Source of the DNA: Roseomonas marmotae
Lineage (GTDB): Bacteria; Pseudomonadota; Alphaproteobacteria; Acetobacterales; Acetobacteraceae
Assembly (NCBI RefSeq): GCF_017654485.1
Contig: NZ_CP061091.1
Span: 819,501 to 883,500 of the forward strand
Length of the DNA: 64,000 nucleotides
Reading direction: 5' to 3'
Position numbers and translations under genes: made by a program. This document shows, in pieces, positions 1-64,000 of this stretch. The first letter of the stretch is position 1; the number at the start of each line of letters is the position of its first letter. The notes beneath the pieces are model-generated. The model had not been told where the DNA came from. It was given only the letters and a program-made list of their open reading frames with translations, and made no database searches.

Positions 1-767
1 CAGAGCCACATATTCACCTGACGCGGGCCGTCCTGGTGATAGCCGGCGACGATCAGCCTGCCGCGTTCCCTGGTCAGTTCCCCTGCCAGGTCCAGCGGCC
101 ATTGCTTGCCCACGGCCTCGATGACACGGTCGCAGAAGCGGCCGCCGGTCAGGTCCTTCATCTGCCCGATGATGGCATGGTGATCCTCCATCGGGATCAC
201 CTCAGCCGCGCCCATGCGCCGGGCGAGATCGAGGGAGAAGGGACGGCGGGAGATGGCGATCACCCTCGCCCCCGCATCGCTGGCCAGCCTGGTCAGGATG
301 GCGCCGAGGAAGCCGATGCCGATGATGGCGACGGTCTGCCCGGCCTCGATCCCGCTGCGGCGGAAGATGTTCATGGCGCAGCCCAGCGGCTCGCCAGGGA
401 AGGGCTGGCCGGCCAGCGAATCCGGCAGGCGCAGCACGGCATCCGCTTCGGCCAGGTCGTACTCGGCATAGCTCTTGTAAGTGAGGGCGGCGACGCGCTC
501 GCCGACGGAAAAGCCGGTCACCCCTTCCCCTACCGCATCCACCACGCCCCAGCCTTCATGGCCGAGGGCGCCGGGCTCGGTCGGGAAGCGCATCCATTCC
601 GGGCCCGCCCAGGGCGTGAGGTTGGAGGCGCAGACGCCACAGCCTTCCAGGCGGATACGCAATTGTCCCGGGCCTGGCTGCGGCAGTGCGGCCTCCTCCA
701 GGCGGATCTGCCCCGGTCCGGTCAGAATGGCGGCCCGCATGGTGCGGGTTTCGGCGGTGGCGCTCAC
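1..767 (-). CDS. Zinc-type medium-chain alcohol dehydrogenase, 3' end outside window
   Basis: Partial member of the medium-chain dehydrogenase/reductase family. About 255 residues are visible and the C-terminus runs off the left edge. The N-terminal GroES-like part carries GCGVCASN and GHEGWG, which match the catalytic-zinc Cys and His-Glu region. The four-cysteine structural-zinc loop of classical ADHs is not apparent. A nucleotide-binding segment follows (AIIGIGFLGAIL, then ISRRP). The start chosen is GTG at 767, which has a G-rich Shine-Dalgarno stretch upstream. An in-frame ATG at 740 is the alternative but lacks a clear RBS. The substrate cannot be assigned; the shape suggests a polyol or alcohol dehydrogenase with only the catalytic zinc. 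Confidence 0.8.
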   Translation of the reverse strand, partial: MSATAETRTMRAAILTGPGQIRLEEAALPQPGPGQLRIRLEGCGVCASNLTPWAGPEWMRFPTEPGALGHEGWGVVDAVGEGVTGFSVGERVAALTYKSYAEYDLAEADAVLRLPDSLAGQPFPGEPLGCAMNIFRRSGIEAGQTVAIIGIGFLGAILTRLASDAGARVIAISRRPFSLDLARRMGAAEVIPMEDHHAIIGQMKDLTGGRFCDRVIEAVGKQWPLDLAGELTRERGRLIVAGYHQDGPRQVNMWL

Positions 768-1018
768 GGTCGCAGGTTCCCCCCAGCCATCACTGGCCCT
801 TCTCCATTGTGGCAATGGCTGCCAACGCAACTGGGCCATGGCCGTTTCAGGAATGTGGAAAGAATCCCGCCTCCAGCCATGGCGGCCCGGCCGGGACATT
901 CTTCCAGGCGGAAGCATCTCCGCGGCGGGCAGCGGGAACAATGTCGCGCGCCCCGCGCCGCCCGCGTTGCGGCGGAAGGCCGTTCCGTGCTGCCCTGCCG
1001 CCGAGGGAGGATCGTGGC

Positions 1019-1366
1019 ATGACCTATGCGGAGTTCTGGCACCGCTACCTCAGGGCCCATGCGCAGCCGGCGACGCGGCTGACGCATTTCGCCGGCAGCC
1101 TGCTGGCGCTTCTCGCGCTGCTGCTGGCGGTGGTGCTGCTGGACTGGCGCTGGCTGATCGCCGCGCCCGTCATCGGCTATGGCTTCGCCTGGGTGGCGCA
1201 TCTGGTGATCGAGGGCAATCGTCCCGAGACCTTCGGGCATCCCTTCTGGTCGCTCCGCAGCGACTTTCGCATGCTCTTCCTCTGGCTCGGCGGGCGGCTG
1301 GAGCCGCATCTGCGCGCGGCGGGCGTGGCGCCACCGCCGCGTCATGGCCAGGCCGCCGGCCGGTAG
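1019..1366 (+). CDS. DUF962 / Mpo1-like membrane protein
   Basis: Small protein of 115 residues beginning MTYAEFWHRYLRAHA. It has two hydrophobic segments (about residues 22-40 and 44-60) and the family pattern THFAG then HLVIEGNRP and GHPFWSLRSDFRM. The conserved histidines match the DUF962 (YGL010w/Mpo1) family. The yeast member is an Fe(II)-dependent dioxygenase of 2-hydroxy fatty acids; the bacterial role is not established. The start is the ATG at 1019, preceded by GAGGGAGGATCG. It is divergent from the dehydrogenase at the left edge and convergent with the BKACE gene. Family assignment is fairly firm; enzymatic function is inferred only from the yeast homologue. Confidence 0.75.
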   Translation: MTYAEFWHRYLRAHAQPATRLTHFAGSLLALLALLLAVVLLDWRWLIAAPVIGYGFAWVAHLVIEGNRPETFGHPFWSLRSDFRMLFLWLGGRLEPHLRAAGVAPPPRHGQAAGR

Positions 1367-1395
1367 GGGCGGGGCGCGCTGGCCCCGCCCGGCGG

Positions 1396-2325
1396 TCAGA
1401 AGCCGACCTTGTCGCCGCCCTTGAGGGACAGCATCTCGCGCGCCTCATCCGGCGTCGCGACTTCCATGCCCAGGCCCTCGATGATCTGGCGCACGGCGCG
1501 CACCTGCTCGGCATTGGTCTGGGCCAGGCGGCCGGGGCCGGCCCAGAGGCTGTCCTCCAGCCCCACGCGGACATTGCCGCCCATGGCGGCGGCCATGGCG
1601 GCGATGGGCAGCTGGTTGCGCCCGGCGCCGAGCACGGACCAGCGGTAGTTGTCGCCGAAGAGCCGGTCGGCGGTGCGCTTCATGTGCTGCACCTCTTCCG
1701 GATGGGCGCCGATGCCGCCCTGCAGCCCGAAGACCGTCTGGATGAAAAGCGGCGCCTTCACCAGCCCGCGGTCGTAGAAGTATTTCAGGTTGTGCAGATG
1801 CGCGGTGTCGTAGCACTCGAATTCGAAGCGCGTGTCGTTGCCGGCGCAGGTCGTCAGGATATGCTCGATATCGCCGAAGGTATTGCGGAAGATGATGTCC
1901 TTGTTGCCGAGGTAGTCACGTTCCCACTGGTGCTTCAGGTCCTTGAAGCGGTCCAGCATGCCGAAGAGGCCGAAATTCATTGAGCCCAGGTTCAGCGAGG
2001 CCACTTCCGGCTTGAAGGTGGCGGCGGGGCGCACGCGCTCCTGGATGCTCATGGTGGGGGCGCCGCCGGTGGTCAGGTTCACCACCACGTTGGAACGCTG
2101 CTTGATCACCGGCAGGAACTTGGCGAAGGCCTCCGGCGACTGGTCGGGCTGGCCGGTCTCGGGGTTGCGGGCATGCAGGTGCACGATGGCCGCGCCGGCC
2201 TCGGCCGCGCCCAGCGCCGCATCCGCGATCTCCTCCGGTGTCACCGGCAGATGCGGCGACATGGAGGGGGTATGGATCGCGCCCGTCACGGCACAGGTGA
2301 TGATGACTTTCCGCTTGCTGGCCAT
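1396..2325 (-). CDS. BKACE-family beta-keto acid cleavage enzyme (DUF849)
   Basis: 309-residue TIM-barrel enzyme. Family members condense a beta-keto acid with acetyl-CoA to give acetoacetate and a CoA ester. It has the N-terminal signature KVIITCAVTGAIHTPSMSPH and the zinc-binding pair H49 and H51 in IVHLHARN, followed by the substrate-loop region NLTTGGAPTM. It is the last gene of the minus-strand operon, five bases after a 3-hydroxyacyl-CoA/carnitine dehydrogenase-like gene. In known L-carnitine degradation the dehydrogenase makes 3-dehydrocarnitine and a BKACE enzyme cleaves it, so this pair suggests dehydrocarnitine cleavage. Other beta-keto acids remain possible. Confidence 0.88.
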   Translation of the reverse strand: MASKRKVIITCAVTGAIHTPSMSPHLPVTPEEIADAALGAAEAGAAIVHLHARNPETGQPDQSPEAFAKFLPVIKQRSNVVVNLTTGGAPTMSIQERVRPAATFKPEVASLNLGSMNFGLFGMLDRFKDLKHQWERDYLGNKDIIFRNTFGDIEHILTTCAGNDTRFEFECYDTAHLHNLKYFYDRGLVKAPLFIQTVFGLQGGIGAHPEEVQHMKRTADRLFGDNYRWSVLGAGRNQLPIAAMAAAMGGNVRVGLEDSLWAGPGRLAQTNAEQVRAVRQIIEGLGMEVATPDEAREMLSLKGGDKVGF

Positions 2326-2330
2326 CTGCC

Positions 2331-3266
2331 TCAGCCTTCCTTCTCGGCGGACGCCTTATGCGCCCACAATGCCGCCAGGCGGCGGTCACGCCAGCGCATC
2401 TTCGCCGGCAGATCTGTCGCGGCGCGCCATTGCGCCATGATGGTGGAGACGGCTTCCTCGCCATAGACCTCGGGCGATGGCGGGTCGGCCGCCAGACGGC
2501 GATAGAAGCCCGTGTAGCGCGCGCAGTAATCGGGGATACCGCCGGGGGCGTTCATCTCGATGGTGCCGAAGGGGCCGAGGAAGCTCCAGCGCAGGCCCAG
2601 CCCGTCGGACATCGTGAGGTCGAGGTCGCCGGGGGTCACGTAGCCTTCCGATGTCAGCCGGAAGGCCTCCGCCAGCAGGGCGCCCTGGAGGCGGTTGAGG
2701 ATGAAACCCTCGATCTCCTTCAGCACGGTGATGGGCACCTGGCCGATGGCCTCATAGATGCCGCGCGCGCGGGTGAGGATCTCGGGCGCCGTCCATTCCG
2801 CGCCACTCAGCTCGACCAGCGGGATGAGGTGCGGCGGGTTGACGGGATGGCCGATCAGGCAGCGCGCCCGCCCCGGCAGATCCTGGGTGAAGAGGGAGCA
2901 GCGGATGGCGGAGGAGGAGGAGGCGATGATCGCCTTAGGCGGCGCCGCCCGGTCCAGCCGGGCGAAGAGGTCGCGCTTGACCTCCAGCGTCTCCGGCCCG
3001 TTCTCCTGCACGAAATCGGCCCCGGCCGCCGCTTCCTCCAGCGTCGCGGAGGCCGAGATGCGGGCGGCGGCGCCGGCGGGGTCCTGGCAGAGCCCGTGGG
3101 CCTCCAGGTCCCGCAGCCCCTGGGCGCAGAGGCCGACCGCCGCCTGCGCCACGCCCTCCGCCGGGTCCCAGAGCCGGACATCCCATCCGGCTCTGGCGAA
3201 GATCATGGCCCAGGCGCGGCCGATCAGGCCGCTACCGATGATGGCGACAGTTTCGCTCACAGCCAC
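2331..3266 (-). CDS. 3-hydroxyacyl-CoA dehydrogenase family; L-carnitine dehydrogenase-like
   Basis: 311-residue NAD-dependent dehydrogenase. It has an N-terminal Rossmann motif GSGLIG, the 3HCDH pattern SSSSAI and GHPVNPP, and a C-terminal helical domain. This single-domain length fits carnitine 3-dehydrogenase, lambda-crystallin/L-gulonate dehydrogenase and short 3-hydroxybutyryl-CoA dehydrogenases. Adjacency to BKACE favours oxidation of L-carnitine or another beta-hydroxy acid to its keto acid. Two GTG starts are possible. The one at 3266 gives a ten-base overlap with the transporter fusion upstream. The one at 3260 gives a typical four-base GTGA overlap and may be the real start. Confidence 0.85.
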   Translation of the reverse strand: MAVSETVAIIGSGLIGRAWAMIFARAGWDVRLWDPAEGVAQAAVGLCAQGLRDLEAHGLCQDPAGAAARISASATLEEAAAGADFVQENGPETLEVKRDLFARLDRAAPPKAIIASSSSAIRCSLFTQDLPGRARCLIGHPVNPPHLIPLVELSGAEWTAPEILTRARGIYEAIGQVPITVLKEIEGFILNRLQGALLAEAFRLTSEGYVTPGDLDLTMSDGLGLRWSFLGPFGTIEMNAPGGIPDYCARYTGFYRRLAADPPSPEVYGEEAVSTIMAQWRAATDLPAKMRWRDRRLAALWAHKASAEKEG

Positions 3267-5782
3267 AGCACCTTCCTGCGAAGTTCTTCATCCTCACGCA
3301 GCAGCCGGGACTCGCCCATCCACTGCACCGTGCCGCGCTCCAGCGCCACGGTGCGGTCGGAGATGGCCAGCGCCAGGTCGAGGTGATGGTCCACGATGAT
3401 GATCGATACCTCCTGCCGCAGCTTGTCGAAGGTCTCGAAGAGTTCCTCGGTCACGGCGGGGGAGAGGCCCTCGAAAGGCTCGTCCAGCAGCAGCAGCCGG
3501 GTATCGCCGGAGAGGGCGCGCGCCACGGCCACCATCTGCTGCTCGCCGCCGGAGAGGCGGTCCGCCGCCACGTTCCAGCGTTCGCGCAGCCGGGGGAAGA
3601 ATTCCAGCACGCGCTCCTCTTCCCAATGCGTGCCGGCGCCGGTCAGGCGCTTCAGGCGGCCGAGGCCCAGATTCTCGCCCACCGTCATGCCGGCGAAGAG
3701 CGCGCGGCCCTGCGGCACGAAGCCGACGCCACGACGCGCCACCTTGTCCGGCGCAAGGCCGGCGATCTCGTCCCCCGCCAGCCTGATGCTGCCGGAGGCC
3801 GGACGGGCCGTGCCGATCAGCGTCTTCAGCAGGGTGGATTTGCCGGCGCCGTTGCGGCCGAGCAGCGCCACCACCTCGTTCTGCCGCACGGTCAGCGTGA
3901 TGTCGCTGAGGATGTGGGACTTGCCGTAGAAGGTGTTCACCTTCTCCAGCTCCAGCAGCGGCGCTTCCCGCGCCGCGCTGGGGCGCGGCTTCTCGGCCAG
4001 GGCATGGGAGCCGGAGCCGAGATAGACGGCCTGCACCCGCGCGTCGTCGCGCGCATCGGCCACGCTGCCATCCACCAGCACCTCGCCATCCGCCATGACC
4101 GTCACGCGGTCGGCCATGCGGAAGACGCGGTCGATGTCGTGCTCCACCAGCAGCACCGGGATATCGGCGGAGAGCGTTTTGATCAGGTCGCCCACCCGCT
4201 CGCGCTCGGCGGCGGCGAGGCCGGCGAGCGGCTCGTCCAGCAGCAGGATGCGCGGGCGTGTGGCCAGCGCCAGGCCCATGTCCAGCAGCCGCTGCCCGCC
4301 ATAGGACAGGCTGCCGGCCTCGGCCTGCTCGACGCCGGCCATGCCGGTCCAGCGCAGCAGTTCGGTCGTGTCGGCATTCAGGTCATCGAAGCCGCGGGCA
4401 TCGCGCAGGAGGCTGAAGCGCGCGGGATGCCGGGCCTGCACGGCCAGCCGGATATTCTCCTCCACCGAAAGGCCGGGGAAGAGATTGGTGATCTGGAAGG
4501 AGCGCCCCAGCCCGGCACGGGTGATGGCATGCGGCGCCATGCCGTCCACCCGCTGTCCGTCCAGCATCACATGGCCCTCATCCAGCGGGAACATGCCGGA
4601 GAGCAGGTTGAAGGCCGTGGTCTTGCCGGCGCCGTTGGGGCCGATCAGCGCATGCAGGCGCTTGTCCTCCACGGCGAAGGAGACGCCGCGCACCGCCCGC
4701 ACGCTGCCGAAGGATTTCTTCATGTCCTCGGCGACCAGGACGGGGCCCCTGGCGCTGCCCTCACGGATGAAGCGGGCGGGGATGCGGCCGCTGGCCCCGG
4801 CCTTGCGGGCGGCCATGGCGGCGCCCTCGGCCGGCGGCTTGGGCCGCACCAGGCCCAGCACGCGCCGGCCGATGCCCACCAGTCCATCCGGCGAGAAGAC
4901 GATGAAGCCGACGAAGAGCAACCCGAAGATCAGCAGCCAGTTGGCTGTGTACATCGAGAGGAATTCGCGGAAGAGGATGTAGAAGAGCGCGCCCAGCGCC
5001 GGGCCCATGAAGCTGCGCATGCCGCCGATGACGACCATGGCCAGCAGCTCGCCGGAGAAGGCGATATTGATCGGGTCGGCCGAGGCGAAGCGGTGGTTGA
5101 AGACGCTCAGCACGCCCGCCAGGCCGGTAATGGTGGCGGAGATGGTGAAGGCCAGCAGCTTGTAGCGGTTGCTGTCATAGCCCAGGAAGCCGGTGCGGCC
5201 CTCATTCTCCCGGATCGCCACCAGCACGGTGCCGACGGGGGAGCGGCGCAGGCGCCAGAGCGCCCAGAGCACCACCAGCGCCACCGCGCAGACCACCATG
5301 TAGTAGTTATTGGAGTTCTGCAGGGATTCCCAGCGCGTGACATTGCCCAGGCCATCCTCGCCGCCCGTCAGGCTTGTCCAGCGGAAGGCGATGGAGAAGA
5401 GCATGGCCGTGAAGGCCAGGGTCAGCAGCGAGAAATAGACCCCGCGCCGGCGCAGGATCAGCGCGCCCGCGACGGCGGAGAAGGCGGCGACGATGATCAG
5501 CGCGCCAATGGCGGGCAGCACCATGTCGCCGGGCAGGTAGTGGCGTTGCAGCAGCGCCGCGGCATAGGCACCGATGCCGAACCAGGCGCCATGGCCGAAG
5601 GAGACAAGGCCGGTCCAGCCCACCAGGATGTTCAGCCCCATCACCGCCACGGCGAAGACCACCACATCGGTGGCGGTGGTCATGGTCAGGCCCAGCGCGT
5701 CCAGCGCGAAGGGCAGCACCACCAGGGCCGCCAGCCCGATCAGCAGCGGGCGCAGTTCATGCGTCAGGGAGTCACGCGTCAT
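3257..5782 (-). CDS. LivM-LivG-LivF triple fusion, branched-chain-amino-acid-type ABC transporter
   Basis: 841-residue single polypeptide combining one permease and both ATPases of a LIV/HAAT-type importer. Residues 1 to about 310 are a multi-span LivM-like permease. Residues about 345-590 are a LivG-like ATPase with Walker A GPNGAGKTT near residue 387 and a degenerate signature LSYGGQ. Residues about 605-841 are a LivF-like ATPase with Walker A GRNGAGKST near residue 646 and signature LSGGEQQ. The proteins are normally three subunits; LivM-LivG fusions are known, and here LivF is joined as well with no stop between. LivH and the receptor are encoded just upstream. The linked catabolic genes suggest import of a carnitine-like or hydroxy acid compound rather than leucine. 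No frameshift or internal stop is visible. Confidence 0.92.
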   Translation of the reverse strand: MTRDSLTHELRPLLIGLAALVVLPFALDALGLTMTTATDVVVFAVAVMGLNILVGWTGLVSFGHGAWFGIGAYAAALLQRHYLPGDMVLPAIGALIIVAAFSAVAGALILRRRGVYFSLLTLAFTAMLFSIAFRWTSLTGGEDGLGNVTRWESLQNSNNYYMVVCAVALVVLWALWRLRRSPVGTVLVAIRENEGRTGFLGYDSNRYKLLAFTISATITGLAGVLSVFNHRFASADPINIAFSGELLAMVVIGGMRSFMGPALGALFYILFREFLSMYTANWLLIFGLLFVGFIVFSPDGLVGIGRRVLGLVRPKPPAEGAAMAARKAGASGRIPARFIREGSARGPVLVAEDMKKSFGSVRAVRGVSFAVEDKRLHALIGPNGAGKTTAFNLLSGMFPLDEGHVMLDGQRVDGMAPHAITRAGLGRSFQITNLFPGLSVEENIRLAVQARHPARFSLLRDARGFDDLNADTTELLRWTGMAGVEQAEAGSLSYGGQRLLDMGLALATRPRILLLDEPLAGLAAAERERVGDLIKTLSADIPVLLVEHDIDRVFRMADRVTVMADGEVLVDGSVADARDDARVQAVYLGSGSHALAEKPRPSAAREAPLLELEKVNTFYGKSHILSDITLTVRQNEVVALLGRNGAGKSTLLKTLIGTARPASGSIRLAGDEIAGLAPDKVARRGVGFVPQGRALFAGMTVGENLGLGRLKRLTGAGTHWEEERVLEFFPRLRERWNVAADRLSGGEQQMVAVARALSGDTRLLLLDEPFEGLSPAVTEELFETFDKLRQEVSIIIVDHHLDLALAISDRTVALERGTVQWMGESRLLREDEELRRKVLWL

Positions 5783-5795
5783 TGCGGCGGGTGCC

Positions 5796-6680
5796 CTATT
5801 CGAAGCGCTGGATGCGTTCGCCGAACAGGCCGCGCGGACGCAGCAGCAGGACGAGCACCATCAGCAGATAGACGGCGGCCTCGGTGGCCGGGGGAAAGGC
5901 ATAGGCGGCCAGGCCGCGCACCACGCCCACGATCAGCGCCGCCAGCACCACGCCCCAGAAGGAGCCGAGCCCGCCGATGACGACGACGACGAAGGCGAAG
6001 GTCAGGATCTCCGCCCCCATGGTGGGGGTGACGCCAGTGACGGGTGCCATCATGGTGCCGGCCAGCGCGGCGAGGCCCACGGCGATCATCACCACGGCCG
6101 TCATATAGGGCTTCAGCGAGATGCCGAGCGCGGCCACCATGTCCGGGTTCTGCACGCCGGCGCGCACCACGCGGCCGAAGGCCGTGCGCTTCAGCAGCAG
6201 CCAGAGCCCGCCGACGCAGAGCACGGCTACCAGCAGGATCAGCAGCCGGTATTTGGAATAGATGAAGTCGCCCACGAAGACCTGCCCGCGCAGCCAGAGC
6301 GGGATGGAGAAAGGCACCGGCGCGGCGCCGAAGGTCATCCGCAGCGTCTGTTCCGCCACCATCGCCAGGCCGAAGGTCAGCAGCAGGCTGAGGATGGGGT
6401 CACCGCGATAGAAGCGGCTGAGCAGGAAGCGCTCGATCACCAGGCCCAGCAGCGCCACCGCGACCGGCGAGGCGATCATCGCGCCACCGAAGCCGATGGT
6501 GGGGGAGAGTGCGACGGTGAGATAGGCGCCGATGGCGTAGAAGGCCCCATGCGCCAGATTGACCACGCCGCCCAGGCTGAAGATCAGCGACAGACCCAGC
6601 GCGATGAGCAGGTAATTGGCCCCGATGAGCAGGCCGTTCAGCACCTGCTCCAGGATGAAGACGAGTTCCAAGTCGGACAC
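5796..6680 (-). CDS. LivH-type ABC transporter permease
   Basis: 294-residue inner-membrane permease of the branched-chain amino acid (HAAT) class, with multiple hydrophobic segments. It has the LivH hallmark region ANYLLIALGLSLIFSLGGVV followed by NLAHGAFYAIGAY, and the conserved GGLGSFWG segment typical of the family's cytoplasmic coupling loop. It presumably forms the heterodimeric channel with the permease half of the triple fusion encoded 13 bases downstream. The receptor gene lies upstream, separated by a strong hairpin. Confidence 0.93.
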   Translation of the reverse strand: MSDLELVFILEQVLNGLLIGANYLLIALGLSLIFSLGGVVNLAHGAFYAIGAYLTVALSPTIGFGGAMIASPVAVALLGLVIERFLLSRFYRGDPILSLLLTFGLAMVAEQTLRMTFGAAPVPFSIPLWLRGQVFVGDFIYSKYRLLILLVAVLCVGGLWLLLKRTAFGRVVRAGVQNPDMVAALGISLKPYMTAVVMIAVGLAALAGTMMAPVTGVTPTMGAEILTFAFVVVVIGGLGSFWGVVLAALIVGVVRGLAAYAFPPATEAAVYLLMVLVLLLRPRGLFGERIQRFE

Positions 6681-6694
6681 TCCCGAAATCGCGG

Positions 6695-6720
6695 GCGCCC
6701 GTCCCGGTCAGGACGGGCGC
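6695..6720 (-). promoter_or_regulatory. Intercistronic hairpin between receptor and permease genes
   Basis: A perfect ten-base inverted repeat (GCGCCCGTCC / GGACGGGCGC) with a six-base loop lies in the 50-base gap between the receptor gene and livH. No T-tract follows on the minus strand. It could be a partial terminator or an mRNA-stabilising stem. Such stems are common after binding-protein genes and keep the receptor more abundant than the permease. The fold is directly visible; the role is inferred. Confidence 0.6.
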
Positions 6721-6730
6721 GGATGGCGGT

Positions 6731-7969
6731 TCAGCTCGGGAAGGTGCAGCTGTTCTCCTCAGGCGTGGAGGCGACCAGCTCCAGATCCTCTCCCGGGGCG
6801 GGGATGGGGGCGGACGAGCTGAAGATGTCGTACTGGTTCTTGGCCTGGCCGGGCGGCAGTGCGGTGATGGCGTACATCTCCATCATCAGCTGGTGGTCGC
6901 GTGCCCGGAAGTAGCCTTCGCGCGACTTCGAGATATCGAATTTCGCGCCCTTCTCCAGATGCTCGACCACCTTGGTGGGGTCAACGCTCTTCAATTCGTT
7001 CATGGCCTGACCGATGACCTTCACGGCCGTGTAGTCGCTCCAGCCCTGGTTCTCCGGCGGGCGGCCGAACTTACCGCGGAAGGCCTCGGTGAACTTCTTG
7101 GCGGAGGGCGCCTCCAGCATGTGGTGCCAGACCACCGGCCAGGTGCCGAGGAAGTTGCCGGGGCCGGCGCCCCAGGCCAGGGCGATGTCGAAGCCGAAGC
7201 CCGCCACCGGGAAGCGCAGGCCGAATTCACTGTACTGCTTGAGGAAGTTCGTCACCTGCGCGCCGGCCAGGTTGCCGATGACGATATCCGGCCGCGCCTG
7301 GCGGATCTTCAGCAGGAAGGGCGAGAAATCGGTCAGCTCGGTCGGCACCAGGTCCTCGCCGGCCACCGTCGCGCCATGCTCGCCCAGATACTTCTTGGCG
7401 ACCTTCAGCAGGTCGTGGCCGAAGGCATAGTCGGCGGTCAGGGCGTAGTATTTCTTCCCCTTCACCAGCCCCTGGTCGAGGATGGCGCGGCCGGCGGTCT
7501 TCACCATCATCGAGTTCTGCGACTCGGTATGGAACATGTAGCGGCGGCAGTCGGAGCCGCGCAGCGCGTCGGAATTGGCGCCGGTATTGATGAACAGCAC
7601 CTTCTCCCGCTGCACCACCTGGCCGATGGCGAGCGCCGAGGCAGAATTGATCTCACCGACGATGCAGGCGACCTTGTCGCGCTGCGTATAGCGCTCGGCC
7701 TTGGCCGAGGCGGTCTGCGGATTCACGCTGTCCTCGAACATGATCTCCACCTTGCGGCCGGCGATGCCGCCGGAGGCATTGATCTCCTCCATCGCCAGCT
7801 GCGCCGCCTGCACGGCGAATTCGCCCAAGGGGCCGAGGAAGCCGGTGCGCGGCGTCAGGTGGCCGATCCGCAGTACATCGGACTGGCCGTAGGAGATGGA
7901 GGGCGCGGCCAGCAGCGCGGCGCCGCCAGCGAGCAGCGCACGACGGGTCGTGTTCAGTTTCTTGATCAT
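6731..7969 (-). CDS. LIV-type periplasmic substrate-binding protein
   Basis: 412-residue ABC receptor. It has an N-terminal export signal containing a twin arginine (TTRRALLAGGAALLAAPS), so Tat or Sec export is possible. The mature part begins around the SDVLRIGHLTPRTG strand typical of Peripla_BP_6 (LivJ/LivK-type) proteins, with NASGGIAGRKVE following. It is the first gene of the minus-strand transporter/catabolic operon. A palindrome in the divergent promoter region with the GntR gene may control it. The ligand is unknown; the co-transcribed dehydrogenase/BKACE pair suggests a beta-hydroxy acid such as carnitine. Confidence 0.92.
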   Translation of the reverse strand: MIKKLNTTRRALLAGGAALLAAPSISYGQSDVLRIGHLTPRTGFLGPLGEFAVQAAQLAMEEINASGGIAGRKVEIMFEDSVNPQTASAKAERYTQRDKVACIVGEINSASALAIGQVVQREKVLFINTGANSDALRGSDCRRYMFHTESQNSMMVKTAGRAILDQGLVKGKKYYALTADYAFGHDLLKVAKKYLGEHGATVAGEDLVPTELTDFSPFLLKIRQARPDIVIGNLAGAQVTNFLKQYSEFGLRFPVAGFGFDIALAWGAGPGNFLGTWPVVWHHMLEAPSAKKFTEAFRGKFGRPPENQGWSDYTAVKVIGQAMNELKSVDPTKVVEHLEKGAKFDISKSREGYFRARDHQLMMEMYAITALPPGQAKNQYDIFSSSAPIPAPGEDLELVASTPEENSCTFPS

Positions 7970-8013
7970 TCGGCGTTCCCTTTGGTCCCGTTGACAGGAC
8001 TTTTTTTAGTGCG

Positions 8014-8029
8014 ATCTGAGATCACAGAT
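8014..8029. promoter_or_regulatory. Near-perfect palindrome, candidate GntR operator
   Basis: ATCTGAGATCACAGAT matches its reverse complement at 14 of 16 positions. It sits in the 102-base gap between the divergent receptor operon and the GntR-FCD gene. A good -35-like TTGACA (7991-7996) lies beside it. The position suits a site where the regulator controls both itself and the operon. Confidence 0.5.
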
Positions 8030-8071
8030 ACCATCGCAAAGCCCGGCGCGCCTGTCTATAGTCATCGCAAT

Positions 8072-8770
8072 ATGAACCCCGCCGTTGCCGATCTCGCACC
8101 GCTGGAACGCCGCACGCTCGGCGACAGCATCTACGGCCATCTCTCAGGCCTGCTGACCTCAGGCCGCCTGGCGCCGGGTGAGCGACTTTCGCTGCGGGAC
8201 AGCGCCGCCGCGCTCGGCGTCTCCGTGATGCCCGTGCGGGAGGCGGTCAGCCGGCTGGTGGCGGATGGCGCGCTGGAAGTGGCGCCGAACCGCGCTGTGC
8301 GTGTACCGGTGATGACGACGGAGGGCTTCCGTGAGCTGGCGGATACGCGCATGGCGATCGAAGGGCTGGCCGCCGCGCGCGCGGCGCGCTGCCGCACGCC
8401 GCGGCAGATGGCCGCGATCCGTCGGGCTGAGGCCGCCTTCCGCGCGCTGATCGATCAGGACAGTCCCGATCCCGGCCTTTCGGTAGCGCTGAACCGCGAC
8501 CTGCATTTTTCCATCTACGACGCCTGCGGCCTGCCGACCCTTCGCAACGTGATCGTCGGCCTCTGGCTGAAGGCCGGGCCTGTGATCAACCTGGATCTGC
8601 GCGCCGGCCCCGACCGGTTGAAGCTGGGCCATGCCCGCCGCTGCCATGCGGAGGCGCTAGCGGCGATCATCGCCGGTGACGCGGCGGCGGCCGAGGCGGC
8701 GATCGCCGGGGATATCGATGAGGCGGCGCGGTTCATCATCGCCCGCGGCGTGCTGCCTGCCTCGGCGTGA
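8072..8770 (+). CDS. GntR family regulator, FCD subfamily
   Basis: 232-residue transcription factor. The N-terminal winged helix spans about residues 14-80, with recognition region LRDSAAALGVSVMPVREAVS followed by RLVADGAL. The C-terminal all-helical FCD ligand domain contains a metal/ligand-type histidine pattern (RDLHFSIYDACG). The ATG at 8072 is chosen because it gives a standard N-terminus just ahead of the HTH. It is divergent from the receptor/transporter/BKACE operon and followed by an SDR, so it is the likely local regulator responding to the transported substrate. Confidence 0.9.
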   Translation: MNPAVADLAPLERRTLGDSIYGHLSGLLTSGRLAPGERLSLRDSAAALGVSVMPVREAVSRLVADGALEVAPNRAVRVPVMTTEGFRELADTRMAIEGLAAARAARCRTPRQMAAIRRAEAAFRALIDQDSPDPGLSVALNRDLHFSIYDACGLPTLRNVIVGLWLKAGPVINLDLRAGPDRLKLGHARRCHAEALAAIIAGDAAAAEAAIAGDIDEAARFIIARGVLPASA

Positions 8771-8796
8771 GATCAAAAAATGGAGGAAACATAAAG

Positions 8797-9564
8797 ATGG
8801 ATCTGGATATTGCGGGACTTCGTGTCCTGGTCACCGCCGGCGCCGCGGGCATCGGCCGTGGCATTGTCGAGGCCTTCCATGCAGAGGGCGCGCGGGTCTT
8901 CACCTGCGACCTGGACGCCGCCGGACTGAAGACGTTGCCACCGGAAGTGGGCCACCGCGTGGCGGATGTGGCCGACCGCGCCCAGGTAGGTGCGCTGTTC
9001 GAGGATGCGGTCGCGCATCTCGGCGGTCTGGACGTGTTGGTGAACAATGCCGGCATCGCCGGCCCGACCGGCAAGGTGGAGGAGATCGCGCCCGAGGACT
9101 GGGACCGCTGCCTGGAGGTCTGCCTGACCAGCCAGTTCAACTGCGCCCGGCTGGCGGTGCCGCATCTGCGCGCCAGCGGCAATCCCTCGATCGTCAATCT
9201 TTCTTCTGCCGCCGGGAAATTCGGCTTCGCGCTGCGCAGCCCCTATTCCGCCGCCAAATGGGGCGTGATCGGCTTTACCAAGTCCCTGGCGATCGAGCTG
9301 GGCGACGCCGGCATCCGCGTCAACGCCATCCTGCCGGGGCTGGTGGCCGGCGACCGGCAGCGGCGGGTGCTGGAAGCCAAGGCGCAGCAGCGCGGCCTTT
9401 CCTTCGCCGAGGTGGAAAGTGCTGCCTTCTCCTATACCTCCATCAAGGATTACGTGACGCCGCAGCAACTGGCGGATCAGATCCTGTTCCTCTGCAGCCC
9501 GCGTGGCCGCACCATCTCCGGCCAGGCCATCTCCATCGATGGCGACATGCGGATGCTGGCCTGA
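8797..9564 (+). CDS. Short-chain dehydrogenase/reductase (SDR)
   Basis: 255-residue classical SDR with NAD(P)-binding motif TAGAAGIGRG, NNAG motif, catalytic Ser in NLSSAAGK and the YSAAK pair, ending with the usual SIDGDM strand. The start is the ATG at 8797, preceded by a clear GGAGG (8782-8786). It lies 26 bases after the GntR gene and is probably co-transcribed with it. It may serve the same catabolic pathway as the divergent operon. The substrate cannot be told from sequence. Confidence 0.92.
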   Translation: MDLDIAGLRVLVTAGAAGIGRGIVEAFHAEGARVFTCDLDAAGLKTLPPEVGHRVADVADRAQVGALFEDAVAHLGGLDVLVNNAGIAGPTGKVEEIAPEDWDRCLEVCLTSQFNCARLAVPHLRASGNPSIVNLSSAAGKFGFALRSPYSAAKWGVIGFTKSLAIELGDAGIRVNAILPGLVAGDRQRRVLEAKAQQRGLSFAEVESAAFSYTSIKDYVTPQQLADQILFLCSPRGRTISGQAISIDGDMRMLA

Positions 9565-9742
9565 TCTGGCTGGGGTTCTTTCGGCTCCGGCCGGCTTTTC
9601 CTGGCCGGCGCGCGACGCGCGGTTGGCCTCCATGGCTTTGGCTGAAGCCGCACCGCCCGGCTGGATGCGACCATTTCCCGGCGGGGGCCCAGAACCGCCC
9701 GCGGGAGGAGGAGCGCCGGCGCTGAAGCGGGCGCTCCAGCCC

Positions 9743-10357
9743 TCAATCCGCCGGATGCCGCCTGCGCCGCCGCATCGCTACCAGGCCGGCCAGCCCCGCG
9801 CCGAAGAGCGCGAGGCTCATGGGCTCAGGCACCTCATACGGCCCGCTTGGGCGCCGGGCGATGGTCAGGTGCTCGACATCGTCAGGCCTGCCGTGGTTGT
9901 CGAAGAACGGCGAGTTCCAGCGGCCGTTCTCGAACATCTCATTCATCAGGAAGGCTGTCAGGGCATTGTCTGCCTTTGACTTGAACACCATGACGTAGTC
10001 GAACAGGCCGAATTCGGGGCTCCTGATCCTCCATGTGCCGTCAACGCCCGTGGAATTGTCGTTCGTCAGCATCATCTGGGTATTGGTCTCCCAGTCATCG
10101 AAGCCGAAGAAGGCGGTGGAATTGATGCGGGGGATATTCGCCTTCAGTTCCGTGGCGTTGGTGGAGGTCAGGGTCTGGCAGGCGCTGGCGGCGGTGATCA
10201 CGCCGGGCTTGGCCGGACCGTCATAGACCAGAGCCGCTCCATTGACGACCCAGCTGGCCGGGCAGGATGTCAGGGCCAGGGCGGCCTGTGTTGATGATAA
10301 TGGGGCTGTGCTGCTGATCAGAATTCCAGCGAGCAGAGCTGATGCTTTCCAATGCAT
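9743..10357 (-). CDS. PEP-CTERM sorting-domain protein
   Basis: 204-residue exported protein. It has an N-terminal signal peptide (MHWKASALLAGILISS then TQAALA) and a C-terminal sorting signal: VPEPMSLALFGAGLAGLVAM, then an arginine cluster. This is the PEP-CTERM tripartite signal handled by an exosortase in EPS-producing bacteria. The body has no recognised domain; it contains two cysteines early (TSC, SAC) and a FGFDDWETNTQ stretch. The ATG at 10357 is chosen because AGGAGCG precedes it. No exosortase or EPS genes are in the window. It stands alone between an SDR and the T2SS arm. Confidence 0.88.
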   Translation of the reverse strand: MHWKASALLAGILISSTAPLSSTQAALALTSCPASWVVNGAALVYDGPAKPGVITAASACQTLTSTNATELKANIPRINSTAFFGFDDWETNTQMMLTNDNSTGVDGTWRIRSPEFGLFDYVMVFKSKADNALTAFLMNEMFENGRWNSPFFDNHGRPDDVEHLTIARRPSGPYEVPEPMSLALFGAGLAGLVAMRRRRRHPAD

Positions 10358-10552
10358 CGGAATCGCTCCTGATACGGAATGGCAAGAACAGAAGAGCATG
10401 CATCATATCGACTTATCAACGAGTAGAATTGGCTTTGCGGCTGATTTTGTAAGGATTTTGTGGGAATTTCTGTATTGAGTGGAAGGTCCATGACAGATGG
10501 ACTGTCGGATCAGGACAGTATCGATCCTCAAAGCCGCCTTGAGACAGCTTGG

Positions 10553-11392
10553 CTATTGTGATGGGCGGGATGCGGCATCCCATTCCAGTACGCGGCCGGG
10601 CATGCCCTTCCAGGCGGTGGCGTGGATGACGGCCGTCACATAGGCGTCCACCATGCCTCGGCGCGCATGGGCCGTGATCCGCAGGATCATGCGCCGCCCT
10701 GCGCCGGATTGTGCCGGGGCAGGGGTGCGGAAGCCGTCCTGCCGCAAAGGCGCCAGCCCCTGATCCTGCATGAACTGCGCCAGGATGGTCTGGGTCAGAG
10801 GCGGCGCCGAGAGGCGGGCGGGCCAGGGGTTGCCGGTATGCACGGTCATGCCGTCCCGCAACCGTTCCGCCAGCGCCATGCCTACGCCCGGGACGGAACC
10901 GATATCGCCGGCGGTGCGGAAGCGGGCGCGGTTCTGCGAATCATTCATGGAACCGACTTGGCGGATACGAAGCCCGGTATTCGGGTCGCGCCACTCCACC
11001 ACCCTTGCCGCCAGCGCCGCCGCATCCTGCTCCGCCACGCCGGCGACACGGAACATGGCGGTCAGAAGAGGCTCCGGCGCCGCATTGATATCCAGGCGGC
11101 CATCCTCGTCCGTGGCCTGGACTGCAACCTGGCTACCGCCAAGTTCCAGGCGGAAGCTGGCCTGCGGCGGGCGCAGGCCAGGGTCGAGCGTCGCCATTCG
11201 ATGCGCGGCGAACCAGACGCCGCTTTCGGCCGCGCTGCGGGCCTGTGCCAGATCGGCCTCGATCTGCGCCGCGCCCGCGCCATGGGCGGCCAGCCGCAAA
11301 GCGACCGTTCCCAGCACGCCGATCAGCAGCGCGATCCAGAGCGCGAAGACGAGCGCCGACCCTCTGCGACTAACGGAGAGGGGGCGTCGCAT
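10553..11392 (-). CDS. gspK: Type II secretion minor pseudopilin GspK
   Basis: 279-residue T2SS minor pseudopilin that caps the pseudopilus tip with GspI and GspJ. The N-terminus RRGSALVFALWIALLIGVLG is a short basic leader, a Gly cleavage point and a hydrophobic helix. As in GspK proteins generally, it lacks the Glu at position +5. The large periplasmic domain includes GRLDINAAPEPLL, the typical GspK 'DxN' region, followed by helix-hairpin-like segments. The ATG at 11392 overlaps the end of gspD by 23 bases. It is the last gene of the minus-strand T2SS arm. Confidence 0.9.
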   Translation of the reverse strand: MRRPLSVSRRGSALVFALWIALLIGVLGTVALRLAAHGAGAAQIEADLAQARSAAESGVWFAAHRMATLDPGLRPPQASFRLELGGSQVAVQATDEDGRLDINAAPEPLLTAMFRVAGVAEQDAAALAARVVEWRDPNTGLRIRQVGSMNDSQNRARFRTAGDIGSVPGVGMALAERLRDGMTVHTGNPWPARLSAPPLTQTILAQFMQDQGLAPLRQDGFRTPAPAQSGAGRRMILRITAHARRGMVDAYVTAVIHATAWKGMPGRVLEWDAASRPSQ

Positions 11393-13628
11393 TGTGGCGG
11401 ACCGCGCGCCTCTCCTCACGAGGCGCCATGTTGAGCATGCGCAGCCGCAGTTCCTCCGTCGAGCGGCGCAGTTCCTCGGTATTCTGCACGACGCGGGGCG
11501 TGAGCAGCACCAGCAACTCGGTCCGGCGCCGGTCACGGCTCCTGACACCCGTCAGCTCGCGCAGCACGGGGATATTGACGAGGAAGGGAATGCCCGAGCG
11601 CGTCTCGGAATCCGCTTCCCGGATCAGCCCGCCCAGGGCCACCGTCTCCCCCGAGGGGACCGATACCACGGTCCGCAGGCGGCGCTGCTGGATGGTGGGG
11701 CTGTCGATGCCACTTGTCGTTGTCTGCACGGCGTCGGAGACATCCTGGTCGACATCGAGCAGCACGCCGCCGACGGAATTCACCCGTGGGGTCACGTCCA
11801 GCGCCACGCCGGTATCGCGCATGGTCACGGAATTGACGATGCGGTCGTCGCCTTCGGTGCCGGTGGCCTGCTGCGTCACGATCGGCACGGAATCACCGAC
11901 GCGCAGCCGCGCCGTCTGGTTGGACAGCACCATGACCTGTGGAGAGGAGATGACGCGCACATCCGTCAGGCTCGCCAGCGCCTGCAGCACCGTGCCCGCG
12001 TCGGCGCCGCCGGAATAGAGGATGTTGAAGCCGGGAAAGAGCGGTGCCGGCGTGCCGGCGGCATTGTTCGCGAGGTTGAAGCTGAAGCGGCCGGAGCGGA
12101 AGAACCAGGAAAGGCCGTATTCCAGTCCCTGGTTCAGCGTCACTTCTGCGATCACCGCGTCGATGGCGACCTGGCTGGGCGGGCGGTCCAGCACCAGCAC
12201 GGCGCGCTCCACCAACCGCCAGTCGGACTGGCTGGCATAGACGATCAGCGCGTTCTGCGTCTCATCGGCCACGATGCGGATCGGCGCGACCGGCAGCCCG
12301 GCGGCGGCCCCACCACCACCGCCTTCCGGCGGAAAAGGCGAGGAGAGGCCGGGGATGGCCGGAGCCCCTGCCGGCATACCGCCGCTGCCAGCCCCACCTG
12401 CCGCGCCCGCGCCGCCGCCGCCCTGGGCAGCCTGGATCGTGGCGCTGCCTGTGCCGCCCACCGGCGCATCCATGATGGGCGAAATGGCACCCGCCGCCAT
12501 CTGCACGCCGGGCTGCCCCGGCGCGAGCAGGGAGCCGCCTTCCGCGCCACGGCCGCCCCCCTGCAGCAATTGCCGCAAGGTCGTCGCCAGGTCCGTCGCG
12601 CGCACATACTGCACATGGTGGACGAAAAGCTGCGGCGTATTGCCCAGGCCGGCCGCGTCCAGGTTGCGGACCCAGCGGCGCACGCGTTCCAGCTGCTGCG
12701 GCTGGGATGCCATGATCAGCACCGCATTCATCCGCGCCACCGGCATGACGCGCAGCGCCTCCCGCCCATTGCTCTCGCCGCCGAAAAGGGCGGTCAGTTC
12801 CTGCGCCACCGTCGCGGCGGGCGCGGAATCGAGCGGCAGCAGCGCGATGGACTGGTTCCGGATCCAGCCGACATCGAAGCTCTGCGCGGTTTCCAGCAGC
12901 GTCGCCAGCTGCGGGCCGGTGCCTGCCAGCAGCAGGATGTTGCGCGCCTCATCCGCGGTGATGGAGCCGCCGCGCGGCGCCAGGGGTTGCAGCACCCGTT
13001 GCAGGTCGGCTGCGCGGGCATGGGTGAGGGGCAGCGCCACGATGCCGAAGCCAGGCCCGGCGCGGACACCCGACATGCCCAGGCTGACCGGTGGGCCGGA
13101 TTGCAGGGCAGCTTCCAGCGGCACGACCCGGTAGCCCGTGGGGCCACGCAGCAGCGCGGCGCCATTCGCCTCCAGCGCCGCTTCCAGCAGGGAAAGCGCC
13201 GCGGCCTCCGGCACCGGGCGCTGCGTCTGCAAGGTGATGCTGCCTGTCACGCGCGGGTCGATGGTATAGTCCAGCCGCAGCAGGTCACCCAGCACCGCCT
13301 GCACGGCCTGCGCCAGCCCGGCATCCACGAAGTTCAGCGTGACTGTCCCGGTGCCGGAGGAGACGGCGCCTGAAGGCGCTGTCAGCTGCGCCGGGCCGCG
13401 CGGCTGCGTGCCGGAGTCGATCACCGTCGGCCGGGCGAAGGTCGGTCCCGCAGCCGTCGCGGCTGTCATGGTGGCGCCGGTCGCGGCGGACTGGTAGGCG
13501 GGCGGGCGCTGCCCTGCCTGCTGCAGGCGGCGCATGGCATCGTCGAAGGCGGTGCCACCCCGCAGTTCGGGTTCCTTGCAGGCCCCCAGTGCCAGGGTGG
13601 TCGCCAGTGTCAGGATCAGCTTCTTCAC
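11370..13628 (-). CDS. gspD: Type II secretion outer-membrane secretin GspD
   Basis: 752-residue secretin forming the outer-membrane channel. The lipoprotein signal has lipobox LGAC, so the secretin is probably acylated. Periplasmic N-domains follow, and the C-terminal secretin domain contains VPSGETVALGGLIREADS and ELLVLLTPRVV. A long Gly/Ala/Pro-rich insertion lies around residues 385-440 between N-domains. The start overlaps the gspF stop by four bases (ATGA). Co-transcribed with gspE, gspF and gspK. Confidence 0.95.
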   Translation of the reverse strand: MKKLILTLATTLALGACKEPELRGGTAFDDAMRRLQQAGQRPPAYQSAATGATMTAATAAGPTFARPTVIDSGTQPRGPAQLTAPSGAVSSGTGTVTLNFVDAGLAQAVQAVLGDLLRLDYTIDPRVTGSITLQTQRPVPEAAALSLLEAALEANGAALLRGPTGYRVVPLEAALQSGPPVSLGMSGVRAGPGFGIVALPLTHARAADLQRVLQPLAPRGGSITADEARNILLLAGTGPQLATLLETAQSFDVGWIRNQSIALLPLDSAPAATVAQELTALFGGESNGREALRVMPVARMNAVLIMASQPQQLERVRRWVRNLDAAGLGNTPQLFVHHVQYVRATDLATTLRQLLQGGGRGAEGGSLLAPGQPGVQMAAGAISPIMDAPVGGTGSATIQAAQGGGGAGAAGGAGSGGMPAGAPAIPGLSSPFPPEGGGGGAAAGLPVAPIRIVADETQNALIVYASQSDWRLVERAVLVLDRPPSQVAIDAVIAEVTLNQGLEYGLSWFFRSGRFSFNLANNAAGTPAPLFPGFNILYSGGADAGTVLQALASLTDVRVISSPQVMVLSNQTARLRVGDSVPIVTQQATGTEGDDRIVNSVTMRDTGVALDVTPRVNSVGGVLLDVDQDVSDAVQTTTSGIDSPTIQQRRLRTVVSVPSGETVALGGLIREADSETRSGIPFLVNIPVLRELTGVRSRDRRRTELLVLLTPRVVQNTEELRRSTEELRLRMLNMAPREERRAVRHNATPPLR

Positions 13629-14857
13629 GGGCCACCGAGGGCGGCGGAATTCGCGCCGAGAATGGCATTCAGCGTGGTGAGCACCATGCCTGCAACAAGA
13701 CCTCCGAGGATCAGGGTAATGCCGGGGACGAGCAGGACGAGGAGGCGCTCCGTCGCGCGCTCGGCCTCCTCCTCATGGATGACGGCGACCTCCTCCAGCA
13801 TCTCGCGCAGGCGTCCGCCTTCCTCGCCGATGCCGATGAGGGTGATGGCCAGGCGCGGCAGCACCGCCTCCCGCGCCAGGGCGGCGGCGAAGCCGGCACC
13901 GGCGGAGAGGTGCTGGCCCGCGCGCTTCAGCCCGGCGGCCATGGCGGCATTGCCGGCGGCGGCGCCCGCGTGTTGCAGCGCCTCCGTCAGCGGCACGCCG
14001 GCGCTGAGCAGGACGCCCAGCAGCCGCGTGAAGCGGGCGGTGGCGGCGCGCCAGGCGAGGGGGCCGATCAGCGGCAGGCGCAGCAGCCGCGTGTCCCGCC
14101 AGTGCCGCCCCTCGCTGGAGGAGAGGGCGCGCAGCGCCAGCAGCCCGAGGCCGAGCAGGATGGCAAAGCCGAGGGCGCCCCATTCCCGCAGCCAGGCCGA
14201 GGCGTCCAGCATGAAGCGCGTGGAGGCCGGCAACTGCCCGCCCGCCGCCGAGAACAGCGGCTCCAGCGCCGGCAGCACCACCGTGACCAGCACCGCCATC
14301 ACCGCCAGGGAGAGCGCCAGCACCACCGCCGGATAGACCAGGCTGGCGCGGATGCGCTCGGCGATGCGTTCCAGCCGCAGGGTCTCGGTCGCCAGCCGGT
14401 CGAGCACCGCCGGCAGCTTGCCGGTGCCCTCGGCGGTGGCGACGGCGGCGCCGTACCAGCCCGGAAAGGCCTGCGGCCGCGCCGCCACGGCCACCGAGAG
14501 CGGGGTGCCCGTGCGGATGGTGTCATGCAGCCCCTGCAGGATGCGCCGGGGCGCCGTGGCGGCTTCCGACCCCGCCAGGGCCTCCAGCGCCAGATCGAGC
14601 TGCAGGCCCGCCGAGAGCAGCAGGCTGAGCCCGCGTGTCAGCCGCGCCAGCTCCCGCGGGCGCAGCCGCAGGTCGCCGGCCATGCGGAAGCCGGCGATGG
14701 CGGAACCCTCGCCGGCCGGGCGCACCTCCATGGGCAGGTGGCCGCTCTCCTGCAGGCGCCGGGCGGCGGCACGCTGGTCCTCGGCCTCCACCCGGCCGCG
14801 CAGGGTGCGGCCGTCCGGGGCGATGGCGACATAGTCGAAGGAGTGCAGGGCAGCCAT
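13625..14857 (-). CDS. gspF: Type II secretion inner-membrane platform protein GspF
   Basis: 410-residue polytopic platform protein. The N-terminal region FDYVAIAPDGRTLRGRVEAE is characteristic of GspF. Two T2SSF domains follow, with about three membrane segments (near residues 165-190, 220-245 and 375-400). GspF couples the GspE ATPase to pseudopilus assembly. It lies three bases after gspE and overlaps gspD by four bases. Confidence 0.95.
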   Translation of the reverse strand: MAALHSFDYVAIAPDGRTLRGRVEAEDQRAAARRLQESGHLPMEVRPAGEGSAIAGFRMAGDLRLRPRELARLTRGLSLLLSAGLQLDLALEALAGSEAATAPRRILQGLHDTIRTGTPLSVAVAARPQAFPGWYGAAVATAEGTGKLPAVLDRLATETLRLERIAERIRASLVYPAVVLALSLAVMAVLVTVVLPALEPLFSAAGGQLPASTRFMLDASAWLREWGALGFAILLGLGLLALRALSSSEGRHWRDTRLLRLPLIGPLAWRAATARFTRLLGVLLSAGVPLTEALQHAGAAAGNAAMAAGLKRAGQHLSAGAGFAAALAREAVLPRLAITLIGIGEEGGRLREMLEEVAVIHEEEAERATERLLVLLVPGITLILGGLVAGMVLTTLNAILGANSAALGGP

Positions 14858-14860
14858 CCG

Positions 14861-16567
14861 TCAGGCACCACCCACCACGCGCATGACCTCCTCGACCGAG
14901 GTGATGCCGGCCAGGGCCTTGCGAAGCCCGGCTTCCTGCAGGCTCGGCATGCCCTCGGCCGCCGCCGCCTCGGCCAGGGTGCCGGCATCGGCCCGGCGCA
15001 GCACCAGCCCGCGCAGGGCGGGGCTGAGATTCATGACCTGCATGACCGTGGTGCGGCCCCGGTATCCCGTCCCGCCGCAGCTGCCGCAGCCCTGGGGGCG
15101 GTAGAGCAGGATGGGGCGCGGCCCCGGGGACAGCCGGGCGAGGCCGAGGCTCTCCACCAGCGGAAGCGGTGCCTCGAAGCCCTCCCGGCAATGCGGGCAG
15201 AGGGTGCGGACCAGCCGCTGCGCCAGCACGCCGCGCAGCACGGAGGCGATCAGGTAATCCGGCACCCCCAGGTCCATCAGCCGCGTCACCGCCGAGGGGC
15301 CGTCATTGGTATGCAGCGTCGCCAGCACCAGGTGGCCGGTCAGCGCCGCCTGCACCGCCACTTCCGCCGTCTCGGGGTCGCGGATCTCGCCCACCAGCAT
15401 CACATCGGGGTCGTGGCGCAGCATGGCGCGCAGCGCATGAGGGAAGGTCAGGCCGATCTGCGGCCGCACCTGCACCTGGCTGACGCCATCGAGCCGGTAC
15501 TCCACCGGGTCCTCGATGGTGCAGACCTTCATCCGGCCGCGATCGAGCGAGCCCAGCGCGGCATAGAGCGTGGTGGTCTTGCCGCTGCCGGTGGGACCGG
15601 TGACCAGCACCATGCGGCTGGTCTGCGCCAGCAGTTCGCGCAGCGCCCCGATTTCCTCCGGCGCGAAGCCCAGCGCCTCGAAATCCAGCGCGACGGCGCC
15701 GCGGTCGAGGATGCGCAGCACCACGCCCTCGCCATCCAGGGCCGGGATGACGGAGACGCGCAGATCGACATCCCGCCCGCGCACGGCCAGCCGCATCCGC
15801 CCGTCCTGCGGCAGCCGGCGCTCCGCCACGTCGAGCCGCGCCATGATCTTGATGCGGGAGATGACGCCCGTGCCCAGCGCCGGCGCCACGATGCCGGTCT
15901 CCCGCAGCACGCCATCCACCCGGAAGCGGGTGCGCAGCCCGCTCTCGGTGGGCTCCAGATGGATGTCGGAGGCGCCGCTCTCCACGGCACCCAGGATCAT
16001 CGCGTTCACATGCCTGACGACCGGCGCCTCGCTGGCCTGGTCGCGCAGGCGCGCGGTGTCCTCGGGCGTGCCGGCGGTGGCGTCCAGCGCTACGGCGGGC
16101 GCGGGCGCCGCGGCCTCCTCCAGCCGTGCCAGCGCCGCCTCGATGGAGGCCGGGGTGGCGACCGCGACGGCGATGGTCAGGCCCGTGGCCAGGGCCGCCG
16201 CCTGCACAACGAAGGGGTCCAGGGGGTCAGCCAGGGCCAGCAGCAGCTCCTCGCCCTGCAACCGGGCCGGGAAGGCGTGGCTGCGGCGCAGGAAGCGCAG
16301 CGGCAGGCGGTCCAGCAGCGGCGCCTCCAGCGGCAATTCATCGCGCGATAGAAGGGGCAGGTCCAGCGCCTCGGCCGCCGTGGCCGCGAGGGCTTCCTCG
16401 CCGACCAGCCCGAGGGCAAGCAGGGCGGGGATGAGGGATTCATCGGCCGAGCGCCGCGCTTCCTCGGCCCGTGCCAGGGCGGGTGGGGTGAGGAGGTTGC
16501 GCTCCAGCAGCCGCTGCGTCAGGCGCTGTTCCGCCTGTGAAATCCCGGTGGTCAGAGCGGCATCCAC
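14861..16567 (-). CDS. gspE: Type II secretion ATPase GspE
   Basis: 568-residue cytoplasmic hexameric ATPase powering the T2SS. The N-terminal GspE/PilB domain is followed by the catalytic domain with Walker A GPTGSGKTTT near residue 330, Asp-box region EDPVEYRLDGVSQVQVR, Walker B VMLVGEIRDPETA and His-box LATLHTNDGPSA. A C-terminal zinc-binding module is visible (CPHC, then CGSCGGTGYRGR). It overlaps the start of the prepilin-peptidase frame by 16 bases and is followed by gspF after three bases. Confidence 0.96.
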   Translation of the reverse strand: MDAALTTGISQAEQRLTQRLLERNLLTPPALARAEEARRSADESLIPALLALGLVGEEALAATAAEALDLPLLSRDELPLEAPLLDRLPLRFLRRSHAFPARLQGEELLLALADPLDPFVVQAAALATGLTIAVAVATPASIEAALARLEEAAAPAPAVALDATAGTPEDTARLRDQASEAPVVRHVNAMILGAVESGASDIHLEPTESGLRTRFRVDGVLRETGIVAPALGTGVISRIKIMARLDVAERRLPQDGRMRLAVRGRDVDLRVSVIPALDGEGVVLRILDRGAVALDFEALGFAPEEIGALRELLAQTSRMVLVTGPTGSGKTTTLYAALGSLDRGRMKVCTIEDPVEYRLDGVSQVQVRPQIGLTFPHALRAMLRHDPDVMLVGEIRDPETAEVAVQAALTGHLVLATLHTNDGPSAVTRLMDLGVPDYLIASVLRGVLAQRLVRTLCPHCREGFEAPLPLVESLGLARLSPGPRPILLYRPQGCGSCGGTGYRGRTTVMQVMNLSPALRGLVLRRADAGTLAEAAAAEGMPSLQEAGLRKALAGITSVEEVMRVVGGA

Positions 16568-17109
16568 GATGGCGCACCTCCGGCCAGGATCCAGCTGACC
16601 CAGGCGGCAGCGGACAGCGCGGGCACGAAGGGGATTTCGGCGTCCTGAGCCAGACGCCGGTCCCGCAACCAGACCAGCAGCAGGGCCAGCGCGGCCGCGG
16701 CCGTGACCAGGGGGGCGAGCCCGCCCGGCCCCACCCAGGCCCCGGCCGCGCCCAGCATCCAGGCATCGCCGCGCCCGAGTCCGTCATGGCCGCGCAGCCG
16801 CCGGAAGACGCTTTCGATCAGCCGGAAGGCCAGGTAGCCCAGCGCCGCGCCGGCGGTGGCGGCCAGCAGCCGCTCCGGGCCCAGCAGGGCGGCGCTGGCG
16901 AGGCCCGCCAGCACGAGGGGCAGGACCAGCGCGGCATGGACCAGGCCGGAGCGCAGGTCGATCCAGCCGAGGGCCAGCAGCAGCGCGCCGAAGACGGCAG
17001 CGGCCGGCCAGGCGGCCGGCGGCAGCAGCGCCGCCAGGGGGGCGAGGAGCATCGCGCAGAGCAGGGGGATGGCCCGGCGCCCGGCATTCTGGCGGGAAAT
17101 GCTCAACAT
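16552..17109 (-). CDS. Short A24 prepilin peptidase-like protein
   Basis: 185-residue polytopic membrane protein, hydrophobic almost throughout. It carries the two aspartate regions expected of type IV prepilin peptidases: IDLRSGLV, and GLGRGDAWML in place of the usual GxGDxK. The N-terminal methyltransferase half of full-length GspO/PilD is absent, as in CpaA/TadV-type short enzymes. The basic residue after the second Asp is Trp here. The ATG at 17109 (MLSISRQ) is preferred; a longer upstream extension looks non-coding. Leading the minus-strand T2SS arm, it would process the pseudopilins encoded in the plus-strand arm. Confidence 0.78.
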   Translation of the reverse strand: MLSISRQNAGRRAIPLLCAMLLAPLAALLPPAAWPAAAVFGALLLALGWIDLRSGLVHAALVLPLVLAGLASAALLGPERLLAATAGAALGYLAFRLIESVFRRLRGHDGLGRGDAWMLGAAGAWVGPGGLAPLVTAAAALALLLVWLRDRRLAQDAEIPFVPALSAAAWVSWILAGGAPSWMPL

Positions 17110-17377
17110 GAAGCCATCACCCCTGCCTGGGTGGCGCCGCAGGAAAAGACAGGAACATGATGCCCGGCCATATGCATGGAGCAGTGCCTGACCATTGAAT
17201 CGCCCCGCAAGAGTGGGGGGCCGCCTCACCGAAGGCAAAGTAAATCGGAGCGGCCGGGGGAAGGCTTCCACGCGCCGCAAATCCTGGGCTGCGGCGAAAA
17301 AAGCTGAGATCATGGCTGTATTGTCCAGATAGTAAGCGACCGTCCGGCGGAGATCCGGGCGGCCGCCTCAGGCGCCG

Positions 17378-20300
17378 TTAAAGTATGAAGTCGGTGAGGC
17401 CGAGCGCAGTCCCGGCCGCGACCTGAATGCTCATCTCCGCCGGCCCGCCATCGCCGGCATCGATCTGGACAATGCCTGTATTGGCCACATAACGAACCGA
17501 ACCCTGGCCATTGCCGGCGAAGCCCTGGGTTCCCATGAAGCGGAAGGCGCCGTCGGTTCCGTCCAGGACCGGATTGAAGCCATCCAGCGTGGCATCGATC
17601 GCCGAGAGGTCGATCTTGTCCGTCCCGATAATGAAGTCAGCGATGGTGTCGCGCCCCGCCACGAAGGCGGTATAGGTGAAGAAATCCGCGCCATCGCCGC
17701 CGGTCAGCGTATCGGCGCCCTGGCCGCCGATGATGATGTCGCTTCCGGCATCACCGAAGATGACGTCATTGCCATTGTCGCCGCCCAGCACGTCATTGCC
17801 GGCGCCGCCTTCCAGCCGGTCGGCGCCGCCGCCGCCATGGATCTCGTCGTTGCCGCCCAGGCCGAGCAGCGTGTTGGCCCCGGCATTTCCGATCATGACA
17901 TTGGCGGAGGCATTGCCCGTGCCATTCAGCGCGGCGCTGCCGACCAGTGTCAGGTTCTCCACCGTATTGGCCAGGGCGAAGGTGGTGCCGGCCACGGTGA
18001 CCGAGACCCGGATGGTATCGGTGCCCTCGCCCAGCGCCTCCACGACCGTGTCACCGATATTGTCCACGACATAGAGGTCGTCGCCGGTGCCGCCCACCAT
18101 CCGGTCGGCGCCGGCGCCGCCATTCAGCGTATCGTTGCCCGCGTCGCCCGTCAGCGTATCGTTGCCGGCGCCGCCGTTCAGCACGTTATCGCCGGCATTG
18201 CCGGTGATGCTGTTGGCGAGGGCATTGCCCGTTCCATTCAGGTTCAGGTCGCCCTGGAGTTGCAGATTCTCCACATTGGCAGACAGCGTGTAGGTGACGG
18301 TGCTGCGGACCGTATCCGTGCCCTCGTCAGGGAACTCGCTGACGATATCGGCCGCGCGGTCGACGATATAGATGTCATTGCCGAGTCCGCCCGACATGGT
18401 ATCGGCGCCCAGCCCGCCGTCGAGGGTGTCGTTGCCGGCCTCGCCGAACATCCTGTCGTTGCCGTCCTCACCATTCAGGATATCCACCCCGGCACCACCG
18501 AAGAGGGTATCGACGGCCAGGCCGCCATTCAGCGTGTCGTTGCCGCCACCGCCGAGCAGCGTATCCTGGCCGCTGCCGCCATTCAGGAAATCATCGCCCG
18601 CACCGCCATCCAGAGTGTCGGCGCCGGCGCCACCATCAATGATGTCGTCGCCGCCAAGGCCAGACAGGATATCATTGCCGCCGAGGCCGATGATCTTGTC
18701 GTTTCCCGCGGTGCCACGCAGGTTGTCGGCGCCGGCGGTGCCGACGATCGTCTGGGGGGTCCCCGGCGTCGGGTTGGTATTGTTCCGTAGCGCCGCCGCC
18801 GTGACCGGGCCATCGGCGAAGTCGAAGAACTCGACGCCCCTGACCAGATCCGTGCCATCCTCGCCACCACCGAGATGGGCGATGGTGAAGACGGTGGTCT
18901 GCGCATTGTAGGTCACGTTGTAGGCCGCGCGGGTGCCGCTGAACTGCACCCTGTCAGCCGTGCCTTCGCCACCATCGATCGTGTCGTTGCCACCGCCGCC
19001 GCTGATGGTGTCGGTTCCGCCGCCGCCGTTCAGCGTGTCGTTGCCATCGCCCCCGTCCAGCGCGTCGTCGCCATTGCCGCCATCGATCGTGTCGTTGCCC
19101 CCCCGGCCGGACAGGCTGTTGCTGGCGGCATCGCCGGTGATGGTGTCATTGACCTCGCCGCCGATGACATTCTCAATGCCGGTGAAGGTATCCTCAATGG
19201 CCAGGGTCGCGGTGGTCAGGCCGTTGGCTGGGTTGCGGTTGCTGCGGGTATTGCCCTCCAGCAGGTTGATGCTGAAGCTGGCGAACTCGCCCTGATAGGA
19301 CACGGTATCGGTGTCCTCGCCGCCTGCCATGATATCGACCCCGAAGCCGCCCATCAGCACGTCGTCGCCGGCACCGCCGTCCAGCGTGTCATTCTCGCTG
19401 CCGCCGATCAGCGTGTCGCTGCCGTCCTCACCGAAAAGGGCGTCGTTGCCGCTGCCGCCGATGACGAAGTCGTTCCCGAGCCCGCCATGCACCTCGTCGT
19501 CATTCTCGCGGCCATCCAGGGCATCCGCCCCCGCCGTGCCGACGAGAAGGTCGCGTGGCGCGCCGTCGCGCGGGCCGATGATCTGCTCGCCGGGGATGCG
19601 CGTATCGAGCACGCGGGCGACGATCGCGCCATCGGTATCCAGGCCATCGGTGCTCTGGCCGGCGCCGGCGATCACCAGCCGCCCGTCGCCGAGGCCGGCG
19701 GCGGAGAAGCCGGCGCCGGAGAGTGCCGAGCCGTCCTCCATGAAGACGTTGAAGTCACCGCCGATCGGCTGACCATCATGGCCATAGACTTGGCCGCGCA
19801 CGGTGCTGGTGCCCGCGCCGGCCGGGACCTCGTAGTAGATGACGAAGCCGGTGCCGAGGTCGTCCTCCGCCGTCGGGCTGACATGGAAGACGCCGGTCGC
19901 ATTGGCCGGCAGCGTGAGCTGCGCGATGCTGGCCGTGGCGGTCCAGCCGTTCTCGCCGCCGGGCGTCATGACATGGGCCTGGACGCGCCCGTCCTCGCCC
20001 TGATAGGCGACCAGGAAGCCCGTGGTCAGCCCGGCCACCTGCACCTTCGTCCCGGCCTTGATCGGGTTGGCCAGATCCACCGTCACCATGTCCTCGAAGG
20101 TGGTCACGTTGCCTGTGGTGACGGGGTTCAGAACGGCCGCCTTGACCTGATTGCCGCTGACATAGCTGATGATGAGTTCGCCATCATGCAGCGAGGTCAC
20201 GGCCGCGTCCCGCCCGTCCTCGGCGATGACGAAATGGCCGGTGTCGTCATCATTGACGGGGCGGGAGACGGGGGCCTGCTCAAGCCCGTTGGCATCCACG

Positions 20301-22678
20301 GGGATGACGAAGCGGTCCAGCAGGATCTGCCCGGACGCACCGCTTCCGGATACCGCAGTATAGACGACGTTGAAGCCGAACTCGACCGTGTCGTTGGCGG
20401 CATCCACGATCTCGTAGCCCACCACCGCGGCATCGCGCTGCAACAGGCCGGGCGTCAGCTCCACCTGGAACTCGGCCCCGGAATTGCTCAGGCCGCCGAC
20501 GGCGGCGGTATGCCGTCCTTTGATGACGGCTGTACCGTCGGCATCTGTCTGCTGCCAGACGGCGACGACCCCGAGATCGCCAGCCATGCTGGCCGCCACG
20601 CCGGAGATCTGCTTCTCCACGACGTCCTGCGGGTCGATATCCAGCTTGAAGATCTGCTGCGCGTCGCCGAATTCAGGGTCATGCCGCCCAAGCGGATTAT
20701 AGGCCTTCAGGTAGACGTTGTTCCCGCTCTGCCAGACGAAACCGAAGCTTTCCTCCATGGCCACGGCGATGGGCGAGGTCTGCGCGCCCACCGTGGGATC
20801 GCCCAGGCCAGGCCCGACATTGACCGTGAAGCCCCCGGTTGAATCGAGGCCCCAGGGTTGCGGAGTGCCCTCGGGTACCGAAGGGGTCGGGAGGGGAAGG
20901 GCCTGATAGAACAGGTCCATGGAGACCCGGACGGTGTTCTGGAGGCTCAGCGCATCGCCCGCGGGGGCGGTGCCGATGGTGGCGCCGAAAGCCAGCTGCT
21001 CGACGGCGTTGATCCTGTCCTCGCCATCGGGGCCGGGATCGCGGCCGCCATTCGTCAGGCGCATGTCCCTGACGGTATAGCTGCCATCGCCATTGAGGGT
21101 GACGGAGTAGCGTTCCCGGGAGGTGCGATAGGCTGCGACATCCGCCCCATCGCCGCCATCCAACAGGTCGTTGTCGCCGCCGCCATAGAGGATGTCATTG
21201 CCCATGCCGGCATGGACAGTGTCCGTGTCGCTTCTGCCGTTGCGCGTGTCACCGCGGTCCGCGACGACCGTGTCATCGCCGATCGTGCCGACGATCAGGT
21301 CAGGGCGTTCATCCACCCTCCCGTCCGGCCTGACGCGGTCGCCGACGATCTTCTGGCCAGGCGTTCGCGTATCGACCATCTGCGCGACAAGGTCGCCGAA
21401 CTCATTCTGCGTGACGACCACGGCGCGGTCGCTGACCAGCGTGGCGAGGCTGTGCTGCCCGTTGCCGCCGGCGGCGTCCAGTACCGATTCATAGGCCGGG
21501 GTGGCCGGCGGGACGCCATTGCCGTCGAAGCTCTGCATGAGGATGCGGCCGTCGGTGGTGCCGAAGGACACCACGCCACCCTCATTGGCCTCACCGAGGC
21601 CGGTGACATTGAACTGGCCATTGTAGCTGCCTTCAGGCAGGTCCACGATGGTGCGGATGACGCCGGGCACCCATGTGGCCGCGCCATCGGCGAGGACGTA
21701 GGTCTGGCCTTTGATGACGAGGTCCGTCGGCGCGGCTGCACCATCCTTCACCGCCACCCAGAAAACGCCGAAATTGCCGGCGCCCAGCGACACCAGATGC
21801 GGCGCATGGCCGGGGACGATCTGATGCCCGGCAAGGGCTGCGTCCAGTTGCAGGGCAGGCGGGGGCATGGGCTGGCCATCGGTCGCGCTGCGGACCTGGC
21901 CGTGCAGCCTCTGGCCATCCGCGCTGGTCCAGATGATCGCCATCTCGCCGTCATGGAGCATCACAGCGGAAGGATTGATGCCCTGCCCAATGGTGGTGGT
22001 ACCGTTATCATTGGTGGTGCCCGCCTCGGCATCCGCGCCGGCCGCGGCGACGGCCGTGGGCTCCCCCAGGGCGTTCGGCACCAGTTCGAAGCGCTGCATC
22101 CGGATCGTGGGAGGCAGGCCGTCCGCCTCCTCGACCCAGACGGCCGTGAAGCCGATCGCCGTGAGGTCACGGTCCGGGTCCGCGGGATCGGGGCCGAGGA
22201 TCTTCTCATGGGGCGTCAGGGTGACGCTGTGCTGCCGGAAATTCGGCAGGCTGCCTGCCGGAATTGAAAGCGCGAATTCGCCACCCACCAGCCCAACCGG
22301 GCCAGTGACGCGCGCCTTCAGCAGAATGGGTTCGCCCGCGGCTGCCTGTTCCTGCCAGACCGCTGCAAAGCCATCGCCCCAGCCGGTGATGGAGGGACCG
22401 CTTAGAATATTCCCTCGCCCGTCATCCATGGTGACAGGGCCAGGAAGAATTTCGTCGAGAGGGCCAAGGACATGGTCGAAGGCCTGGAAGCGGATGCTCT
22501 GCACCGCTGGCTGCCCCGCCACCGGCACGGTGGTGGAGCGATAGGCGATCCCGAAATTCTCGCCCGAGTTATCGGCGACCGCCGGGGCACTTTCCAGAAT
22601 GTCAGCGGTATTGGCGTGAATCTTGAAGCCGTTCGTTACCTCGTAAGGCATACGGCCCCATGCGCTTGGTGTCGCCAT
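17378..22678 (-). CDS. Giant RTX-repeat (hemolysin-type calcium-binding) secreted protein
   Basis: 1766 residues, acidic and Gly/Asp-rich. The N-terminal 450 residues and residues about 580-1000 resemble repeated beta-rich modules with recurring W/AVW and DG motifs; no enzyme domain is recognised. Blocks of GGxGxDxx calcium-binding nonapeptides lie near residues 470-515, 1040-1125, 1180-1240, 1320-1440, 1490-1530 and 1605-1665. Between them are segments such as GDGSYTVRDMRL and IADFIIGTDKIDLSAID, the latter typical of the C-terminal serralysin-type secretion domain. There is no N-terminal signal peptide, which suggests type I secretion, but no T1SS genes are in the window. Divergent from the multicopper oxidase across a 415-base AT-rich gap; RBS GAGGGGGAG. 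Function unknown; an extracellular scaffold or adhesin is an inference. Confidence 0.85.
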   Translation of the reverse strand: MATPSAWGRMPYEVTNGFKIHANTADILESAPAVADNSGENFGIAYRSTTVPVAGQPAVQSIRFQAFDHVLGPLDEILPGPVTMDDGRGNILSGPSITGWGDGFAAVWQEQAAAGEPILLKARVTGPVGLVGGEFALSIPAGSLPNFRQHSVTLTPHEKILGPDPADPDRDLTAIGFTAVWVEEADGLPPTIRMQRFELVPNALGEPTAVAAAGADAEAGTTNDNGTTTIGQGINPSAVMLHDGEMAIIWTSADGQRLHGQVRSATDGQPMPPPALQLDAALAGHQIVPGHAPHLVSLGAGNFGVFWVAVKDGAAAPTDLVIKGQTYVLADGAATWVPGVIRTIVDLPEGSYNGQFNVTGLGEANEGGVVSFGTTDGRILMQSFDGNGVPPATPAYESVLDAAGGNGQHSLATLVSDRAVVVTQNEFGDLVAQMVDTRTPGQKIVGDRVRPDGRVDERPDLIVGTIGDDTVVADRGDTRNGRSDTDTVHAGMGNDILYGGGDNDLLDGGDGADVAAYRTSRERYSVTLNGDGSYTVRDMRLTNGGRDPGPDGEDRINAVEQLAFGATIGTAPAGDALSLQNTVRVSMDLFYQALPLPTPSVPEGTPQPWGLDSTGGFTVNVGPGLGDPTVGAQTSPIAVAMEESFGFVWQSGNNVYLKAYNPLGRHDPEFGDAQQIFKLDIDPQDVVEKQISGVAASMAGDLGVVAVWQQTDADGTAVIKGRHTAAVGGLSNSGAEFQVELTPGLLQRDAAVVGYEIVDAANDTVEFGFNVVYTAVSGSGASGQILLDRFVIPVDANGLEQAPVSRPVNDDDTGHFVIAEDGRDAAVTSLHDGELIISYVSGNQVKAAVLNPVTTGNVTTFEDMVTVDLANPIKAGTKVQVAGLTTGFLVAYQGEDGRVQAHVMTPGGENGWTATASIAQLTLPANATGVFHVSPTAEDDLGTGFVIYYEVPAGAGTSTVRGQVYGHDGQPIGGDFNVFMEDGSALSGAGFSAAGLGDGRLVIAGAGQSTDGLDTDGAIVARVLDTRIPGEQIIGPRDGAPRDLLVGTAGADALDGRENDDEVHGGLGNDFVIGGSGNDALFGEDGSDTLIGGSENDTLDGGAGDDVLMGGFGVDIMAGGEDTDTVSYQGEFASFSINLLEGNTRSNRNPANGLTTATLAIEDTFTGIENVIGGEVNDTITGDAASNSLSGRGGNDTIDGGNGDDALDGGDGNDTLNGGGGTDTISGGGGNDTIDGGEGTADRVQFSGTRAAYNVTYNAQTTVFTIAHLGGGEDGTDLVRGVEFFDFADGPVTAAALRNNTNPTPGTPQTIVGTAGADNLRGTAGNDKIIGLGGNDILSGLGGDDIIDGGAGADTLDGGAGDDFLNGGSGQDTLLGGGGNDTLNGGLAVDTLFGGAGVDILNGEDGNDRMFGEAGNDTLDGGLGADTMSGGLGNDIYIVDRAADIVSEFPDEGTDTVRSTVTYTLSANVENLQLQGDLNLNGTGNALANSITGNAGDNVLNGGAGNDTLTGDAGNDTLNGGAGADRMVGGTGDDLYVVDNIGDTVVEALGEGTDTIRVSVTVAGTTFALANTVENLTLVGSAALNGTGNASANVMIGNAGANTLLGLGGNDEIHGGGGADRLEGGAGNDVLGGDNGNDVIFGDAGSDIIIGGQGADTLTGGDGADFFTYTAFVAGRDTIADFIIGTDKIDLSAIDATLDGFNPVLDGTDGAFRFMGTQGFAGNGQGSVRYVANTGIVQIDAGDGGPAEMSIQVAAGTALGLTDFIL
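17678..19550 (-). repeat. RTX nonapeptide-coding tandem repeats
   Basis: Within the giant secreted protein this stretch encodes most of the GGxGxDxL-type repeats. They fall in four clusters (about 17678-17862, 18095-18190, 18362-18720, and 18955-19550 with a gap). A further small cluster lies at 21130-21270. DNA-level similarity between copies is high (recurring GTCGTTGCCG and GCCGCCATTCAG), so assembly collapse or recombination between copies is possible. Confidence 0.85.
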
Positions 22679-23093
22679 GACTCAGATCTCCCCCTCGACG
22701 GTAATGCGTGGATGGTTGCGGGTCCTGAAGTTCAGTTTTTCGTGATCAGCCTCTTGTGACGGAACCATGGTTCCGGCTCCTCCCGGGTCTAAACACATGA
22801 AAGAAACAACTGTGCTGCCTGGGCAGCGCGAATACTTACTAATAGAAACGCCGAATACATATCGGTCAATCAACAGTTTAACCTGATTTTACGGCTTGGA
22901 TTCCTGTAAGCCTTCGTGCAGGTTTACCAAACCAAAGAAAACGTTCAAACGTTTTTGAATACAAACGATCATGAAAAAAGATCAATGAATTCAACGGTGT
23001 GATTGAACGCGCCTGCGTTGTTTTCTGATCAGAAAGTAAAGTTATTATTCCGGGATATGGATTGGTTATTCACCAGTAGAGCCGGAGGGAAAG
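22679..23093. promoter_or_regulatory. AT-rich divergent promoter region between RTX and oxidase genes
   Basis: This 415-base non-coding region is far more AT-rich than the rest of the window and separates two divergent transcription units. It contains the inverted repeat described separately and a GGTTT-ACC-AAACC repeat (22921-22933). It ends with GGAGGGAAAG before the oxidase ATG. No convincing gene is seen. It is probably the shared control region for the RTX gene and the oxidase/T2SS operon. Confidence 0.65.
22938..22955. promoter_or_regulatory. Perfect inverted repeat, candidate operator
   Basis: AAAACGT-TCAA-ACGTTTT has perfect seven-base arms. It lies 139 bases upstream of the oxidase start in the AT-rich divergent region. 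It could be a binding site for a dimeric regulator acting on the oxidase operon, the RTX gene or both. No cognate regulator gene is adjacent. Confidence 0.45.
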
Positions 23094-26000
23094 ATGAGCG
23101 AGACGGTGTCAAATCCTGGTGGCTTGCGTCCCAAAGCAGGTGGACTAGGCGCGCTGCTCTCCCTGGGCATGCTGGCGAGTTTCGCCATGTCTGGACCTGT
23201 GGAAGCGCAGGGGTTGTCCTGTGCCCGCGAACTGACCGCCGATGTGGTCGCGCTGGATCAGGCGGTGCAGTTCAACCGCTATGGCTCGCATCATCCCGGC
23301 TACATGATCTATGCCCTGCGGGACGACGTGGTCGGCATGAATGGCGGTGCCGCGCTTTCCGCCGGTCAGGTCAGGCTAAGGGACGACAAGCGCCCGCGGC
23401 CGCTCGTGCTGCGGATGAATGCCGGCGACTGCCTGACGGTCAATTTCGAGAACCTGCTGAACAGCAGGCCCATTTCGGTTCCCGGAATCTCGGTTGACCA
23501 GCCGGCCACGCGTGCCGCAGGCCTGCATGTCGCCGGGCTGAATTATGTCGGCTCGATCGCGGATGACGGCGCCGCCGTCGGCGCCAATGCCGCCAGCACC
23601 GTCCCTTCCGGCGGCAAGACGACCTATCGGCTGCATGCCCCGCGTGAGGGTATCTTCGGCATGTACAATCCGGCCTCGCAGTCCGGGGGCGAGAGCAATA
23701 TCGGCTCCCTGGCCTTCGGCATGTTCGGTGCCGTCGCGGTGCAGCCGAAGGGCGCGGAATGGTATCGCAGCCAGGTCAGCCGGGCCGATCTGGACCTCGC
23801 GACGGAAGGCACCCTGCCCACCGGTCATCCCAGGATCAACTACGGCGCGGTCTATCCGTCGGGGCATCCGCGGGCGGGGCGGCCGATCCTGGCGATTCTG
23901 CAGGGCAACCGGATCATGCATGGCGATACCCGCGCCATCATCACCGGCCCTTATTTGAGCGCCCCTGTTAACGATCCCAATCGCGGCCGCTTCGCCGAGG
24001 GCAGCTTCGTGCCGAACCCGGTGCTGGAGCCGAACCGCAATACGGAGCAGGGGCCGGAGGCCGGTACGCGCGACCGGCGGGACCCCTATCGTGAATTCGT
24101 CCTCGCCTTCCATGACGAGGTGAAGTCGATCCAGGCCTTTCCTCAGTTCGAGGAAGCGGCGCTCGGCCACACATTGCACAGCGTGCGCGATGGCTTCGGC
24201 ATCAATTACGGCATCACGGGCGCGGGCTCGCAGATCCTGGCCAATCGCTTCGGCCTGGGCCCCACCGCGCAATGCGCGGAGTGCAAATACGAGGAATTCT
24301 TCCTGACCGCCTGGGCCGGCGGCGATCCGGCGCTGGTGGTGGATGTGCCCGCCAATGCGCAGCTTGGCTCCGACAACCAGAGCCGCGCGCCGGATGCGCC
24401 CATCTCGACCCGGGCACTCTACCCGGACGACCCCTCGAATACCTTTGGCAGCTACCTGGGTGACCGGGTGATGCTGCGTAACCTGTCTTTCGGCAAGGAA
24501 GCGCATATCTTCCACCTGCACGCGCATCAGTGGCTCTACAATCCGGAACAGGAAGGCTCTGCCTATCTGGACAGCCAGCTGATCGCGCCAGGTTCCGGCT
24601 ATACCTATGAGATCGCCTTCAATGGTTCGGGCAACCGCAACCAGACGGTGGGCGACAGCATCTTTCACTGTCACCTCTATCCGCATTTCGCGCAGGGGAT
24701 GTGGGGCCTGTGGCGGGTGCACGACGTCTTCGAGCAGGGCACGAAGCTCGACGCCTCCGGGCGGGTGGATCAGAACTTCAGCCAGGCCGAGGGCAACCGC
24801 GCGCTCCCGGATGGCGAGATCAAGGCCGGCACGGCCATTCCCGCCATCGTGCCGATGCCGACCATGGCCCTGGCGCCGCTGCCGGCGCCCGTGCATGTCG
24901 ATGCCGCGACCGGCAAGGTGGAGATGGCGGCCGGCAGCACGGCGGCAGATAATCCCGGCTTCCCCTTCTTCATCCCGGGTCAGGCCGGGCACCGTCCGCC
25001 GCGGCCGCCATTGGATACGATCTTCAACGGCGGCCTGCGCCGCCATGTCGTGACGGGGGGCGAGGGGGTGGCGCAGCTGACCCGCCATGACCTGGATAAG
25101 GTCAGCGATCAGCTGGAGATCCGCTGGCTGGCCGAGGATGGCGTGCCGTCCGAGTTGGCCGCCATGGCCTATCATTCGCTTCGCACCCATACGAGCGTGA
25201 CGCCGGAAGGCAAGACGCGCAGCTTCATCACGAATGGCCGGCCGCCAGTGCGCGGTGCGCCTTTCGCTGACCCCTGCGTGCTGGATGACGGCCAGGCCGT
25301 GCCGGGGGCCGATACGCCGCGCGTCTACAAGGGCGCCGCCTTCCAGATGCGCCTGAAGTTGAACCGCGCGGGCTGGCATTATCCGCAGGGACGCCTGCTT
25401 GCCCTCTGGAATGACGTGCAGGCCACGATCGGCGGCACGCGCGCGCCGGAGCCACTGGTGATGCGCGCGAACTCGGGTGAATGCATCGAGTATCACCATG
25501 CGAACCTGATCGAATCCGTCAGCTCGCTGGACGACTACCAGGTGCGGACGCCCACCGATATTGTCGGCCAGCATATTCACCTCGTGAAGTTCGACGTCAC
25601 CAGCGCCGACGGCTCCTCCAATGGCTGGAACTACGAGGACGGCACCATGGGGCCGACCGAGGTGCGGGAGCGCGTGCATGCCATCCGCAAGCGCTATGCC
25701 TGCGCCGAGGCGGCCGAAGGCGGCAACTGCCCGGTGGCGCGTGCGCATCCCTTTTTCGGGGAAGGGCCCAATGGCGCTTGGGTCGGCGCGCAGGCGACGG
25801 TCCAGCGCTGGTACGCCGACCCCGTCACCACGCAGTCCGGCAAGGACAATACCCTCCGCACCGTCTTCACCCATGACCATTTCGGGCCATCGACGCATCA
25901 GCAGAACGGCCTCTATGGGGCGCTGGTGATCGCGCCGAAGGGCACGACCTGGGCGCATCCCGAGACCGGCAGGGCCATCAACAACGCTGCCCGGGGCGAT

Positions 26001-28310
26001 GGCGGCCCCACCAGCTGGATGGCGAGTGTGATCACGCCCAATCCCGCGGAATCCTACCGGGAATTCGTGATGCAGGTCGCTGATTTCGCCAGCGCCTATC
26101 AGGCCGGCGGTGGCATGGATACGGGCGGGGCGATGATCCCGGACCCGTCGCGCGTCATCAACCCGCCGTATCGCAAGCGCATCGGCCTTCCGTACCTGCA
26201 GGAACTGCCGAATACCTGCCCCGGTGGCGGCGCGCCGCCCTGCCCGGAGGCTGTCTCGGCCGCGGATACCGGCACCTTCGTCGTGAACTACCGCAATGAA
26301 CCGCTGGCACTCCGCCTCTACGATCCGAACGCGCCGCGGGCGGATGGCAGCGGCAAGGGCGCGCAGGCCACTGGCAAAGCGGGCGACCCGGCTTATGCCT
26401 TCCGCTCCGACGTGACCCGCGCGATGCCGGAGTTCAACGCGCAGCCCACCGATCTTCCCGATCTCACCAAGGGCCTGCAGGCGGGCGATCCCTGGACACC
26501 GATGCTGCGGACCTACCGGCGTGACCGCGTGCAGGTCCGCATGATGGTCGGCGCGCATGAGGAGCCGCATCCCGTCCATATGAGCGGCATGCGCTGGCTG
26601 ATGAACAACACCGACCCGAACTCGGGCTGGCGGTCGTCGCATATGCAGGCGATCTCCGAGCATTTCGAGTTCGAGGTGCCGGTCGTGGCGCCGGAGGGCG
26701 ATATCGGCCCGCATACGGATCATCTCTACTCCGTCTCCGCCAGCGCCGAAGGCTATTGGCACGGCGTCTGGGGCCTGCTGCGCGCCTATGAATATGCGCG
26801 CAACGACCTGAAGGCCCTGCCCAACAACACCCCGCCCACCAATCCCCGCAATCAGCAGCTCAGCGACGGGCAGGTGGTGCAGCTGGGTGTGACGGGGAAT
26901 GTGAAGAACCTGCCGAACTTCAACGGCGTCTGCCCGGTGGGCGCGCCCATGCGGCGCTACGCCGTCTCGGCGGTCGCGGCCAGCCAGGCCATCGGCGCGC
27001 AGGGCATCGTCTACAACAAGGAAACCGGCAACTACGCTGCCCAGCGCGGCCCGATCACAGACCCAAGCGGCGCCATGTATGTGCTGGACAGCGACCTGAC
27101 CGCCGGCAAGCTGAAGGCCGGCGTGCCGGTGGAGCCGTTGATGCTGCGGGCCGCGGCCGGCGACTGCATCGAGGTCACACTGACCAACCGCCTGCCGGCC
27201 AACTGGGCCGACCAGGTGGTGGCCCCGGCCAACCAGGGCTTCTACATGCTGCCGATGGTGGTGCAGCGCTTCAATGCCAACCAGCTGAAGCCCTCGATGG
27301 AGGTCGGGCTCAACCCGCAGCTGCTCGCCACGGATGTCACGCGCAACGACGGGCTGAATGTCGGCCTCAATCGCGTGCCGCCGAATGCGGTGCGCCCGGT
27401 GAAGCAGACTGTGCCGCCCGGGCAGAGCACGACCTATCGCTGGTATGCCGGCCTGCTGACGCTCACCTCCGCCAATGACCTGGTGGCGACGCCGGTGGAA
27501 TTCGGTGCCCTCAACCTGATGCCGTCCGACAAGCTGCGGCACAGCAGCAAGGGGCTGATCGCCGGCATGGTGGTGCTGCCGCAGGGCGCGACCTGGGTCA
27601 CCGATACGGCGACCCGCATGGCGGCGACCGTGACCCTGCCGGGCGGCCGCCAGTTCCGCGACTTCACCCTGATGTTCCAGGACGACCTGAACCTGCGGGC
27701 CAGCGGCAAGCCGGTCTGCCCCGTGGGCGCCGGTGAGGCCGCGACGCCGGAGGAGGAAGGCGGGACCCCGCGCAGCATCACCGAGACCGGCTGCAAGGGC
27801 ATCCAGGATTCCATCGATGCCGGCAACATGGCGGTGAACTACCGGGCGGAGCCCTTCTGGTTCCGCCTTGGCCATCCCCCCGGCGAGAACCCGGAGATCA
27901 CCCGCCGCCTGAACTTCGCGAATGTGCTCTCCAACACCCAGGTGGGGCGTGACCCGCAGACGCCGGTCTTCACCACCAAGGCCGGCCAGGAGATCCGCTT
28001 CCGGCTGCTCCAGGCCGGCGGGCATGGACGCTCCGGCGTGTTCAACCTGCATGGGCATAACTGGTCGATCCTGCCTTACACCTCCGGCACCGTGCCGTCG
28101 CAGCGGATTGAGGGACGGCGCGCCGATGCCGCCTACCGGCCTTCGCCGGCGACCGGCACGCGCGACGCCATCGGCCCTGGCATGCACTACAACATCGTGG
28201 TCGAGCAGGCCGGCGGCCCTGCCAAGGTCGTCGGGGACTACCTCTTCCGCAACCAGATGCCGGACGCCTTCGACAGCGGGGTCTGGGGCATCCTGCGGGT
28301 GACGCCATGA
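23094..28310 (+). CDS. Giant multicopper oxidase, MofA/MnxG-like (putative Mn(II) oxidase)
   Basis: 1738 residues with an N-terminal signal peptide (hydrophobic segment, cleavage near PVEAQ). Several cupredoxin domains are evident. One complete copper set is visible: H471-IF-H474-L-H476 and H525-C526-H527-xxx-H531-xxxx-M536 (type 1 plus type 3 ligands), then H827-I-H829 and H927-D-H929 with H935 in THDHFGPSTHQQ. Degenerate copies lie near residues 1155-1223 (HEEPHPVH, then YWHGVWG) and 1644-1655 (HGRSGVFNLHGHNW). Size and motif layout match the giant oxidases MofA and MnxG/McoA, linked to Mn(II) oxidation in other bacteria. RBS GGAGGG. Its stop overlaps the next gene by four bases. Mn specificity is inferred; phenol or other metal oxidation is the alternative. 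Confidence 0.85.
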   Translation: MSETVSNPGGLRPKAGGLGALLSLGMLASFAMSGPVEAQGLSCARELTADVVALDQAVQFNRYGSHHPGYMIYALRDDVVGMNGGAALSAGQVRLRDDKRPRPLVLRMNAGDCLTVNFENLLNSRPISVPGISVDQPATRAAGLHVAGLNYVGSIADDGAAVGANAASTVPSGGKTTYRLHAPREGIFGMYNPASQSGGESNIGSLAFGMFGAVAVQPKGAEWYRSQVSRADLDLATEGTLPTGHPRINYGAVYPSGHPRAGRPILAILQGNRIMHGDTRAIITGPYLSAPVNDPNRGRFAEGSFVPNPVLEPNRNTEQGPEAGTRDRRDPYREFVLAFHDEVKSIQAFPQFEEAALGHTLHSVRDGFGINYGITGAGSQILANRFGLGPTAQCAECKYEEFFLTAWAGGDPALVVDVPANAQLGSDNQSRAPDAPISTRALYPDDPSNTFGSYLGDRVMLRNLSFGKEAHIFHLHAHQWLYNPEQEGSAYLDSQLIAPGSGYTYEIAFNGSGNRNQTVGDSIFHCHLYPHFAQGMWGLWRVHDVFEQGTKLDASGRVDQNFSQAEGNRALPDGEIKAGTAIPAIVPMPTMALAPLPAPVHVDAATGKVEMAAGSTAADNPGFPFFIPGQAGHRPPRPPLDTIFNGGLRRHVVTGGEGVAQLTRHDLDKVSDQLEIRWLAEDGVPSELAAMAYHSLRTHTSVTPEGKTRSFITNGRPPVRGAPFADPCVLDDGQAVPGADTPRVYKGAAFQMRLKLNRAGWHYPQGRLLALWNDVQATIGGTRAPEPLVMRANSGECIEYHHANLIESVSSLDDYQVRTPTDIVGQHIHLVKFDVTSADGSSNGWNYEDGTMGPTEVRERVHAIRKRYACAEAAEGGNCPVARAHPFFGEGPNGAWVGAQATVQRWYADPVTTQSGKDNTLRTVFTHDHFGPSTHQQNGLYGALVIAPKGTTWAHPETGRAINNAARGDGGPTSWMASVITPNPAESYREFVMQVADFASAYQAGGGMDTGGAMIPDPSRVINPPYRKRIGLPYLQELPNTCPGGGAPPCPEAVSAADTGTFVVNYRNEPLALRLYDPNAPRADGSGKGAQATGKAGDPAYAFRSDVTRAMPEFNAQPTDLPDLTKGLQAGDPWTPMLRTYRRDRVQVRMMVGAHEEPHPVHMSGMRWLMNNTDPNSGWRSSHMQAISEHFEFEVPVVAPEGDIGPHTDHLYSVSASAEGYWHGVWGLLRAYEYARNDLKALPNNTPPTNPRNQQLSDGQVVQLGVTGNVKNLPNFNGVCPVGAPMRRYAVSAVAASQAIGAQGIVYNKETGNYAAQRGPITDPSGAMYVLDSDLTAGKLKAGVPVEPLMLRAAAGDCIEVTLTNRLPANWADQVVAPANQGFYMLPMVVQRFNANQLKPSMEVGLNPQLLATDVTRNDGLNVGLNRVPPNAVRPVKQTVPPGQSTTYRWYAGLLTLTSANDLVATPVEFGALNLMPSDKLRHSSKGLIAGMVVLPQGATWVTDTATRMAATVTLPGGRQFRDFTLMFQDDLNLRASGKPVCPVGAGEAATPEEEGGTPRSITETGCKGIQDSIDAGNMAVNYRAEPFWFRLGHPPGENPEITRRLNFANVLSNTQVGRDPQTPVFTTKAGQEIRFRLLQAGGHGRSGVFNLHGHNWSILPYTSGTVPSQRIEGRRADAAYRPSPATGTRDAIGPGMHYNIVVEQAGGPAKVVGDYLFRNQMPDAFDSGVWGILRVTP

Positions 28311-30220
28311 CCGTGACGGGCATCGGGCGGGGGATGCCGGCAGCGATGCCGGTGCCTTCCCGCCGCCCGCCGCGCGGCCGGGCCGGGCTTCTCTCCGCCT
28401 CGCTGCTCGCCCTCGCGGCCAGTTGGCAGGGCGCGCGGGCGGAAGCACCGGCCTTCACCGGCCGGCATGCCGCCGCCGGCGTGGAAGCGCTGCTGGAAAT
28501 CCGGCCCCGGTCCGCCGGGGCGCTCCTCGCCGGCCAGACCGCCGGAATCCGGCTGCGCTTCAACGGGGAGGATGGCGCGCCGGTGCGCGGGCTGAAGCCC
28601 GCCGCCTGGGCCGAGCGCGGTGGCGGGCAGGCCATGTCCTGCCGGGACCGCGTCCGCAGCCTGTTGGAGAACCGCCTCGGCCGTAAGGCGGAGGTCGATC
28701 TCAATGCCTGGCATGTCGCCTATGTCGGGGACAATGGCGCGGTGCAGGTGCTGGACCCCGTGGGCGGCACTTCGCGCACCCGCCTGCTGGCCGCCCTCAA
28801 CCTCGCGGGCCATCCGGGCGGCTGGGCCGAGGATCCCGCCCGCCACGCGCTCTTCATCTCCGTCTCCGACAAGGGCGAGGTGGTGGAGATCGATACGGCG
28901 CGCTGGGCCGAGCGCCGCCGGCTGCAGGTCGGTGGCCGCCCCGCGCGGATCGTGCTCGATGCCGGTGGAAACCTCTGGGTCGGCCAGGATGGCACGGAGG
29001 GCGCGACCCAGGAGATCACCCTGGTCGGGCGCGCGACGGGCGAGGTCCAGGCGCGGCTGCCGGCCGGGCCGGGGCCGCATGCGCTGGCGCCGGTCGGCGC
29101 CGGCAAGGTCGTCGCCGCGACGTCACGGGGGGCGGTGGCCCTGACGGCGGATGAAGCGTGGCCGCTGCCCGCCCTGGGCGGCGGCTTCACGGATGTCGCG
29201 TATTCCGCGCTGGCCGATGTGGCGCTGCTGCTGGATGCCGCCGGAGGCCGCGTGCTCGCCCGGGCCGCGGATGGCCGGGTGGTCGGGCAATGGCCGGTGG
29301 CGCCGGGCGCCGCGGGGCTGTTCCCCGGTCCCGGCGGCAGGCTTCTCTTCGTGCCGGAGCCGGCGGAAGGCCGCGTCACCGTCATCGACCTCGGGCGCGG
29401 GGTGGTGGCGCATCGCGTCACCCTGGGCGGCGCGCCGCTGCGCGTCGGCTTCAGCGGCACCCAGGCCTATGTGCAGTCGGCCGCGGGTTCCACCGTCTCA
29501 CTGATCGCGCTGGGCAGCCTGGCCGAGGGCGCCACGCCGGCGGTGACGGGCATCGCCGTCGGCGAGGGCGGGCTGACCCCGGGCGAGGCGCTGGGCCCGA
29601 TGGTGGCCGCCGCGCCGGGTGACGAGGCCATGCTGATCGCCTCCCCGTCCGAGCGGATGGTGCATGTCTACATGGAGGGCATGGCCGCGCCCTCCGGCGT
29701 GCTGCGCGCGCCGCGAGGCCGGCCGCTGGCCATCACCGCCGTCGATAACGGCCTGCGCGAGACGGAGCCGGGCGTCTACCAGACCCAGGTCACCTTCCCG
29801 GGCGCGGGGCGCTATGTCTTCCCGGTCATGTTGCAGGGTGCCGGCTTCCTGCATTGCTTCGAGGTCGATGTCGGCGGCGACGGGCCGGTGCTGCTGAGCA
29901 GCCGCCTCAGCCTGGAATGGCCGGCCTCCGCGACGCGCAGCCTGCCCGCCGGCCAGCCCACCGCGCTGCGGGTGCAGCTGCACGGGCCGGAGGATGTCGG
30001 GGCCTGGCGCGCGGCGGGCGACCTCTCGGCCCGGCTCGTGCAGTTTGTCGGGCATTGGCAGGCGATGGTGCCGCTGAAGCCCCTCGGCAATGGCCTCTAT
30101 GAAACCGAGCAGGTTACGCCGCCCCGCGACGGCATCCTGCAACTCTATGTCGAATCCCGCTCGCTCGGGCTGGAGCCCGGCACGCTTCCCCACATCACGC
30201 TGAGGGCCGTCGCGCCATGA
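28307..30220 (+). CDS. Exported beta-propeller (YVTN/cytochrome-D1-like) protein of the oxidase operon
   Basis: 637 residues. An arginine-rich N-terminus precedes a signal peptide ending near ARAEA. Residues about 130-430 form repeated blades of the YncE/cytochrome-D1-like type (for example GNLWVGQDGT and GRVTVIDLGRGVVAH). Residues about 440-637 look like Ig/FixH-type beta domains, with AGRYVFPVMLQGAGFLHCFE. No heme c motif is present. It overlaps the oxidase stop (ATGA) and the following SCO gene (four bases), so translation is probably coupled. It may be a periplasmic partner or maturation factor; the exact role is unknown. Confidence 0.75.
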   Translation: MTVTGIGRGMPAAMPVPSRRPPRGRAGLLSASLLALAASWQGARAEAPAFTGRHAAAGVEALLEIRPRSAGALLAGQTAGIRLRFNGEDGAPVRGLKPAAWAERGGGQAMSCRDRVRSLLENRLGRKAEVDLNAWHVAYVGDNGAVQVLDPVGGTSRTRLLAALNLAGHPGGWAEDPARHALFISVSDKGEVVEIDTARWAERRRLQVGGRPARIVLDAGGNLWVGQDGTEGATQEITLVGRATGEVQARLPAGPGPHALAPVGAGKVVAATSRGAVALTADEAWPLPALGGGFTDVAYSALADVALLLDAAGGRVLARAADGRVVGQWPVAPGAAGLFPGPGGRLLFVPEPAEGRVTVIDLGRGVVAHRVTLGGAPLRVGFSGTQAYVQSAAGSTVSLIALGSLAEGATPAVTGIAVGEGGLTPGEALGPMVAAAPGDEAMLIASPSERMVHVYMEGMAAPSGVLRAPRGRPLAITAVDNGLRETEPGVYQTQVTFPGAGRYVFPVMLQGAGFLHCFEVDVGGDGPVLLSSRLSLEWPASATRSLPAGQPTALRVQLHGPEDVGAWRAAGDLSARLVQFVGHWQAMVPLKPLGNGLYETEQVTPPRDGILQLYVESRSLGLEPGTLPHITLRAVAP

Positions 30221-30840
30221 GCCGCATCCTCCCGCCGCCGGGCCGGCGCGGCCTTCTCGGGCTGGCCGCCGCCGCCGCTTTCATGCCGCGCCGGGGCATG
30301 GCGCATGATGGCCATGCTCATCCCCCCAGGGTGCCGCAGGCGGATGCCGTCACGCGCCTGAAGTCGCCGCTGCCGGATGTGCGGGTGACGGATGCGCAGC
30401 GCCGCCGCCGCCGCCTCGTCTCGGAGGTACTGGCGGGCCGGGTGGTCGCCATCGACTTCGTGCTCACGGACTGCACGACCTTCTGCGCCGTCATCTCCGC
30501 CGCCATGGCCGGGGCGCAGGAGCTGATGGGCCCGCGCCTGCGGGAGCAGGCCGGGCTGGTCAGCCTGGCGCTGGACCCGGTCGGCGGCACGCCGGAGCAG
30601 CTCCGCGACTATGCCGCCCGCTTCGGCGCCCGCCCGGACTGGAGCTTCCTCAGCATGCCGCAGGAGCCCCTGGAACAGGTTCTGCGGGGGCTGGGCGGGC
30701 CAGTGGCCGGCAGCGACCACGCGCCCATGGTCGTGGTGCTGGATTCCCGTGGCGGCGAGATCCGCCGCCTCTTCGGCATGCCCGCGCCGGAAGCCATCGT
30801 CAGCACCATGGAGGCCGCGCTGGCGGCCCGGAAAGCCTGA
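30217..30840 (+). CDS. SCO1/SenC-family copper chaperone (first copy)
   Basis: 207 residues with an N-terminal export signal (GLLGLAAAAAFMPRRGMA) followed by a His-rich stretch HDGHAH that may bind copper. The thioredoxin-like SCO fold has the copper CxxxC motif CTTFC and the distal His in SDHAPMVVVLD. SCO proteins deliver copper to or reduce metal-site cysteines in the periplasm. Four-base overlap with the propeller gene and a three-base gap to a second SCO gene. Its placement implies metallation of the giant oxidase rather than of cytochrome oxidase. Confidence 0.9.
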   Translation: MSRILPPPGRRGLLGLAAAAAFMPRRGMAHDGHAHPPRVPQADAVTRLKSPLPDVRVTDAQRRRRRLVSEVLAGRVVAIDFVLTDCTTFCAVISAAMAGAQELMGPRLREQAGLVSLALDPVGGTPEQLRDYAARFGARPDWSFLSMPQEPLEQVLRGLGGPVAGSDHAPMVVVLDSRGGEIRRLFGMPAPEAIVSTMEAALAARKA

Positions 30841-30843
30841 GCC

Positions 30844-31461
30844 ATGAACAGCATCCTTCCCGCGAGACGTGCCCTGCTGCTGGCCGCGCCGGCCCTGTTG
30901 CTCGGCCTGCGCGCGGCGCCCGCCGCCGCGCTGGATTGCGACGACCGGGAGCGGGAATACTTCAGCAACCGCGTGCTGACGGACCAGGAGGGCGCGAAGC
31001 GCCGCTTCTACGACGATGTGCTGCGTGGCCATTCCGTGCTGATCGGCTGGATCTTCACCAGTTGCCCGGATGCCTGCCCGCTGCTGGCGGCGCGCAGCCT
31101 GGCGATCGCGGAACAGGCGGCGCAGGCCGGCGGATCGCCGCGCATCGTGCATCTCACCACCGACCCGAACCGCGACCAGCCGGCGAAGCTGAAGAGCTGG
31201 GCGGCGAAGTTCGGGGATTACGCCGACTGGGTGCTGCTGACCGGCACGCCCGGCGATCTGCGGCATGTCGCGCAGCGGCTGGGCCAGACGGTGGATGAGG
31301 CGCGCCCGGACCGCCACACCACGCTGATGCTGGCCGGCAATGTCCCGGCGCGCCGCTGGGTCAAGCTGCGCCCGGACATGCAGGCGGAGGCGGCCGGGCT
31401 GCAGCTGGCGGATCTGGCGGCCGCGCCGGTGGTGTCGGATGCCCGGGCATGCACAGGCTGA
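30844..31461 (+). CDS. SCO1/SenC-family protein (second copy)
   Basis: 205 residues, with signal peptide ending near APAAALD. The copper motif is SCPDACP (CxxxC) and the distal His lies in DRHTTLML. It also has the family's LTTDPNRDQPAKLKSWA segment. It differs enough from the neighbouring SCO protein to be a functional specialisation rather than a recent duplication. Its stop lies inside the next gene (13-base overlap). Probable role: copper insertion or thiol reduction for the oxidase. Confidence 0.9.
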   Translation: MNSILPARRALLLAAPALLLGLRAAPAAALDCDDREREYFSNRVLTDQEGAKRRFYDDVLRGHSVLIGWIFTSCPDACPLLAARSLAIAEQAAQAGGSPRIVHLTTDPNRDQPAKLKSWAAKFGDYADWVLLTGTPGDLRHVAQRLGQTVDEARPDRHTTLMLAGNVPARRWVKLRPDMQAEAAGLQLADLAAAPVVSDARACTG

Positions 31462-32882
31462 CGGCTCTCCCGTTGCTTCTGCTGCCTCTCGCCGGGCCTG
31501 TGCAGGCCGGACCGGCGGAGGAAGGGGAGGCGCTGTTCACCGCCGGCGCGCGCCCCGGCGCCCCGGCCCCGCGGGCCACGGCATCCCGCGGCGCCACCAT
31601 GCCGGCCACGGCCCTGCCATGCTCCGGCTGCCATGGGGCGGATGGCGGCGGCGGGCGGATTGAGGCCGGGGTGACGCCGCCGCCCGTCCTCTGGTCCAGC
31701 CTCTCCCGGCCCGCGCCGGGGCGCCCGGCCTATGACGCGCCCTCGGTGCTGCGGGCCGTCTCGCAGGGGCTGGCGCCGGACGGGCGGGGCCTGGACCCCG
31801 TCATGCCCCGCTACGCGCTGACTATGCAGGACGGGCAGGCGCTGCTGGCTTATCTCCGCGCCCTGGATGCGCGCGGCGTGCCGGGGGTGGAGGAGGACCT
31901 CGTCAGCCTGGGCCTGCTGGTCCCCGCCGGGCCGCTGGGGCAGGGCTTCGCCGCCGCCTTCGGGCAGGCACTTTCCGCCGCCGCGCCGGAGGGTGTCTTC
32001 GGCCGCCGCATCACGCTGCGCCAGATGGAAGTGGCGGATTGGCGCGAGGCGCCCGCCGCCACGCGCCGGCTGCTGGATGACGGCGTGCTGGCCCTGGCCT
32101 CCGCCCTGCCGGGGGAGGCGAATGAGGGTGCGCTGGCCGTCGCGGCCGGGGCGCGGGTGCCCATCCTTTCGGCGCGGGCGGGGCTGGCCTCCTCGCCGCT
32201 CTCCTTCGCCCTGCTGCCCGGCGCGGTGGAGGAAGGCGTGGCGGCGCTGCGGCTGGCGCCCGAGCCCGGCCGCACGCTGATCCTCGTCTCCGGCGCGGCG
32301 GCGGAGCAGCGGCTGGCCGAGGCCATCGCCGGGCGTGTCGGCCAGACGGCCGAGGCCGATCCGCGCATCGTCACGCCCGCCGTGCTGCCGGGCGCCATGG
32401 CCGGCAGCACGGGCATCCTGCTCCTGCTGCCGCCGTCCCGCCTGGGCGAGATCGCGGCCACGCTGCGGCAGGGCCAGATCAGCCTCTTCGTGCCGGGGGC
32501 GGTGGGGGGCGCCGGCATCCAGGCCGCCGCCGCAGCGGCGGGCCAGCCCGTCGTGGTCGCGCTCGGCGTGCCGCTGGAGGCGGGGGAAGGCATGGCCGCG
32601 CGGCGCTTCGCTGCCAGCGGCGCCGCCCGCTTGGGCCTGCCGGGCCGCCTGGGCCATGCGGCGGGCGAGGTTTTCGTCGAGGCGATGCGCCGCAGCGGCC
32701 GCCGCCTGACGCGTGAACGGCTGGCCTCCGTGCTGGAGGGGCCGGAGGCTTTCGAAACGGGATCCCTGCCGCAGCAACGCCTGTCCGGGGCAGCGCGGGC
32801 CGATGCGGGCCGGATCGCCATCCTGCGGATGGATGGCGCCGGCACCGTCACGCGCGCGGCCGGGACAGCGACTGCCGAGTAG
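31449..32882 (+). CDS. Cytochrome c fused to a periplasmic ligand-binding domain
   Basis: 477 residues. The signal peptide ends near PVQAG. Residues about 25-140 form a class I cytochrome c domain with one heme motif CSGCH and a likely axial Met in DPVMPRYALTM. Residues about 145-460 resemble a Peripla_BP_6 (LIV-type) receptor, with EVADWREAPAATRRLLDDGV and an AGEVFVEAMRRSGR helix. It has no partner ABC genes nearby. The location between SCO genes and gspG suggests electron transfer from the oxidase or sensing of a ligand; both are inferred. Confidence 0.8.
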   Translation: MHRLTALPLLLLPLAGPVQAGPAEEGEALFTAGARPGAPAPRATASRGATMPATALPCSGCHGADGGGGRIEAGVTPPPVLWSSLSRPAPGRPAYDAPSVLRAVSQGLAPDGRGLDPVMPRYALTMQDGQALLAYLRALDARGVPGVEEDLVSLGLLVPAGPLGQGFAAAFGQALSAAAPEGVFGRRITLRQMEVADWREAPAATRRLLDDGVLALASALPGEANEGALAVAAGARVPILSARAGLASSPLSFALLPGAVEEGVAALRLAPEPGRTLILVSGAAAEQRLAEAIAGRVGQTAEADPRIVTPAVLPGAMAGSTGILLLLPPSRLGEIAATLRQGQISLFVPGAVGGAGIQAAAAAAGQPVVVALGVPLEAGEGMAARRFAASGAARLGLPGRLGHAAGEVFVEAMRRSGRRLTRERLASVLEGPEAFETGSLPQQRLSGAARADAGRIAILRMDGAGTVTRAAGTATAE

Positions 32883-32883
32883 G

Positions 32884-33336
32884 ATGGAGGACGCCGTGCG
32901 ACTTCAAAAAGGAGGCCGGACCCGGCGCGGCAGCCGGCCGGGGTTTACGCTGGTGGAACTGCTGGTGGTGCTGGTGATCCTGGGGCTGATCGCCTCCATC
33001 GCCGCGCCGCAGGCCATGCGCTATCTCGGCAGCGCCAAGCATGACGCGGCCAAGCTGCAACTGCAGGGGCTCATCACGGCCGTCGATCTCTTCCGCCTGG
33101 ATGTCGGCCGCTATCCCTCGCGCGACGAGGGGCTGGGCGCGCTGCTGCAGGCGCCGGGCGGGCTGGAGCGCTGGAACGGCCCTTACGTCCGCAAGGCGGA
33201 GCAGCTGGTCGATCCCTGGGGCCGCTCCTACCGCTACCGCGCGCCCGGCGAGCACAGCGCCTTCGATCTCTTCACCCTCGGCGCCGACGACCGTTCCGGC
33301 GGCGCGGGGGAGGATCGCGACGTGACGAGCTGGTAG
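32884..33336 (+). CDS. gspG: Type II secretion major pseudopilin GspG
   Basis: 150-residue prepilin. Leader cleavage is at RPG/FTLVE, followed by the hydrophobic helix LLVVLVILGLIASIAAPQA. The C-terminal GspG calcium region DPWGRSYRYRAPGEHSAFD and FTLGADDRSGG is intact. The start ATG is one base after the stop of the cytochrome fusion gene, linking it to the oxidase operon. A GTG at 32896 is an alternative start. Confidence 0.95.
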   Translation: MEDAVRLQKGGRTRRGSRPGFTLVELLVVLVILGLIASIAAPQAMRYLGSAKHDAAKLQLQGLITAVDLFRLDVGRYPSRDEGLGALLQAPGGLERWNGPYVRKAEQLVDPWGRSYRYRAPGEHSAFDLFTLGADDRSGGAGEDRDVTSW

Positions 33337-33340
33337 CGCC

Positions 33341-33775
33341 ATGCACCGCCCCGGCTTCACCCTGATGGAGGTGCTGGTGGTGCTGCTGATCCTCGGCCTC
33401 GCCGCCATGGCGGTGCCGCGCCTCTGGGGGGCGGGGCAGTCCGGGCTGCTGCGCGCCGCCGCCAATGACGCCGCCGCCATGCTGCGCGAGGCCCGGGCCG
33501 AGGCGCGGCGCACGGGGCGCGATACGCGGGTGGTCTTCGATACCGCGCTCGGCACCTATCGCGCCGCCCGGGGCGGCCGCACGGGGCGGTTGCCCTCCGG
33601 CGCCGTGCTGGCGGTGGAGGGCGTGGCGACCGAGGCCGATGAGGCGGGGCGGGTGGCCATCCGCTTCGATGGCGAGGGCGGTTCCACCGGCGGGCGGCTG
33701 CGCGTGGCACAGGGGCGCAGCGTCTATCTGGTGGAAGTGGACTGGATGACCGGCCATGTCCGCACGGCCCGGTAG
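33341..33775 (+). CDS. gspH: Type II secretion minor pseudopilin GspH
   Basis: 144 residues with prepilin signal RPG/FTLMEVLVVLLILGLAA, then a periplasmic domain with an N-terminal helix (NDAAAMLREARAEARRTG) typical of GspH. It lies four bases after gspG and overlaps gspI by 20 bases. Assignment to H rests on order (G-H-I-J) and size. Confidence 0.88.
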   Translation: MHRPGFTLMEVLVVLLILGLAAMAVPRLWGAGQSGLLRAAANDAAAMLREARAEARRTGRDTRVVFDTALGTYRAARGGRTGRLPSGAVLAVEGVATEADEAGRVAIRFDGEGGSTGGRLRVAQGRSVYLVEVDWMTGHVRTAR

Positions 33776-34130
33776 CGCCCAGGCCCCCGGCTTCACGCTG
33801 GTCGAGGCGCTGGTCGCGCTGGTCGTCGTCGCAGGCGCCGCCAGCGCGGTGACGCCCCTGCTCGGAACCATGTTGCGCGCCAAGGCAGAGCGGGAGGCGA
33901 ACCTCGCCGGCGTGCTGATGGCGCAGTCGCTGCTGGAAGCCTATGCGCCGCCCGGCGCGGCGCGGCCGGGGCGCTGGCAGGGCAACTCGCCCGCTGGCCC
34001 CTGGAGCATCGAGATCGGCCCCGGTGAGGCCGGCGCGCCGGGCGTGGCGCTGCGCCCCGTGCGCGTGGTGCTGCGCGCCGTGACGCTGGAGGCGCTGCGC
34101 CCCGGCCCGGCCGAGGAGCCGGCGCGATGA
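33756..34130 (+). CDS. gspI: Type II secretion minor pseudopilin GspI
   Basis: 124-residue prepilin with cleavage motif APG/FTLVEALVALVVVAGAAS. The short C-terminal domain is typical of GspI. It overlaps gspH (20 bases) and gspJ (four bases). It would form the pseudopilus tip with GspJ and GspK, the latter encoded in the opposite T2SS arm. Confidence 0.88.
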   Translation: MSARPGSAQAPGFTLVEALVALVVVAGAASAVTPLLGTMLRAKAEREANLAGVLMAQSLLEAYAPPGAARPGRWQGNSPAGPWSIEIGPGEAGAPGVALRPVRVVLRAVTLEALRPGPAEEPAR

Positions 34131-34729
34131 GCCGCCCCGGCATGACCCTGGTGGAGACGCTGCTGGCGCTGGTGGTGACGGGCCTCGTCATGACCATCGG
34201 CCTGTCCTCCCTGCATCTCGTCACCCGCGCGGGCACGGCGGCGGCGGGCGACCCGGCGGCGATGGTCACGGTCCAGGACCTGATACGACTGCGGCTGCTC
34301 GGCACCATGCCCGTGGTGATGGAAGGCCAGGCCGGCCGCCCCGCCGTCGTCTTCGAGGGGCAGGGGGAGCGGATGGTCTTCGTGGCGGAACTGCCGGCGC
34401 GCTTCGGCGTCCCGGGCCCCGCGCTGGTGGAACTGCGGCGGCAGGAGGAGGGGCTGCGGCTGCTCTGGCGCCCGCTCTTCGGGGCCGCGGGGGGCGAGGG
34501 CGGGGCGGGGCGCCTGCTGCTCGACCGCGTCGCCGCCCTGCGCCTGCGCTATTTCGGCGCGCCCCGCTCGGCCGATGTCGTAGGCTGGCGCGATAACTGG
34601 TCCGATGCGGCGGCGCTGCCCGCCGCCATCGAGATGACCGTGCTGTTCCATGAGGGCGATCCGCGCCGCTGGCCGCCTCTGGTGGTCGCGCCCCGGCTCG
34701 CCGCCTCCAGGGAAGGATCTGCGGAATGA
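34127..34729 (+). CDS. gspJ: Type II secretion minor pseudopilin GspJ
   Basis: 200 residues with prepilin signal RPG/MTLVETLLALVVTGLVM and a larger periplasmic domain ending in a beta-rich region (RLRYFGAPRSADVVGWRDNW) characteristic of GspJ. Four-base overlaps with both neighbours. Confidence 0.88.
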   Translation: MSRPGMTLVETLLALVVTGLVMTIGLSSLHLVTRAGTAAAGDPAAMVTVQDLIRLRLLGTMPVVMEGQAGRPAVVFEGQGERMVFVAELPARFGVPGPALVELRRQEEGLRLLWRPLFGAAGGEGGAGRLLLDRVAALRLRYFGAPRSADVVGWRDNWSDAAALPAAIEMTVLFHEGDPRRWPPLVVAPRLAASREGSAE

Positions 34730-35817
34730 CGGCCCTGCCAAGCCTGCCGGCCCTGGGCCTGCACGCCACCGGCTTTCTGCACTGGTGGCGGGAGGAGCTG
34801 CGCGGCCTGCTGCCCCGGCGCCTGCGCCGCCGCCCGCGCAGCGTCCTCCGCCTGGATGGGCAGACGGCGAGCATCGCGAAACCTTCCCGCTCCGGCCTTC
34901 AGGATATCGTAACCTTCGCGGTGCGGGACCTGGCGGGGCAGGGGCGGGCGCTGCGGGCGCTGGCGGCGCAGCGCGAGATCGTGCTGCTGGTCCCGTCTTC
35001 CTGGATCCTGCGCCGGGTGCTGCAACTGCCCGCCGCCGCCGAGCCGCGCCTGGCCGCGGTGCTGGGCTTCGAGCTGGAGCAGCATCTGCCCTTCCCGGCC
35101 GAGGAGATGGTCTGGAGCACGCGCCTGCTGCGCCGCCTGCCGGAGGCGCAGCGGATCGAGGTGGAAGTCGCGGTGCTGCCGCGCGCGGTGGTCGCGCCGC
35201 TGGCGGCGCAGCTCCGGCGGGTGGCGGGTACGGCGCATCTCGTCGCGCGGGCGGATCTGGACGCGGAATGGCCGGAAGTGCCGGTTGATCTCCTGGCACC
35301 CCCCCGAACCCGCTGGCGCCGGCGCATCGAACTGGGCCTCGCGCTGGCCGCGCTGCTGCTGGGCCTGCAACTCGGGCAGGCCGAGCTGCGGCGGCAGGAG
35401 GAGGCGGTGGCGGCGGTCGAGGCCCGGGCGGCGCGGGCGCGGGACGCCGCCGAGCGTGTCCTGGCACTGGAGAGCGAGACGGCGGGCCTGCGCGCGCGGC
35501 TGGCCGCGGCGACCGAGTTGCGCGGTGCCCGCCCGCCCGCCGTGGCCATCCTGGAGGAACTCGCCCAGCGGCTGCCGGACGATGTCTGGCTGACGGAGTT
35601 GCGCCTGTCGGAGGACCAGCTGCTGCTGTCGGGCTTCGCCGTCCGGTCCGACCGCCTTCTGGAAATGCTCGACGGCGCCGGAAACTTCCATCAGGCGCGC
35701 TTCACGGCGCCGGTGACGCGCGGGGCGCGCGACCCGGCGGACCGTTTCCAGATCGCGCTGCGCGTCGCCCCGGCCGGAAAGCCGCAGCAGGCCTCCGCGC
35801 ATGTGGCGCGGCCATGA
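34726..35817 (+). CDS. gspL: Type II secretion protein GspL (PilM/PilN-like)
   Basis: 363 residues. The cytoplasmic N-terminal half includes VPSSWILRRVLQLPAAAEPR and GFELEQHLPFPAEEM, which match the actin-like GspL/PilM pattern that binds GspE. A single membrane segment lies near residues 203-222 (IELGLALAALLLGLQLG). The periplasmic PilN-like part has a coiled-coil (about 225-265) and the LPDDVWLTELRL strand. It joins the cytoplasmic ATPase to the periplasmic platform. Confidence 0.88.
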   Translation: MTALPSLPALGLHATGFLHWWREELRGLLPRRLRRRPRSVLRLDGQTASIAKPSRSGLQDIVTFAVRDLAGQGRALRALAAQREIVLLVPSSWILRRVLQLPAAAEPRLAAVLGFELEQHLPFPAEEMVWSTRLLRRLPEAQRIEVEVAVLPRAVVAPLAAQLRRVAGTAHLVARADLDAEWPEVPVDLLAPPRTRWRRRIELGLALAALLLGLQLGQAELRRQEEAVAAVEARAARARDAAERVLALESETAGLRARLAAATELRGARPPAVAILEELAQRLPDDVWLTELRLSEDQLLLSGFAVRSDRLLEMLDGAGNFHQARFTAPVTRGARDPADRFQIALRVAPAGKPQQASAHVARP

Positions 35818-36371
35818 ACACGCTCTCGCGGCCAGTGCGGCGCCTGCTGGCACTCGTGCTCCTGGCCCTGCCGCCTGCCCTGCTCTGGATGTTCCTGGCC
35901 GAGCCCTGGATGGATGAGCATGCCCGGCTTTCCGAGCGCATGGAGCGCGCCCTGGCCGTGGAGATGCGCGCGCTGTCCCTCGCGGGGCGCGAGCTGGAGT
36001 TCCGGCAGGAGGGGGGGGCGCTGCGGCAGGCGCTCTCGGGCGTGGCCGACCTGCCGGCCTCGGGCAGCTATGCCCTGGCCGGCGCGGAATTGCAGCGCCG
36101 GCTGCGGGAGGCCGCCGGGCGCGCGCGCGGCAGCCTCAGCAGCATCGAGACCATGCCGGAGGGCCGGGCCGGCGATGGCATGGTCGGCGTCCGCGCCCGG
36201 CTGCAGACGGATGCCGAGGGTTTGCAGCGGCTGCTGGCGGAACTGGAGACCGGCAAGGCGCTGCTGCAGGTGCATTCCCTGTCACTGGCATCGGTGGGCA
36301 TCAGCCGAAGCCGGCTGCTGGATGTGCAGCTCGACCTGCGCGGCCCCCGGCGGGAGGAGGCCGCGCGATGA
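35814..36371 (+). CDS. gspM: Type II secretion protein GspM
   Basis: 185 residues: a short cytoplasmic N-terminus, one membrane helix (LLALVLLALPPALLWMFL), a coiled-coil stretch and a ferredoxin-like periplasmic domain. Position after gspL and the coupled four-base overlaps support GspM, the GspL partner in the inner-membrane platform. Confidence 0.82.
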   Translation: MNTLSRPVRRLLALVLLALPPALLWMFLAEPWMDEHARLSERMERALAVEMRALSLAGRELEFRQEGGALRQALSGVADLPASGSYALAGAELQRRLREAAGRARGSLSSIETMPEGRAGDGMVGVRARLQTDAEGLQRLLAELETGKALLQVHSLSLASVGISRSRLLDVQLDLRGPRREEAAR

Positions 36372-36853
36372 TGATCCGCCTGCCGCTGCTGCTGGCCGCC
36401 TGCGCCGTGCTGGCCTATGCCTCGCTGCGGGAGGCGGAGGTGATGGTACCGGGCCCGCTGACGCGCGACGCGCAGACCGGGCCGAAGCCGGCCGCCGCCA
36501 TCCAGCCGCCGCCCGCGCCGCCTTCCGGGCCCTGGGTGGAACAGACGGGGCGCCCGCTCTTCGCCGTCACGCGCCGCCCGCCGGAGGAGGAGGTGACGGA
36601 AACCGCCGCCGCCGCCGCGCCGGAGCCGCTGCCGCCGGTGGCGGCCTCCGGCGTGGTGCTGCGGAACGGCCATGCCCTGGCGCTGCTGCGCTTGGCGAAT
36701 GGCCAGTCCGTGCGCGCCGCCACCGGCGACGAGGTGGATGGATGGCGAGTCGGGCGGATCAGCGCGGAGGGCGTGGAAATGACGCTGGGCGACCGCAGCG
36801 TCATGCTGGCCGCGCGGGTACCCATGGCGGATGGCCTGCTGCGTTCGGAGTGA
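36368..36853 (+). CDS. Type II secretion GspC/GspN-like protein
   Basis: 161 residues: an N-terminal membrane helix, a Pro/Ala-rich linker (about 40-60), then RPLFAVTRRP followed by a small beta domain (GVVLRNGHALALLRLANGQ, and a GWRVGRIS turn) resembling the GspC homology region. It lacks the PDZ domain of full-length GspC. It could connect the platform to GspD. Whether it should be called C or N cannot be decided by eye. Last gene of the long plus-strand unit; it ends 16 bases before a convergent gene. Confidence 0.72.
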   Translation: MMIRLPLLLAACAVLAYASLREAEVMVPGPLTRDAQTGPKPAAAIQPPPAPPSGPWVEQTGRPLFAVTRRPPEEEVTETAAAAAPEPLPPVAASGVVLRNGHALALLRLANGQSVRAATGDEVDGWRVGRISAEGVEMTLGDRSVMLAARVPMADGLLRSE

Positions 36854-36869
36854 CGCTCCGGAACGGTGC

Positions 36870-37748
36870 TTATTCCGGCAGGGCCGTGCGGCCACCGGCG
36901 GAAGGCCGCGCCAGCCTGGACCGCGCCTGGAGGCGCATCTCCTGCATCTCCACCCGCAGCCGGGCGAGGCCGGTGATGGCCTCCCGCTGCTCCGTCATGA
37001 GGTTGCGGTAGAGGCGCGGGTCCGACAGGGCCCGCAGGGCGGCGGCGGGGTCGGTGGCGGCCAGGGCGCGGAGGGCGGTCCATTCGTCCTGGCCCCGGGC
37101 GTAACGCTCCAGCATCCGCTGCTCCGCCGCCGTCAGCCCCGGCACCCGTTCGACCCTGTCGGGCGCGGGTGGCGCCGGCGCCGGGGGCGCCGCCCGTGTC
37201 ATGCCGGCGCCCCCGGCCCCGATGGTGGCGACGCGGCGGGCATAGGCGCGCCCGCGTTCCGGCTCGCCGGAGTGGTAATGGGCGATGGCCTGCCCCCAGT
37301 CCCCGTGGCGCTCCCGCAATTCTTTCAGGAAGCGGATGGCATAGCGAAGATTGGCCCGGGGATCGAAGGCTTCGTCGAGACTCGCGAAGGCCCCCGGGTG
37401 GTGCAGCAGATTGACCTGCATGCAGCCGATATCGACGGAACGCAGGCCGCGCGCCAGCAGGGCCGAGACCTCGGCGATGGCGGCCTGTTTGCTGGGGGCG
37501 GCGCGGCCTTCGCCGGCGGCGTTGTAGGACCAGGGCCAGGGTTCCGTGCGGCCGCTGCTGCTGTCCCGCCGGCCGCTCTCCACCAGGGCGATGGCACGGA
37601 GCAGGCCGGGGGGAAGGCCCGATGCCGGTTCCGCCGCCTCGATGGCCTGGCGGCAGGCGGCCCGATCCTCTCCCCCCGCCGGCTGCGCCTGTAGCCTGCC
37701 GCCGGGCAGCATGAGCGCGATGGCGAGGAGAAGAGGCCATCGCCCCAT
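36870..37748 (-). CDS. Periplasmic lytic transglycosylase (SLT domain)
   Basis: 292 residues with a signal peptide ending near GGRLQAQ. The SLT domain spans about residues 35-170: catalytic Glu in ALVESGR, then CMQVNLLHHPGAF, ANLRYAIRFLKEL and AIAHYHSGEP. A Pro/Ala-rich linker and a C-terminal basic, helical tail follow. Such enzymes open peptidoglycan, and this one lies next to the T2SS gene cluster, so it may make room for the secretion apparatus. It is convergent with the T2SS arm. Confidence 0.88.
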   Translation of the reverse strand: MGRWPLLLAIALMLPGGRLQAQPAGGEDRAACRQAIEAAEPASGLPPGLLRAIALVESGRRDSSSGRTEPWPWSYNAAGEGRAAPSKQAAIAEVSALLARGLRSVDIGCMQVNLLHHPGAFASLDEAFDPRANLRYAIRFLKELRERHGDWGQAIAHYHSGEPERGRAYARRVATIGAGGAGMTRAAPPAPAPPAPDRVERVPGLTAAEQRMLERYARGQDEWTALRALAATDPAAALRALSDPRLYRNLMTEQREAITGLARLRVEMQEMRLQARSRLARPSAGGRTALPE

Positions 37749-37825
37749 GCGTCACGGCCTCCGGCGATGCCGGAGGAAAGCTTAAAGATGGCGGTAACGG
37801 CCTGGAAGAAGATAATCCGGAGTCG

Positions 37826-37990
37826 TTACCCGCCGTTCCTGCCTTCCCCTGATTCCAGCAGGCCGCGCACCCGCCGCAGGCTCATCACCACCGCGCCCAG
37901 ATGCGCCCGCATCGCCTCGGCCGCCTCGGCATTCCGCCCGGCCTGCAGCAGGTCGAGCATGGCCAGATGCTCGCGCGCCTGCCGGTAGGG
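37826..37990 (-). pseudogene. C-terminal remnant of a GntR-FCD regulator
   Basis: Only about 55 residues resemble the last helices of an FCD domain (YRQAREHLAMLDLLQAGRNA, then AEAMRAHLGAVV). Upstream the frame continues into Arg/Pro-rich sequence with no winged helix. The plus strand just beyond (about 37990-38075) reads like another protein tail (LIRAGGMIPAIL) of unknown family. This 396-base gap therefore looks like gene debris left by a deletion. Confidence 0.45.
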
Positions 37991-38144
37991 GCACGGCGGA
38001 TGCGCTGCTGGAGACGGCGCGGGAGGTCTCGCTGATCCGCGCGGGCGGGATGATCCCCGCCATCCTGCGCCCGGCACCGGGGCGACGGCGGCGTGACGCC
38101 TGCCAGCCGGCGGCGCGGGGAAGGCCGCCCCGCGCCGCACAGGG

Positions 38145-39860
38145 CTATTCCTTCTGCGGATTGGCGCGCAGGAAGTCGAAATCGCAGCCCTGGTCGGCCT
38201 GCAGCACCTCGCGGCTGTAGAGCCGGGCATAGCCGCGCGCCGGTTTCACCGCCGTCGAGGGCTGCCCCGCCCGGCGCTTTTCCAGCTCCGCCTCATCCAC
38301 CAGCAGGTCGATGCGGCGATCCCGCACGGAAAGGCGGATGCGGTCGCCATTCCGCACCAGGCCCAGCGGGCCGCCGGAGGCCGCGTCGGGGCTGACATGC
38401 AGGATGATGGTGCCATAGGCCGTGCCGCTCATCCGCGCGTCGGAAATGCGGACCATGTCCTTCACCCCCGCCCGCGCCAGCTTCTGCGGAATCGGCAGAT
38501 AGCCGGACTCCGGCATGCCGGAGGGGCTGAGCGGGCCGGAATTCTGCAGCACCAGGAAATCCTCGGGCCGCACATCCAGGTCCGGATCATCGATCCGGCT
38601 GGACAGGTCCTCCAGCGAATTGAAGACCACCGCGCGCCCTTCCTGCTCGAAGAGCTTGGGGTCGGCGGCGGCACGCTTGAGGATGGCGCCGCGCGGCGCC
38701 AGGCTGCCGAACAGCGCCACCAGCCCGCCCTGCGGCTGCAGCGGCTCGTTCAGCGGCCGCACCACGCTGCGGTCGACATAGCCGGGCTCGGCGTCCAGCC
38801 GCTCGCCCAGGGTCTGGCCGGCCACGGTCTTGCAGTCCAGGTGCAGCAGCGGCTTCAGCTCCCGCAGCACGGCGCCGATGCCGCCGGCGGCGTGCAGGTC
38901 CTCCATGTAGAAGGGGCCGGTCGGCTTCAGGTCCACCAGCACGGGCGTGGTGTCCGACAGCTCGTTCAGCCGCTTCAGGTCGATCTCGATCCCCGCGCGG
39001 CCGGCGATGGCCGTCAGGTGGATGATGGCATTGGTGGAGCCGCCGATGGCCAGCAACACGCGCATCGCATTCTCGACCGATTCCGGCGTGACGATGTCGC
39101 GGATGGTGGTGCCCGCCCGCGCCAGCGCCAGCGCGGCGGCGCCCGAGGCCTCGGCGGCGCGGATGCGGTCGGCATGCACGGCGGGGATGGCGGCGGTGCC
39201 GGGCAGCATCATGCCCAGCGCCTCGGCGATCGAGGCCATGGTGCTGGCGGTGCCCATCACGGCGCAGGTGCCGGCGGTGGTGGCCAGGTTGCCCTCCACC
39301 TCCTCGACGGTCCCGTCATCGATCTCGCCCGCCCGGTACTTGGCCCAGAAGCGGCGGCAATCCGTGCAGGCGCCCAGCCGCTCGCCACGCCAGCGGCTGG
39401 TCATCATCGGCCCCGTCACCACCTGCACTGCCGGCAGCCCGGCGGAGACGGCGCCCATCAGCTGCGCCGGCACGGTCTTGTCGCAGCCGCCCACCAGCAC
39501 GACGGCATCCATCGGCTGGCCACGGATCATCTCCTCCGTGTCCATGGACATGAGGTTGCGGAAGAAGAGGCTGGTGGGGTTGAGGAAGACCTCGCCCAGC
39601 GAGATGGTCGGGAATTCCAGGGGCAGGCCCCCGGCGGCCAGCACGCCGCGCTTCACGGCGGTCACCAGTTCCGGCACGCCGCGATGGCAGTTGTTGAATT
39701 CGCTGTAGGTGCTGGCGATGCCCACCACCGGCTTGCGCAGCAGATCGGTGGAATAGCCCATGGCCCGTGCCATGGAGAGGCGCAGATAGCGCGCGAAATC
39801 GGGGTCGCCGTAATTGGTCAGTCCGCGGGAGAGGCCGACTGGTTGATCTGCGTCGCTCAT
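38145..39860 (-). CDS. IlvD/Edd-family dehydratase, L-arabinonate dehydratase-like
   Basis: 571-residue iron-sulfur dehydratase. Cysteines C58 (NNCHRG), C126 (GGCDKT) and C199 (TAGTC) match the [2Fe-2S] ligands of pentonate dehydratases. Length (about 570-590) and the N-terminus GLTNYGDPDFARYLRLSMAR fit L-arabinonate/D-xylonate dehydratase better than dihydroxyacid dehydratase. The enzyme would dehydrate a sugar acid to a 2-keto-3-deoxy acid. It is 37 bases downstream of a GntR regulator, with an SDR further up, which suggests a sugar-acid utilisation operon. Confidence 0.9.
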   Translation of the reverse strand: MSDADQPVGLSRGLTNYGDPDFARYLRLSMARAMGYSTDLLRKPVVGIASTYSEFNNCHRGVPELVTAVKRGVLAAGGLPLEFPTISLGEVFLNPTSLFFRNLMSMDTEEMIRGQPMDAVVLVGGCDKTVPAQLMGAVSAGLPAVQVVTGPMMTSRWRGERLGACTDCRRFWAKYRAGEIDDGTVEEVEGNLATTAGTCAVMGTASTMASIAEALGMMLPGTAAIPAVHADRIRAAEASGAAALALARAGTTIRDIVTPESVENAMRVLLAIGGSTNAIIHLTAIAGRAGIEIDLKRLNELSDTTPVLVDLKPTGPFYMEDLHAAGGIGAVLRELKPLLHLDCKTVAGQTLGERLDAEPGYVDRSVVRPLNEPLQPQGGLVALFGSLAPRGAILKRAAADPKLFEQEGRAVVFNSLEDLSSRIDDPDLDVRPEDFLVLQNSGPLSPSGMPESGYLPIPQKLARAGVKDMVRISDARMSGTAYGTIILHVSPDAASGGPLGLVRNGDRIRLSVRDRRIDLLVDEAELEKRRAGQPSTAVKPARGYARLYSREVLQADQGCDFDFLRANPQKE

Positions 39861-39897
39861 GGTGTTCCTCCGCTGCCGTGTGCCGGTGCTGTCTTGG

Positions 39898-40602
39898 TTA
39901 TCGATGCCCGAAGGCGCGCAGATAGGCGGCCTTCGAGGCGGGCAGGTGGTCCCGGCAGAGCCGGATCAGTCCGTCGCGGTCGCGACGCCCGATCGCCTCG
40001 ATGATCGCGTGGTGCTCGCGGCGGGCCTTCTCCCGTTCCTCCGCGCCGCCGAGGGCCAGGAAGCGGATGCCATGCGCGCGCTGCGCCGCCGCCTCGATGG
40101 CATCGGCCAGGAAAGCATTGCCGCAGAGGCCGAAGAGCCCGCGGTGGAAGGCCAGGTTGGCGCGGAAGATGGCGGCCATGTCCTCTGCCGCCACGGCCGC
40201 GTCGTGCCGGGTCTGCACGGCCTTCAGCTCGGCCAGGGCCTGGGCAGGCGGGGGCAGGGGGATCAGCCGGGCGGCCTCGGTCTCCAGAAGCTCCCGCAAG
40301 GCATAGAGCTGCTCGACTTCCGCGCGGGTATAGCTGCGGACCAGGGCGCCGCGATTGGGAATCCGCGCGACGATGCCCATGCGGTCCAGCTCCGCCAGCG
40401 CCTGCCGGATGGCGTGGCGCGAGGCGCGGAAGCGCAGGATCAGCTCTTCCTCGATCAGCCGCTCACGCGGGTGCAGGCGGCCGAGGACGATATCCTCCTC
40501 CAGCGCCGCGACCATGGCGGCGACGGAGGCCGGACTGTCCTCCGCAAGCCTTCCGCCGCTCTCTGGGCTCTCGGTGCTGGCCGCTCGCGCGGGCTTGGGC
40601 AT
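39898..40602 (-). CDS. GntR family regulator, FCD subfamily
   Basis: 234 residues. The winged helix (about residues 30-90) carries RLIEEELILRFRASRHAIRQ and is followed by the FCD ligand domain (ANLAFHRGLFGLCGN, then REHHAIIEAI). The ATG at 40602 is chosen; extension upstream would run through the palindrome. It is located between an SDR and a sugar-acid dehydratase and probably senses a sugar acid. A perfect 16-base palindrome precedes its start. Confidence 0.9.
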   Translation of the reverse strand: MPKPARAASTESPESGGRLAEDSPASVAAMVAALEEDIVLGRLHPRERLIEEELILRFRASRHAIRQALAELDRMGIVARIPNRGALVRSYTRAEVEQLYALRELLETEAARLIPLPPPAQALAELKAVQTRHDAAVAAEDMAAIFRANLAFHRGLFGLCGNAFLADAIEAAAQRAHGIRFLALGGAEEREKARREHHAIIEAIGRRDRDGLIRLCRDHLPASKAAYLRAFGHR

Positions 40603-40668
40603 GGCGGGTCCTGTCCCTCGGGAACCAGCATCCAGCCCTCGTCCATGCCTGTCCAGGGATTTTCGACA

Positions 40669-40684
40669 GGATTGTCGACAATCC
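40669..40684. promoter_or_regulatory. Perfect 16-base palindrome, candidate GntR operator
   Basis: GGATTGTCGACAATCC is fully self-complementary and resembles the TTGT-ACAA cores bound by FCD-type GntR proteins. It lies 67 bases upstream of the regulator ATG. A second TCGACA half-site lies just before it. Autoregulation of the GntR-dehydratase unit is likely. Confidence 0.6.
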
Positions 40685-40715
40685 CGCCGCCCTGTCCCGG
40701 GGTGCGGTGCCGGCG

Positions 40716-41465
40716 TCAGATCGTCCTGCCGCCATCCACCTCCAGCACCACGCCCGTGACGAAATTGGCCTCGTCCGAAGCGAGGTAGAGGCAGGCCCCG
40801 GCGATATCCTCCGCCCTGGAGAGGCGGCCGAGCGGAATGGTGGCCAGGAATTTCGCACGGTTCTCCGGCGTATCCGGCAGGCCCATGAAGGATTCCAGAA
40901 GCCCGGTCGCACCCATCACCGGCGCCACGCAATTGACGCGGATCCTGTCGGGCGCCAGTTCCACCGCCATGGAGCGGGAGAGCAGGTTCACCGCGCCCTT
41001 GGTGCCGTTGTACCAGGTCAGGCCCGGGCGTGGGCGGATGCCGGCGGTGGAGCCGATATTGATGATGACGCCGCCGCCCTGTCCGCGCATCACCGGCACC
41101 ACCGCATTCGTCATGTGGAAGAGCGACTTCACATTGATGGCATAGACGCGGTCGAATTCCTCCTCCGTCACCTCCAGCATCGGCTTGTTGCGATGCGTCC
41201 AGCCGGCATTGTTAACGACGATATCCAGCCTGCCGCCATGCGCGATGGCGCGCTGGACCGCCGCATCCGTCGCGGCGCGGGAGGTGATGTCGCCCTGGAT
41301 GGCGGTGACGGCGGGGCCGATGGATTCCGCCACCTCCCCGGCGCCCGGGCCATTCAGGTCCATGATGGTCACCTTGGCGCCCTGCTCCGCGAAAAGGCGG
41401 GCGATGCCGGCCCCGAAACCCGAGGCGCCGCCCGTGACGAGCGCGGATTTGCCTGCGAGACGCAT
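40716..41465 (-). CDS. Short-chain dehydrogenase/reductase (SDR)
   Basis: 249-residue classical SDR: TGGASGFGAG cofactor motif, acidic DLN after beta-2 (NAD preference), NNAG, catalytic Ser in NIGSTAG, and YNGTK as the Tyr-Lys pair. The ATG at 41465 is preceded by GGGAGG. It is upstream of the GntR/sugar-acid dehydratase pair, so it probably oxidises a sugar or sugar acid of the same pathway. Confidence 0.92.
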   Translation of the reverse strand: MRLAGKSALVTGGASGFGAGIARLFAEQGAKVTIMDLNGPGAGEVAESIGPAVTAIQGDITSRAATDAAVQRAIAHGGRLDIVVNNAGWTHRNKPMLEVTEEEFDRVYAINVKSLFHMTNAVVPVMRGQGGGVIINIGSTAGIRPRPGLTWYNGTKGAVNLLSRSMAVELAPDRIRVNCVAPVMGATGLLESFMGLPDTPENRAKFLATIPLGRLSRAEDIAGACLYLASDEANFVTGVVLEVDGGRTI

Positions 41466-41626
41466 GCCTGTTGCCTCCCTTCTGTTCTTTTCATTCCCGA
41501 CGTGCCCGGCCTGGCCGTGCAGGAAGATCATGGTCCTCCCAGCGAGGAACGCAAGCCTGCTCGATTGACCGGCGCCGGCGGAGTGCCGCAAGCTGCCGGC
41601 CATAAGATCAAAAGGGGAAGCGGGCC

Positions 41627-42028
41627 ATGGCCGAGAGCGAGATGTTCCAGAAAGGCCTGGAGATGCGCCGCAAGGTGCTCGGCAGTGACTATGTCGATGG
41701 CAGCCTCGCCAGGGCCGATGACTTCATGATGGCCTTCCAGCGCATCACCACGGAATGGTGCTGGGGCTATGCCTGGAACCGCCCGGGACTCGACCCGAGG
41801 ACGCGCAGCATGCTGAACCTGGCGATGCTGACGGCGCTGGGCCGCACGCCGGAAATCAAATTGCACGTGAAGGGCGCGCTGAACAACGGCCTGACGGTGG
41901 AGGAGATCAAGGAGATCCTGCTGCACGCCACCGTCTATTGCGGCATCCCCGCCGGGCTCGATGCCTTCAAGGCCGCGCATGAGGTGCTGCAGGCCGAGGG
42001 CGCGCTGGCGGAGAAACCCGCCGAATGA
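41627..42028 (+). CDS. Carboxymuconolactone decarboxylase family protein
   Basis: 133 residues of the CMD/PcaC type, with the family strings NRPGLDPRTRSMLNLAML and HVKGALNNGLTVEEIKE. The set of cysteines found in AhpD peroxidase relatives is absent, favouring PcaC-like decarboxylase chemistry. RBS GGGGAAG. It overlaps the next dehydrogenase by four bases. The true substrate is uncertain since no other protocatechuate genes are near. Confidence 0.9.
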   Translation: MAESEMFQKGLEMRRKVLGSDYVDGSLARADDFMMAFQRITTEWCWGYAWNRPGLDPRTRSMLNLAMLTALGRTPEIKLHVKGALNNGLTVEEIKEILLHATVYCGIPAGLDAFKAAHEVLQAEGALAEKPAE

Positions 42029-42945
42029 GCGGCGGGGTCATCCGGCGCATCGGCTTCATCGGCATCGGCAATATGGGCTGGCCCATGGCGGCCAATCTGT
42101 TGAAGGCCGGCTTCGAAGTGGTGGTGGCCGATGCGGCGCCCGGCCGCGCCGGCCGGTTCGCGAGGGAGGTGGGCGGAGGTGCCGCCGCGGATGCCGGCGA
42201 TGCCGCGCGCGGGGCCGATGCCGTCATCACCATCCTGCCCACCAGCAGGCATGTCGCCGAGGTGGTGGCGGAGATCGCCCCCGCCCTGACGGCGGGCGCC
42301 GTCGTCGTCGAGATGTCCTCTGGCGTGCCCGGCGTCACGCGGCAGCTGGCGGAGGATCTGGCGAAGCTGGGCTGCGCCATGGTGGATTGCCCGGTCTCCG
42401 GCGGCGTGCCGCGTGCCAGGACCGGCGAGCTGTCGATCATGGTGGGCGGCGAGGATGCCGCGCTGGCGCGCGTCGATCCGGTGCTGCGGGCGATGGGCAA
42501 TGCCATCCACCGCTGCGGCGGCATCGGCAATGCCCAGGCCATGAAGGCACTGAACAACCTCGTCTCCGCAGGCGGCTTCCTGATCGGCGTCGAGGCACTG
42601 CTGATCGGCCAGAAATTCGGCCTGGACCCGGCGCTGATGGTCGATGTGCTGAATGCCTCGACCGGCATGAACAACAGCACGCAGAAGAAGTTCAAACAGT
42701 TCGTGCTGTCGCGCCGCTTCGATTCCGGCTTCGGCCTCGATCTCATGATCAAGGACCTTTCCATTGCAATGGAAGTGGGACGGGAGACCGGCACGCCCAC
42801 GCCCTTCGCCGCGCTCTGCCGGGAACTCTGGAGCAGCGCGGGCGTGCTGCTGGGACCGGGCCAGGACCATACGGCGGTGGCGCAGCTGGTGGAGCAGCTC
42901 GGCGGGCAGGCGCTGGGCGGCGGCAATCAGGGCGGGGCGGAGTGA
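42025..42945 (+). CDS. 3-hydroxyisobutyrate dehydrogenase family reductase
   Basis: 306 residues of the beta-hydroxyacid dehydrogenase family. It has GFIGIGNMGWPMAANL at the NAD(P) site, DCPVSGGVPRARTG at the substrate loop, and a catalytic Lys in NAQAMKALNNL. It could act on tartronate semialdehyde, 3-hydroxyisobutyrate or a related acid. Co-transcribed with the CMD gene upstream and the metallo-hydrolase downstream. Confidence 0.9.
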   Translation: MSGGVIRRIGFIGIGNMGWPMAANLLKAGFEVVVADAAPGRAGRFAREVGGGAAADAGDAARGADAVITILPTSRHVAEVVAEIAPALTAGAVVVEMSSGVPGVTRQLAEDLAKLGCAMVDCPVSGGVPRARTGELSIMVGGEDAALARVDPVLRAMGNAIHRCGGIGNAQAMKALNNLVSAGGFLIGVEALLIGQKFGLDPALMVDVLNASTGMNNSTQKKFKQFVLSRRFDSGFGLDLMIKDLSIAMEVGRETGTPTPFAALCRELWSSAGVLLGPGQDHTAVAQLVEQLGGQALGGGNQGGAE

Positions 42946-42950
42946 CGGTG

Positions 42951-43745
42951 ATGTGGGAGGTTTTCGCGCTCCGCTACGCGCATCACGAGGACCGGCCGGC
43001 GCGGATGAATTTCCTGCAGCCAACCGACCCGCATGACGCACCGATGCCGATGGATTACTTCGTCTGGCTGCTGCGCGACGCGGCGGGGCGGGAGATCGTG
43101 GTGGATACCGGCTTCTCGCCCGAGGTGAGCGCCGCGCGGCAGCGCGGGTTGACCCGCACGGTGCCGGAGGTGCTGAACGCGATGGGCACCGACCCCGCTA
43201 CGGTCGGCGATATCATCCTGACTCATCTGCATTACGACCATGCCGGCAATATCGGGCTCTTTCCCAAAGCGCGCTTCCATCTGCAAGAGCAGGAGATGGG
43301 CTTCGCCACCGGCCGCCATATGTGCGCCGGCTGCCTCCGCGCGACCTTCGAGGTGGAGGATGTCGTCGCCATGGTGCGCGCGCTCTATGCCGACCGCGTG
43401 GAGTTCCATGAGGGCGATGGAGAGGTGGCGCCGGGCGTGACGGTGCACCGCGTCGGCGGCCATACGCCGGGCCTGCAGATGGTGCGGGTGCGGACGGAGC
43501 GCGGGCCGCTGGTGCTGGCCAGCGACGCCGCGCATTACTATGCCAATATGCAGCGGGGGAACCCCTTTCCCATCGTCTTCGATCTCGGCGAGATGACGCA
43601 GGGCTGGCGCCGCGCGCGGCGGCTGGCGGAGGGGGATGAGAGCCTGATCATCCCGGGCCATGACCCGGAGGTGCTGCGCCGCTTTCCGAAACTGCCCGGC
43701 AGCGGAGGCGAGGTCGCCTGCCTGCACCTGCCGCCCCTGGCATGA
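42951..43745 (+). CDS. Metallo-beta-lactamase-fold hydrolase, AHL-lactonase-like
   Basis: 264 residues with the dinuclear zinc motif HLHYDHAGN, then HTPG, an Asp ligand in ASDAAHYY and a terminal GHDPEV. These match the N-acyl homoserine lactonase/AttM type of the MBL superfamily, although lactonase activity on a catabolic lactone is equally plausible. The start is ATG at 42951 with GGCGGAG upstream; a GTG at 42942 overlapping the previous stop (GTGA) is the alternative. Confidence 0.88.
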   Translation: MWEVFALRYAHHEDRPARMNFLQPTDPHDAPMPMDYFVWLLRDAAGREIVVDTGFSPEVSAARQRGLTRTVPEVLNAMGTDPATVGDIILTHLHYDHAGNIGLFPKARFHLQEQEMGFATGRHMCAGCLRATFEVEDVVAMVRALYADRVEFHEGDGEVAPGVTVHRVGGHTPGLQMVRVRTERGPLVLASDAAHYYANMQRGNPFPIVFDLGEMTQGWRRARRLAEGDESLIIPGHDPEVLRRFPKLPGSGGEVACLHLPPLA

Positions 43746-43836
43746 ACGGCCCGGCACCGATTGGACCGGCGGCCCGATCGGTGCCAGACTTCCGGCAAAG
43801 CCGCTGAAGCGGCACGATGTTCGGAGGATCTCGCGC

Positions 43837-45021
43837 ATGACGCCATCCAGCCCAGCGGAGTCCACCGCCAGCCGGAGCCGCGACGCCCGGAGGCCGCTGG
43901 AAGGCCTGTTGGTGGTGTCGCTGGAACAGGCGGTGGCGGCGCCCTATTGCAGCAGCCGGCTGGCCGATGCCGGTGCGCGCGTTATCAAGATCGAGCGACC
44001 GGAAGGCGATTTCGCGCGCGGTTACGACGCCGCAGTGCACGGCCTCTCCAGCTATTTCGTCTGGCTCAACCGCGGCAAGCAGAGCCTGGTGGCCGATATC
44101 AAGAGCCCCGATGACGCGGCGCTGCTGCACCGGATGCTGGAGAAGGCGGATGTCTTCATCCAGAACCTCGCCCCCGGTGCCGCCGCGCGAGCGGGCTTCG
44201 GCGCGGAGGAATTGCGGCGGCGCTATCCCCGCCTCATCACCGTCGATGTGTCGGGCTATGGGTCGGGCCATGCCTATGCGGGCATGAAGGCCTATGACCT
44301 GCTGGTGCAGGCGGAAAGCGGGCTGGCCGCCATCACCGGGCATCCGGCGGGTCCGGGGCGCGTCGGTGTCTCGGTCTGCGACATCGCCTGCGGCATGTCC
44401 GCCTACGCGGCGGTGCTGGAGGCGCTGATCGCCCGCTCCATCAACGGCGAGGGACGCCGGCTGGAGGTCAGCCTCTTCGACGGCATGGCCGACTGGATGA
44501 ATGTGCCGCTGCTCTATTTCGAGGGCACGGGCAAGGCGCCGCAGCGCGTCGGCCTCGCGCATCCTTCCATCTGCCCTTACGGGGCCTTCGAGACTTCGGA
44601 CGGCGCGCTGGTCCTGCTCTCCATCCAGAACGAGCGGGAATGGGCGAGGTTCTGCGCCTCCGTGCTGGAGGCGCCCGAGCTGCCGCGCGCGCCCGGCTAC
44701 GAGAGCAACACGGCCCGCGTCGCCAACCGGGCGGAGGTGGATGCGCGCGTCGCACGCCTCTTCGCCACGCTCACGCGGCAGCAGGCGGCCGCGCGGCTGG
44801 ATGCCGCCGGCACCGCCTATGGCTTCGTCAACGAGGTGGCTGACCTGGTGAACCATCCGGCGCTGCGGCGGGTGGAGGTCGCCACGCCCGGCGGCCTGGC
44901 CTCCATCGTCGCGCCACCCGCCATCCATGACGGCGCCGCGCCGGTGCTGGGCCCGGTGCCCGGGATCGGCGAGCATGACGCGCTGATCCGCGCCGAATTC
45001 GCCGTTCCGCAGGCCGCCTGA
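43837..45021 (+). CDS. Class III (CaiB/BaiF) CoA-transferase
   Basis: 394 residues, family III CoA-transferase. The N-terminal part has VVSLEQAVAAPYCSSRLADA and GARVIKIERPEGDFARGYD. The catalytic Asp lies in AYDLLVQAESG, and the C-terminal part has NEVADLVNHPALRR. The start is ATG at 43837 with GGAGG upstream. It opens a four-gene cluster (with MmgE/PrpD, acyl-CoA dehydrogenase and a MaoC-like hydratase) and probably activates a dicarboxylic acid such as mesaconate, itaconate or citramalate. Confidence 0.92.
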   Translation: MTPSSPAESTASRSRDARRPLEGLLVVSLEQAVAAPYCSSRLADAGARVIKIERPEGDFARGYDAAVHGLSSYFVWLNRGKQSLVADIKSPDDAALLHRMLEKADVFIQNLAPGAAARAGFGAEELRRRYPRLITVDVSGYGSGHAYAGMKAYDLLVQAESGLAAITGHPAGPGRVGVSVCDIACGMSAYAAVLEALIARSINGEGRRLEVSLFDGMADWMNVPLLYFEGTGKAPQRVGLAHPSICPYGAFETSDGALVLLSIQNEREWARFCASVLEAPELPRAPGYESNTARVANRAEVDARVARLFATLTRQQAAARLDAAGTAYGFVNEVADLVNHPALRRVEVATPGGLASIVAPPAIHDGAAPVLGPVPGIGEHDALIRAEFAVPQAA

Positions 45022-45033
45022 GGAGACGCCCCC

Positions 45034-46428
45034 ATGAGCATCACCACGGATCTCTCCGCCTTCGTCGCGGGATTGCGGACCGAGGCCCTGCCGCCGGAGG
45101 TCCTGGACCGCGCCCGGCTGCTGGTGCTGGACCTCGTCGGCAACGCCCTGCGGGCCCGGCGGGACGCGGAGAGCACGCCCGCCCTGCTGGCCGCGGTGCG
45201 GGCCCTGGGGCTGGCCCAGGGCGAAGCCCGCGTCTTCGGCGACGAGGCCGGCTACGCCCCCGCCGGGGCCGCGCTGGTCAATGCCACGCTCGGCCATTCG
45301 CTGGACTTCGACGACACCCATGCCGAGGCGGTGCTGCATCCCGGCGCCCCCGTCATTCCCGCCGCCCTGGCCGCCGCCGAAATGGCCGGGGCCTCGGGCG
45401 CCGAGGCGCTGGCCGGCATCGTCGCGGGGTATGAGGTGGCGCTGCGGCTGGCGCTGGCCCTGCCGGCGGGGGCGCATTACGACCGGGGCTTCCATCCTTC
45501 CGCCACCTGCGGTGTCTTCGGCGCGGCGGCGGCGGCGGGGCGGGTCTTCGGGCTGGATGGCGCCGGCATCGCCTCGGCGCTGGGCATCGCGCTCAGCCAG
45601 AGCGCGGGCAGCCTTCAGTTCCTGGCCAATGGCGCCTGGACCAAGCGCTTCCAGGTGGGCTGGGCCGGCATGGCCGGGCTCACCGCCGCCACCCTGGCGC
45701 GGGAGGGCTTCAAGGGCGCTTCCGATGCCATCGAGGGCAAGCACGGCTTCCTCAACGCCTATGCCCCCGCGCCTCAGCCAGGGCGCGTGTTGCGGGATCT
45801 CGGCCAGTTCTACGAGCTGATGGCGACGGGCGTGAAGCCCTATCCCTCCTGCCGCTGGGGCCATGCCGGCATCGATGCCGCCCTGGCGCTGCGGGCCGAG
45901 CTGGATCTGAAGCCGGAGGAGATCGAGGGCGCGACGCTCGGCCTCTCCCGCGCCGCGCTGCTGCTGGTGGGGGAGCCGGCGGCGCGCAAGGCCGACCCGC
46001 AGAATGTCGTGGACGGGCAGTTCAGCGGCCCCTTCGTCATCGCGGCCGCCCTGGCCACGGGGCGGATGGACTGGGACAGCTACGCCCTGTTGCGGGACCC
46101 CGGCATCCGCGCCCTGCTGCCGCGCATAGCCTGCGTGCATGACGAGGAGATCGAGGCCGAGTTCCCTGCCAACATGTCCGGCAAGCTGACGCTGCGCGCG
46201 CGCGGGCAGAGCTTCACCCGCAAGGTGGTGGTGCCGAAGGGCGAGCCCTCCAATTTCCCGACCGACGCCGAGCTGCGCGCCAAGTTCGCCGGCCTGGCCG
46301 ATGCCGTGCTGGGCGCCGGCCCCGCCGCCGCGCTGGCCGAGGAGGTGCTGCGGCTCGATCATCTGAACGAGGCCGCCACGCTGCTCCGCCGCGCGGTGCC
46401 CGGTGGCGCCGGGCGCGCCGCAGCCTGA
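45034..46428 (+). CDS. MmgE/PrpD family protein
   Basis: 464 residues of the MmgE/PrpD fold, which includes 2-methylcitrate dehydratase and cis-aconitate decarboxylase. Family signatures are LGHSLDFDDTHAEAVLHPG, ATCGVFGAAAAAGRVFGLD and GVKPYPSCRWGHAGID. It sits 12 bases after the CoA-transferase. Within the cluster it could decarboxylate or dehydrate a tricarboxylic acid, or isomerise a substrate. The exact reaction is not evident. Confidence 0.9.
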   Translation: MSITTDLSAFVAGLRTEALPPEVLDRARLLVLDLVGNALRARRDAESTPALLAAVRALGLAQGEARVFGDEAGYAPAGAALVNATLGHSLDFDDTHAEAVLHPGAPVIPAALAAAEMAGASGAEALAGIVAGYEVALRLALALPAGAHYDRGFHPSATCGVFGAAAAAGRVFGLDGAGIASALGIALSQSAGSLQFLANGAWTKRFQVGWAGMAGLTAATLAREGFKGASDAIEGKHGFLNAYAPAPQPGRVLRDLGQFYELMATGVKPYPSCRWGHAGIDAALALRAELDLKPEEIEGATLGLSRAALLLVGEPAARKADPQNVVDGQFSGPFVIAAALATGRMDWDSYALLRDPGIRALLPRIACVHDEEIEAEFPANMSGKLTLRARGQSFTRKVVVPKGEPSNFPTDAELRAKFAGLADAVLGAGPAAALAEEVLRLDHLNEAATLLRRAVPGGAGRAAA

Positions 46429-46442
46429 ACAGGAAGACGAAG

Positions 46443-47612
46443 ATGGACGAGACCACGGCCGCCGCCGATCCCTATGCCGACCTGCGCGCGGAGGTCGCCA
46501 AGCTCTGTGCCCGTTTTCCTGGCGAATACTGGCGCAGGCTGGATGAGGTGCGCGGCTATCCGACCGATTTCGTGCGGGCACTGACGGAGGCCGGCTATCT
46601 CGGCGCGCTGATCCCCGAGGAATATGGCGGTGCCGGCCTCGGCCTCTCGGCGGCGGCGGCGATCCTGGAGGAAGTGCAGCGCCAGGGCTGCAACGGCGCC
46701 GCCTGCCACGCGCAGATGTACATCATGGGCACCATCCTCCGGCATGGCAGCGCGGCGCAGAAGCAGGAATACCTGCCGAAGATCGCCAGCGGCGAGCTGC
46801 GCCTCCAGGCCTTCGGCGTGACCGAGCCGACCAGCGGCACCGATACCACCGCGCTCCGCACCACCGCGCGGCGCGAGGGCGACAAATACATCGTCAATGG
46901 CCAGAAGATCTGGACCAGCCGGGCCGAGCATTCGGACCTGATGCTGCTGCTGGCCCGCACCACGCCGCGCGACCAGGTGGCGAAGAAGACCGAGGGCCTC
47001 TCGACCTTCATCGTCGACATGCGGAGCGTGCTGGGCAAGGGCCTGACCATCAGGCCCATCCGCACCATGATGAACCACAATTCCTGCGAGGTCTTCTTCG
47101 ACAACATGGAGGTGCCGGCCGCGAATCTGGTGGGCGAGGAGGGCAGGGGCTTCCGCTATGTGCTCGACGGCATGAATGCCGAGCGGCTGCTGATCGCCAG
47201 CGAATGCATCGGCGATGCCAAGTGGTTCATCCGGAAGGCGGTGGACTACGCGAAGGAGCGCGTGCTCTTCGGCCGTCCGATCGGCCAGAACCAGGGCGTG
47301 CAGTTCCCCATCGCCCGCGCCTATGCCCAGATGCGCGCGGCGGAGGCCATCGTGCAGAAGGGCCTGCAGAAATTCGAGCGCGGCGAGAACTGCGGCGAGG
47401 AAGCCAATATGGGCAAGATGCTGGCCGCCGAGGCCAGTTGGGCCGCCGGCGAGGCATGCATCCAGACCCATGGCGGCTTCGGCTTCGCCGAGGAATACGA
47501 TATCGAGCGCAAGTTCCGCGAGACGCGGCTCTATCAGGTGGCGCCGATCAGCACCAACCTCATCCTCTCCTATCTCGGCGAGCATGTCCTGGGCATGCCG
47601 CGTTCCTATTGA
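46443..47612 (+). CDS. Acyl-CoA dehydrogenase
   Basis: 389-residue FAD flavoprotein. It has LIPEEYGGAGLGLSAAA, FGVTEPTSGTDTTALRTTA and GQKIWTSRAEHSDL, and the C-terminal HGGFGFAEEYDIERKFRETR region typical of short-chain acyl-CoA dehydrogenases. It lies 14 bases after the MmgE/PrpD gene and is followed by a MaoC-like hydratase, so oxidation followed by hydration of the same acyl-CoA is likely. Confidence 0.93.
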   Translation: MDETTAAADPYADLRAEVAKLCARFPGEYWRRLDEVRGYPTDFVRALTEAGYLGALIPEEYGGAGLGLSAAAAILEEVQRQGCNGAACHAQMYIMGTILRHGSAAQKQEYLPKIASGELRLQAFGVTEPTSGTDTTALRTTARREGDKYIVNGQKIWTSRAEHSDLMLLLARTTPRDQVAKKTEGLSTFIVDMRSVLGKGLTIRPIRTMMNHNSCEVFFDNMEVPAANLVGEEGRGFRYVLDGMNAERLLIASECIGDAKWFIRKAVDYAKERVLFGRPIGQNQGVQFPIARAYAQMRAAEAIVQKGLQKFERGENCGEEANMGKMLAAEASWAAGEACIQTHGGFGFAEEYDIERKFRETRLYQVAPISTNLILSYLGEHVLGMPRSY

Positions 47613-47622
47613 GGGCGGCGGC

Positions 47623-48483
47623 ATGAGCCAGCAGACCGAAGGCGATTACGCCGCCTGGATCGGCCGGCGGGAGCAGCAGCGGGACATCGTCGCCGCCGGC
47701 CCCCTGGACCGCCTCGCCGCCACCCTGGACCGCGAGGACCCGCCCGCCACGGCGGGCGACGCGGCGCCGCCTCTCTCCCACTGGATCATGTTCCTGCCGG
47801 ATGCGCGGCAATCCAGCCTGGGGCTGGACGGGCATCCGGCGCGCGGCGGCTTCCTGCCGCCGGTGCATCACCTGCCGCGCCGCATGTGGGCCGGCGGGCG
47901 CCTGTCCTTCCACGCGCCGCTGCGCGTCGGCATGGCCGTCACGCGCAGCTCCACCATCGCCGATGTCTCCCGCCGCGCGGGCGCATCGGGAGAGCTGGTC
48001 TTCGTGACGGTGCGGCATGAGATCCGCGAGGATGGCCAGGATGCCGTGCTGCTGGCGGAGGAGCATGACATCGTCTACCGCTCGGGCGAGGCCGCGGCCG
48101 TGAAAGCCGCGCCGGAGGCCCCGCCGCCCGGCGCCTGGCAGCGCAGCCTGGTGCCTGATGCGGTGATGCTCTTCCGCTATTCGGCGCTGACCTTCAACGG
48201 CCACCGCATCCATTACGACCGGGACTATGTGACGCGGGAGGAAGGCTATCCCGGGCTTATCGTGCATGGGCCCCTGGTGGCGACCCTGCTGCTGGACCTG
48301 CTGCGCCGGCGGATGCCGGAGGCCGGCGTCTCCCACTTCTCCTTCCGCGCGCTCTCGCCCTTGTTTGACGGCGCGCCCGTGACGCTGCACGGCACGCCGC
48401 CGGATGCGGAAGGGCGCATCATGCTCTGGGCCACCAACCCGGCGGGCGGGCTGGCGATGCGGGCCGAGGCCCGCATCGGCTGA
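47623..48483 (+). CDS. MaoC/HTD2-like hot-dog hydratase (mesaconyl-CoA hydratase type)
   Basis: 286 residues in a double hot-dog arrangement. The N-terminal FAS1-like domain has LPRRMWAGGRLSFHAPLRVG. The C-terminal MaoC-like domain carries RYSALTFNGHRIHYD, then EGYPGLIVHGPL, the family's catalytic region. It is similar in design to mesaconyl-C4-CoA hydratase and HTD2-type dehydratases. Together with the CoA-transferase it suggests breakdown of a branched C5 dicarboxylate. The ATG at 47623 lies ten bases after the acyl-CoA dehydrogenase stop. Confidence 0.88.
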   Translation: MSQQTEGDYAAWIGRREQQRDIVAAGPLDRLAATLDREDPPATAGDAAPPLSHWIMFLPDARQSSLGLDGHPARGGFLPPVHHLPRRMWAGGRLSFHAPLRVGMAVTRSSTIADVSRRAGASGELVFVTVRHEIREDGQDAVLLAEEHDIVYRSGEAAAVKAAPEAPPPGAWQRSLVPDAVMLFRYSALTFNGHRIHYDRDYVTREEGYPGLIVHGPLVATLLLDLLRRRMPEAGVSHFSFRALSPLFDGAPVTLHGTPPDAEGRIMLWATNPAGGLAMRAEARIG

Positions 48484-48489
48484 CGCCCG

Positions 48490-50991
48490 TCATCCACCGG
48501 ACGGCAGGGCATAGGCGATGACGGCATCGCCGGCCTTGGTGCCCAGCGAGCCATGGCCGCCGGCCACGACCAGCAGGTATTGCCGTCCGTCACGGCCGGC
48601 ATAGGTCATGGGCGTGGCCTGCCCGCCGGCCGGCAGGCGGGCCCGCCATAACTCCCGTCCATCCGTCACGTCATAGCCGCGCACATAGTTGTCGATGGTG
48701 CCGGAGAGGAAGGCGACGCCCCCCGCCGTCATGATCGGGCCGCCCAGATTGGGCACGCCCATCGGGAAGGGCAGCGGCACGGGCGCGGCATCGCGCGTGG
48801 TGCCGTTCTTGCGCCGCCACAGGATCTCGCCCGTGCGCAGGTCGGCCCCGGCCACATAGCCCCAGGGCGGCTGCTGGCAGGGCAGGCCCAGCACCGAGGT
48901 GAAGGGATAGAGCTGCACGGCGTAGGGCGCGCCGAAATTCTCGTTCAGCGCCGGCAGGCTGCCCTCGGGCCGCTCGCCCCCCTGCACCATCAGGCTGGTG
49001 GCATCCGGGCGCGGCACCAGGCGGGAGACGAAGGCGAGATAGGTGGGGGTGGTGAAGGCCACCTCCCGCCGCGGGTCCACGGCCACCGAGCCCCAGTTGA
49101 AGACGCCGAAATTGCCGGGATAGACCAGCGTGCCCTGCAGCGAGGGGGGCGTGTAGCGCCCTTCGTAGCGCAGACGCTTCAGGGCGATGCGGCAGGCCAT
49201 CTGGTCGAGGAGCGTGGCACCCCACATATCCGCCTCCGTCAGCGGCGGCGGCTCGTAGGAGAGCCTGGAGACCGGCTGCGTCGGCGCCGTGCGGTCGCCC
49301 TCCACGGCGCCCTGCGGCACCGGCGTCTCCGTGACCGGCAGCACCGGCTGCCCGGTCTCACGGTTCAGCACGTAGATCTCGCCCTGCTTGGTGGGCTGGA
49401 CCAGCGCCGGCACGCGCTGCCCATCGAGTGTGAGGTCGATCAGGCTGGGCTGGGATGGGACGTCATAGTCCCAGAGATCGTGATGCACGGTCTGGAAGAC
49501 CCAGCGCACCTGCCCGGTGGCGAGATCCAGCGCCACGACGGAGGAGGAGAAGCGCTCGACCTCCTCGCTGCGGTCGGCGCCCCACTGGTCCGGCGGCTGG
49601 TTGCCCAGCGGCACATAGACCATGCCCAGATCTTCATCGACGGCGGAGATGGACCAGCTATTGGGGGAATTTGGAGTATAGGTCTGGCCGGGCGGCAGCG
49701 GCGCGGTCTGCTCCGGGTTGCCGGAATCCCAGTTCCAGACCAGCGCGCCCGTATTGACGTCGAAGGCGCGGATGACGCCGGAGGTCTCGTTGGTGGAGAC
49801 ATTATCCAGCACCGTGCCGCCGACGATCACCAGGTTCCGCGTCACCACGACGGGCGAGGTGGAGTAATAGCCGCCCGGCTTCACATTCGGCATGTTGGTC
49901 CAGAGGTTGATTTGCCCACCGTCGCCGAAGCTGGTGCAGACGCCACCGCTCTCCGGGTCCAGCGCGATCAGCCGCCCGTCGGCCGTCGGCATGAAGAGCC
50001 TGCGCGGGCAATCGGCCACGGTGCGGGCGCCATCCGCCGCGGCGGGCAGGCGCAGGGGCGGCGCGGCCTGCTGCGGGGCGGCATCGACCTGGGCACCGCC
50101 CGGGGCCTGCGGCGTGCCGGAGGGCGCGGCCGCCGGGGCCGGCGCATCGCCGGAGGCCTCGTGGTAGGAGAGGCCCCGGCAGGTCAGGTGCTGCAAGGCC
50201 AGCTCGTTCTGGATGCGTGGGCTGTAGCGCCAGACCTCCTGCCCCGTATCCGCATCCAGGGCGATGACGTTCTGGTGCGGCGTGCAGAGGAAGAGGCGGT
50301 CGCCGATCTTCAGCGGCGTGACCTGGAAGGTCGTCTCCTCCGGGTCGCCGGGGCGGCCGCGCTGATCCCCGGTGTTGTAGGTCCAGGCCACCTCCAGCCG
50401 GCTGATATTCTCCGGCGTGATCTGCGCCAGAGGGGAGTAGCGCTGGCCATGGCCGGTGCGGCCATAGGCATGCCATTCACCTTCCGGAATCGCCTCCTCC
50501 GCCACATTCGTGGTGCGGGGGCCGGGCAGGCGGCCGTCGATGCGGCCCGGGTCGTTCGTCAGCGCCATGCCGGCGGCCACCACCGACGCCAGCAGCACGA
50601 CGGACAGCGCCAGCCCGCCGCCGCGGAAGGCGGTGACGCGGCGGGGGGAGGCCGGGTCGCCCAGGCCGCGCGTGACCCAGGGGGTCAGCAGGACCAGACC
50701 CAGCAGGAAGATGAGGTCGCCGCGCGCGGTCAGCGGCCACCAGCTCAGCCCGGATTCCCAGATGGCCCAGAGCAGGGTGGCGGCGGTCAGCAGCGCATAG
50801 ACCCAGAGCGCGGCCGGGCTGCGGCGCCAGAGCAGCCATGCCGTGACCAGCATCGCGAGGCCCGCGCAGAAATAGTACCAGGATCCCTGCAGGGCTACGA
50901 GCCAGCCGCCGCCAATGGCCAGCGCCAGGCCCAGCAGGACCAGAATGATGGCCAGCACGGCCAGTACCCGGCTTCGCCTTATCGCTTGCAT
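48490..50991 (-). CDS. Membrane-bound PQQ-dependent glucose/quinate dehydrogenase
   Basis: 833 residues. Five membrane segments in the first 140 residues are followed by a periplasmic eight-bladed PQQ domain with repeated W-motifs, such as NISRLEVAWTYNTGD and VALDADTGQEVWRY. The enzyme passes electrons from glucose, quinate or shikimate to ubiquinone. An Ala/Pro/Gln-rich loop near residues 280-310 interrupts the barrel. It is convergent with the CoA cluster. Acetic acid bacteria commonly carry such dehydrogenases. The exact substrate within the family is not determined. Confidence 0.93.
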   Translation of the reverse strand: MQAIRRSRVLAVLAIILVLLGLALAIGGGWLVALQGSWYYFCAGLAMLVTAWLLWRRSPAALWVYALLTAATLLWAIWESGLSWWPLTARGDLIFLLGLVLLTPWVTRGLGDPASPRRVTAFRGGGLALSVVLLASVVAAGMALTNDPGRIDGRLPGPRTTNVAEEAIPEGEWHAYGRTGHGQRYSPLAQITPENISRLEVAWTYNTGDQRGRPGDPEETTFQVTPLKIGDRLFLCTPHQNVIALDADTGQEVWRYSPRIQNELALQHLTCRGLSYHEASGDAPAPAAAPSGTPQAPGGAQVDAAPQQAAPPLRLPAAADGARTVADCPRRLFMPTADGRLIALDPESGGVCTSFGDGGQINLWTNMPNVKPGGYYSTSPVVVTRNLVIVGGTVLDNVSTNETSGVIRAFDVNTGALVWNWDSGNPEQTAPLPPGQTYTPNSPNSWSISAVDEDLGMVYVPLGNQPPDQWGADRSEEVERFSSSVVALDLATGQVRWVFQTVHHDLWDYDVPSQPSLIDLTLDGQRVPALVQPTKQGEIYVLNRETGQPVLPVTETPVPQGAVEGDRTAPTQPVSRLSYEPPPLTEADMWGATLLDQMACRIALKRLRYEGRYTPPSLQGTLVYPGNFGVFNWGSVAVDPRREVAFTTPTYLAFVSRLVPRPDATSLMVQGGERPEGSLPALNENFGAPYAVQLYPFTSVLGLPCQQPPWGYVAGADLRTGEILWRRKNGTTRDAAPVPLPFPMGVPNLGGPIMTAGGVAFLSGTIDNYVRGYDVTDGRELWRARLPAGGQATPMTYAGRDGRQYLLVVAGGHGSLGTKAGDAVIAYALPSGG

Positions 50992-51171
50992 GATGAGATG
51001 GAACTCCCGCTTGCAGGTAGGGCCGCCCTGGTCCGCTCCATGGCTGTCACGGCCTCTGCACGCGCTAACGGAGTTTTTGCAGGTTGCGTTGAGTCAACCA
51101 CTCGGGAGGCATGCCGATGCGGCGCAGTCGCGCCGTGGTGGGCATACTGGCCTGAGCGGAACGGGGAGGAG

Positions 51172-51783
51172 ATGCTGATGCCGCCTGAGCGGAATGGCCT
51201 GGAGGCCGCGGAAGATACGCGGCGCTGCGCCTGGGCGGTGAAGGACCCGCTGATGCGGGCCTATCACGACGAGGAGTGGGGCATCCCGCAGCGCGACGGG
51301 CGCATGCTCTGGGAGATGCTGATGCTGGAGGGTTTCCAGGCAGGCCTCGCCTGGATCACCATCCTGCGGAAGCGCGAGGCCTTCCGGGCGGGTTTCGCCG
51401 GCTTCGACCCCGCGCGGGTGGCGCGCTTCGGCGCGGCCGAGACCGAGCGGCTGATGGCCGATCCCGGCATCGTCCGCTCCCGCGCCAAGATCGGGGCGGT
51501 GATCGCCGGCGCCCGGATCTATCAGGCGATGCTGGAGCGGGGCGAGGATTTTTCCGGGTTTGCCTGGTCCTTCACCGGAGGGCAGCCACTGGTCGGCGAT
51601 GGCCGGCACCTGCCGGCGAAGACCCCGCTCTCTGAGGAGATCTCGCGCGAGCTGAAGCGGCGGGGCTTCAAATTCGTCGGCCCCACCATCGTCTATGCCT
51701 GGATGCAGGCGGTCGGCGTGGTCAATGACCATGCCGCCGATTGCTTCTGCCGCCAGCGGGACGAGCTGCGCGCCCTGGCTTAG
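51172..51783 (+). CDS. tag: DNA-3-methyladenine glycosylase I
   Basis: 203 residues of the Tag family, which excises 3-methyladenine from DNA. Features: the N-terminal RRCAWAVKDPLMRAYHDEEW zinc-ligand region, LEGFQAGLAWITILRKREAF in the helix-hairpin-helix region, and the C-terminal NDHAADCFCR zinc site. RBS GGGGAGGA; ATG 51172 or 51178. It overlaps the convergent GlxR-like gene by four bases at the stop codons. Confidence 0.95.
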   Translation: MLMPPERNGLEAAEDTRRCAWAVKDPLMRAYHDEEWGIPQRDGRMLWEMLMLEGFQAGLAWITILRKREAFRAGFAGFDPARVARFGAAETERLMADPGIVRSRAKIGAVIAGARIYQAMLERGEDFSGFAWSFTGGQPLVGDGRHLPAKTPLSEEISRELKRRGFKFVGPTIVYAWMQAVGVVNDHAADCFCRQRDELRALA

Positions 51784-52661
51784 GTCTTCTCGCTCTCCAT
51801 GCCGCCCAGGGCCTCGATGGCCGTCACCAGGGCGGAGTGGTCCAGCTCGGCATTCCCCTGCGCGGCGCAGGCGGAGAAGAGCTGCTGCGTCACCGCCGTG
51901 CCCGGCAATGGCAGCGCCATCTCCTGCGCCGCCGTCAGCGCCAGCTTCAGATCCTTCTGGTGCAGGCGGATGCGGAAGCCCGGCTGGAAGGTCCGGTCGA
52001 CCATCCGCTGTCCATGCACCTCCAGCACGCGGGAGGCCGCGAAGCCCCCCAGCAGCGCCTGCCGCACCCGGCCGGGATCGGCGCCGGCCTTGCGGGCGAA
52101 GGTCAGGGCCTCCGCCACCGCCTGGATATTGGCGGCGACGATCATCTGATTGGCGACCTTGCAGGTCTGGCCCGCGCCGGCTTCGCCGACATGGGTGATG
52201 TTCTTGCCCATCAGCTGGAAAAGCGGCAGGCCGCGCGCGAAGGCAGCTTCGCTGCCGCCCACCATGATGGTCAGCGAGGCCGCCTTGGCGCCCACCTCGC
52301 CGCCGGAGACCGGGGCATCCAGCCATTCGCAGCCGGCGGCTTCCACCTGGCGCGCGAAGCCCTGCGTGGCGGTGGGGCTGATGGAGGACATGTCGATGAC
52401 CAGCGTGCCCTTCCGCAGCCCGGCCAGCACACCATCCGCGCCCAGCAGCACGCCCTCCACATCTGGCGTGTCGGGCAGCATGAGGATGACGACCTCCGAT
52501 TGCTCCGCGACGGCACGGGGCGTCGGCAGCACCTGGGCCACCGCACGGAACTCGGCGGGCAGCGAGCCTCGCTCGGGCACAGCCAGGCTATGGCCGGCAT
52601 CCAGCAGGTGCCGGGCCATGGGCCGGCCCATGATGCCAAGTCCGATAAAGCCGATTTTCAC
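51780..52661 (-). CDS. 2-hydroxy-3-oxopropionate reductase-like (GlxR/HIBADH family)
   Basis: 293 residues with GFIGLGIMGRPMARHL at the NADP site, DAPVSGGEVGAK, and catalytic Lys in GQTCKVANQMIV. It is best matched to tartronate semialdehyde reductase by motif and length. The start is GTG at 52661, preceded by GGGAGAGAGC at good spacing. ATGs at 52676 and 52685 would lengthen the leader without an RBS. It would function in glyoxylate/tartronate semialdehyde reduction. Confidence 0.88.
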   Translation of the reverse strand: MKIGFIGLGIMGRPMARHLLDAGHSLAVPERGSLPAEFRAVAQVLPTPRAVAEQSEVVILMLPDTPDVEGVLLGADGVLAGLRKGTLVIDMSSISPTATQGFARQVEAAGCEWLDAPVSGGEVGAKAASLTIMVGGSEAAFARGLPLFQLMGKNITHVGEAGAGQTCKVANQMIVAANIQAVAEALTFARKAGADPGRVRQALLGGFAASRVLEVHGQRMVDRTFQPGFRIRLHQKDLKLALTAAQEMALPLPGTAVTQQLFSACAAQGNAELDHSALVTAIEALGGMESEKT

Positions 52662-52947
52662 GACGCTCTCTCCCATTGTCTTCATGGCCAGATCCCGCGC
52701 GGCGGAGCCGGGCGAAAGGGCGGGCGCGCCGTGCTGTGCGGCGCGCCCGCCCTTCTCTGTATTCATGAATCCGGCCCGCTTGCCCACTGGCCCCTAGCGC
52801 CACCGGCAAGGGGGATGATGGGTTCTGATGCGGCGGCGAGGGATAGGAGAAGAGGCCGTGCGATATCCGGCTGGGCAGGGCTGCGGATCGTGCCGGTGCC
52901 CGCATGTGCCCGGAAGGCCCCGTGTCAGCGGGGCATCATGGCCTGTC

Positions 52948-53115
52948 TCAGGCCGTGGGGTGGCCCAGCCCGGCCATGCCGGCTTCGTGCTGCGGATCGG
53001 CATTGTGGCAGGCCCAGCAGAAGAGCCCGGTCGTGAGCACTGACAGGACCAGCCATGCCTTGAGGAGCGGCAGAGCAGCTCCGGCAATTTCGATGAGAGG
53101 CGCGGGATCGGTCAT
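52948..53115 (-). CDS. Possible small membrane protein with CWACH motif
   Basis: 55 residues: an N-terminal soluble stretch, one hydrophobic helix (about 14-36, KAWLVLSVLTTGLF) and CWACH just after it. The motif has the form of a heme-c site but sits at the membrane edge, so heme attachment is doubtful. No homologue is recognised. It lies in a weakly coding 980-base stretch before the metal transporter. Confidence 0.35.
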   Translation of the reverse strand: MTDPAPLIEIAGAALPLLKAWLVLSVLTTGLFCWACHNADPQHEAGMAGLGHPTA

Positions 53116-53578
53116 GTTTCGGAACCAGCCCAAAAAGCCATTGCCTGTGTTCTCGAACGATCAGGACGGGCCAGTGTCACCGGCCGGACCCGTCTATCCG
53201 TGAACTTCACGCAACCTTGCATGGTAACAGATATTTGTCAACACAAAACCGTGATGTGGCGACGCAGCATGGGCTCGGCGGCCCGGTAACTCTGCTGAAA
53301 ATGTAAAAAGCTCTGCTTTCAGTGAAATAACGCCATCCTAGCGCAGCACTTCCCGGCCGCTCGCGTGTTGCTGCGGAGCAATAACGATGAATCCCGATGG
53401 CAGCCGGATGGCGGGCACGGCGGAGCTTTCGGGCCGGGAGAAACGTTTCGCTGCGACTCCGATACGGTCAAGGCCGCGCCGGGAGCCTCAACTCCGAGGG
53501 GGCTGGGCGTCTGCACTCCGCCGCTCGTGGCCCTGCCAAATGTAGCCTGTGCTTCATTAACTGTGTTGAGGTGCAAAA
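53116..53578. other. Non-coding region upstream of metal ABC operon
   Basis: About 460 bases without a convincing gene. The left part has an A/T-rich patch (about 53205-53330). The right part is GC-rich and without a recognised riboswitch fold; I looked for the Mn-sensing yybP-ykoY signature and did not find it. It ends at the inverted repeat listed next. Confidence 0.5.
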
Positions 53579-53595
53579 TAAGGTCTGATACCTAA
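53579..53595. promoter_or_regulatory. DtxR/MntR-like inverted repeat upstream of metal ABC operon
   Basis: TAAGGT-CTGAT-ACCTAA: six-base arms with one mismatch around a five-base centre. The TTAGGT/ACCTAA half-sites resemble DtxR-family operators. It lies 45 bases before the receptor start, in a suitable place for Mn- or Fe-dependent repression. Confidence 0.5.
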
Positions 53596-53640
53596 GCTTC
53601 AGTGGATGATTCATCAGGCTGTTGAGTGGGAGCCTCCGGA

Positions 53641-54660
53641 ATGAGCGAGAATTCGGGCAAGACCCCTGGAATCCAGCGCCGCCGCCTGGCGTTGGGCATG
53701 GCTTTGCTGGGTGGCGGGGCCTTGTTGGGTGGGCTGCCCGGCGCCGCCCTGGCGCAGGACGCCGCGCGGCGTGGGCCGCTGAAGGTGCTGGCCACTATCG
53801 GCATGGTCGGCGATGTCGTGAAGGAGATCGGCGGCGACCGCATCCAGGTCGAGACGCTGATGGGCGCGGGGGTGGACCCGCATCTCTATAAGGCGACGCG
53901 GGAGGATGCGGCGCGCATGCTCCGCGCCGATGTCATCTTCTACAACGGCCTTGTGCTGGAAGGGAAAATGACCGACGCCATCATCCGCGTCGCGCGTGCG
54001 GGCCGCCCCGTCTATGCCGTGACGGAACTGCTGCCGGAAGACCAGCTGATCGAGCCCGAGGGCACCGAGGGGCTTTATGATCCGCATGTCTGGATGGACC
54101 CGCGCGCCTGGTCGGAGGCGGCGGCGCTGATCGCAGAGCGGCTGATCCAGCACGACCCCGGCAACGCGGCGGCCTTCCGCGAGAATCTCGCCGCCCTGCG
54201 GGCGCGGATGCAGGCGCTGGATACCTATGCCGAGCGTGCCATCGCCTCCATCCCCGAGCGCCAGCGCGTGCTGGTCACGGCGCATGACGCCTTCAACTAC
54301 TTCGCCCGCCGCTACGGCATCGAGGTGCTGGGCATCCAGGGCCTCTCGACGGAGGGCGAGGCCGGGGTGCGCCGCATCCAGGAGCTGGTGGGCATCCTGG
54401 CCGAGCGCCGCGTTCCCGCCGTCTTCGTCGAGACCTCCGTCTCCGACCGCAACGTGCAGGCGCTGGTGGAGGGCTCGCGGGCGAAGGGCCATCAGGTCCG
54501 CATCGGCGGATCGCTCTTCTCCGACGCCATGGGCGAGCCGGGCACATATGAGGGCACCTATATCGGTATGATCGACCATAATGTGACGGCTGTCGTGCGG
54601 TCCCTGGGCGGGCAGGCGCCGGAGCGCGGCTTCCAGAACCGGCTGAGCGCGGCGAAATGA
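53641..54660 (+). CDS. Mn/Zn/Fe ABC transporter substrate-binding protein (cluster A-I)
   Basis: 339 residues of the PsaA/ZnuA/SitA type, with a signal region containing arginines (IQRRRLALGMALLGGGALLG). Metal ligands expected from the family are present: H81 (VDPHLY), H149 (DPHVWMD), Glu238 or Glu240 (LSTEGEAG) and D312 (IDHNVT). The long His-rich loop of zinc-specific ZnuA is absent, which favours Mn or Fe. The ATG at 53641 has GTGGGAG eight bases before it. First gene of a four-gene operon with overlapping frames. Confidence 0.93.
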   Translation: MSENSGKTPGIQRRRLALGMALLGGGALLGGLPGAALAQDAARRGPLKVLATIGMVGDVVKEIGGDRIQVETLMGAGVDPHLYKATREDAARMLRADVIFYNGLVLEGKMTDAIIRVARAGRPVYAVTELLPEDQLIEPEGTEGLYDPHVWMDPRAWSEAAALIAERLIQHDPGNAAAFRENLAALRARMQALDTYAERAIASIPERQRVLVTAHDAFNYFARRYGIEVLGIQGLSTEGEAGVRRIQELVGILAERRVPAVFVETSVSDRNVQALVEGSRAKGHQVRIGGSLFSDAMGEPGTYEGTYIGMIDHNVTAVVRSLGGQAPERGFQNRLSAAK

Positions 54661-55439
54661 CCGAATCCGCGCCACCGCTGGCGGTCCGGCATCTGACTGT
54701 CGCCTATCACGACAAGCCTGTGCTGCGGGATCTGAGCTGGAGTTGCCCGCCGGGTGCCCTGGTCGCCATCGTCGGGCCGAATGGCGCGGGCAAATCGACG
54801 CTCATCAAGGCCTCGCTGGGGCTGGTGCCGAAGCTCACGGGCGATATCCGCGTCTTCGGCCAGCCGCTGGCGGCGGCGCGGCGGCGCATCGGCTATCTGC
54901 CGCAGCGCGCCAGCGTGGACTGGGACTTCCCGGTGACGGCGCTGCAGGTCGTCACCATGGGGCGCTACCCCCGTGCCGGCTGGCTGCGGCCGCTGCCGCG
55001 CGGGGAGAAGGAGCGCGCCCGCGCCGCCCTGGCCGAGGTCGGCATGGCCGATTTCGCCTCGCGCCAGATCGGCCAGCTCTCGGGCGGCCAGCAGCAGCGC
55101 GTCTTCCTCGCCCGCGCCCTGGCCCTGGAAGCCGATCTCTACCTGATGGACGAACCCTTCGCCGGCGTCGACGCCGCGACGGAGCGCGCCATCGTCGAGG
55201 TGCTGCAGCGCCTGGTGCGGGAGGGGCGGACGGTGGTGGCGGTGCATCACGACCTCGCCACCGCCCCGCAGTATTTCCAGGAGGTGCTGCTGCTGAACAC
55301 GCGCGCCATCGCCGCCGGGACGATGGCGACCACCTTCACGCCCGAAAACCTGGCGCGCACCTATGGCGGCCGGCTCTCGCTGCTGGAGCAGGCCGTGGCG
55401 GCGGCGGGGCGCGAGGCCGTGACGCGGGAGGTGGCGTGA
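54657..55439 (+). CDS. Mn/Zn/Fe ABC transporter ATPase
   Basis: 260 residues with Walker A GPNGAGKSTL, signature LSGGQQQRV, Walker B LYLMDEPFAG and the H-loop VAVHHD. It has the RIGYLPQRASVDWDFPVTAL region typical of MntB/SitB ATPases. It overlaps the receptor gene by four bases and the next permease follows immediately. Confidence 0.95.
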   Translation: MTESAPPLAVRHLTVAYHDKPVLRDLSWSCPPGALVAIVGPNGAGKSTLIKASLGLVPKLTGDIRVFGQPLAAARRRIGYLPQRASVDWDFPVTALQVVTMGRYPRAGWLRPLPRGEKERARAALAEVGMADFASRQIGQLSGGQQQRVFLARALALEADLYLMDEPFAGVDAATERAIVEVLQRLVREGRTVVAVHHDLATAPQYFQEVLLLNTRAIAAGTMATTFTPENLARTYGGRLSLLEQAVAAAGREAVTREVA

Positions 55440-55441
55440 CG

Positions 55442-56614
55442 ATGGCCGGCTTCCTCGAGGCGCTCTTCCTCGGCGCCGGCTACAACGCGACGGTGGTGGC
55501 CCTGGGCTGTGCCGGCTTCGGGCTGGCGGCGGGGGCCATCGGCTGCTTCGTGCTGCTGCGCGGCCGCGCGCTGATCAGCGACGCCGCGGCCCATGCCACC
55601 CTGCCCGGTGTCGCCGGTGCCTTCATCCTGGCGGCTGTGATGGGCTGGAACGCCCGCAGCCTGCCGCTGCTGCTGGCGGGCGCGGGGCTGACGGCGGCGG
55701 TGGCGGTGGCGGCGGTGTCGGCGCTGGGCCGGGGCGGGCGCATCCGCGACGATGCCGCCATGGCCCTGGTGCTTTCCATCGGCTACGGCATCGGCGTCGT
55801 GCTGGTCTCGGTGGTGCAGTCCCTGCCCACCGGCGGGCAGGCGGGGCTGACCAGTTTCATCCTCGGGCAGGCGGCGGGGATGAGCGCGGCCGATGCGCTG
55901 CTGATCGCCGGTCTGGCGCTGTTCAGCGCGCTGATGCTGCTCATCCTCTTCCGGCCGCTGGCGGCGCTCTGCTTCGACCGTGAATTCGCCGCCAGCACCG
56001 GCCTGCCGGTGCGGCTGCTGGACGGGCTGCTGCTGGCGCTGATGCTGGCCGTGGCCATCGCCGGGCTGCGCGCCGTGGGGCTGATCCTGGTGGTCGGGCT
56101 GATGGTGATCCCGGCCGTCACCGCGCGCCTGCTGACGGAACGGCTGGAGGCGATGGTGCCGCTGGCCGCGCTGCTGGGTGCCGTCTCGGCCTGGCTGGGC
56201 ACGGCCATCTCGGCCAGCCAGCCGCAATTGCCGACCGGGGCGACCATCGCCCTCACGGCCTGCGTCTTCTTCCTGCTGGCCCTGTTGCTGGCGCCCCGGC
56301 GCGGCGCGCTGGGCTTCGCCTGGCGCCAGGCCCTGCTGTCGCTGATGGTGGCGCGGGACCAGGCGCTGCGGGCCCTGGCGGAGGCCGAGACGCGGGGCGC
56401 CGCGCCGCCACGCTGGGCGGGGCTGGGGCAGGAGGCCGGCTGGTCCTTCCTGCAGCGCGCGCTGTTGCCGCTCTGGTGCCGCCGCGCGGGCTGGGTGCGC
56501 GGGCGTGCGGATGGCGCGCTGGCGCTCTCGCCCCAGGGCCTCGCCCTGGCGCGCGACATCCAGCGCCAGCAGGAGGAACCCTGGCTGACCCTTGTGCCCG
56601 GAGAGGCCCGATGA
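55442..56614 (+). CDS. Mn/Zn/Fe ABC transporter permease with winged-helix-like C-terminal extension
   Basis: 390 residues. About nine membrane segments fill residues 1-285 (ABC-3 family, with GCFVLLRGRALISDAAAHAT). After the membrane domain a tail of about 100 residues contains helices and a GWVRGRADGALALSPQGLA stretch resembling the wing of a DtxR-type winged helix. A GTG at 55436 overlapping the ATPase stop is an alternative start. The tail may have regulatory or folding roles; no metal-site residues are obvious in it. Confidence 0.88.
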   Translation: MAGFLEALFLGAGYNATVVALGCAGFGLAAGAIGCFVLLRGRALISDAAAHATLPGVAGAFILAAVMGWNARSLPLLLAGAGLTAAVAVAAVSALGRGGRIRDDAAMALVLSIGYGIGVVLVSVVQSLPTGGQAGLTSFILGQAAGMSAADALLIAGLALFSALMLLILFRPLAALCFDREFAASTGLPVRLLDGLLLALMLAVAIAGLRAVGLILVVGLMVIPAVTARLLTERLEAMVPLAALLGAVSAWLGTAISASQPQLPTGATIALTACVFFLLALLLAPRRGALGFAWRQALLSLMVARDQALRALAEAETRGAAPPRWAGLGQEAGWSFLQRALLPLWCRRAGWVRGRADGALALSPQGLALARDIQRQQEEPWLTLVPGEAR

Positions 56615-57543
56615 CCGAGTTCCTGCAGCTCGACCTGGCGCCGCTGCTGGCGGCGACCCTGGCCTGCCTGGTCTGCGGGCTGATCGGCAACCTGCTGCTG
56701 CTGACGCGGCAAAGCCTGATGGGCGATGCCATCAGCCATTCCGTGCTGCCGGGCATCGTCGCGGGCTTCTGGGTCACCGGCACGCGCGCCACGCTGCCGC
56801 TGGTGCTGGGGGCGCTGGTGGCGGCCATCATTGCCTCGCTGCTGATCGGCCTGCTGCGGCGGCTGACGCGGCTGGAGCCGGGCGCGGCCATGGGCGTGGT
56901 CTTTTCCGGCATGTTCGCGCTGGGGCTGGTGCTGATCGAGGTCAGCGGCGCGCATGCGGTGGATCTGGATGTGGACTGCGTGCTCTACGGCCAGTTGGAG
57001 GCGCTGATCTGGCCTGCCGCCACGGGGGCGGCATCGCTGCTCGACCCCGCCGCCCTGGCCGAATTCCCGACGGAGGTGCTGACGCTGCTGGGCGCGCTGG
57101 CGCTGGTGCTGCTGGTTCTGCTGGTGATGTGGAAGGAATTGCGTCTGGCCGCCTTCGACCCGGATTTCGCGCAGGCCATCGGCTTCTCGCCCCGGCTGCT
57201 CTCGGGCGCGGTGCTGGTGATGGTGTCGGTGGCCTGCGTCGCCTCCTTCTGGGCGGTGGGCTCGGTGCTGGTGATCGCGGCGCTGGTGGCGCCGCCGGCC
57301 ATCGCGCGGCTGATGACCAACGACTATGCCACGCAGTTCGCGCTTTCCGCCCTGGTGGCGGTGGCGATGGGGGCGGGCGGTTACCTGGCGGCGGCGGCCG
57401 TGCCGGGCGCCCTGGGCCTGGGCCATGGGCTGAGCGCGGCGGGCATGATGGCGGTGGTCGCCGGCCTGCTGCTGGCGCTGGCCTGGGCCTTCGCGCCCTT
57501 CGGCCGGCGCGGCGGGCGGGGCGGCGCGGTGCCCGTGGGCTGA
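56611..57543 (+). CDS. Mn/Zn/Fe ABC transporter permease, second subunit
   Basis: 310 residues, ABC-3 family, with LLLLTRQSLMGDAISHSVLP and the C-terminal AVPGALGLGHGLSAAG segments and about eight to nine membrane helices. Its ATG overlaps the preceding permease stop (ATGA). Two different permeases plus one ATPase make a SitABCD/MntABCD-like importer. The stop is followed by a hairpin, then a convergent gene. Confidence 0.93.
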   Translation: MTEFLQLDLAPLLAATLACLVCGLIGNLLLLTRQSLMGDAISHSVLPGIVAGFWVTGTRATLPLVLGALVAAIIASLLIGLLRRLTRLEPGAAMGVVFSGMFALGLVLIEVSGAHAVDLDVDCVLYGQLEALIWPAATGAASLLDPAALAEFPTEVLTLLGALALVLLVLLVMWKELRLAAFDPDFAQAIGFSPRLLSGAVLVMVSVACVASFWAVGSVLVIAALVAPPAIARLMTNDYATQFALSALVAVAMGAGGYLAAAAVPGALGLGHGLSAAGMMAVVAGLLLALAWAFAPFGRRGGRGGAVPVG

Positions 57544-57561
57544 TCCGCGCCACCCCGGGGC

Positions 57562-57580
57562 ATCACGGCGCCGCCGTGAT
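57562..57580. terminator. Hairpin at convergent gene ends
   Basis: ATCACGGC-GCC-GCCGTGAT, perfect eight-base stem, between the second permease and the end of the Bug receptor gene (its stop lies in the stem). No T-tract follows, so a bidirectional termination role is only a possibility. Confidence 0.35.
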
Positions 57581-58555
57581 CAGCCCTTCCCTGGCGGCGG
57601 CGGCCCAGCGCTTGTCATCCTGTTCCAGGAAGGCCGGGAAGCCGTCGGGGCCGAGCGAATCCAGGTCGGCCCCCAGGTCCTTCAGCTTCTTGCCGATGGT
57701 GGGATTGGCGAGCGTGGCCTGAATGGCGGCATAGAGCTTGGCGGCGATCTCGGGCGGTATGCCCTTGGGGCCATACATGCCGTACCAGCCCGTGAACTCG
57801 TAATCGCGGATGCCGGCCTCGGTCAGCGTCGGCACATTCGGGATCAGCGGGCTGCGGGTGGTGGAGGTCACGCCCAGCGCCTTGATGCCGCCGCCGTTCA
57901 GATAGGGCAGCACCGCCACCGTGCTGGTCACGGCCAGACTGATATGCCCGGCGATCAGGTCGTTGAGCTGCGGCCCGCTGCCGCGATAGGGCACTTCCAC
58001 CAGCCTGATGCCGGCCTGCCGGGCGAAGGAATTGCCGGCATAGCTGGTGGCGGCCTCGGTGGTGCCGAAGCTGATGCTGCCGGGCTTCTCCCGCGCCGCC
58101 GCCAGCAGCCCGGCCACGTCGTTGAAGGGCGCCTTCTCCGTCGCCGCCACCACCAGCGGGAAGCTGGAGAGCTTGGAGATGGGCGTGAAATCCTTCACGG
58201 GGTCGAAGGGGATCTGTGCCATCGAATAGCGGTTGATGACATGCGCGCCGGTGCAGACCGCCAGCATGCAGCCATCCGGCGTGGAGCGGGACACGTATTC
58301 GGCGCCGATGATGCCATTGGCGCCGGCCTTGTTCTCCACCACCACGGTCTGGCCGAGGGCTGACCGCATCCCCTCCGCCAGGGCGCGGGCGAAGATATCC
58401 GTGCCGCCGCCTGGGGAATAGGGAACCACGATGGTGATGGGGCGCGGCGGCCATGCCGGGCCGGCGGCGCGGGCGATGCGCGGGGCCGGGAGTGCGGACG
58501 CGGCGGCCGCGATGGCGGCCGCCCCCCGCAACACGCTGCGGCGTGTGCTGGTCAT
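57563..58555 (-). CDS. Bug/TctC-family tripartite tricarboxylate transporter receptor
   Basis: 330 residues with an N-terminal twin-arginine-like signal (STRRSVLRGAAAIAAAASAL). The mature part carries the Bug family string PITIVVPYSPGGGTDIFARA and the later GHISLAVTSTVAVLPYLNGG. Bug receptors bind carboxylates; many are orphans without TctA/TctB. None is near here. It lies 60 bases downstream of a TauD-like dioxygenase on the same strand, which may consume the captured compound. Confidence 0.94.
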   Translation of the reverse strand: MTSTRRSVLRGAAAIAAAASALPAPRIARAAGPAWPPRPITIVVPYSPGGGTDIFARALAEGMRSALGQTVVVENKAGANGIIGAEYVSRSTPDGCMLAVCTGAHVINRYSMAQIPFDPVKDFTPISKLSSFPLVVAATEKAPFNDVAGLLAAAREKPGSISFGTTEAATSYAGNSFARQAGIRLVEVPYRGSGPQLNDLIAGHISLAVTSTVAVLPYLNGGGIKALGVTSTTRSPLIPNVPTLTEAGIRDYEFTGWYGMYGPKGIPPEIAAKLYAAIQATLANPTIGKKLKDLGADLDSLGPDGFPAFLEQDDKRWAAAAREGLITAAP

Positions 58556-58615
58556 AACTTGACTTTCCTCCGGAGAAGGGCCCTTCGCGGGCTCTGGGTC
58601 TTCTTCCTGGTTAGC

Positions 58616-59698
58616 CTAATAGGCGATGTCACGCATCCCCAGGGATTGCGCCGCGCGCGCCTGATAGGCCAGCAGCTCGGGCGTCACGCCACGGCCCTTG
58701 ATGCCGCCGCGCACCGTGCCGCGCTCCACGCTTTTGTAGATATCCTCGAGGCCCTGCGTCAGCGGACGGCCATTCGGCACCGCCAGCCAGAGGCGGAAGA
58801 GATGCCGCTTGCGGTCCTCCTCCTCGAAATCCTCGTAATGCGTGCGGGAGTGGTAGAGCACGTGGTTGTTGACCAGCTGCAGGTCACCCGGCTCCAGCCA
58901 CATGTCGAAGGAGAATTCGGCGCTGCTGGCCATCTCCTGCAGCGCGTCCAGCGCCTCGTGCTGCAGCGGGGTCAGCTTGGGCTGGCCCTCGATCATCTGC
59001 GTGGAGCGGATGTGGTTGCGGATGTAGCGGCTGGCGAAATGCCCGTCGCGCAGGCTGTAGACGGGGGCCATGTAGGTCGGCGCCTCGTCCGGCGCTTCCT
59101 CATTCTGGCGGCTGTGCGGAAAGAGGCCGTAGAGCGTCTCGGCCAGATCGGGCCGGGTTTCCACCAGCGCGTTATGGATGGCCACGGAACTGGCCAGGCG
59201 GCTCAGCCCGCCATTGCGGGCGGTGTTGCGGCAGAGCAGCGCGACGACGTCGGAGCCATCGGTGTGGTAGTCCAGCTCGGCATTGGTGTTGTAGCCACGG
59301 CCGCTGGTGCTGCGGTAGACGCCGCCGGCATCCCGCACGTCGGAGATGACCTGGCTCGCCTTACCCTGCGGCCGCGCCACGCCGAGATGCGTGCCGATGG
59401 CCCAGAAGAGCAGCCGGTTGTCCTCGACGCTCATGGACTGGACGGGCAGGCCGCGCAGCACCTTGAAGCCGATGCCCTCTTCCATCTCCTGCTCGGCCTC
59501 GCGCAGCGCGCCGGCGAAGCTGCCGATGGAGACATCCTCGCGCGTGATCTCGAACAGGGATTTGCCGCTGGCCTTCAGGGCCGCGAAGCCCTGCATCAGG
59601 TCCTTCACCTCGCCGGGCGTGACGTGGCGCACCCAGCGGTCGGATGCCGCGATGTCCGCAGCGCGCCAATCCGCGGCCGAGACGACCTTCTTCACCAT
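58616..59698 (-). CDS. TauD/TfdA-family Fe(II)/2-oxoglutarate dioxygenase
   Basis: 360 residues. The proximal iron site is H145 and D147 in LDYHTDGSDVV; the distal His region is NNHVLYHSRTHYED with RHLFRLWLA carrying the probable 2-oxoglutarate-binding Arg. The start is ATG at 59698 with GGAGGAA. The family also includes taurine and gamma-butyrobetaine hydroxylases, so the substrate is open. It is divergent from a LacI-type regulator. Confidence 0.9.
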   Translation of the reverse strand: MVKKVVSAADWRAADIAASDRWVRHVTPGEVKDLMQGFAALKASGKSLFEITREDVSIGSFAGALREAEQEMEEGIGFKVLRGLPVQSMSVEDNRLLFWAIGTHLGVARPQGKASQVISDVRDAGGVYRSTSGRGYNTNAELDYHTDGSDVVALLCRNTARNGGLSRLASSVAIHNALVETRPDLAETLYGLFPHSRQNEEAPDEAPTYMAPVYSLRDGHFASRYIRNHIRSTQMIEGQPKLTPLQHEALDALQEMASSAEFSFDMWLEPGDLQLVNNHVLYHSRTHYEDFEEEDRKRHLFRLWLAVPNGRPLTQGLEDIYKSVERGTVRGGIKGRGVTPELLAYQARAAQSLGMRDIAY

Positions 59699-59784
59699 CT
59701 TGCGTTCCTCCAAACTCGCCGCGGCGTTCGGCCGCCGGCGGATGCAGCCTAGGCAGAGCGTGGGCAGAGCGTCCAGCAAATTCA

Positions 59785-59798
59785 TGCACACGTTTACA
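59785..59798. promoter_or_regulatory. LacI-type operator candidate
   Basis: TGCACACGTTTACA is palindromic at five of seven paired positions around a central CG, matching the form of LacI-family operators. It lies between the dioxygenase start and the divergent lacI-like gene, so it may control both. Confidence 0.45.
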
Positions 59799-59935
59799 TT
59801 AGCTCCTCCAACAGATTTTCGCTGGGGTACTTCTCTATCTCTGCGGTAATCTGCCGATGCCAGGAGCGCCCGGCGTATTCGTTTGCACGGCCGCTGCCCT
59901 CTCCGCGCGGCATGACGCCGAGCTGAAGGAGCCCC

Positions 59936-60994
59936 GTGACTGAGTCCAACGCCCCGCCACCGCCTCGCCTCCGCGCCACCATCATCACGGTCGCGCAGGC
60001 GGCGGAGGTCTCCACCGCCACCGTCTCCCGCGCCCTGAAGGGCGACCCGCGCATCACGCCCGCCACGCGGCGGAAGGTGCTGAGCATCGCCCGGTCGCTG
60101 GGCTACACCCCCAATGCCCTGGCCCGCACGCTGCAAAGCGGGCGCAGCGGGCTGATCGGACTGGTGCTGGGCTCGGTGGAGAATCCCTTCTACGGCATGC
60201 TGCTGCAGGAGGTGGTGGAGCAGGCGGCGCAGCAGGGCCTGCGCGTGCTCATCCTGCATGCAGGGGCCGGCGCCCTGGAGGAACGGACGGCCGAGGCCAT
60301 CCTGCAATACAAGCTCGATGGCTGCCTGATCTCCTCCGCCACACTCTCATCGACTGCGGCGCAGCTCTGTGCCGCCAGCGGCGTGCCGATGGTGATGCTG
60401 AACCGCGTGGCCGAGCACCACGCCCTGGCCGTCACCTGCGACAATCTGGCGGGCGGGGAATACCTGGCGGATCTGCTGGTCCGGGCCGGGCACCGCCGCT
60501 TCGGCGTGCTGACCGGACCCGGCGAATCCTCGACGGCGCGGGACCGGGAACGGGGCTTTGCCCTGCGTCTGGCGGAGCACGGGCAGGGCCTCTCCACACG
60601 AATCGTCGCGGGGCCGGGTGAGCCGCAGGTGACGACCTATGCCGGCGGCTATGAGGCCGGCCTGGCCCTGGCCGACCTGCCGGCGCGGGAGCGGCCCGAT
60701 GCGGTCCTGGCCATCAGCGACATCATGGCCATCGGCGCCATCGACGCCTTGCGGGAGCGAGGCCTTTCGGTGCCGGGCCATCTCTCGGTGGTCGGTTTCG
60801 ATGGTATCCCAGAGGGCGCGCGGCCGCCCTATGGCCTCACCACCATCCGCCAGCCGGTGGAGGCCATGGTGCGGCGGGGACTGGAACTACTGGCATCCGC
60901 CGCGACAGCGGGCGGCGCGGCAACCATCCTGCTGCCGGGGGAGCCGGTGCTGCGCCGATCGGCCCGGCTGTCATCGGGACCGGTATCCGACTGA
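59936..60994 (+). CDS. LacI family transcriptional regulator
   Basis: 352 residues. The N-terminal HTH is TIITVAQAAEVSTATVSRAL with a hinge region RSLGYTPNALARTLQSGRS. The periplasmic-binding-like effector domain follows, with AISDIMAIGAIDALRERG and VSVVGFDGIPEG-type strands. Start is GTG at 59936 with AAGGAG. It probably regulates the dioxygenase/Bug receptor unit transcribed the other way. Confidence 0.93.
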   Translation: MTESNAPPPPRLRATIITVAQAAEVSTATVSRALKGDPRITPATRRKVLSIARSLGYTPNALARTLQSGRSGLIGLVLGSVENPFYGMLLQEVVEQAAQQGLRVLILHAGAGALEERTAEAILQYKLDGCLISSATLSSTAAQLCAASGVPMVMLNRVAEHHALAVTCDNLAGGEYLADLLVRAGHRRFGVLTGPGESSTARDRERGFALRLAEHGQGLSTRIVAGPGEPQVTTYAGGYEAGLALADLPARERPDAVLAISDIMAIGAIDALRERGLSVPGHLSVVGFDGIPEGARPPYGLTTIRQPVEAMVRRGLELLASAATAGGAATILLPGEPVLRRSARLSSGPVSD

Positions 60995-61550
60995 GGCGAC
61001 ACCACCCGGGGAACGGAGCGCGCCGGGATGCGCGGTAGTGGCTGCCTGGCTCGGCCAGGGCTGACCTGTCCGCGGCGACGGAATGATCGGTAAGGGGGAG
61101 GGGGCTCTCCGGCAGCAGCCGGGCCGAAGCACTCCTGCGCCACCGGCGCTTTTCAAAGAGCGGGAGCGGCGCCAGGAAGCACCAGCGGGCTCCGTCAGAG
61201 CCTGTTTCACCTCAGGAAAATTATTGATGCGGCGCGATAATGACTTCTTATCGGCCTCGTTAGCTATGCAGTGACATGATCGTTACCGTGTCGATTCAAT
61301 ATGTCGTTTTCGCGCCGACAACCGGCTACTCTCAGCCCCCGGCCGCCTGCTCGGATCGTCCCAATTAGCTTTTGCGCTTTATTGATCTTGTGTTCGGCTG
61401 GGCGGACGTCTTACCCTCTGTGTATATAAGTGATTGGCATCTGTATACTTACCAGAAAGCAATCTTCAATTTTAACATTCGGTATTTGATGAGTTCTTTC
61501 TGGTCAAGCTATGAAATTAAAAGCTGAAGGTTGGAGCGGGGTCAGCGCTG
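60995..61550. other. Non-coding, relatively AT-rich region before tetR
   Basis: About 556 bases. The right half (about 61200-61550) is markedly AT-rich compared with the window. It has a direct repeat TGTATA at 61421 and 61442 (two helical turns apart) near likely promoter elements of the TetR gene. No gene is supported. Confidence 0.5.
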
Positions 61551-62204
61551 ATGGCAATGCGGGATGAGATCATGCGCGTGGCGACTGAGCTTTTCACGCT
61601 ACGCGGCTTCCGAGGCGTCAGCTTCGCCGATATTGCGGTCGTGCTGGGCATCACCACCACCAATATTCATTACCATTTTGGTAACAAGATGGGTCTGGCC
61701 AATGCGGTGCTCGAGCATTACTCCGAATCCGTCGGCAGCCGCTTCCGGAGCATCTGGGCAGACCCACAGACCAGCCTTGCCCAAAAGGTGCAGGACACGC
61801 TCGAATTCAATCGTCAGCTCTACCAGAACTACAATCCGGCGGGCGATGAGGGAAATGCCTGGAGCCTGCTGACGCGTTTCGCGTCGGATGTGGATGCGCT
61901 GGATGATGCCATGCGACAGCGTCTCTCGACCTTCCGGCGCAGCATCAATACCCAGGTCTTCGATGCCCTGGGCATGGCCACCGCCTCTGGCGAGCTGGTG
62001 CCGGATGCGCCGCGTGCCGAGGTGGCGCGCATATTGGCCAGCGCCTTCACTTATGCCTCGCTGATCGCCAGGGATGCCGGTGGCTTCGCCGGGCTGGAAC
62101 GGTATTACGAGACGGTCCTGGATCTCATCTTCCGCGCCTATGGCCTGCAGGCCGCCCCCAGGCTTGTGGCGGAACTGCCCGCGAGGCCCGAGGCGCAGCC
62201 GTGA
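61551..62204 (+). CDS. TetR family transcriptional regulator
   Basis: 217 residues. The HTH spans about residues 8-50 with FRGVSFADIAVVLGITTTNI followed by HYHFGNKMGL, and a ligand-binding C-terminal domain. ATG at 61551 or 61557. It stands alone, with no adjacent efflux or enzyme gene, so its targets are elsewhere or it regulates the downstream membrane protein. Confidence 0.92.
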   Translation: MAMRDEIMRVATELFTLRGFRGVSFADIAVVLGITTTNIHYHFGNKMGLANAVLEHYSESVGSRFRSIWADPQTSLAQKVQDTLEFNRQLYQNYNPAGDEGNAWSLLTRFASDVDALDDAMRQRLSTFRRSINTQVFDALGMATASGELVPDAPRAEVARILASAFTYASLIARDAGGFAGLERYYETVLDLIFRAYGLQAAPRLVAELPARPEAQP

Positions 62205-62368
62205 ACGGCGCGGGGTGAATCCACCCCTTGCAGGTCCGGCGGCCGTCGCCCGCGCGGTCCCCGACTGGCTGTGACGTTGGCGCGGCTCCGCCGCATGGCC
62301 ATGCGGCGTTATCCATGCATGCGGCGGGGCGGGATGCTTCCGGCCCGGCTTCGCGCAGCCGCCGCCGT

Positions 62369-62605
62369 TCAGTCCCTGTGGCGCGCCAGCAGCCGCGCCA
62401 CCACCATCAGCGCCACGCCGACGGCGATGATGCCGGTGGTGGCAGGCGATGCGGTGACGGCTTCGATAATGGCCGCAGGCACCCAGGCGAGCCATTCCAT
62501 CGCCACCCTGGGAATCCACAGCAGCCTGTCCCAGCCCACCACATGCGCGGCGATTCCAAGGGCCACCAGGAAGACGCCCAGGGACCAGAGGCGCGCCGAC
62601 ATCAT
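62369..62605 (-). CDS. Small membrane protein, function unknown
   Basis: 78 residues: two hydrophobic helices (about 6-22, LWSLGVFLVALGIAAHVVGW, and about 52-70, ATTGIIAVGVALMVVARLL) flanked by basic ends. The ATG overlaps the upstream coiled-coil gene stop (ATGA), so the two are probably co-translated. No family recognised. Confidence 0.65.
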   Translation of the reverse strand: MMSARLWSLGVFLVALGIAAHVVGWDRLLWIPRVAMEWLAWVPAAIIEAVTASPATTGIIAVGVALMVVARLLARHRD

Positions 62606-63000
62606 GTCCGCGTCAACCGCTCCTGGGCGCGGCGAAGCAGCCAGCCATAGAGGCCTGGAGCCTTGCCGATGGCATCCTGGAGCGCCTGCAAGGCTGCCTC
62701 GGCCCTGGAGCGCGCGACCGTGGCCTCGACCAGCTGCCCGCGGGCGACCATGCGGCCTTCCTCCAACTCCGCCAGCCGGCGTGCCAGGAAGGCATCCGCG
62801 CCCTTTTCCTCGATCTGGCGCAGCATCGCCCGCGCATCGGCAAGCTCCTGGCGGAGCTGAGCGTTCTCGGCTTCCAGCTGAGTGATGCGGCGGTGGCCGC
62901 TCTTGGCGGCTTTCGGCTGTGCGCGGCGGCTCAAAGCGGATACTCCCGGAGGCGCAGGCTGATGCCGCCCTCGTTCCCAGGGGTGAAGTCGACAGGACAT
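62602..63000 (-). CDS. Coiled-coil protein, function unknown
   Basis: 132 residues if the ATG at 63000 is used, or 110 if the TTG at 62934 (preceded by GGGAG) is the start. The second half is a long coiled coil (RITQLEAENAQLRQELADAR, then AEAALQALQDAI). The N-terminus is Arg/Pro-rich, which favours the shorter form. It pairs with the small membrane protein immediately downstream; the two may form a membrane-anchored scaffold. Confidence 0.55.
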   Translation of the reverse strand: MSCRLHPWERGRHQPAPPGVSALSRRAQPKAAKSGHRRITQLEAENAQLRQELADARAMLRQIEEKGADAFLARRLAELEEGRMVARGQLVEATVARSRAEAALQALQDAIGKAPGLYGWLLRRAQERLTRT

Positions 63001-63277
63001 CGCGCCGGCGGACTGGCCGGGGCCGATGGTTGCGGACCCTAGCCGAACAGCCGCGCGACCCCAAGCCGGGCCATTCACCGTTATGCCGCTTCTGACGGGA
63101 AAGCGATCTGACACGCCAGGGCGGCGCGGCGCTGGAGGAGGGCAGGAGATGAGGATCGACGGACACCTGACCCCTGCCGGCAGGCATTCCCGCGTAAGGG
63201 GGAGGGAGGCGTGATCACTGAGGCTGCGGCAGCGGTCGCCCGACGTGGAAGGGCGGCTTCCCGGCGCCGGAAGCAGA

Positions 63278-63301
63278 AAGGGCCCGCCGAAGCGAGCCCT
63301 T
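63278..63301 (-). terminator. Rho-independent-type terminator downstream of tRNA-Gly
   Basis: On the minus strand AAGGGCTCGC-TTCG-GCGGGCCCTT forms a ten-base stem with one G-T pair and a stable TTCG loop, followed by TCTGCTTCC. It lies 28 bases past the tRNA 3' end, so it should terminate that transcript. Confidence 0.75.
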
Positions 63302-63329
63302 GCTAATCACCTGACTTCCTTTCGGAAGA

Positions 63330-63404
63330 TGGAGCGGGCGAAGGGATTCGAACCCTCGACCCCAACCTTGGCAAGGTTGTGCTCTACCCCTGAGCTACGC
63401 CCGC
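63330..63404 (-). tRNA. tRNA-Gly (anticodon GCC)
   Basis: 75 bases including encoded CCA. The acceptor stem is GCGGGCG/CGCCCGC with discriminator T. D arm GTAGCTCAGGGGTAGAGCAC, anticodon loop TTGCCAA giving GCC, and T arm GGTTCGAATCC are all present. Confidence 0.97.
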
Positions 63405-63497
63405 GCTCCGTTCGGCGTGGGCGGGCATTTGCCATGCGGCCGGGGGGCGCGCAACCCCCCTGACGCGCTTCCCGATTAAAATTTTCAGTCGGGCCCG

Positions 63498-63965
63498 TCA
63501 GGCCGCCGCCTGACAGACATCCACCCACTCCGCCGCCACCAGTTCGGCCAGCCGGGCGGGCGGGATTCGGAGGGCGCTGTTGATGGAACCCGCCGCCGGC
63601 AGCACCTCGTCGAAATCCTGGAGGGAGAGGTCGCAATAGACCGGCAGCGGCTGCGCCAGCCCGAAGGGGCAGACCCCGCCCACCGGGTGGCCCGTCAGCG
63701 CCGCCACCTCCGCCGCGTCCAGCATCCGCGGCTTGGCGCCGAAGGCGGCCTTGGCCTTCTTGTTATCCAGCCGCGCATCGCCGCGTGCCACCACCAGCAC
63801 CACCCGCTCCCCCACCCGCAGCGACAGCGTCTTGGCGATCCGCGCGGGCTCGACGCCATGCGCGGCGGCGGCCTCCGCCACGGTCGCGGTACGCGCCTCG
63901 GTCTCCAGGATCTCGATGTCGGGCGCTCTCTCGGCCAGGAAGGTGCGGACGCTCTCAAGGCTCAT
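63498..63965 (-). CDS. YbaK/ProX-type aminoacyl-tRNA deacylase
   Basis: 155 residues of the YbaK/EbsC superfamily, with IAKTLSLRVGERVVLVVARG, DNKKAKAAFGAKP and the GGVCPFGL motif of the substrate pocket. Family members hydrolyse misacylated tRNA such as Cys-tRNA(Pro) or Ala-tRNA(Pro). It lies upstream of, and on the same strand as, tRNA-Gly; a functional link is not implied. Confidence 0.92.
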   Translation of the reverse strand: MSLESVRTFLAERAPDIEILETEARTATVAEAAAAHGVEPARIAKTLSLRVGERVVLVVARGDARLDNKKAKAAFGAKPRMLDAAEVAALTGHPVGGVCPFGLAQPLPVYCDLSLQDFDEVLPAAGSINSALRIPPARLAELVAAEWVDVCQAAA

Positions 63966-64000
63966 GCGGCAGGCTCCTATGTCGGCTGCGCGCGACCCTA

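What the first reader, a model, noticed from the sequence alone, without database searches (positions are those of the whole stretch)
23094..36853. Giant MnxG/MofA-like oxidase and T2SS pseudopilin genes form one continuous transcription unit
Twelve plus-strand genes run with gaps of at most five bases or with overlaps: oxidase, propeller protein, SCO, SCO, cytochrome c fusion, then gspG-H-I-J-L-M-C/N. A T2SS is normally a general-purpose exporter in its own operon. Coupling it to one enormous cargo candidate and its copper chaperones suggests a dedicated 'make, metallate, export' module. Known work ties T2SS to Mn oxidase export in Pseudomonas; this operon fusion would make that link genetic. 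Mn as substrate is inferred.
Basis: partly seen in the sequence, partly recalled or inferred. Interest (0 to 1): 0.9.

Follow-up and report, generated by a model that had tools for sequence, protein, structure and literature searches.

The report
Metal oxidase operon with built-in exporter
An alphaproteobacterium carries one long run of genes for a giant copper enzyme of the manganese-oxidase family, two likely copper-loading helpers and much of the machine that probably ships it out of the cell; enzyme and exporter were already linked in other bacteria, but here they sit in one apparent transcription unit, which makes the link easy to test.

Summary
Twelve plus-strand genes at 23094-36853 are contiguous (gaps at most 4 nt, the rest overlaps): MnxG-family oxidase, beta-propeller, SCO, SCO, cytochrome c/binding-protein fusion, gspG-H-I-J-L-M-C. 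The same order, with a 4-13 nt gene-5/gspG junction, occurs in five other Roseomonas-group species; a seventh genome is broken by contig ends. Of 17 genomes of the genus only the two with the oxidase have T2SSG. The first five genes match the published Pseudomonas putida mnxG operon in order. T2SS genes also lie near 34 of 35 Pseudomonas-type loci (a Hyphomonas among them) but only 2 of 39 other loci of the family, both doubtful. So the link was already genetic elsewhere; the operon fusion is a new variant. Best reading: the oxidase is exported by Sec, copper-loaded in the periplasm and carried across the outer membrane by this T2SS. Export, exclusivity and Mn as substrate are inferred. The oxidase scores below the MnxG equivalog cut-off, and whether the link arose once or twice is undecided.

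The parts
23094..28310 (+). MnxG-family multicopper oxidase, 1738 aa, with a signal-peptide-like N-terminus (read by eye)
   Evidence: Pfam Cu-oxidase; NCBIfam MnxG 1440 bits, cut-off 3100; PDB 9bxa MnxG E 3.1e-88; copper motifs at 474, 525, 825 and 925
28307..30220 (+). beta-propeller protein, exported by appearance
   Evidence: weak propeller hit; distant homologue has YNCE propeller; same place as the YVTN propeller gene of the P. putida mnxG operon
30217..30840 (+). SCO1/SenC copper chaperone a, CxxxC and a later His present (by eye)
   Evidence: Pfam SCO1-SenC 2.5e-8; sequence
30844..31461 (+). SCO1/SenC copper chaperone b, CxxxC and a later His present (by eye)
   Evidence: Pfam SCO1-SenC 3.5e-15; sequence
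31449..32882 (+). MofC-like protein: one CxxCH cytochrome c domain, then a region matching binding-protein domains of homologues
   Evidence: Pfam Cytochrom_C; distant homologue has Cytochrom_C and Peripla_BP_6; passage on MofC-like proteins in PMC5566968
32884..33336 (+). gspG, major pseudopilin
   Evidence: T2SSG 1e-34 and N_methyl
33341..33775 (+). gspH
   Evidence: GspH 1.1e-8
33756..34130 (+). gspI (weak)
   Evidence: N_methyl borderline; XpsI 1.6e-5
34127..34729 (+). gspJ
   Evidence: T2SSJ 7.1e-8
34726..35817 (+). gspL
   Evidence: PilN 3.7e-13; T2SSL 9.6e-4, below cut-off
35814..36371 (+). gspM
   Evidence: T2SSM_b 9e-14
36368..36853 (+). short gspC/PilP-like gene, end of the run; a convergent lytic transglycosylase gene ends 17 nt on
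   Evidence: PilP 3.5e-6, below cut-off; no Pfam hit; SLT gene 36870-37748
16552..17313 (-). gspO, prepilin peptidase (true start may be internal)
   Evidence: Peptidase_A24 4.2e-14
14861..16567 (-). gspE ATPase
   Evidence: T2SSE 7.7e-129
13625..14857 (-). gspF
   Evidence: T2SSF 2.2e-43
11370..13628 (-). gspD secretin
   Evidence: Secretin 3.3e-44, GspD N0 domain; the genome's only PF00263 match
10553..11392 (-). gspK
   Evidence: pseudopilin-like N-terminus read by eye, no Pfam hit; tblastn partners beside gspD in five of five related loci
22679..23093 (.). divergent intergenic region, presumed control region of both halves
   Evidence: long gap; no promoter-like site, no sigma-54-like site, no clear conserved motif in an alignment of six loci

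Best explanation
This is the Roseomonas-group form of the mnxG-type oxidase locus, in which the oxidase operon is fused to the pseudopilin and assembly-platform half of a complete T2SS; the ATPase, inner-membrane protein, secretin, GspK and prepilin peptidase are encoded divergently next door. The oxidase is translocated unfolded by Sec, folds in the periplasm, receives copper with help of the two SCO proteins, and is carried folded across the outer membrane by this T2SS to the cell surface or beyond, where it oxidises a reduced metal, most likely Mn(II), with O2. The propeller and the cytochrome c/binding-protein fusion are accessory. Shown here: gene content, order, conservation, co-occurrence, absence of a second T2SSG in this genome, copper-ligand motifs. 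Inferred: co-transcription, T2SS export, SCO metallation, substrate.
For: Gapless 12-gene order in the window and near-gapless in five other species, with the gene-5/gspG junction at 1, 11, 13, 10, 4 and 4 nt. Complete divergent gspO-E-F-D-K half (relatives). Only one T2SSG and one secretin in the genome. Genus: oxidase in 2 of 17 genomes, T2SSG in the same 2. Family sample: 7 of 397 genomes (window included) hold a close oxidase; 6 of the 7 have T2SSG about 4.7 kb downstream as the only T2SSG; the seventh has its oxidase at a contig end and no T2SSG found, but gspO beside it and gspD and gspK at the end of another contig. First five genes match the P. putida mnxG operon. T2SS genes near 34 of 35 Pseudomonas-type loci against 2 of 39 other loci. 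Hyphomonas has two T2SSs, one beside the oxidase. T2SS dependence stated for OmpB of Geobacter (passages) and, in cited titles, for the P. putida Mn-oxidising factor. Two archaeal and four Chloroflexi genomes with the oxidase have no T2SSG (6 of 6).
Against: NCBIfam MnxG equivalog cut-off not reached (1440 of 3100 bits). 37 of 39 family loci outside the two linked groups show no T2SS gene in the flanks held, and 33 of the 39 have the propeller gene all the same, so the oxidase module can work without a linked T2SS. Lack of T2SSG is not confined to archaea and Chloroflexi: 13 of 46 genomes with the oxidase lack it, among them five Acidobacteria-type MAGs, a Deltaproteobacteria MAG and P. ruber. 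T2SSG is common in the family (129 of 397), so the co-occurrence in the genus may reflect one acquisition of an island. AU tests do not reject one clade of linked oxidases (p 0.394) or of linked GspE (p 0.398), so repeated recruitment is not shown. No promoter or transcript evidence.
Confidence: 0.62

Rival explanations
1. The T2SS is the bacterium's general exporter; the oxidase is one cargo of several and the clustering only gives shared regulation.
For: It is the only T2SS found in the genome; T2SSG is widespread in the family without this oxidase (123 of 390 genomes lacking a close oxidase).
Against: 15 of 15 oxidase-less congeners lack T2SSG (one of them only 71% complete), so the genus does not need a general T2SS; Hyphomonas keeps a second, unlinked T2SS.
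Confidence: 0.22
2. Same export route, but the physiological substrate is not Mn(II): Fe(II), Cu(I), another reduced compound, or electron transfer to or from minerals as proposed for OmpB. Not exclusive of the first part of the best explanation.
For: The protein lies outside the MnxG equivalog and away from the Pseudomonas MnxG clade in the tree; OmpB of Geobacter is tied to metal-oxide reduction; the MofC-like cytochrome suggests electron transfer.
Against: Operon layout equals that of the Mn-oxidising P. putida mnxG operon; best solved relative is Bacillus MnxG.
Confidence: 0.35
3. Passive linkage: a mobile or inherited island that happens to hold both systems, with no functional tie.
For: Patchy distribution: a close oxidase in 7 of 397 family genomes.
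Against: Tight junction kept across six species while their oxidases have drifted to 61-77% identity with the window's (best segment); linkage also in Pseudomonas-type loci in other arrangements.
Confidence: 0.07
4. The main T2SS cargo is the 1766-aa RTX protein between the two halves.
For: RTX genes lie between gspO and the oxidase in the window and in three related loci.
Against: None at that place in R. pecuniae and Siccirubricoccus; no signal peptide by eye; 16 RTX repeat stretches, typical of type I secretion substrates (established knowledge).
Confidence: 0.05

Closest known systems
mnxG operon of Pseudomonas putida GB-1
   Same: mnxG, YVTN propeller, SCO1, SCO1, binding protein plus cytochrome c, in this order (Table 4 of PMC11409713); in the Pseudomonas loci fetched, T2SS genes flank it
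   Different: P. putida GB-1 ends with a SurA gene where the window goes on with gspG-H-I-J-L-M-C; in Pseudomonas loci gspG-gspF are divergent and gspE is separate downstream; oxidase about 40% identical in the best segment
mof operon of Leptothrix and ompB cluster of Geobacter sulfurreducens
   Same: giant multicopper oxidase with a MofC homologue (cytochrome c plus binding domain) and in some a SCO chaperone (PMC5566968 passages); OmpB needs a T2SS (passages)
   Different: no MofB peptidyl-prolyl isomerase among the window's operon genes; T2SS genes in the same run here, none found near the Geobacter and Pelobacter loci fetched
Xcm Gsp-related pathway of P. putida GB-1 (de Vrind 2003; title seen in reference lists; content recalled, paper not held)
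   Same: T2SS-like genes needed to export the Mn-oxidising factor; a gspG-gspF type pair (recalled as xcmT1-xcmS)
   Different: scattered partial clusters there (recalled), complete T2SS at one locus here
Bacillus MnxG (PDB 9bxa)
   Same: sequence E 3.1e-88; best structural match of the 1200-residue model
   Different: shorter (1227-residue chain against 1738); a Gram-positive enzyme needing no outer-membrane export (recalled)

Membership tests
MnxG-type giant multicopper oxidase | copper-ligand motifs HxHxHQW, HCHxxxHxxxxM, GQHIH, FxHDH with the type 1 block first | tested here: met
   positions 474, 525, 825, 925; order fits bacterial six-domain enzymes as described in PMC3600357 passages
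MnxG-type giant multicopper oxidase | six-domain fold | tested here: inconclusive
   residues 41-1240 folded, pLDDT 68.4, pTM 0.72, with low confidence around the type 1 copper block; top hit 9bxa, E 5.1e-41, TM 0.49, then factor V and ceruloplasmin; C-terminal 498 residues not folded
NCBIfam NF041487 MnxG equivalog | score of at least 3100 bits | tested here: not met
   1440 bits; Pseudomonas L089 3893 and Aromatoleum L108 3260 pass, Hyphomonas L112 2256, R. pecuniae L050 1456, Geobacter L069 1420 do not
MnxG-type giant multicopper oxidase | Mn(II) oxidation | not testable with these tools
   no assay
mnxG operon of Pseudomonas | order oxidase-propeller-SCO-SCO-cytochrome c/binding protein | tested here: met
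mnxG operon of Pseudomonas | SurA gene as sixth gene | tested here: not met
   sixth gene is gspG
mnxG operon of Pseudomonas | sigma-54/MnxR control | tested here: inconclusive
   no sigma-54-like site upstream of the oxidase, up to 2 mismatches; MnxR not searched
mof operon of Leptothrix | mofB peptidyl-prolyl isomerase | tested here: not met
   no such domain in the 12 genes
Type II secretion system | core genes D, E, F, G and O | tested here: met
Type II secretion system | H, J, L and M | tested here: met
   Pfam above cut-off, L through PilN
Type II secretion system | I, K and C | tested here: inconclusive
   I borderline, C weak; K by eye and synteny only
Type II secretion system | exports the oxidase | not testable with these tools
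   needs mutants

The most novel reading that the evidence does not exclude
A one-cargo T2SS: a complete secretion machine that is co-transcribed with, gained and lost with, and devoted to one giant metal oxidase, with the pairing fixed independently in the Roseomonas group and in the Pseudomonas/Hyphomonas MnxG lineage.
Probability: 0.25. Interest if true: 0.72.

Novelty: new variant of a known kind. Interest (0 to 1): 0.52.

Why it matters
How T2SSs choose cargo is a long-standing question. Here a complete T2SS, the only one found in its genome, sits with one obvious cargo candidate and its likely copper chaperones, in a genus where the other genomes searched, but for one that shares the whole locus, lack T2SSG. 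That gives a clean genetic system for T2SS specificity and for the order of folding, copper loading and export. It also extends the oxidase/T2SS tie from Pseudomonas and Geobacter to alphaproteobacteria and predicts extracellular metal oxidation in the Roseomonas group.

Tried and rejected
RTX protein as main cargo: its presence at the locus is not conserved. Passive linkage: junction conserved over six species. G613 as evidence that oxidase and T2SS decay together: G613 has a heme-less MofC-like gene next to gspG without oxidase in the 20 kb seen, but has T2SS genes on another contig, so the idea was dropped. Two independent origins as a firm claim: the 61-row oxidase tree puts the two linked groups apart; starred branches force five label changes, three of them due to L051 (contig end, counted as unlinked), L078 (doubtful, counted as linked) and L085. 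A thinned 38-row set without these forces two, but AU p is 0.394; GspE p is 0.398; the GspG tree is too weak. Promoter search: no sigma-70-like, sigma-54-like or clear conserved motif. Iodide oxidase IoxA as a relative: considered from passages of PMC4082002, not tested by sequence. Secretin counts as a T2SS proxy: 5 of 15 oxidase-less congeners have a secretin match without T2SSG, probably other machines, so T2SSG was used.

Rows dropped and limits: the oxidase tree used 61 of 86 extracted oxidase rows (short, duplicate and most Pseudomonas rows left out); one search used 38. The grouping behind 6 of 6, 34 of 35 and 2 of 39 was made after seeing and the tree; of the 35, 14 stand in the tree and 21 Pseudomonas loci were assigned by organism name. 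The Fisher p of 4e-19 is therefore post hoc, and rows are related; relatedness also weakens the family p of 0.0056. The T2SSG search by handles took 50 of the 80 loci, 46 genomes.
Full report
What was checked. The window lies in G000:C1:819501-883500, a 4.8 Mb genome. Its closest named relatives by oxidase sequence are Roseomonas-group Acetobacteraceae/Roseomonadaceae. A convergent lytic transglycosylase gene lies 17 nt after the last one. Inside 23094-36853 the scan found no plus-strand terminator-like site and no promoter-like site, but its models are crude.

The missed half. On the minus strand, behind a 1766-aa RTX protein gene, lie gspO, gspE, gspF and gspD and a gspK recognised by its pseudopilin-like start and by synteny. 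The T2SS is therefore complete at one locus, split over two divergent runs. It is the only one found in the genome: one T2SSG match and one secretin match.

What the oxidase is. It carries two multicopper-oxidase Pfam hits, hits NCBIfam MnxG at 1440 bits, below the equivalog cut-off of 3100, and its best solved relative is Bacillus MnxG 9bxa (E 3.1e-88). The four copper motifs are present in the order type 1 block, then the two HxH blocks, which fits bacterial six-domain enzymes as described in PMC3600357 (passages). A model of residues 41-1240 (pLDDT 68.4, pTM 0.72) matches 9bxa best (TM 0.49), then factor V and ceruloplasmin. In calibration, a Pseudomonas and an Aromatoleum protein pass the MnxG cut-off, while Hyphomonas, R. 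pecuniae and Geobacter proteins do not.

What the operon resembles. P. putida GB-1 has mnxG, YVTN propeller, SCO1, SCO1, binding protein with cytochrome c domain, SurA (PMC11409713, section 8 read in full). The window has the same first five, then gspG onward. PMC5566968 (passages) describes MofC-like proteins with cytochrome c and periplasmic binding domains, and SCO chaperones in some mofA/ompB clusters, which fits gene five; its distant homologue in L046 has both Pfam domains.

Conservation of the fusion. In Pararoseomonas baculiformis, Roseomonas sp. KE0001, R. populi, R. pecuniae and Siccirubricoccus sp. G192 the same twelve genes follow each other, with the gene-5/gspG junction at 11, 13, 10, 4 and 4 nt (window 1 nt). 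Siccirubricoccus is looser elsewhere: an estimated 183 nt before its fifth gene and 30 nt before gspC. The divergent gspO-E-F-D-K half is present in all five. Paracraurococcus ruber is cut by contig ends: gspO beside the oxidase, gspD and gspK on another contig, no T2SSG found. RTX genes stand between gspO and the oxidase in three of the five.

Co-occurrence. Of 17 genomes of the genus (window included) two have the oxidase and the same two have T2SSG; 15 have neither, one of them 71% complete. If independent, chance is 1 in 136, but the genomes are related. Of 397 family genomes 17 have some match to the oxidase and 7 a close one; 129 have T2SSG. Six of the 7 have T2SSG about 4.7 kb downstream as the genome's only T2SSG; the seventh is P. 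ruber. Longer, more distant oxidases in G600, G458 and G695 are on other contigs than T2SSG, so linkage seems to belong to this oxidase type, though draft contigs leave room for doubt. In a phylum sample 4 of 398 genomes matched; G157 has oxidase, propeller, SCO and MofC-like genes with no T2SS hit in the 38 kb fetched.

Wider family. The genome scan confirmed 558 relatives and kept the best 80 loci. T2SS hits (E up to 1e-10, window queries) lie in 6 of 6 Roseomonas-group loci, 34 of 35 Pseudomonas-type loci (Aromatoleum, Hyphomonas and a gammaproteobacterial MAG included) and 2 of 39 others; those two are a 24% GspD hit in L058 and E/F-type hits in L078 that I read as pilus genes. In the Pseudomonas loci with enough flank, gspG-gspF are as a rule divergent upstream of mnxG and gspE lies downstream; L121 shows gspE only. 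In Hyphomonas BRH_c22 gspG, K, D, C, L, E, F and H lie within about 11 kb upstream of the oxidase, and a second T2SS lies on another contig. The propeller gene accompanies 33 of the 39 other loci. Of 46 genomes searched, 33 have T2SSG; two Methanoperedens and four Chloroflexi genomes have none, as expected of cells without a T2SS-type outer membrane (established knowledge for the archaea; assumed for Chloroflexi), but seven others lack it too: P. ruber, five Acidobacteria-type MAGs and a Deltaproteobacteria MAG. Queries from the window may miss divergent T2SS genes.

One origin or two. The oxidase tree separates the two linked groups, but the AU test does not reject joining them (p 0.394), nor for GspE (p 0.398). 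Undecided.

Mechanism. A Sec signal-like start (by eye), SCO chaperones and a T2SS, which by established knowledge moves folded proteins from the periplasm, fit a make-metallate-export route. Secondary passages state that OmpB of Geobacter needs a T2SS (PMC3543383; PMC10599522); the primary papers on Geobacter and P. putida are not held, and my account of the Xcm genes is recalled. Substrate and exclusivity are not shown.

Literature. Searches (two returned no paper) listed no title or abstract start describing T2SS genes in one run with an mnxG-type oxidase. This covers only the open papers held; I saw passages of 15 papers and one section in full. In three mnxG papers the word secretion has no occurrence in the main text. 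The Pseudomonas flanking genes may well be described in subscription papers.

Verdict. A real, conserved, well-defined locus; a new variant of the mnxG/T2SS theme rather than a new kind of system.

Noticed in passing
17378-22678 (-): 1766-aa RTX repeat protein between the two T2SS halves, no signal peptide by eye; RTX genes at this place in three of five related loci.
   Followed up: partly
9743-10399 (-): PEP-CTERM protein gene just beyond gspK (Pfam PEP-CTERM).
   Followed up: no
L185 10494-12224 (-): In G613 a MofC-like gene without heme motif stands next to gspG, with no oxidase in the 20 kb seen; other T2SS genes are on another contig.
   Followed up: partly
G691:C26:22824-26849: R. pecuniae also encodes a second, longer oxidase of the family (open frame 2251 aa), on another contig than its T2SSG.
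   Followed up: no
L085 and L091: One gammaproteobacterial MAG has two or more oxidases of the family, in L085 apparently in tandem (match 10001-22019).
   Followed up: no
L046 10400-10981 (+): 193-aa gene of no Pfam family between oxidase and propeller in a distant relative.
   Followed up: no
22939-22954: Short AACGTT-type repeat in the divergent intergenic region, seen by eye; possible operator.
   Followed up: no
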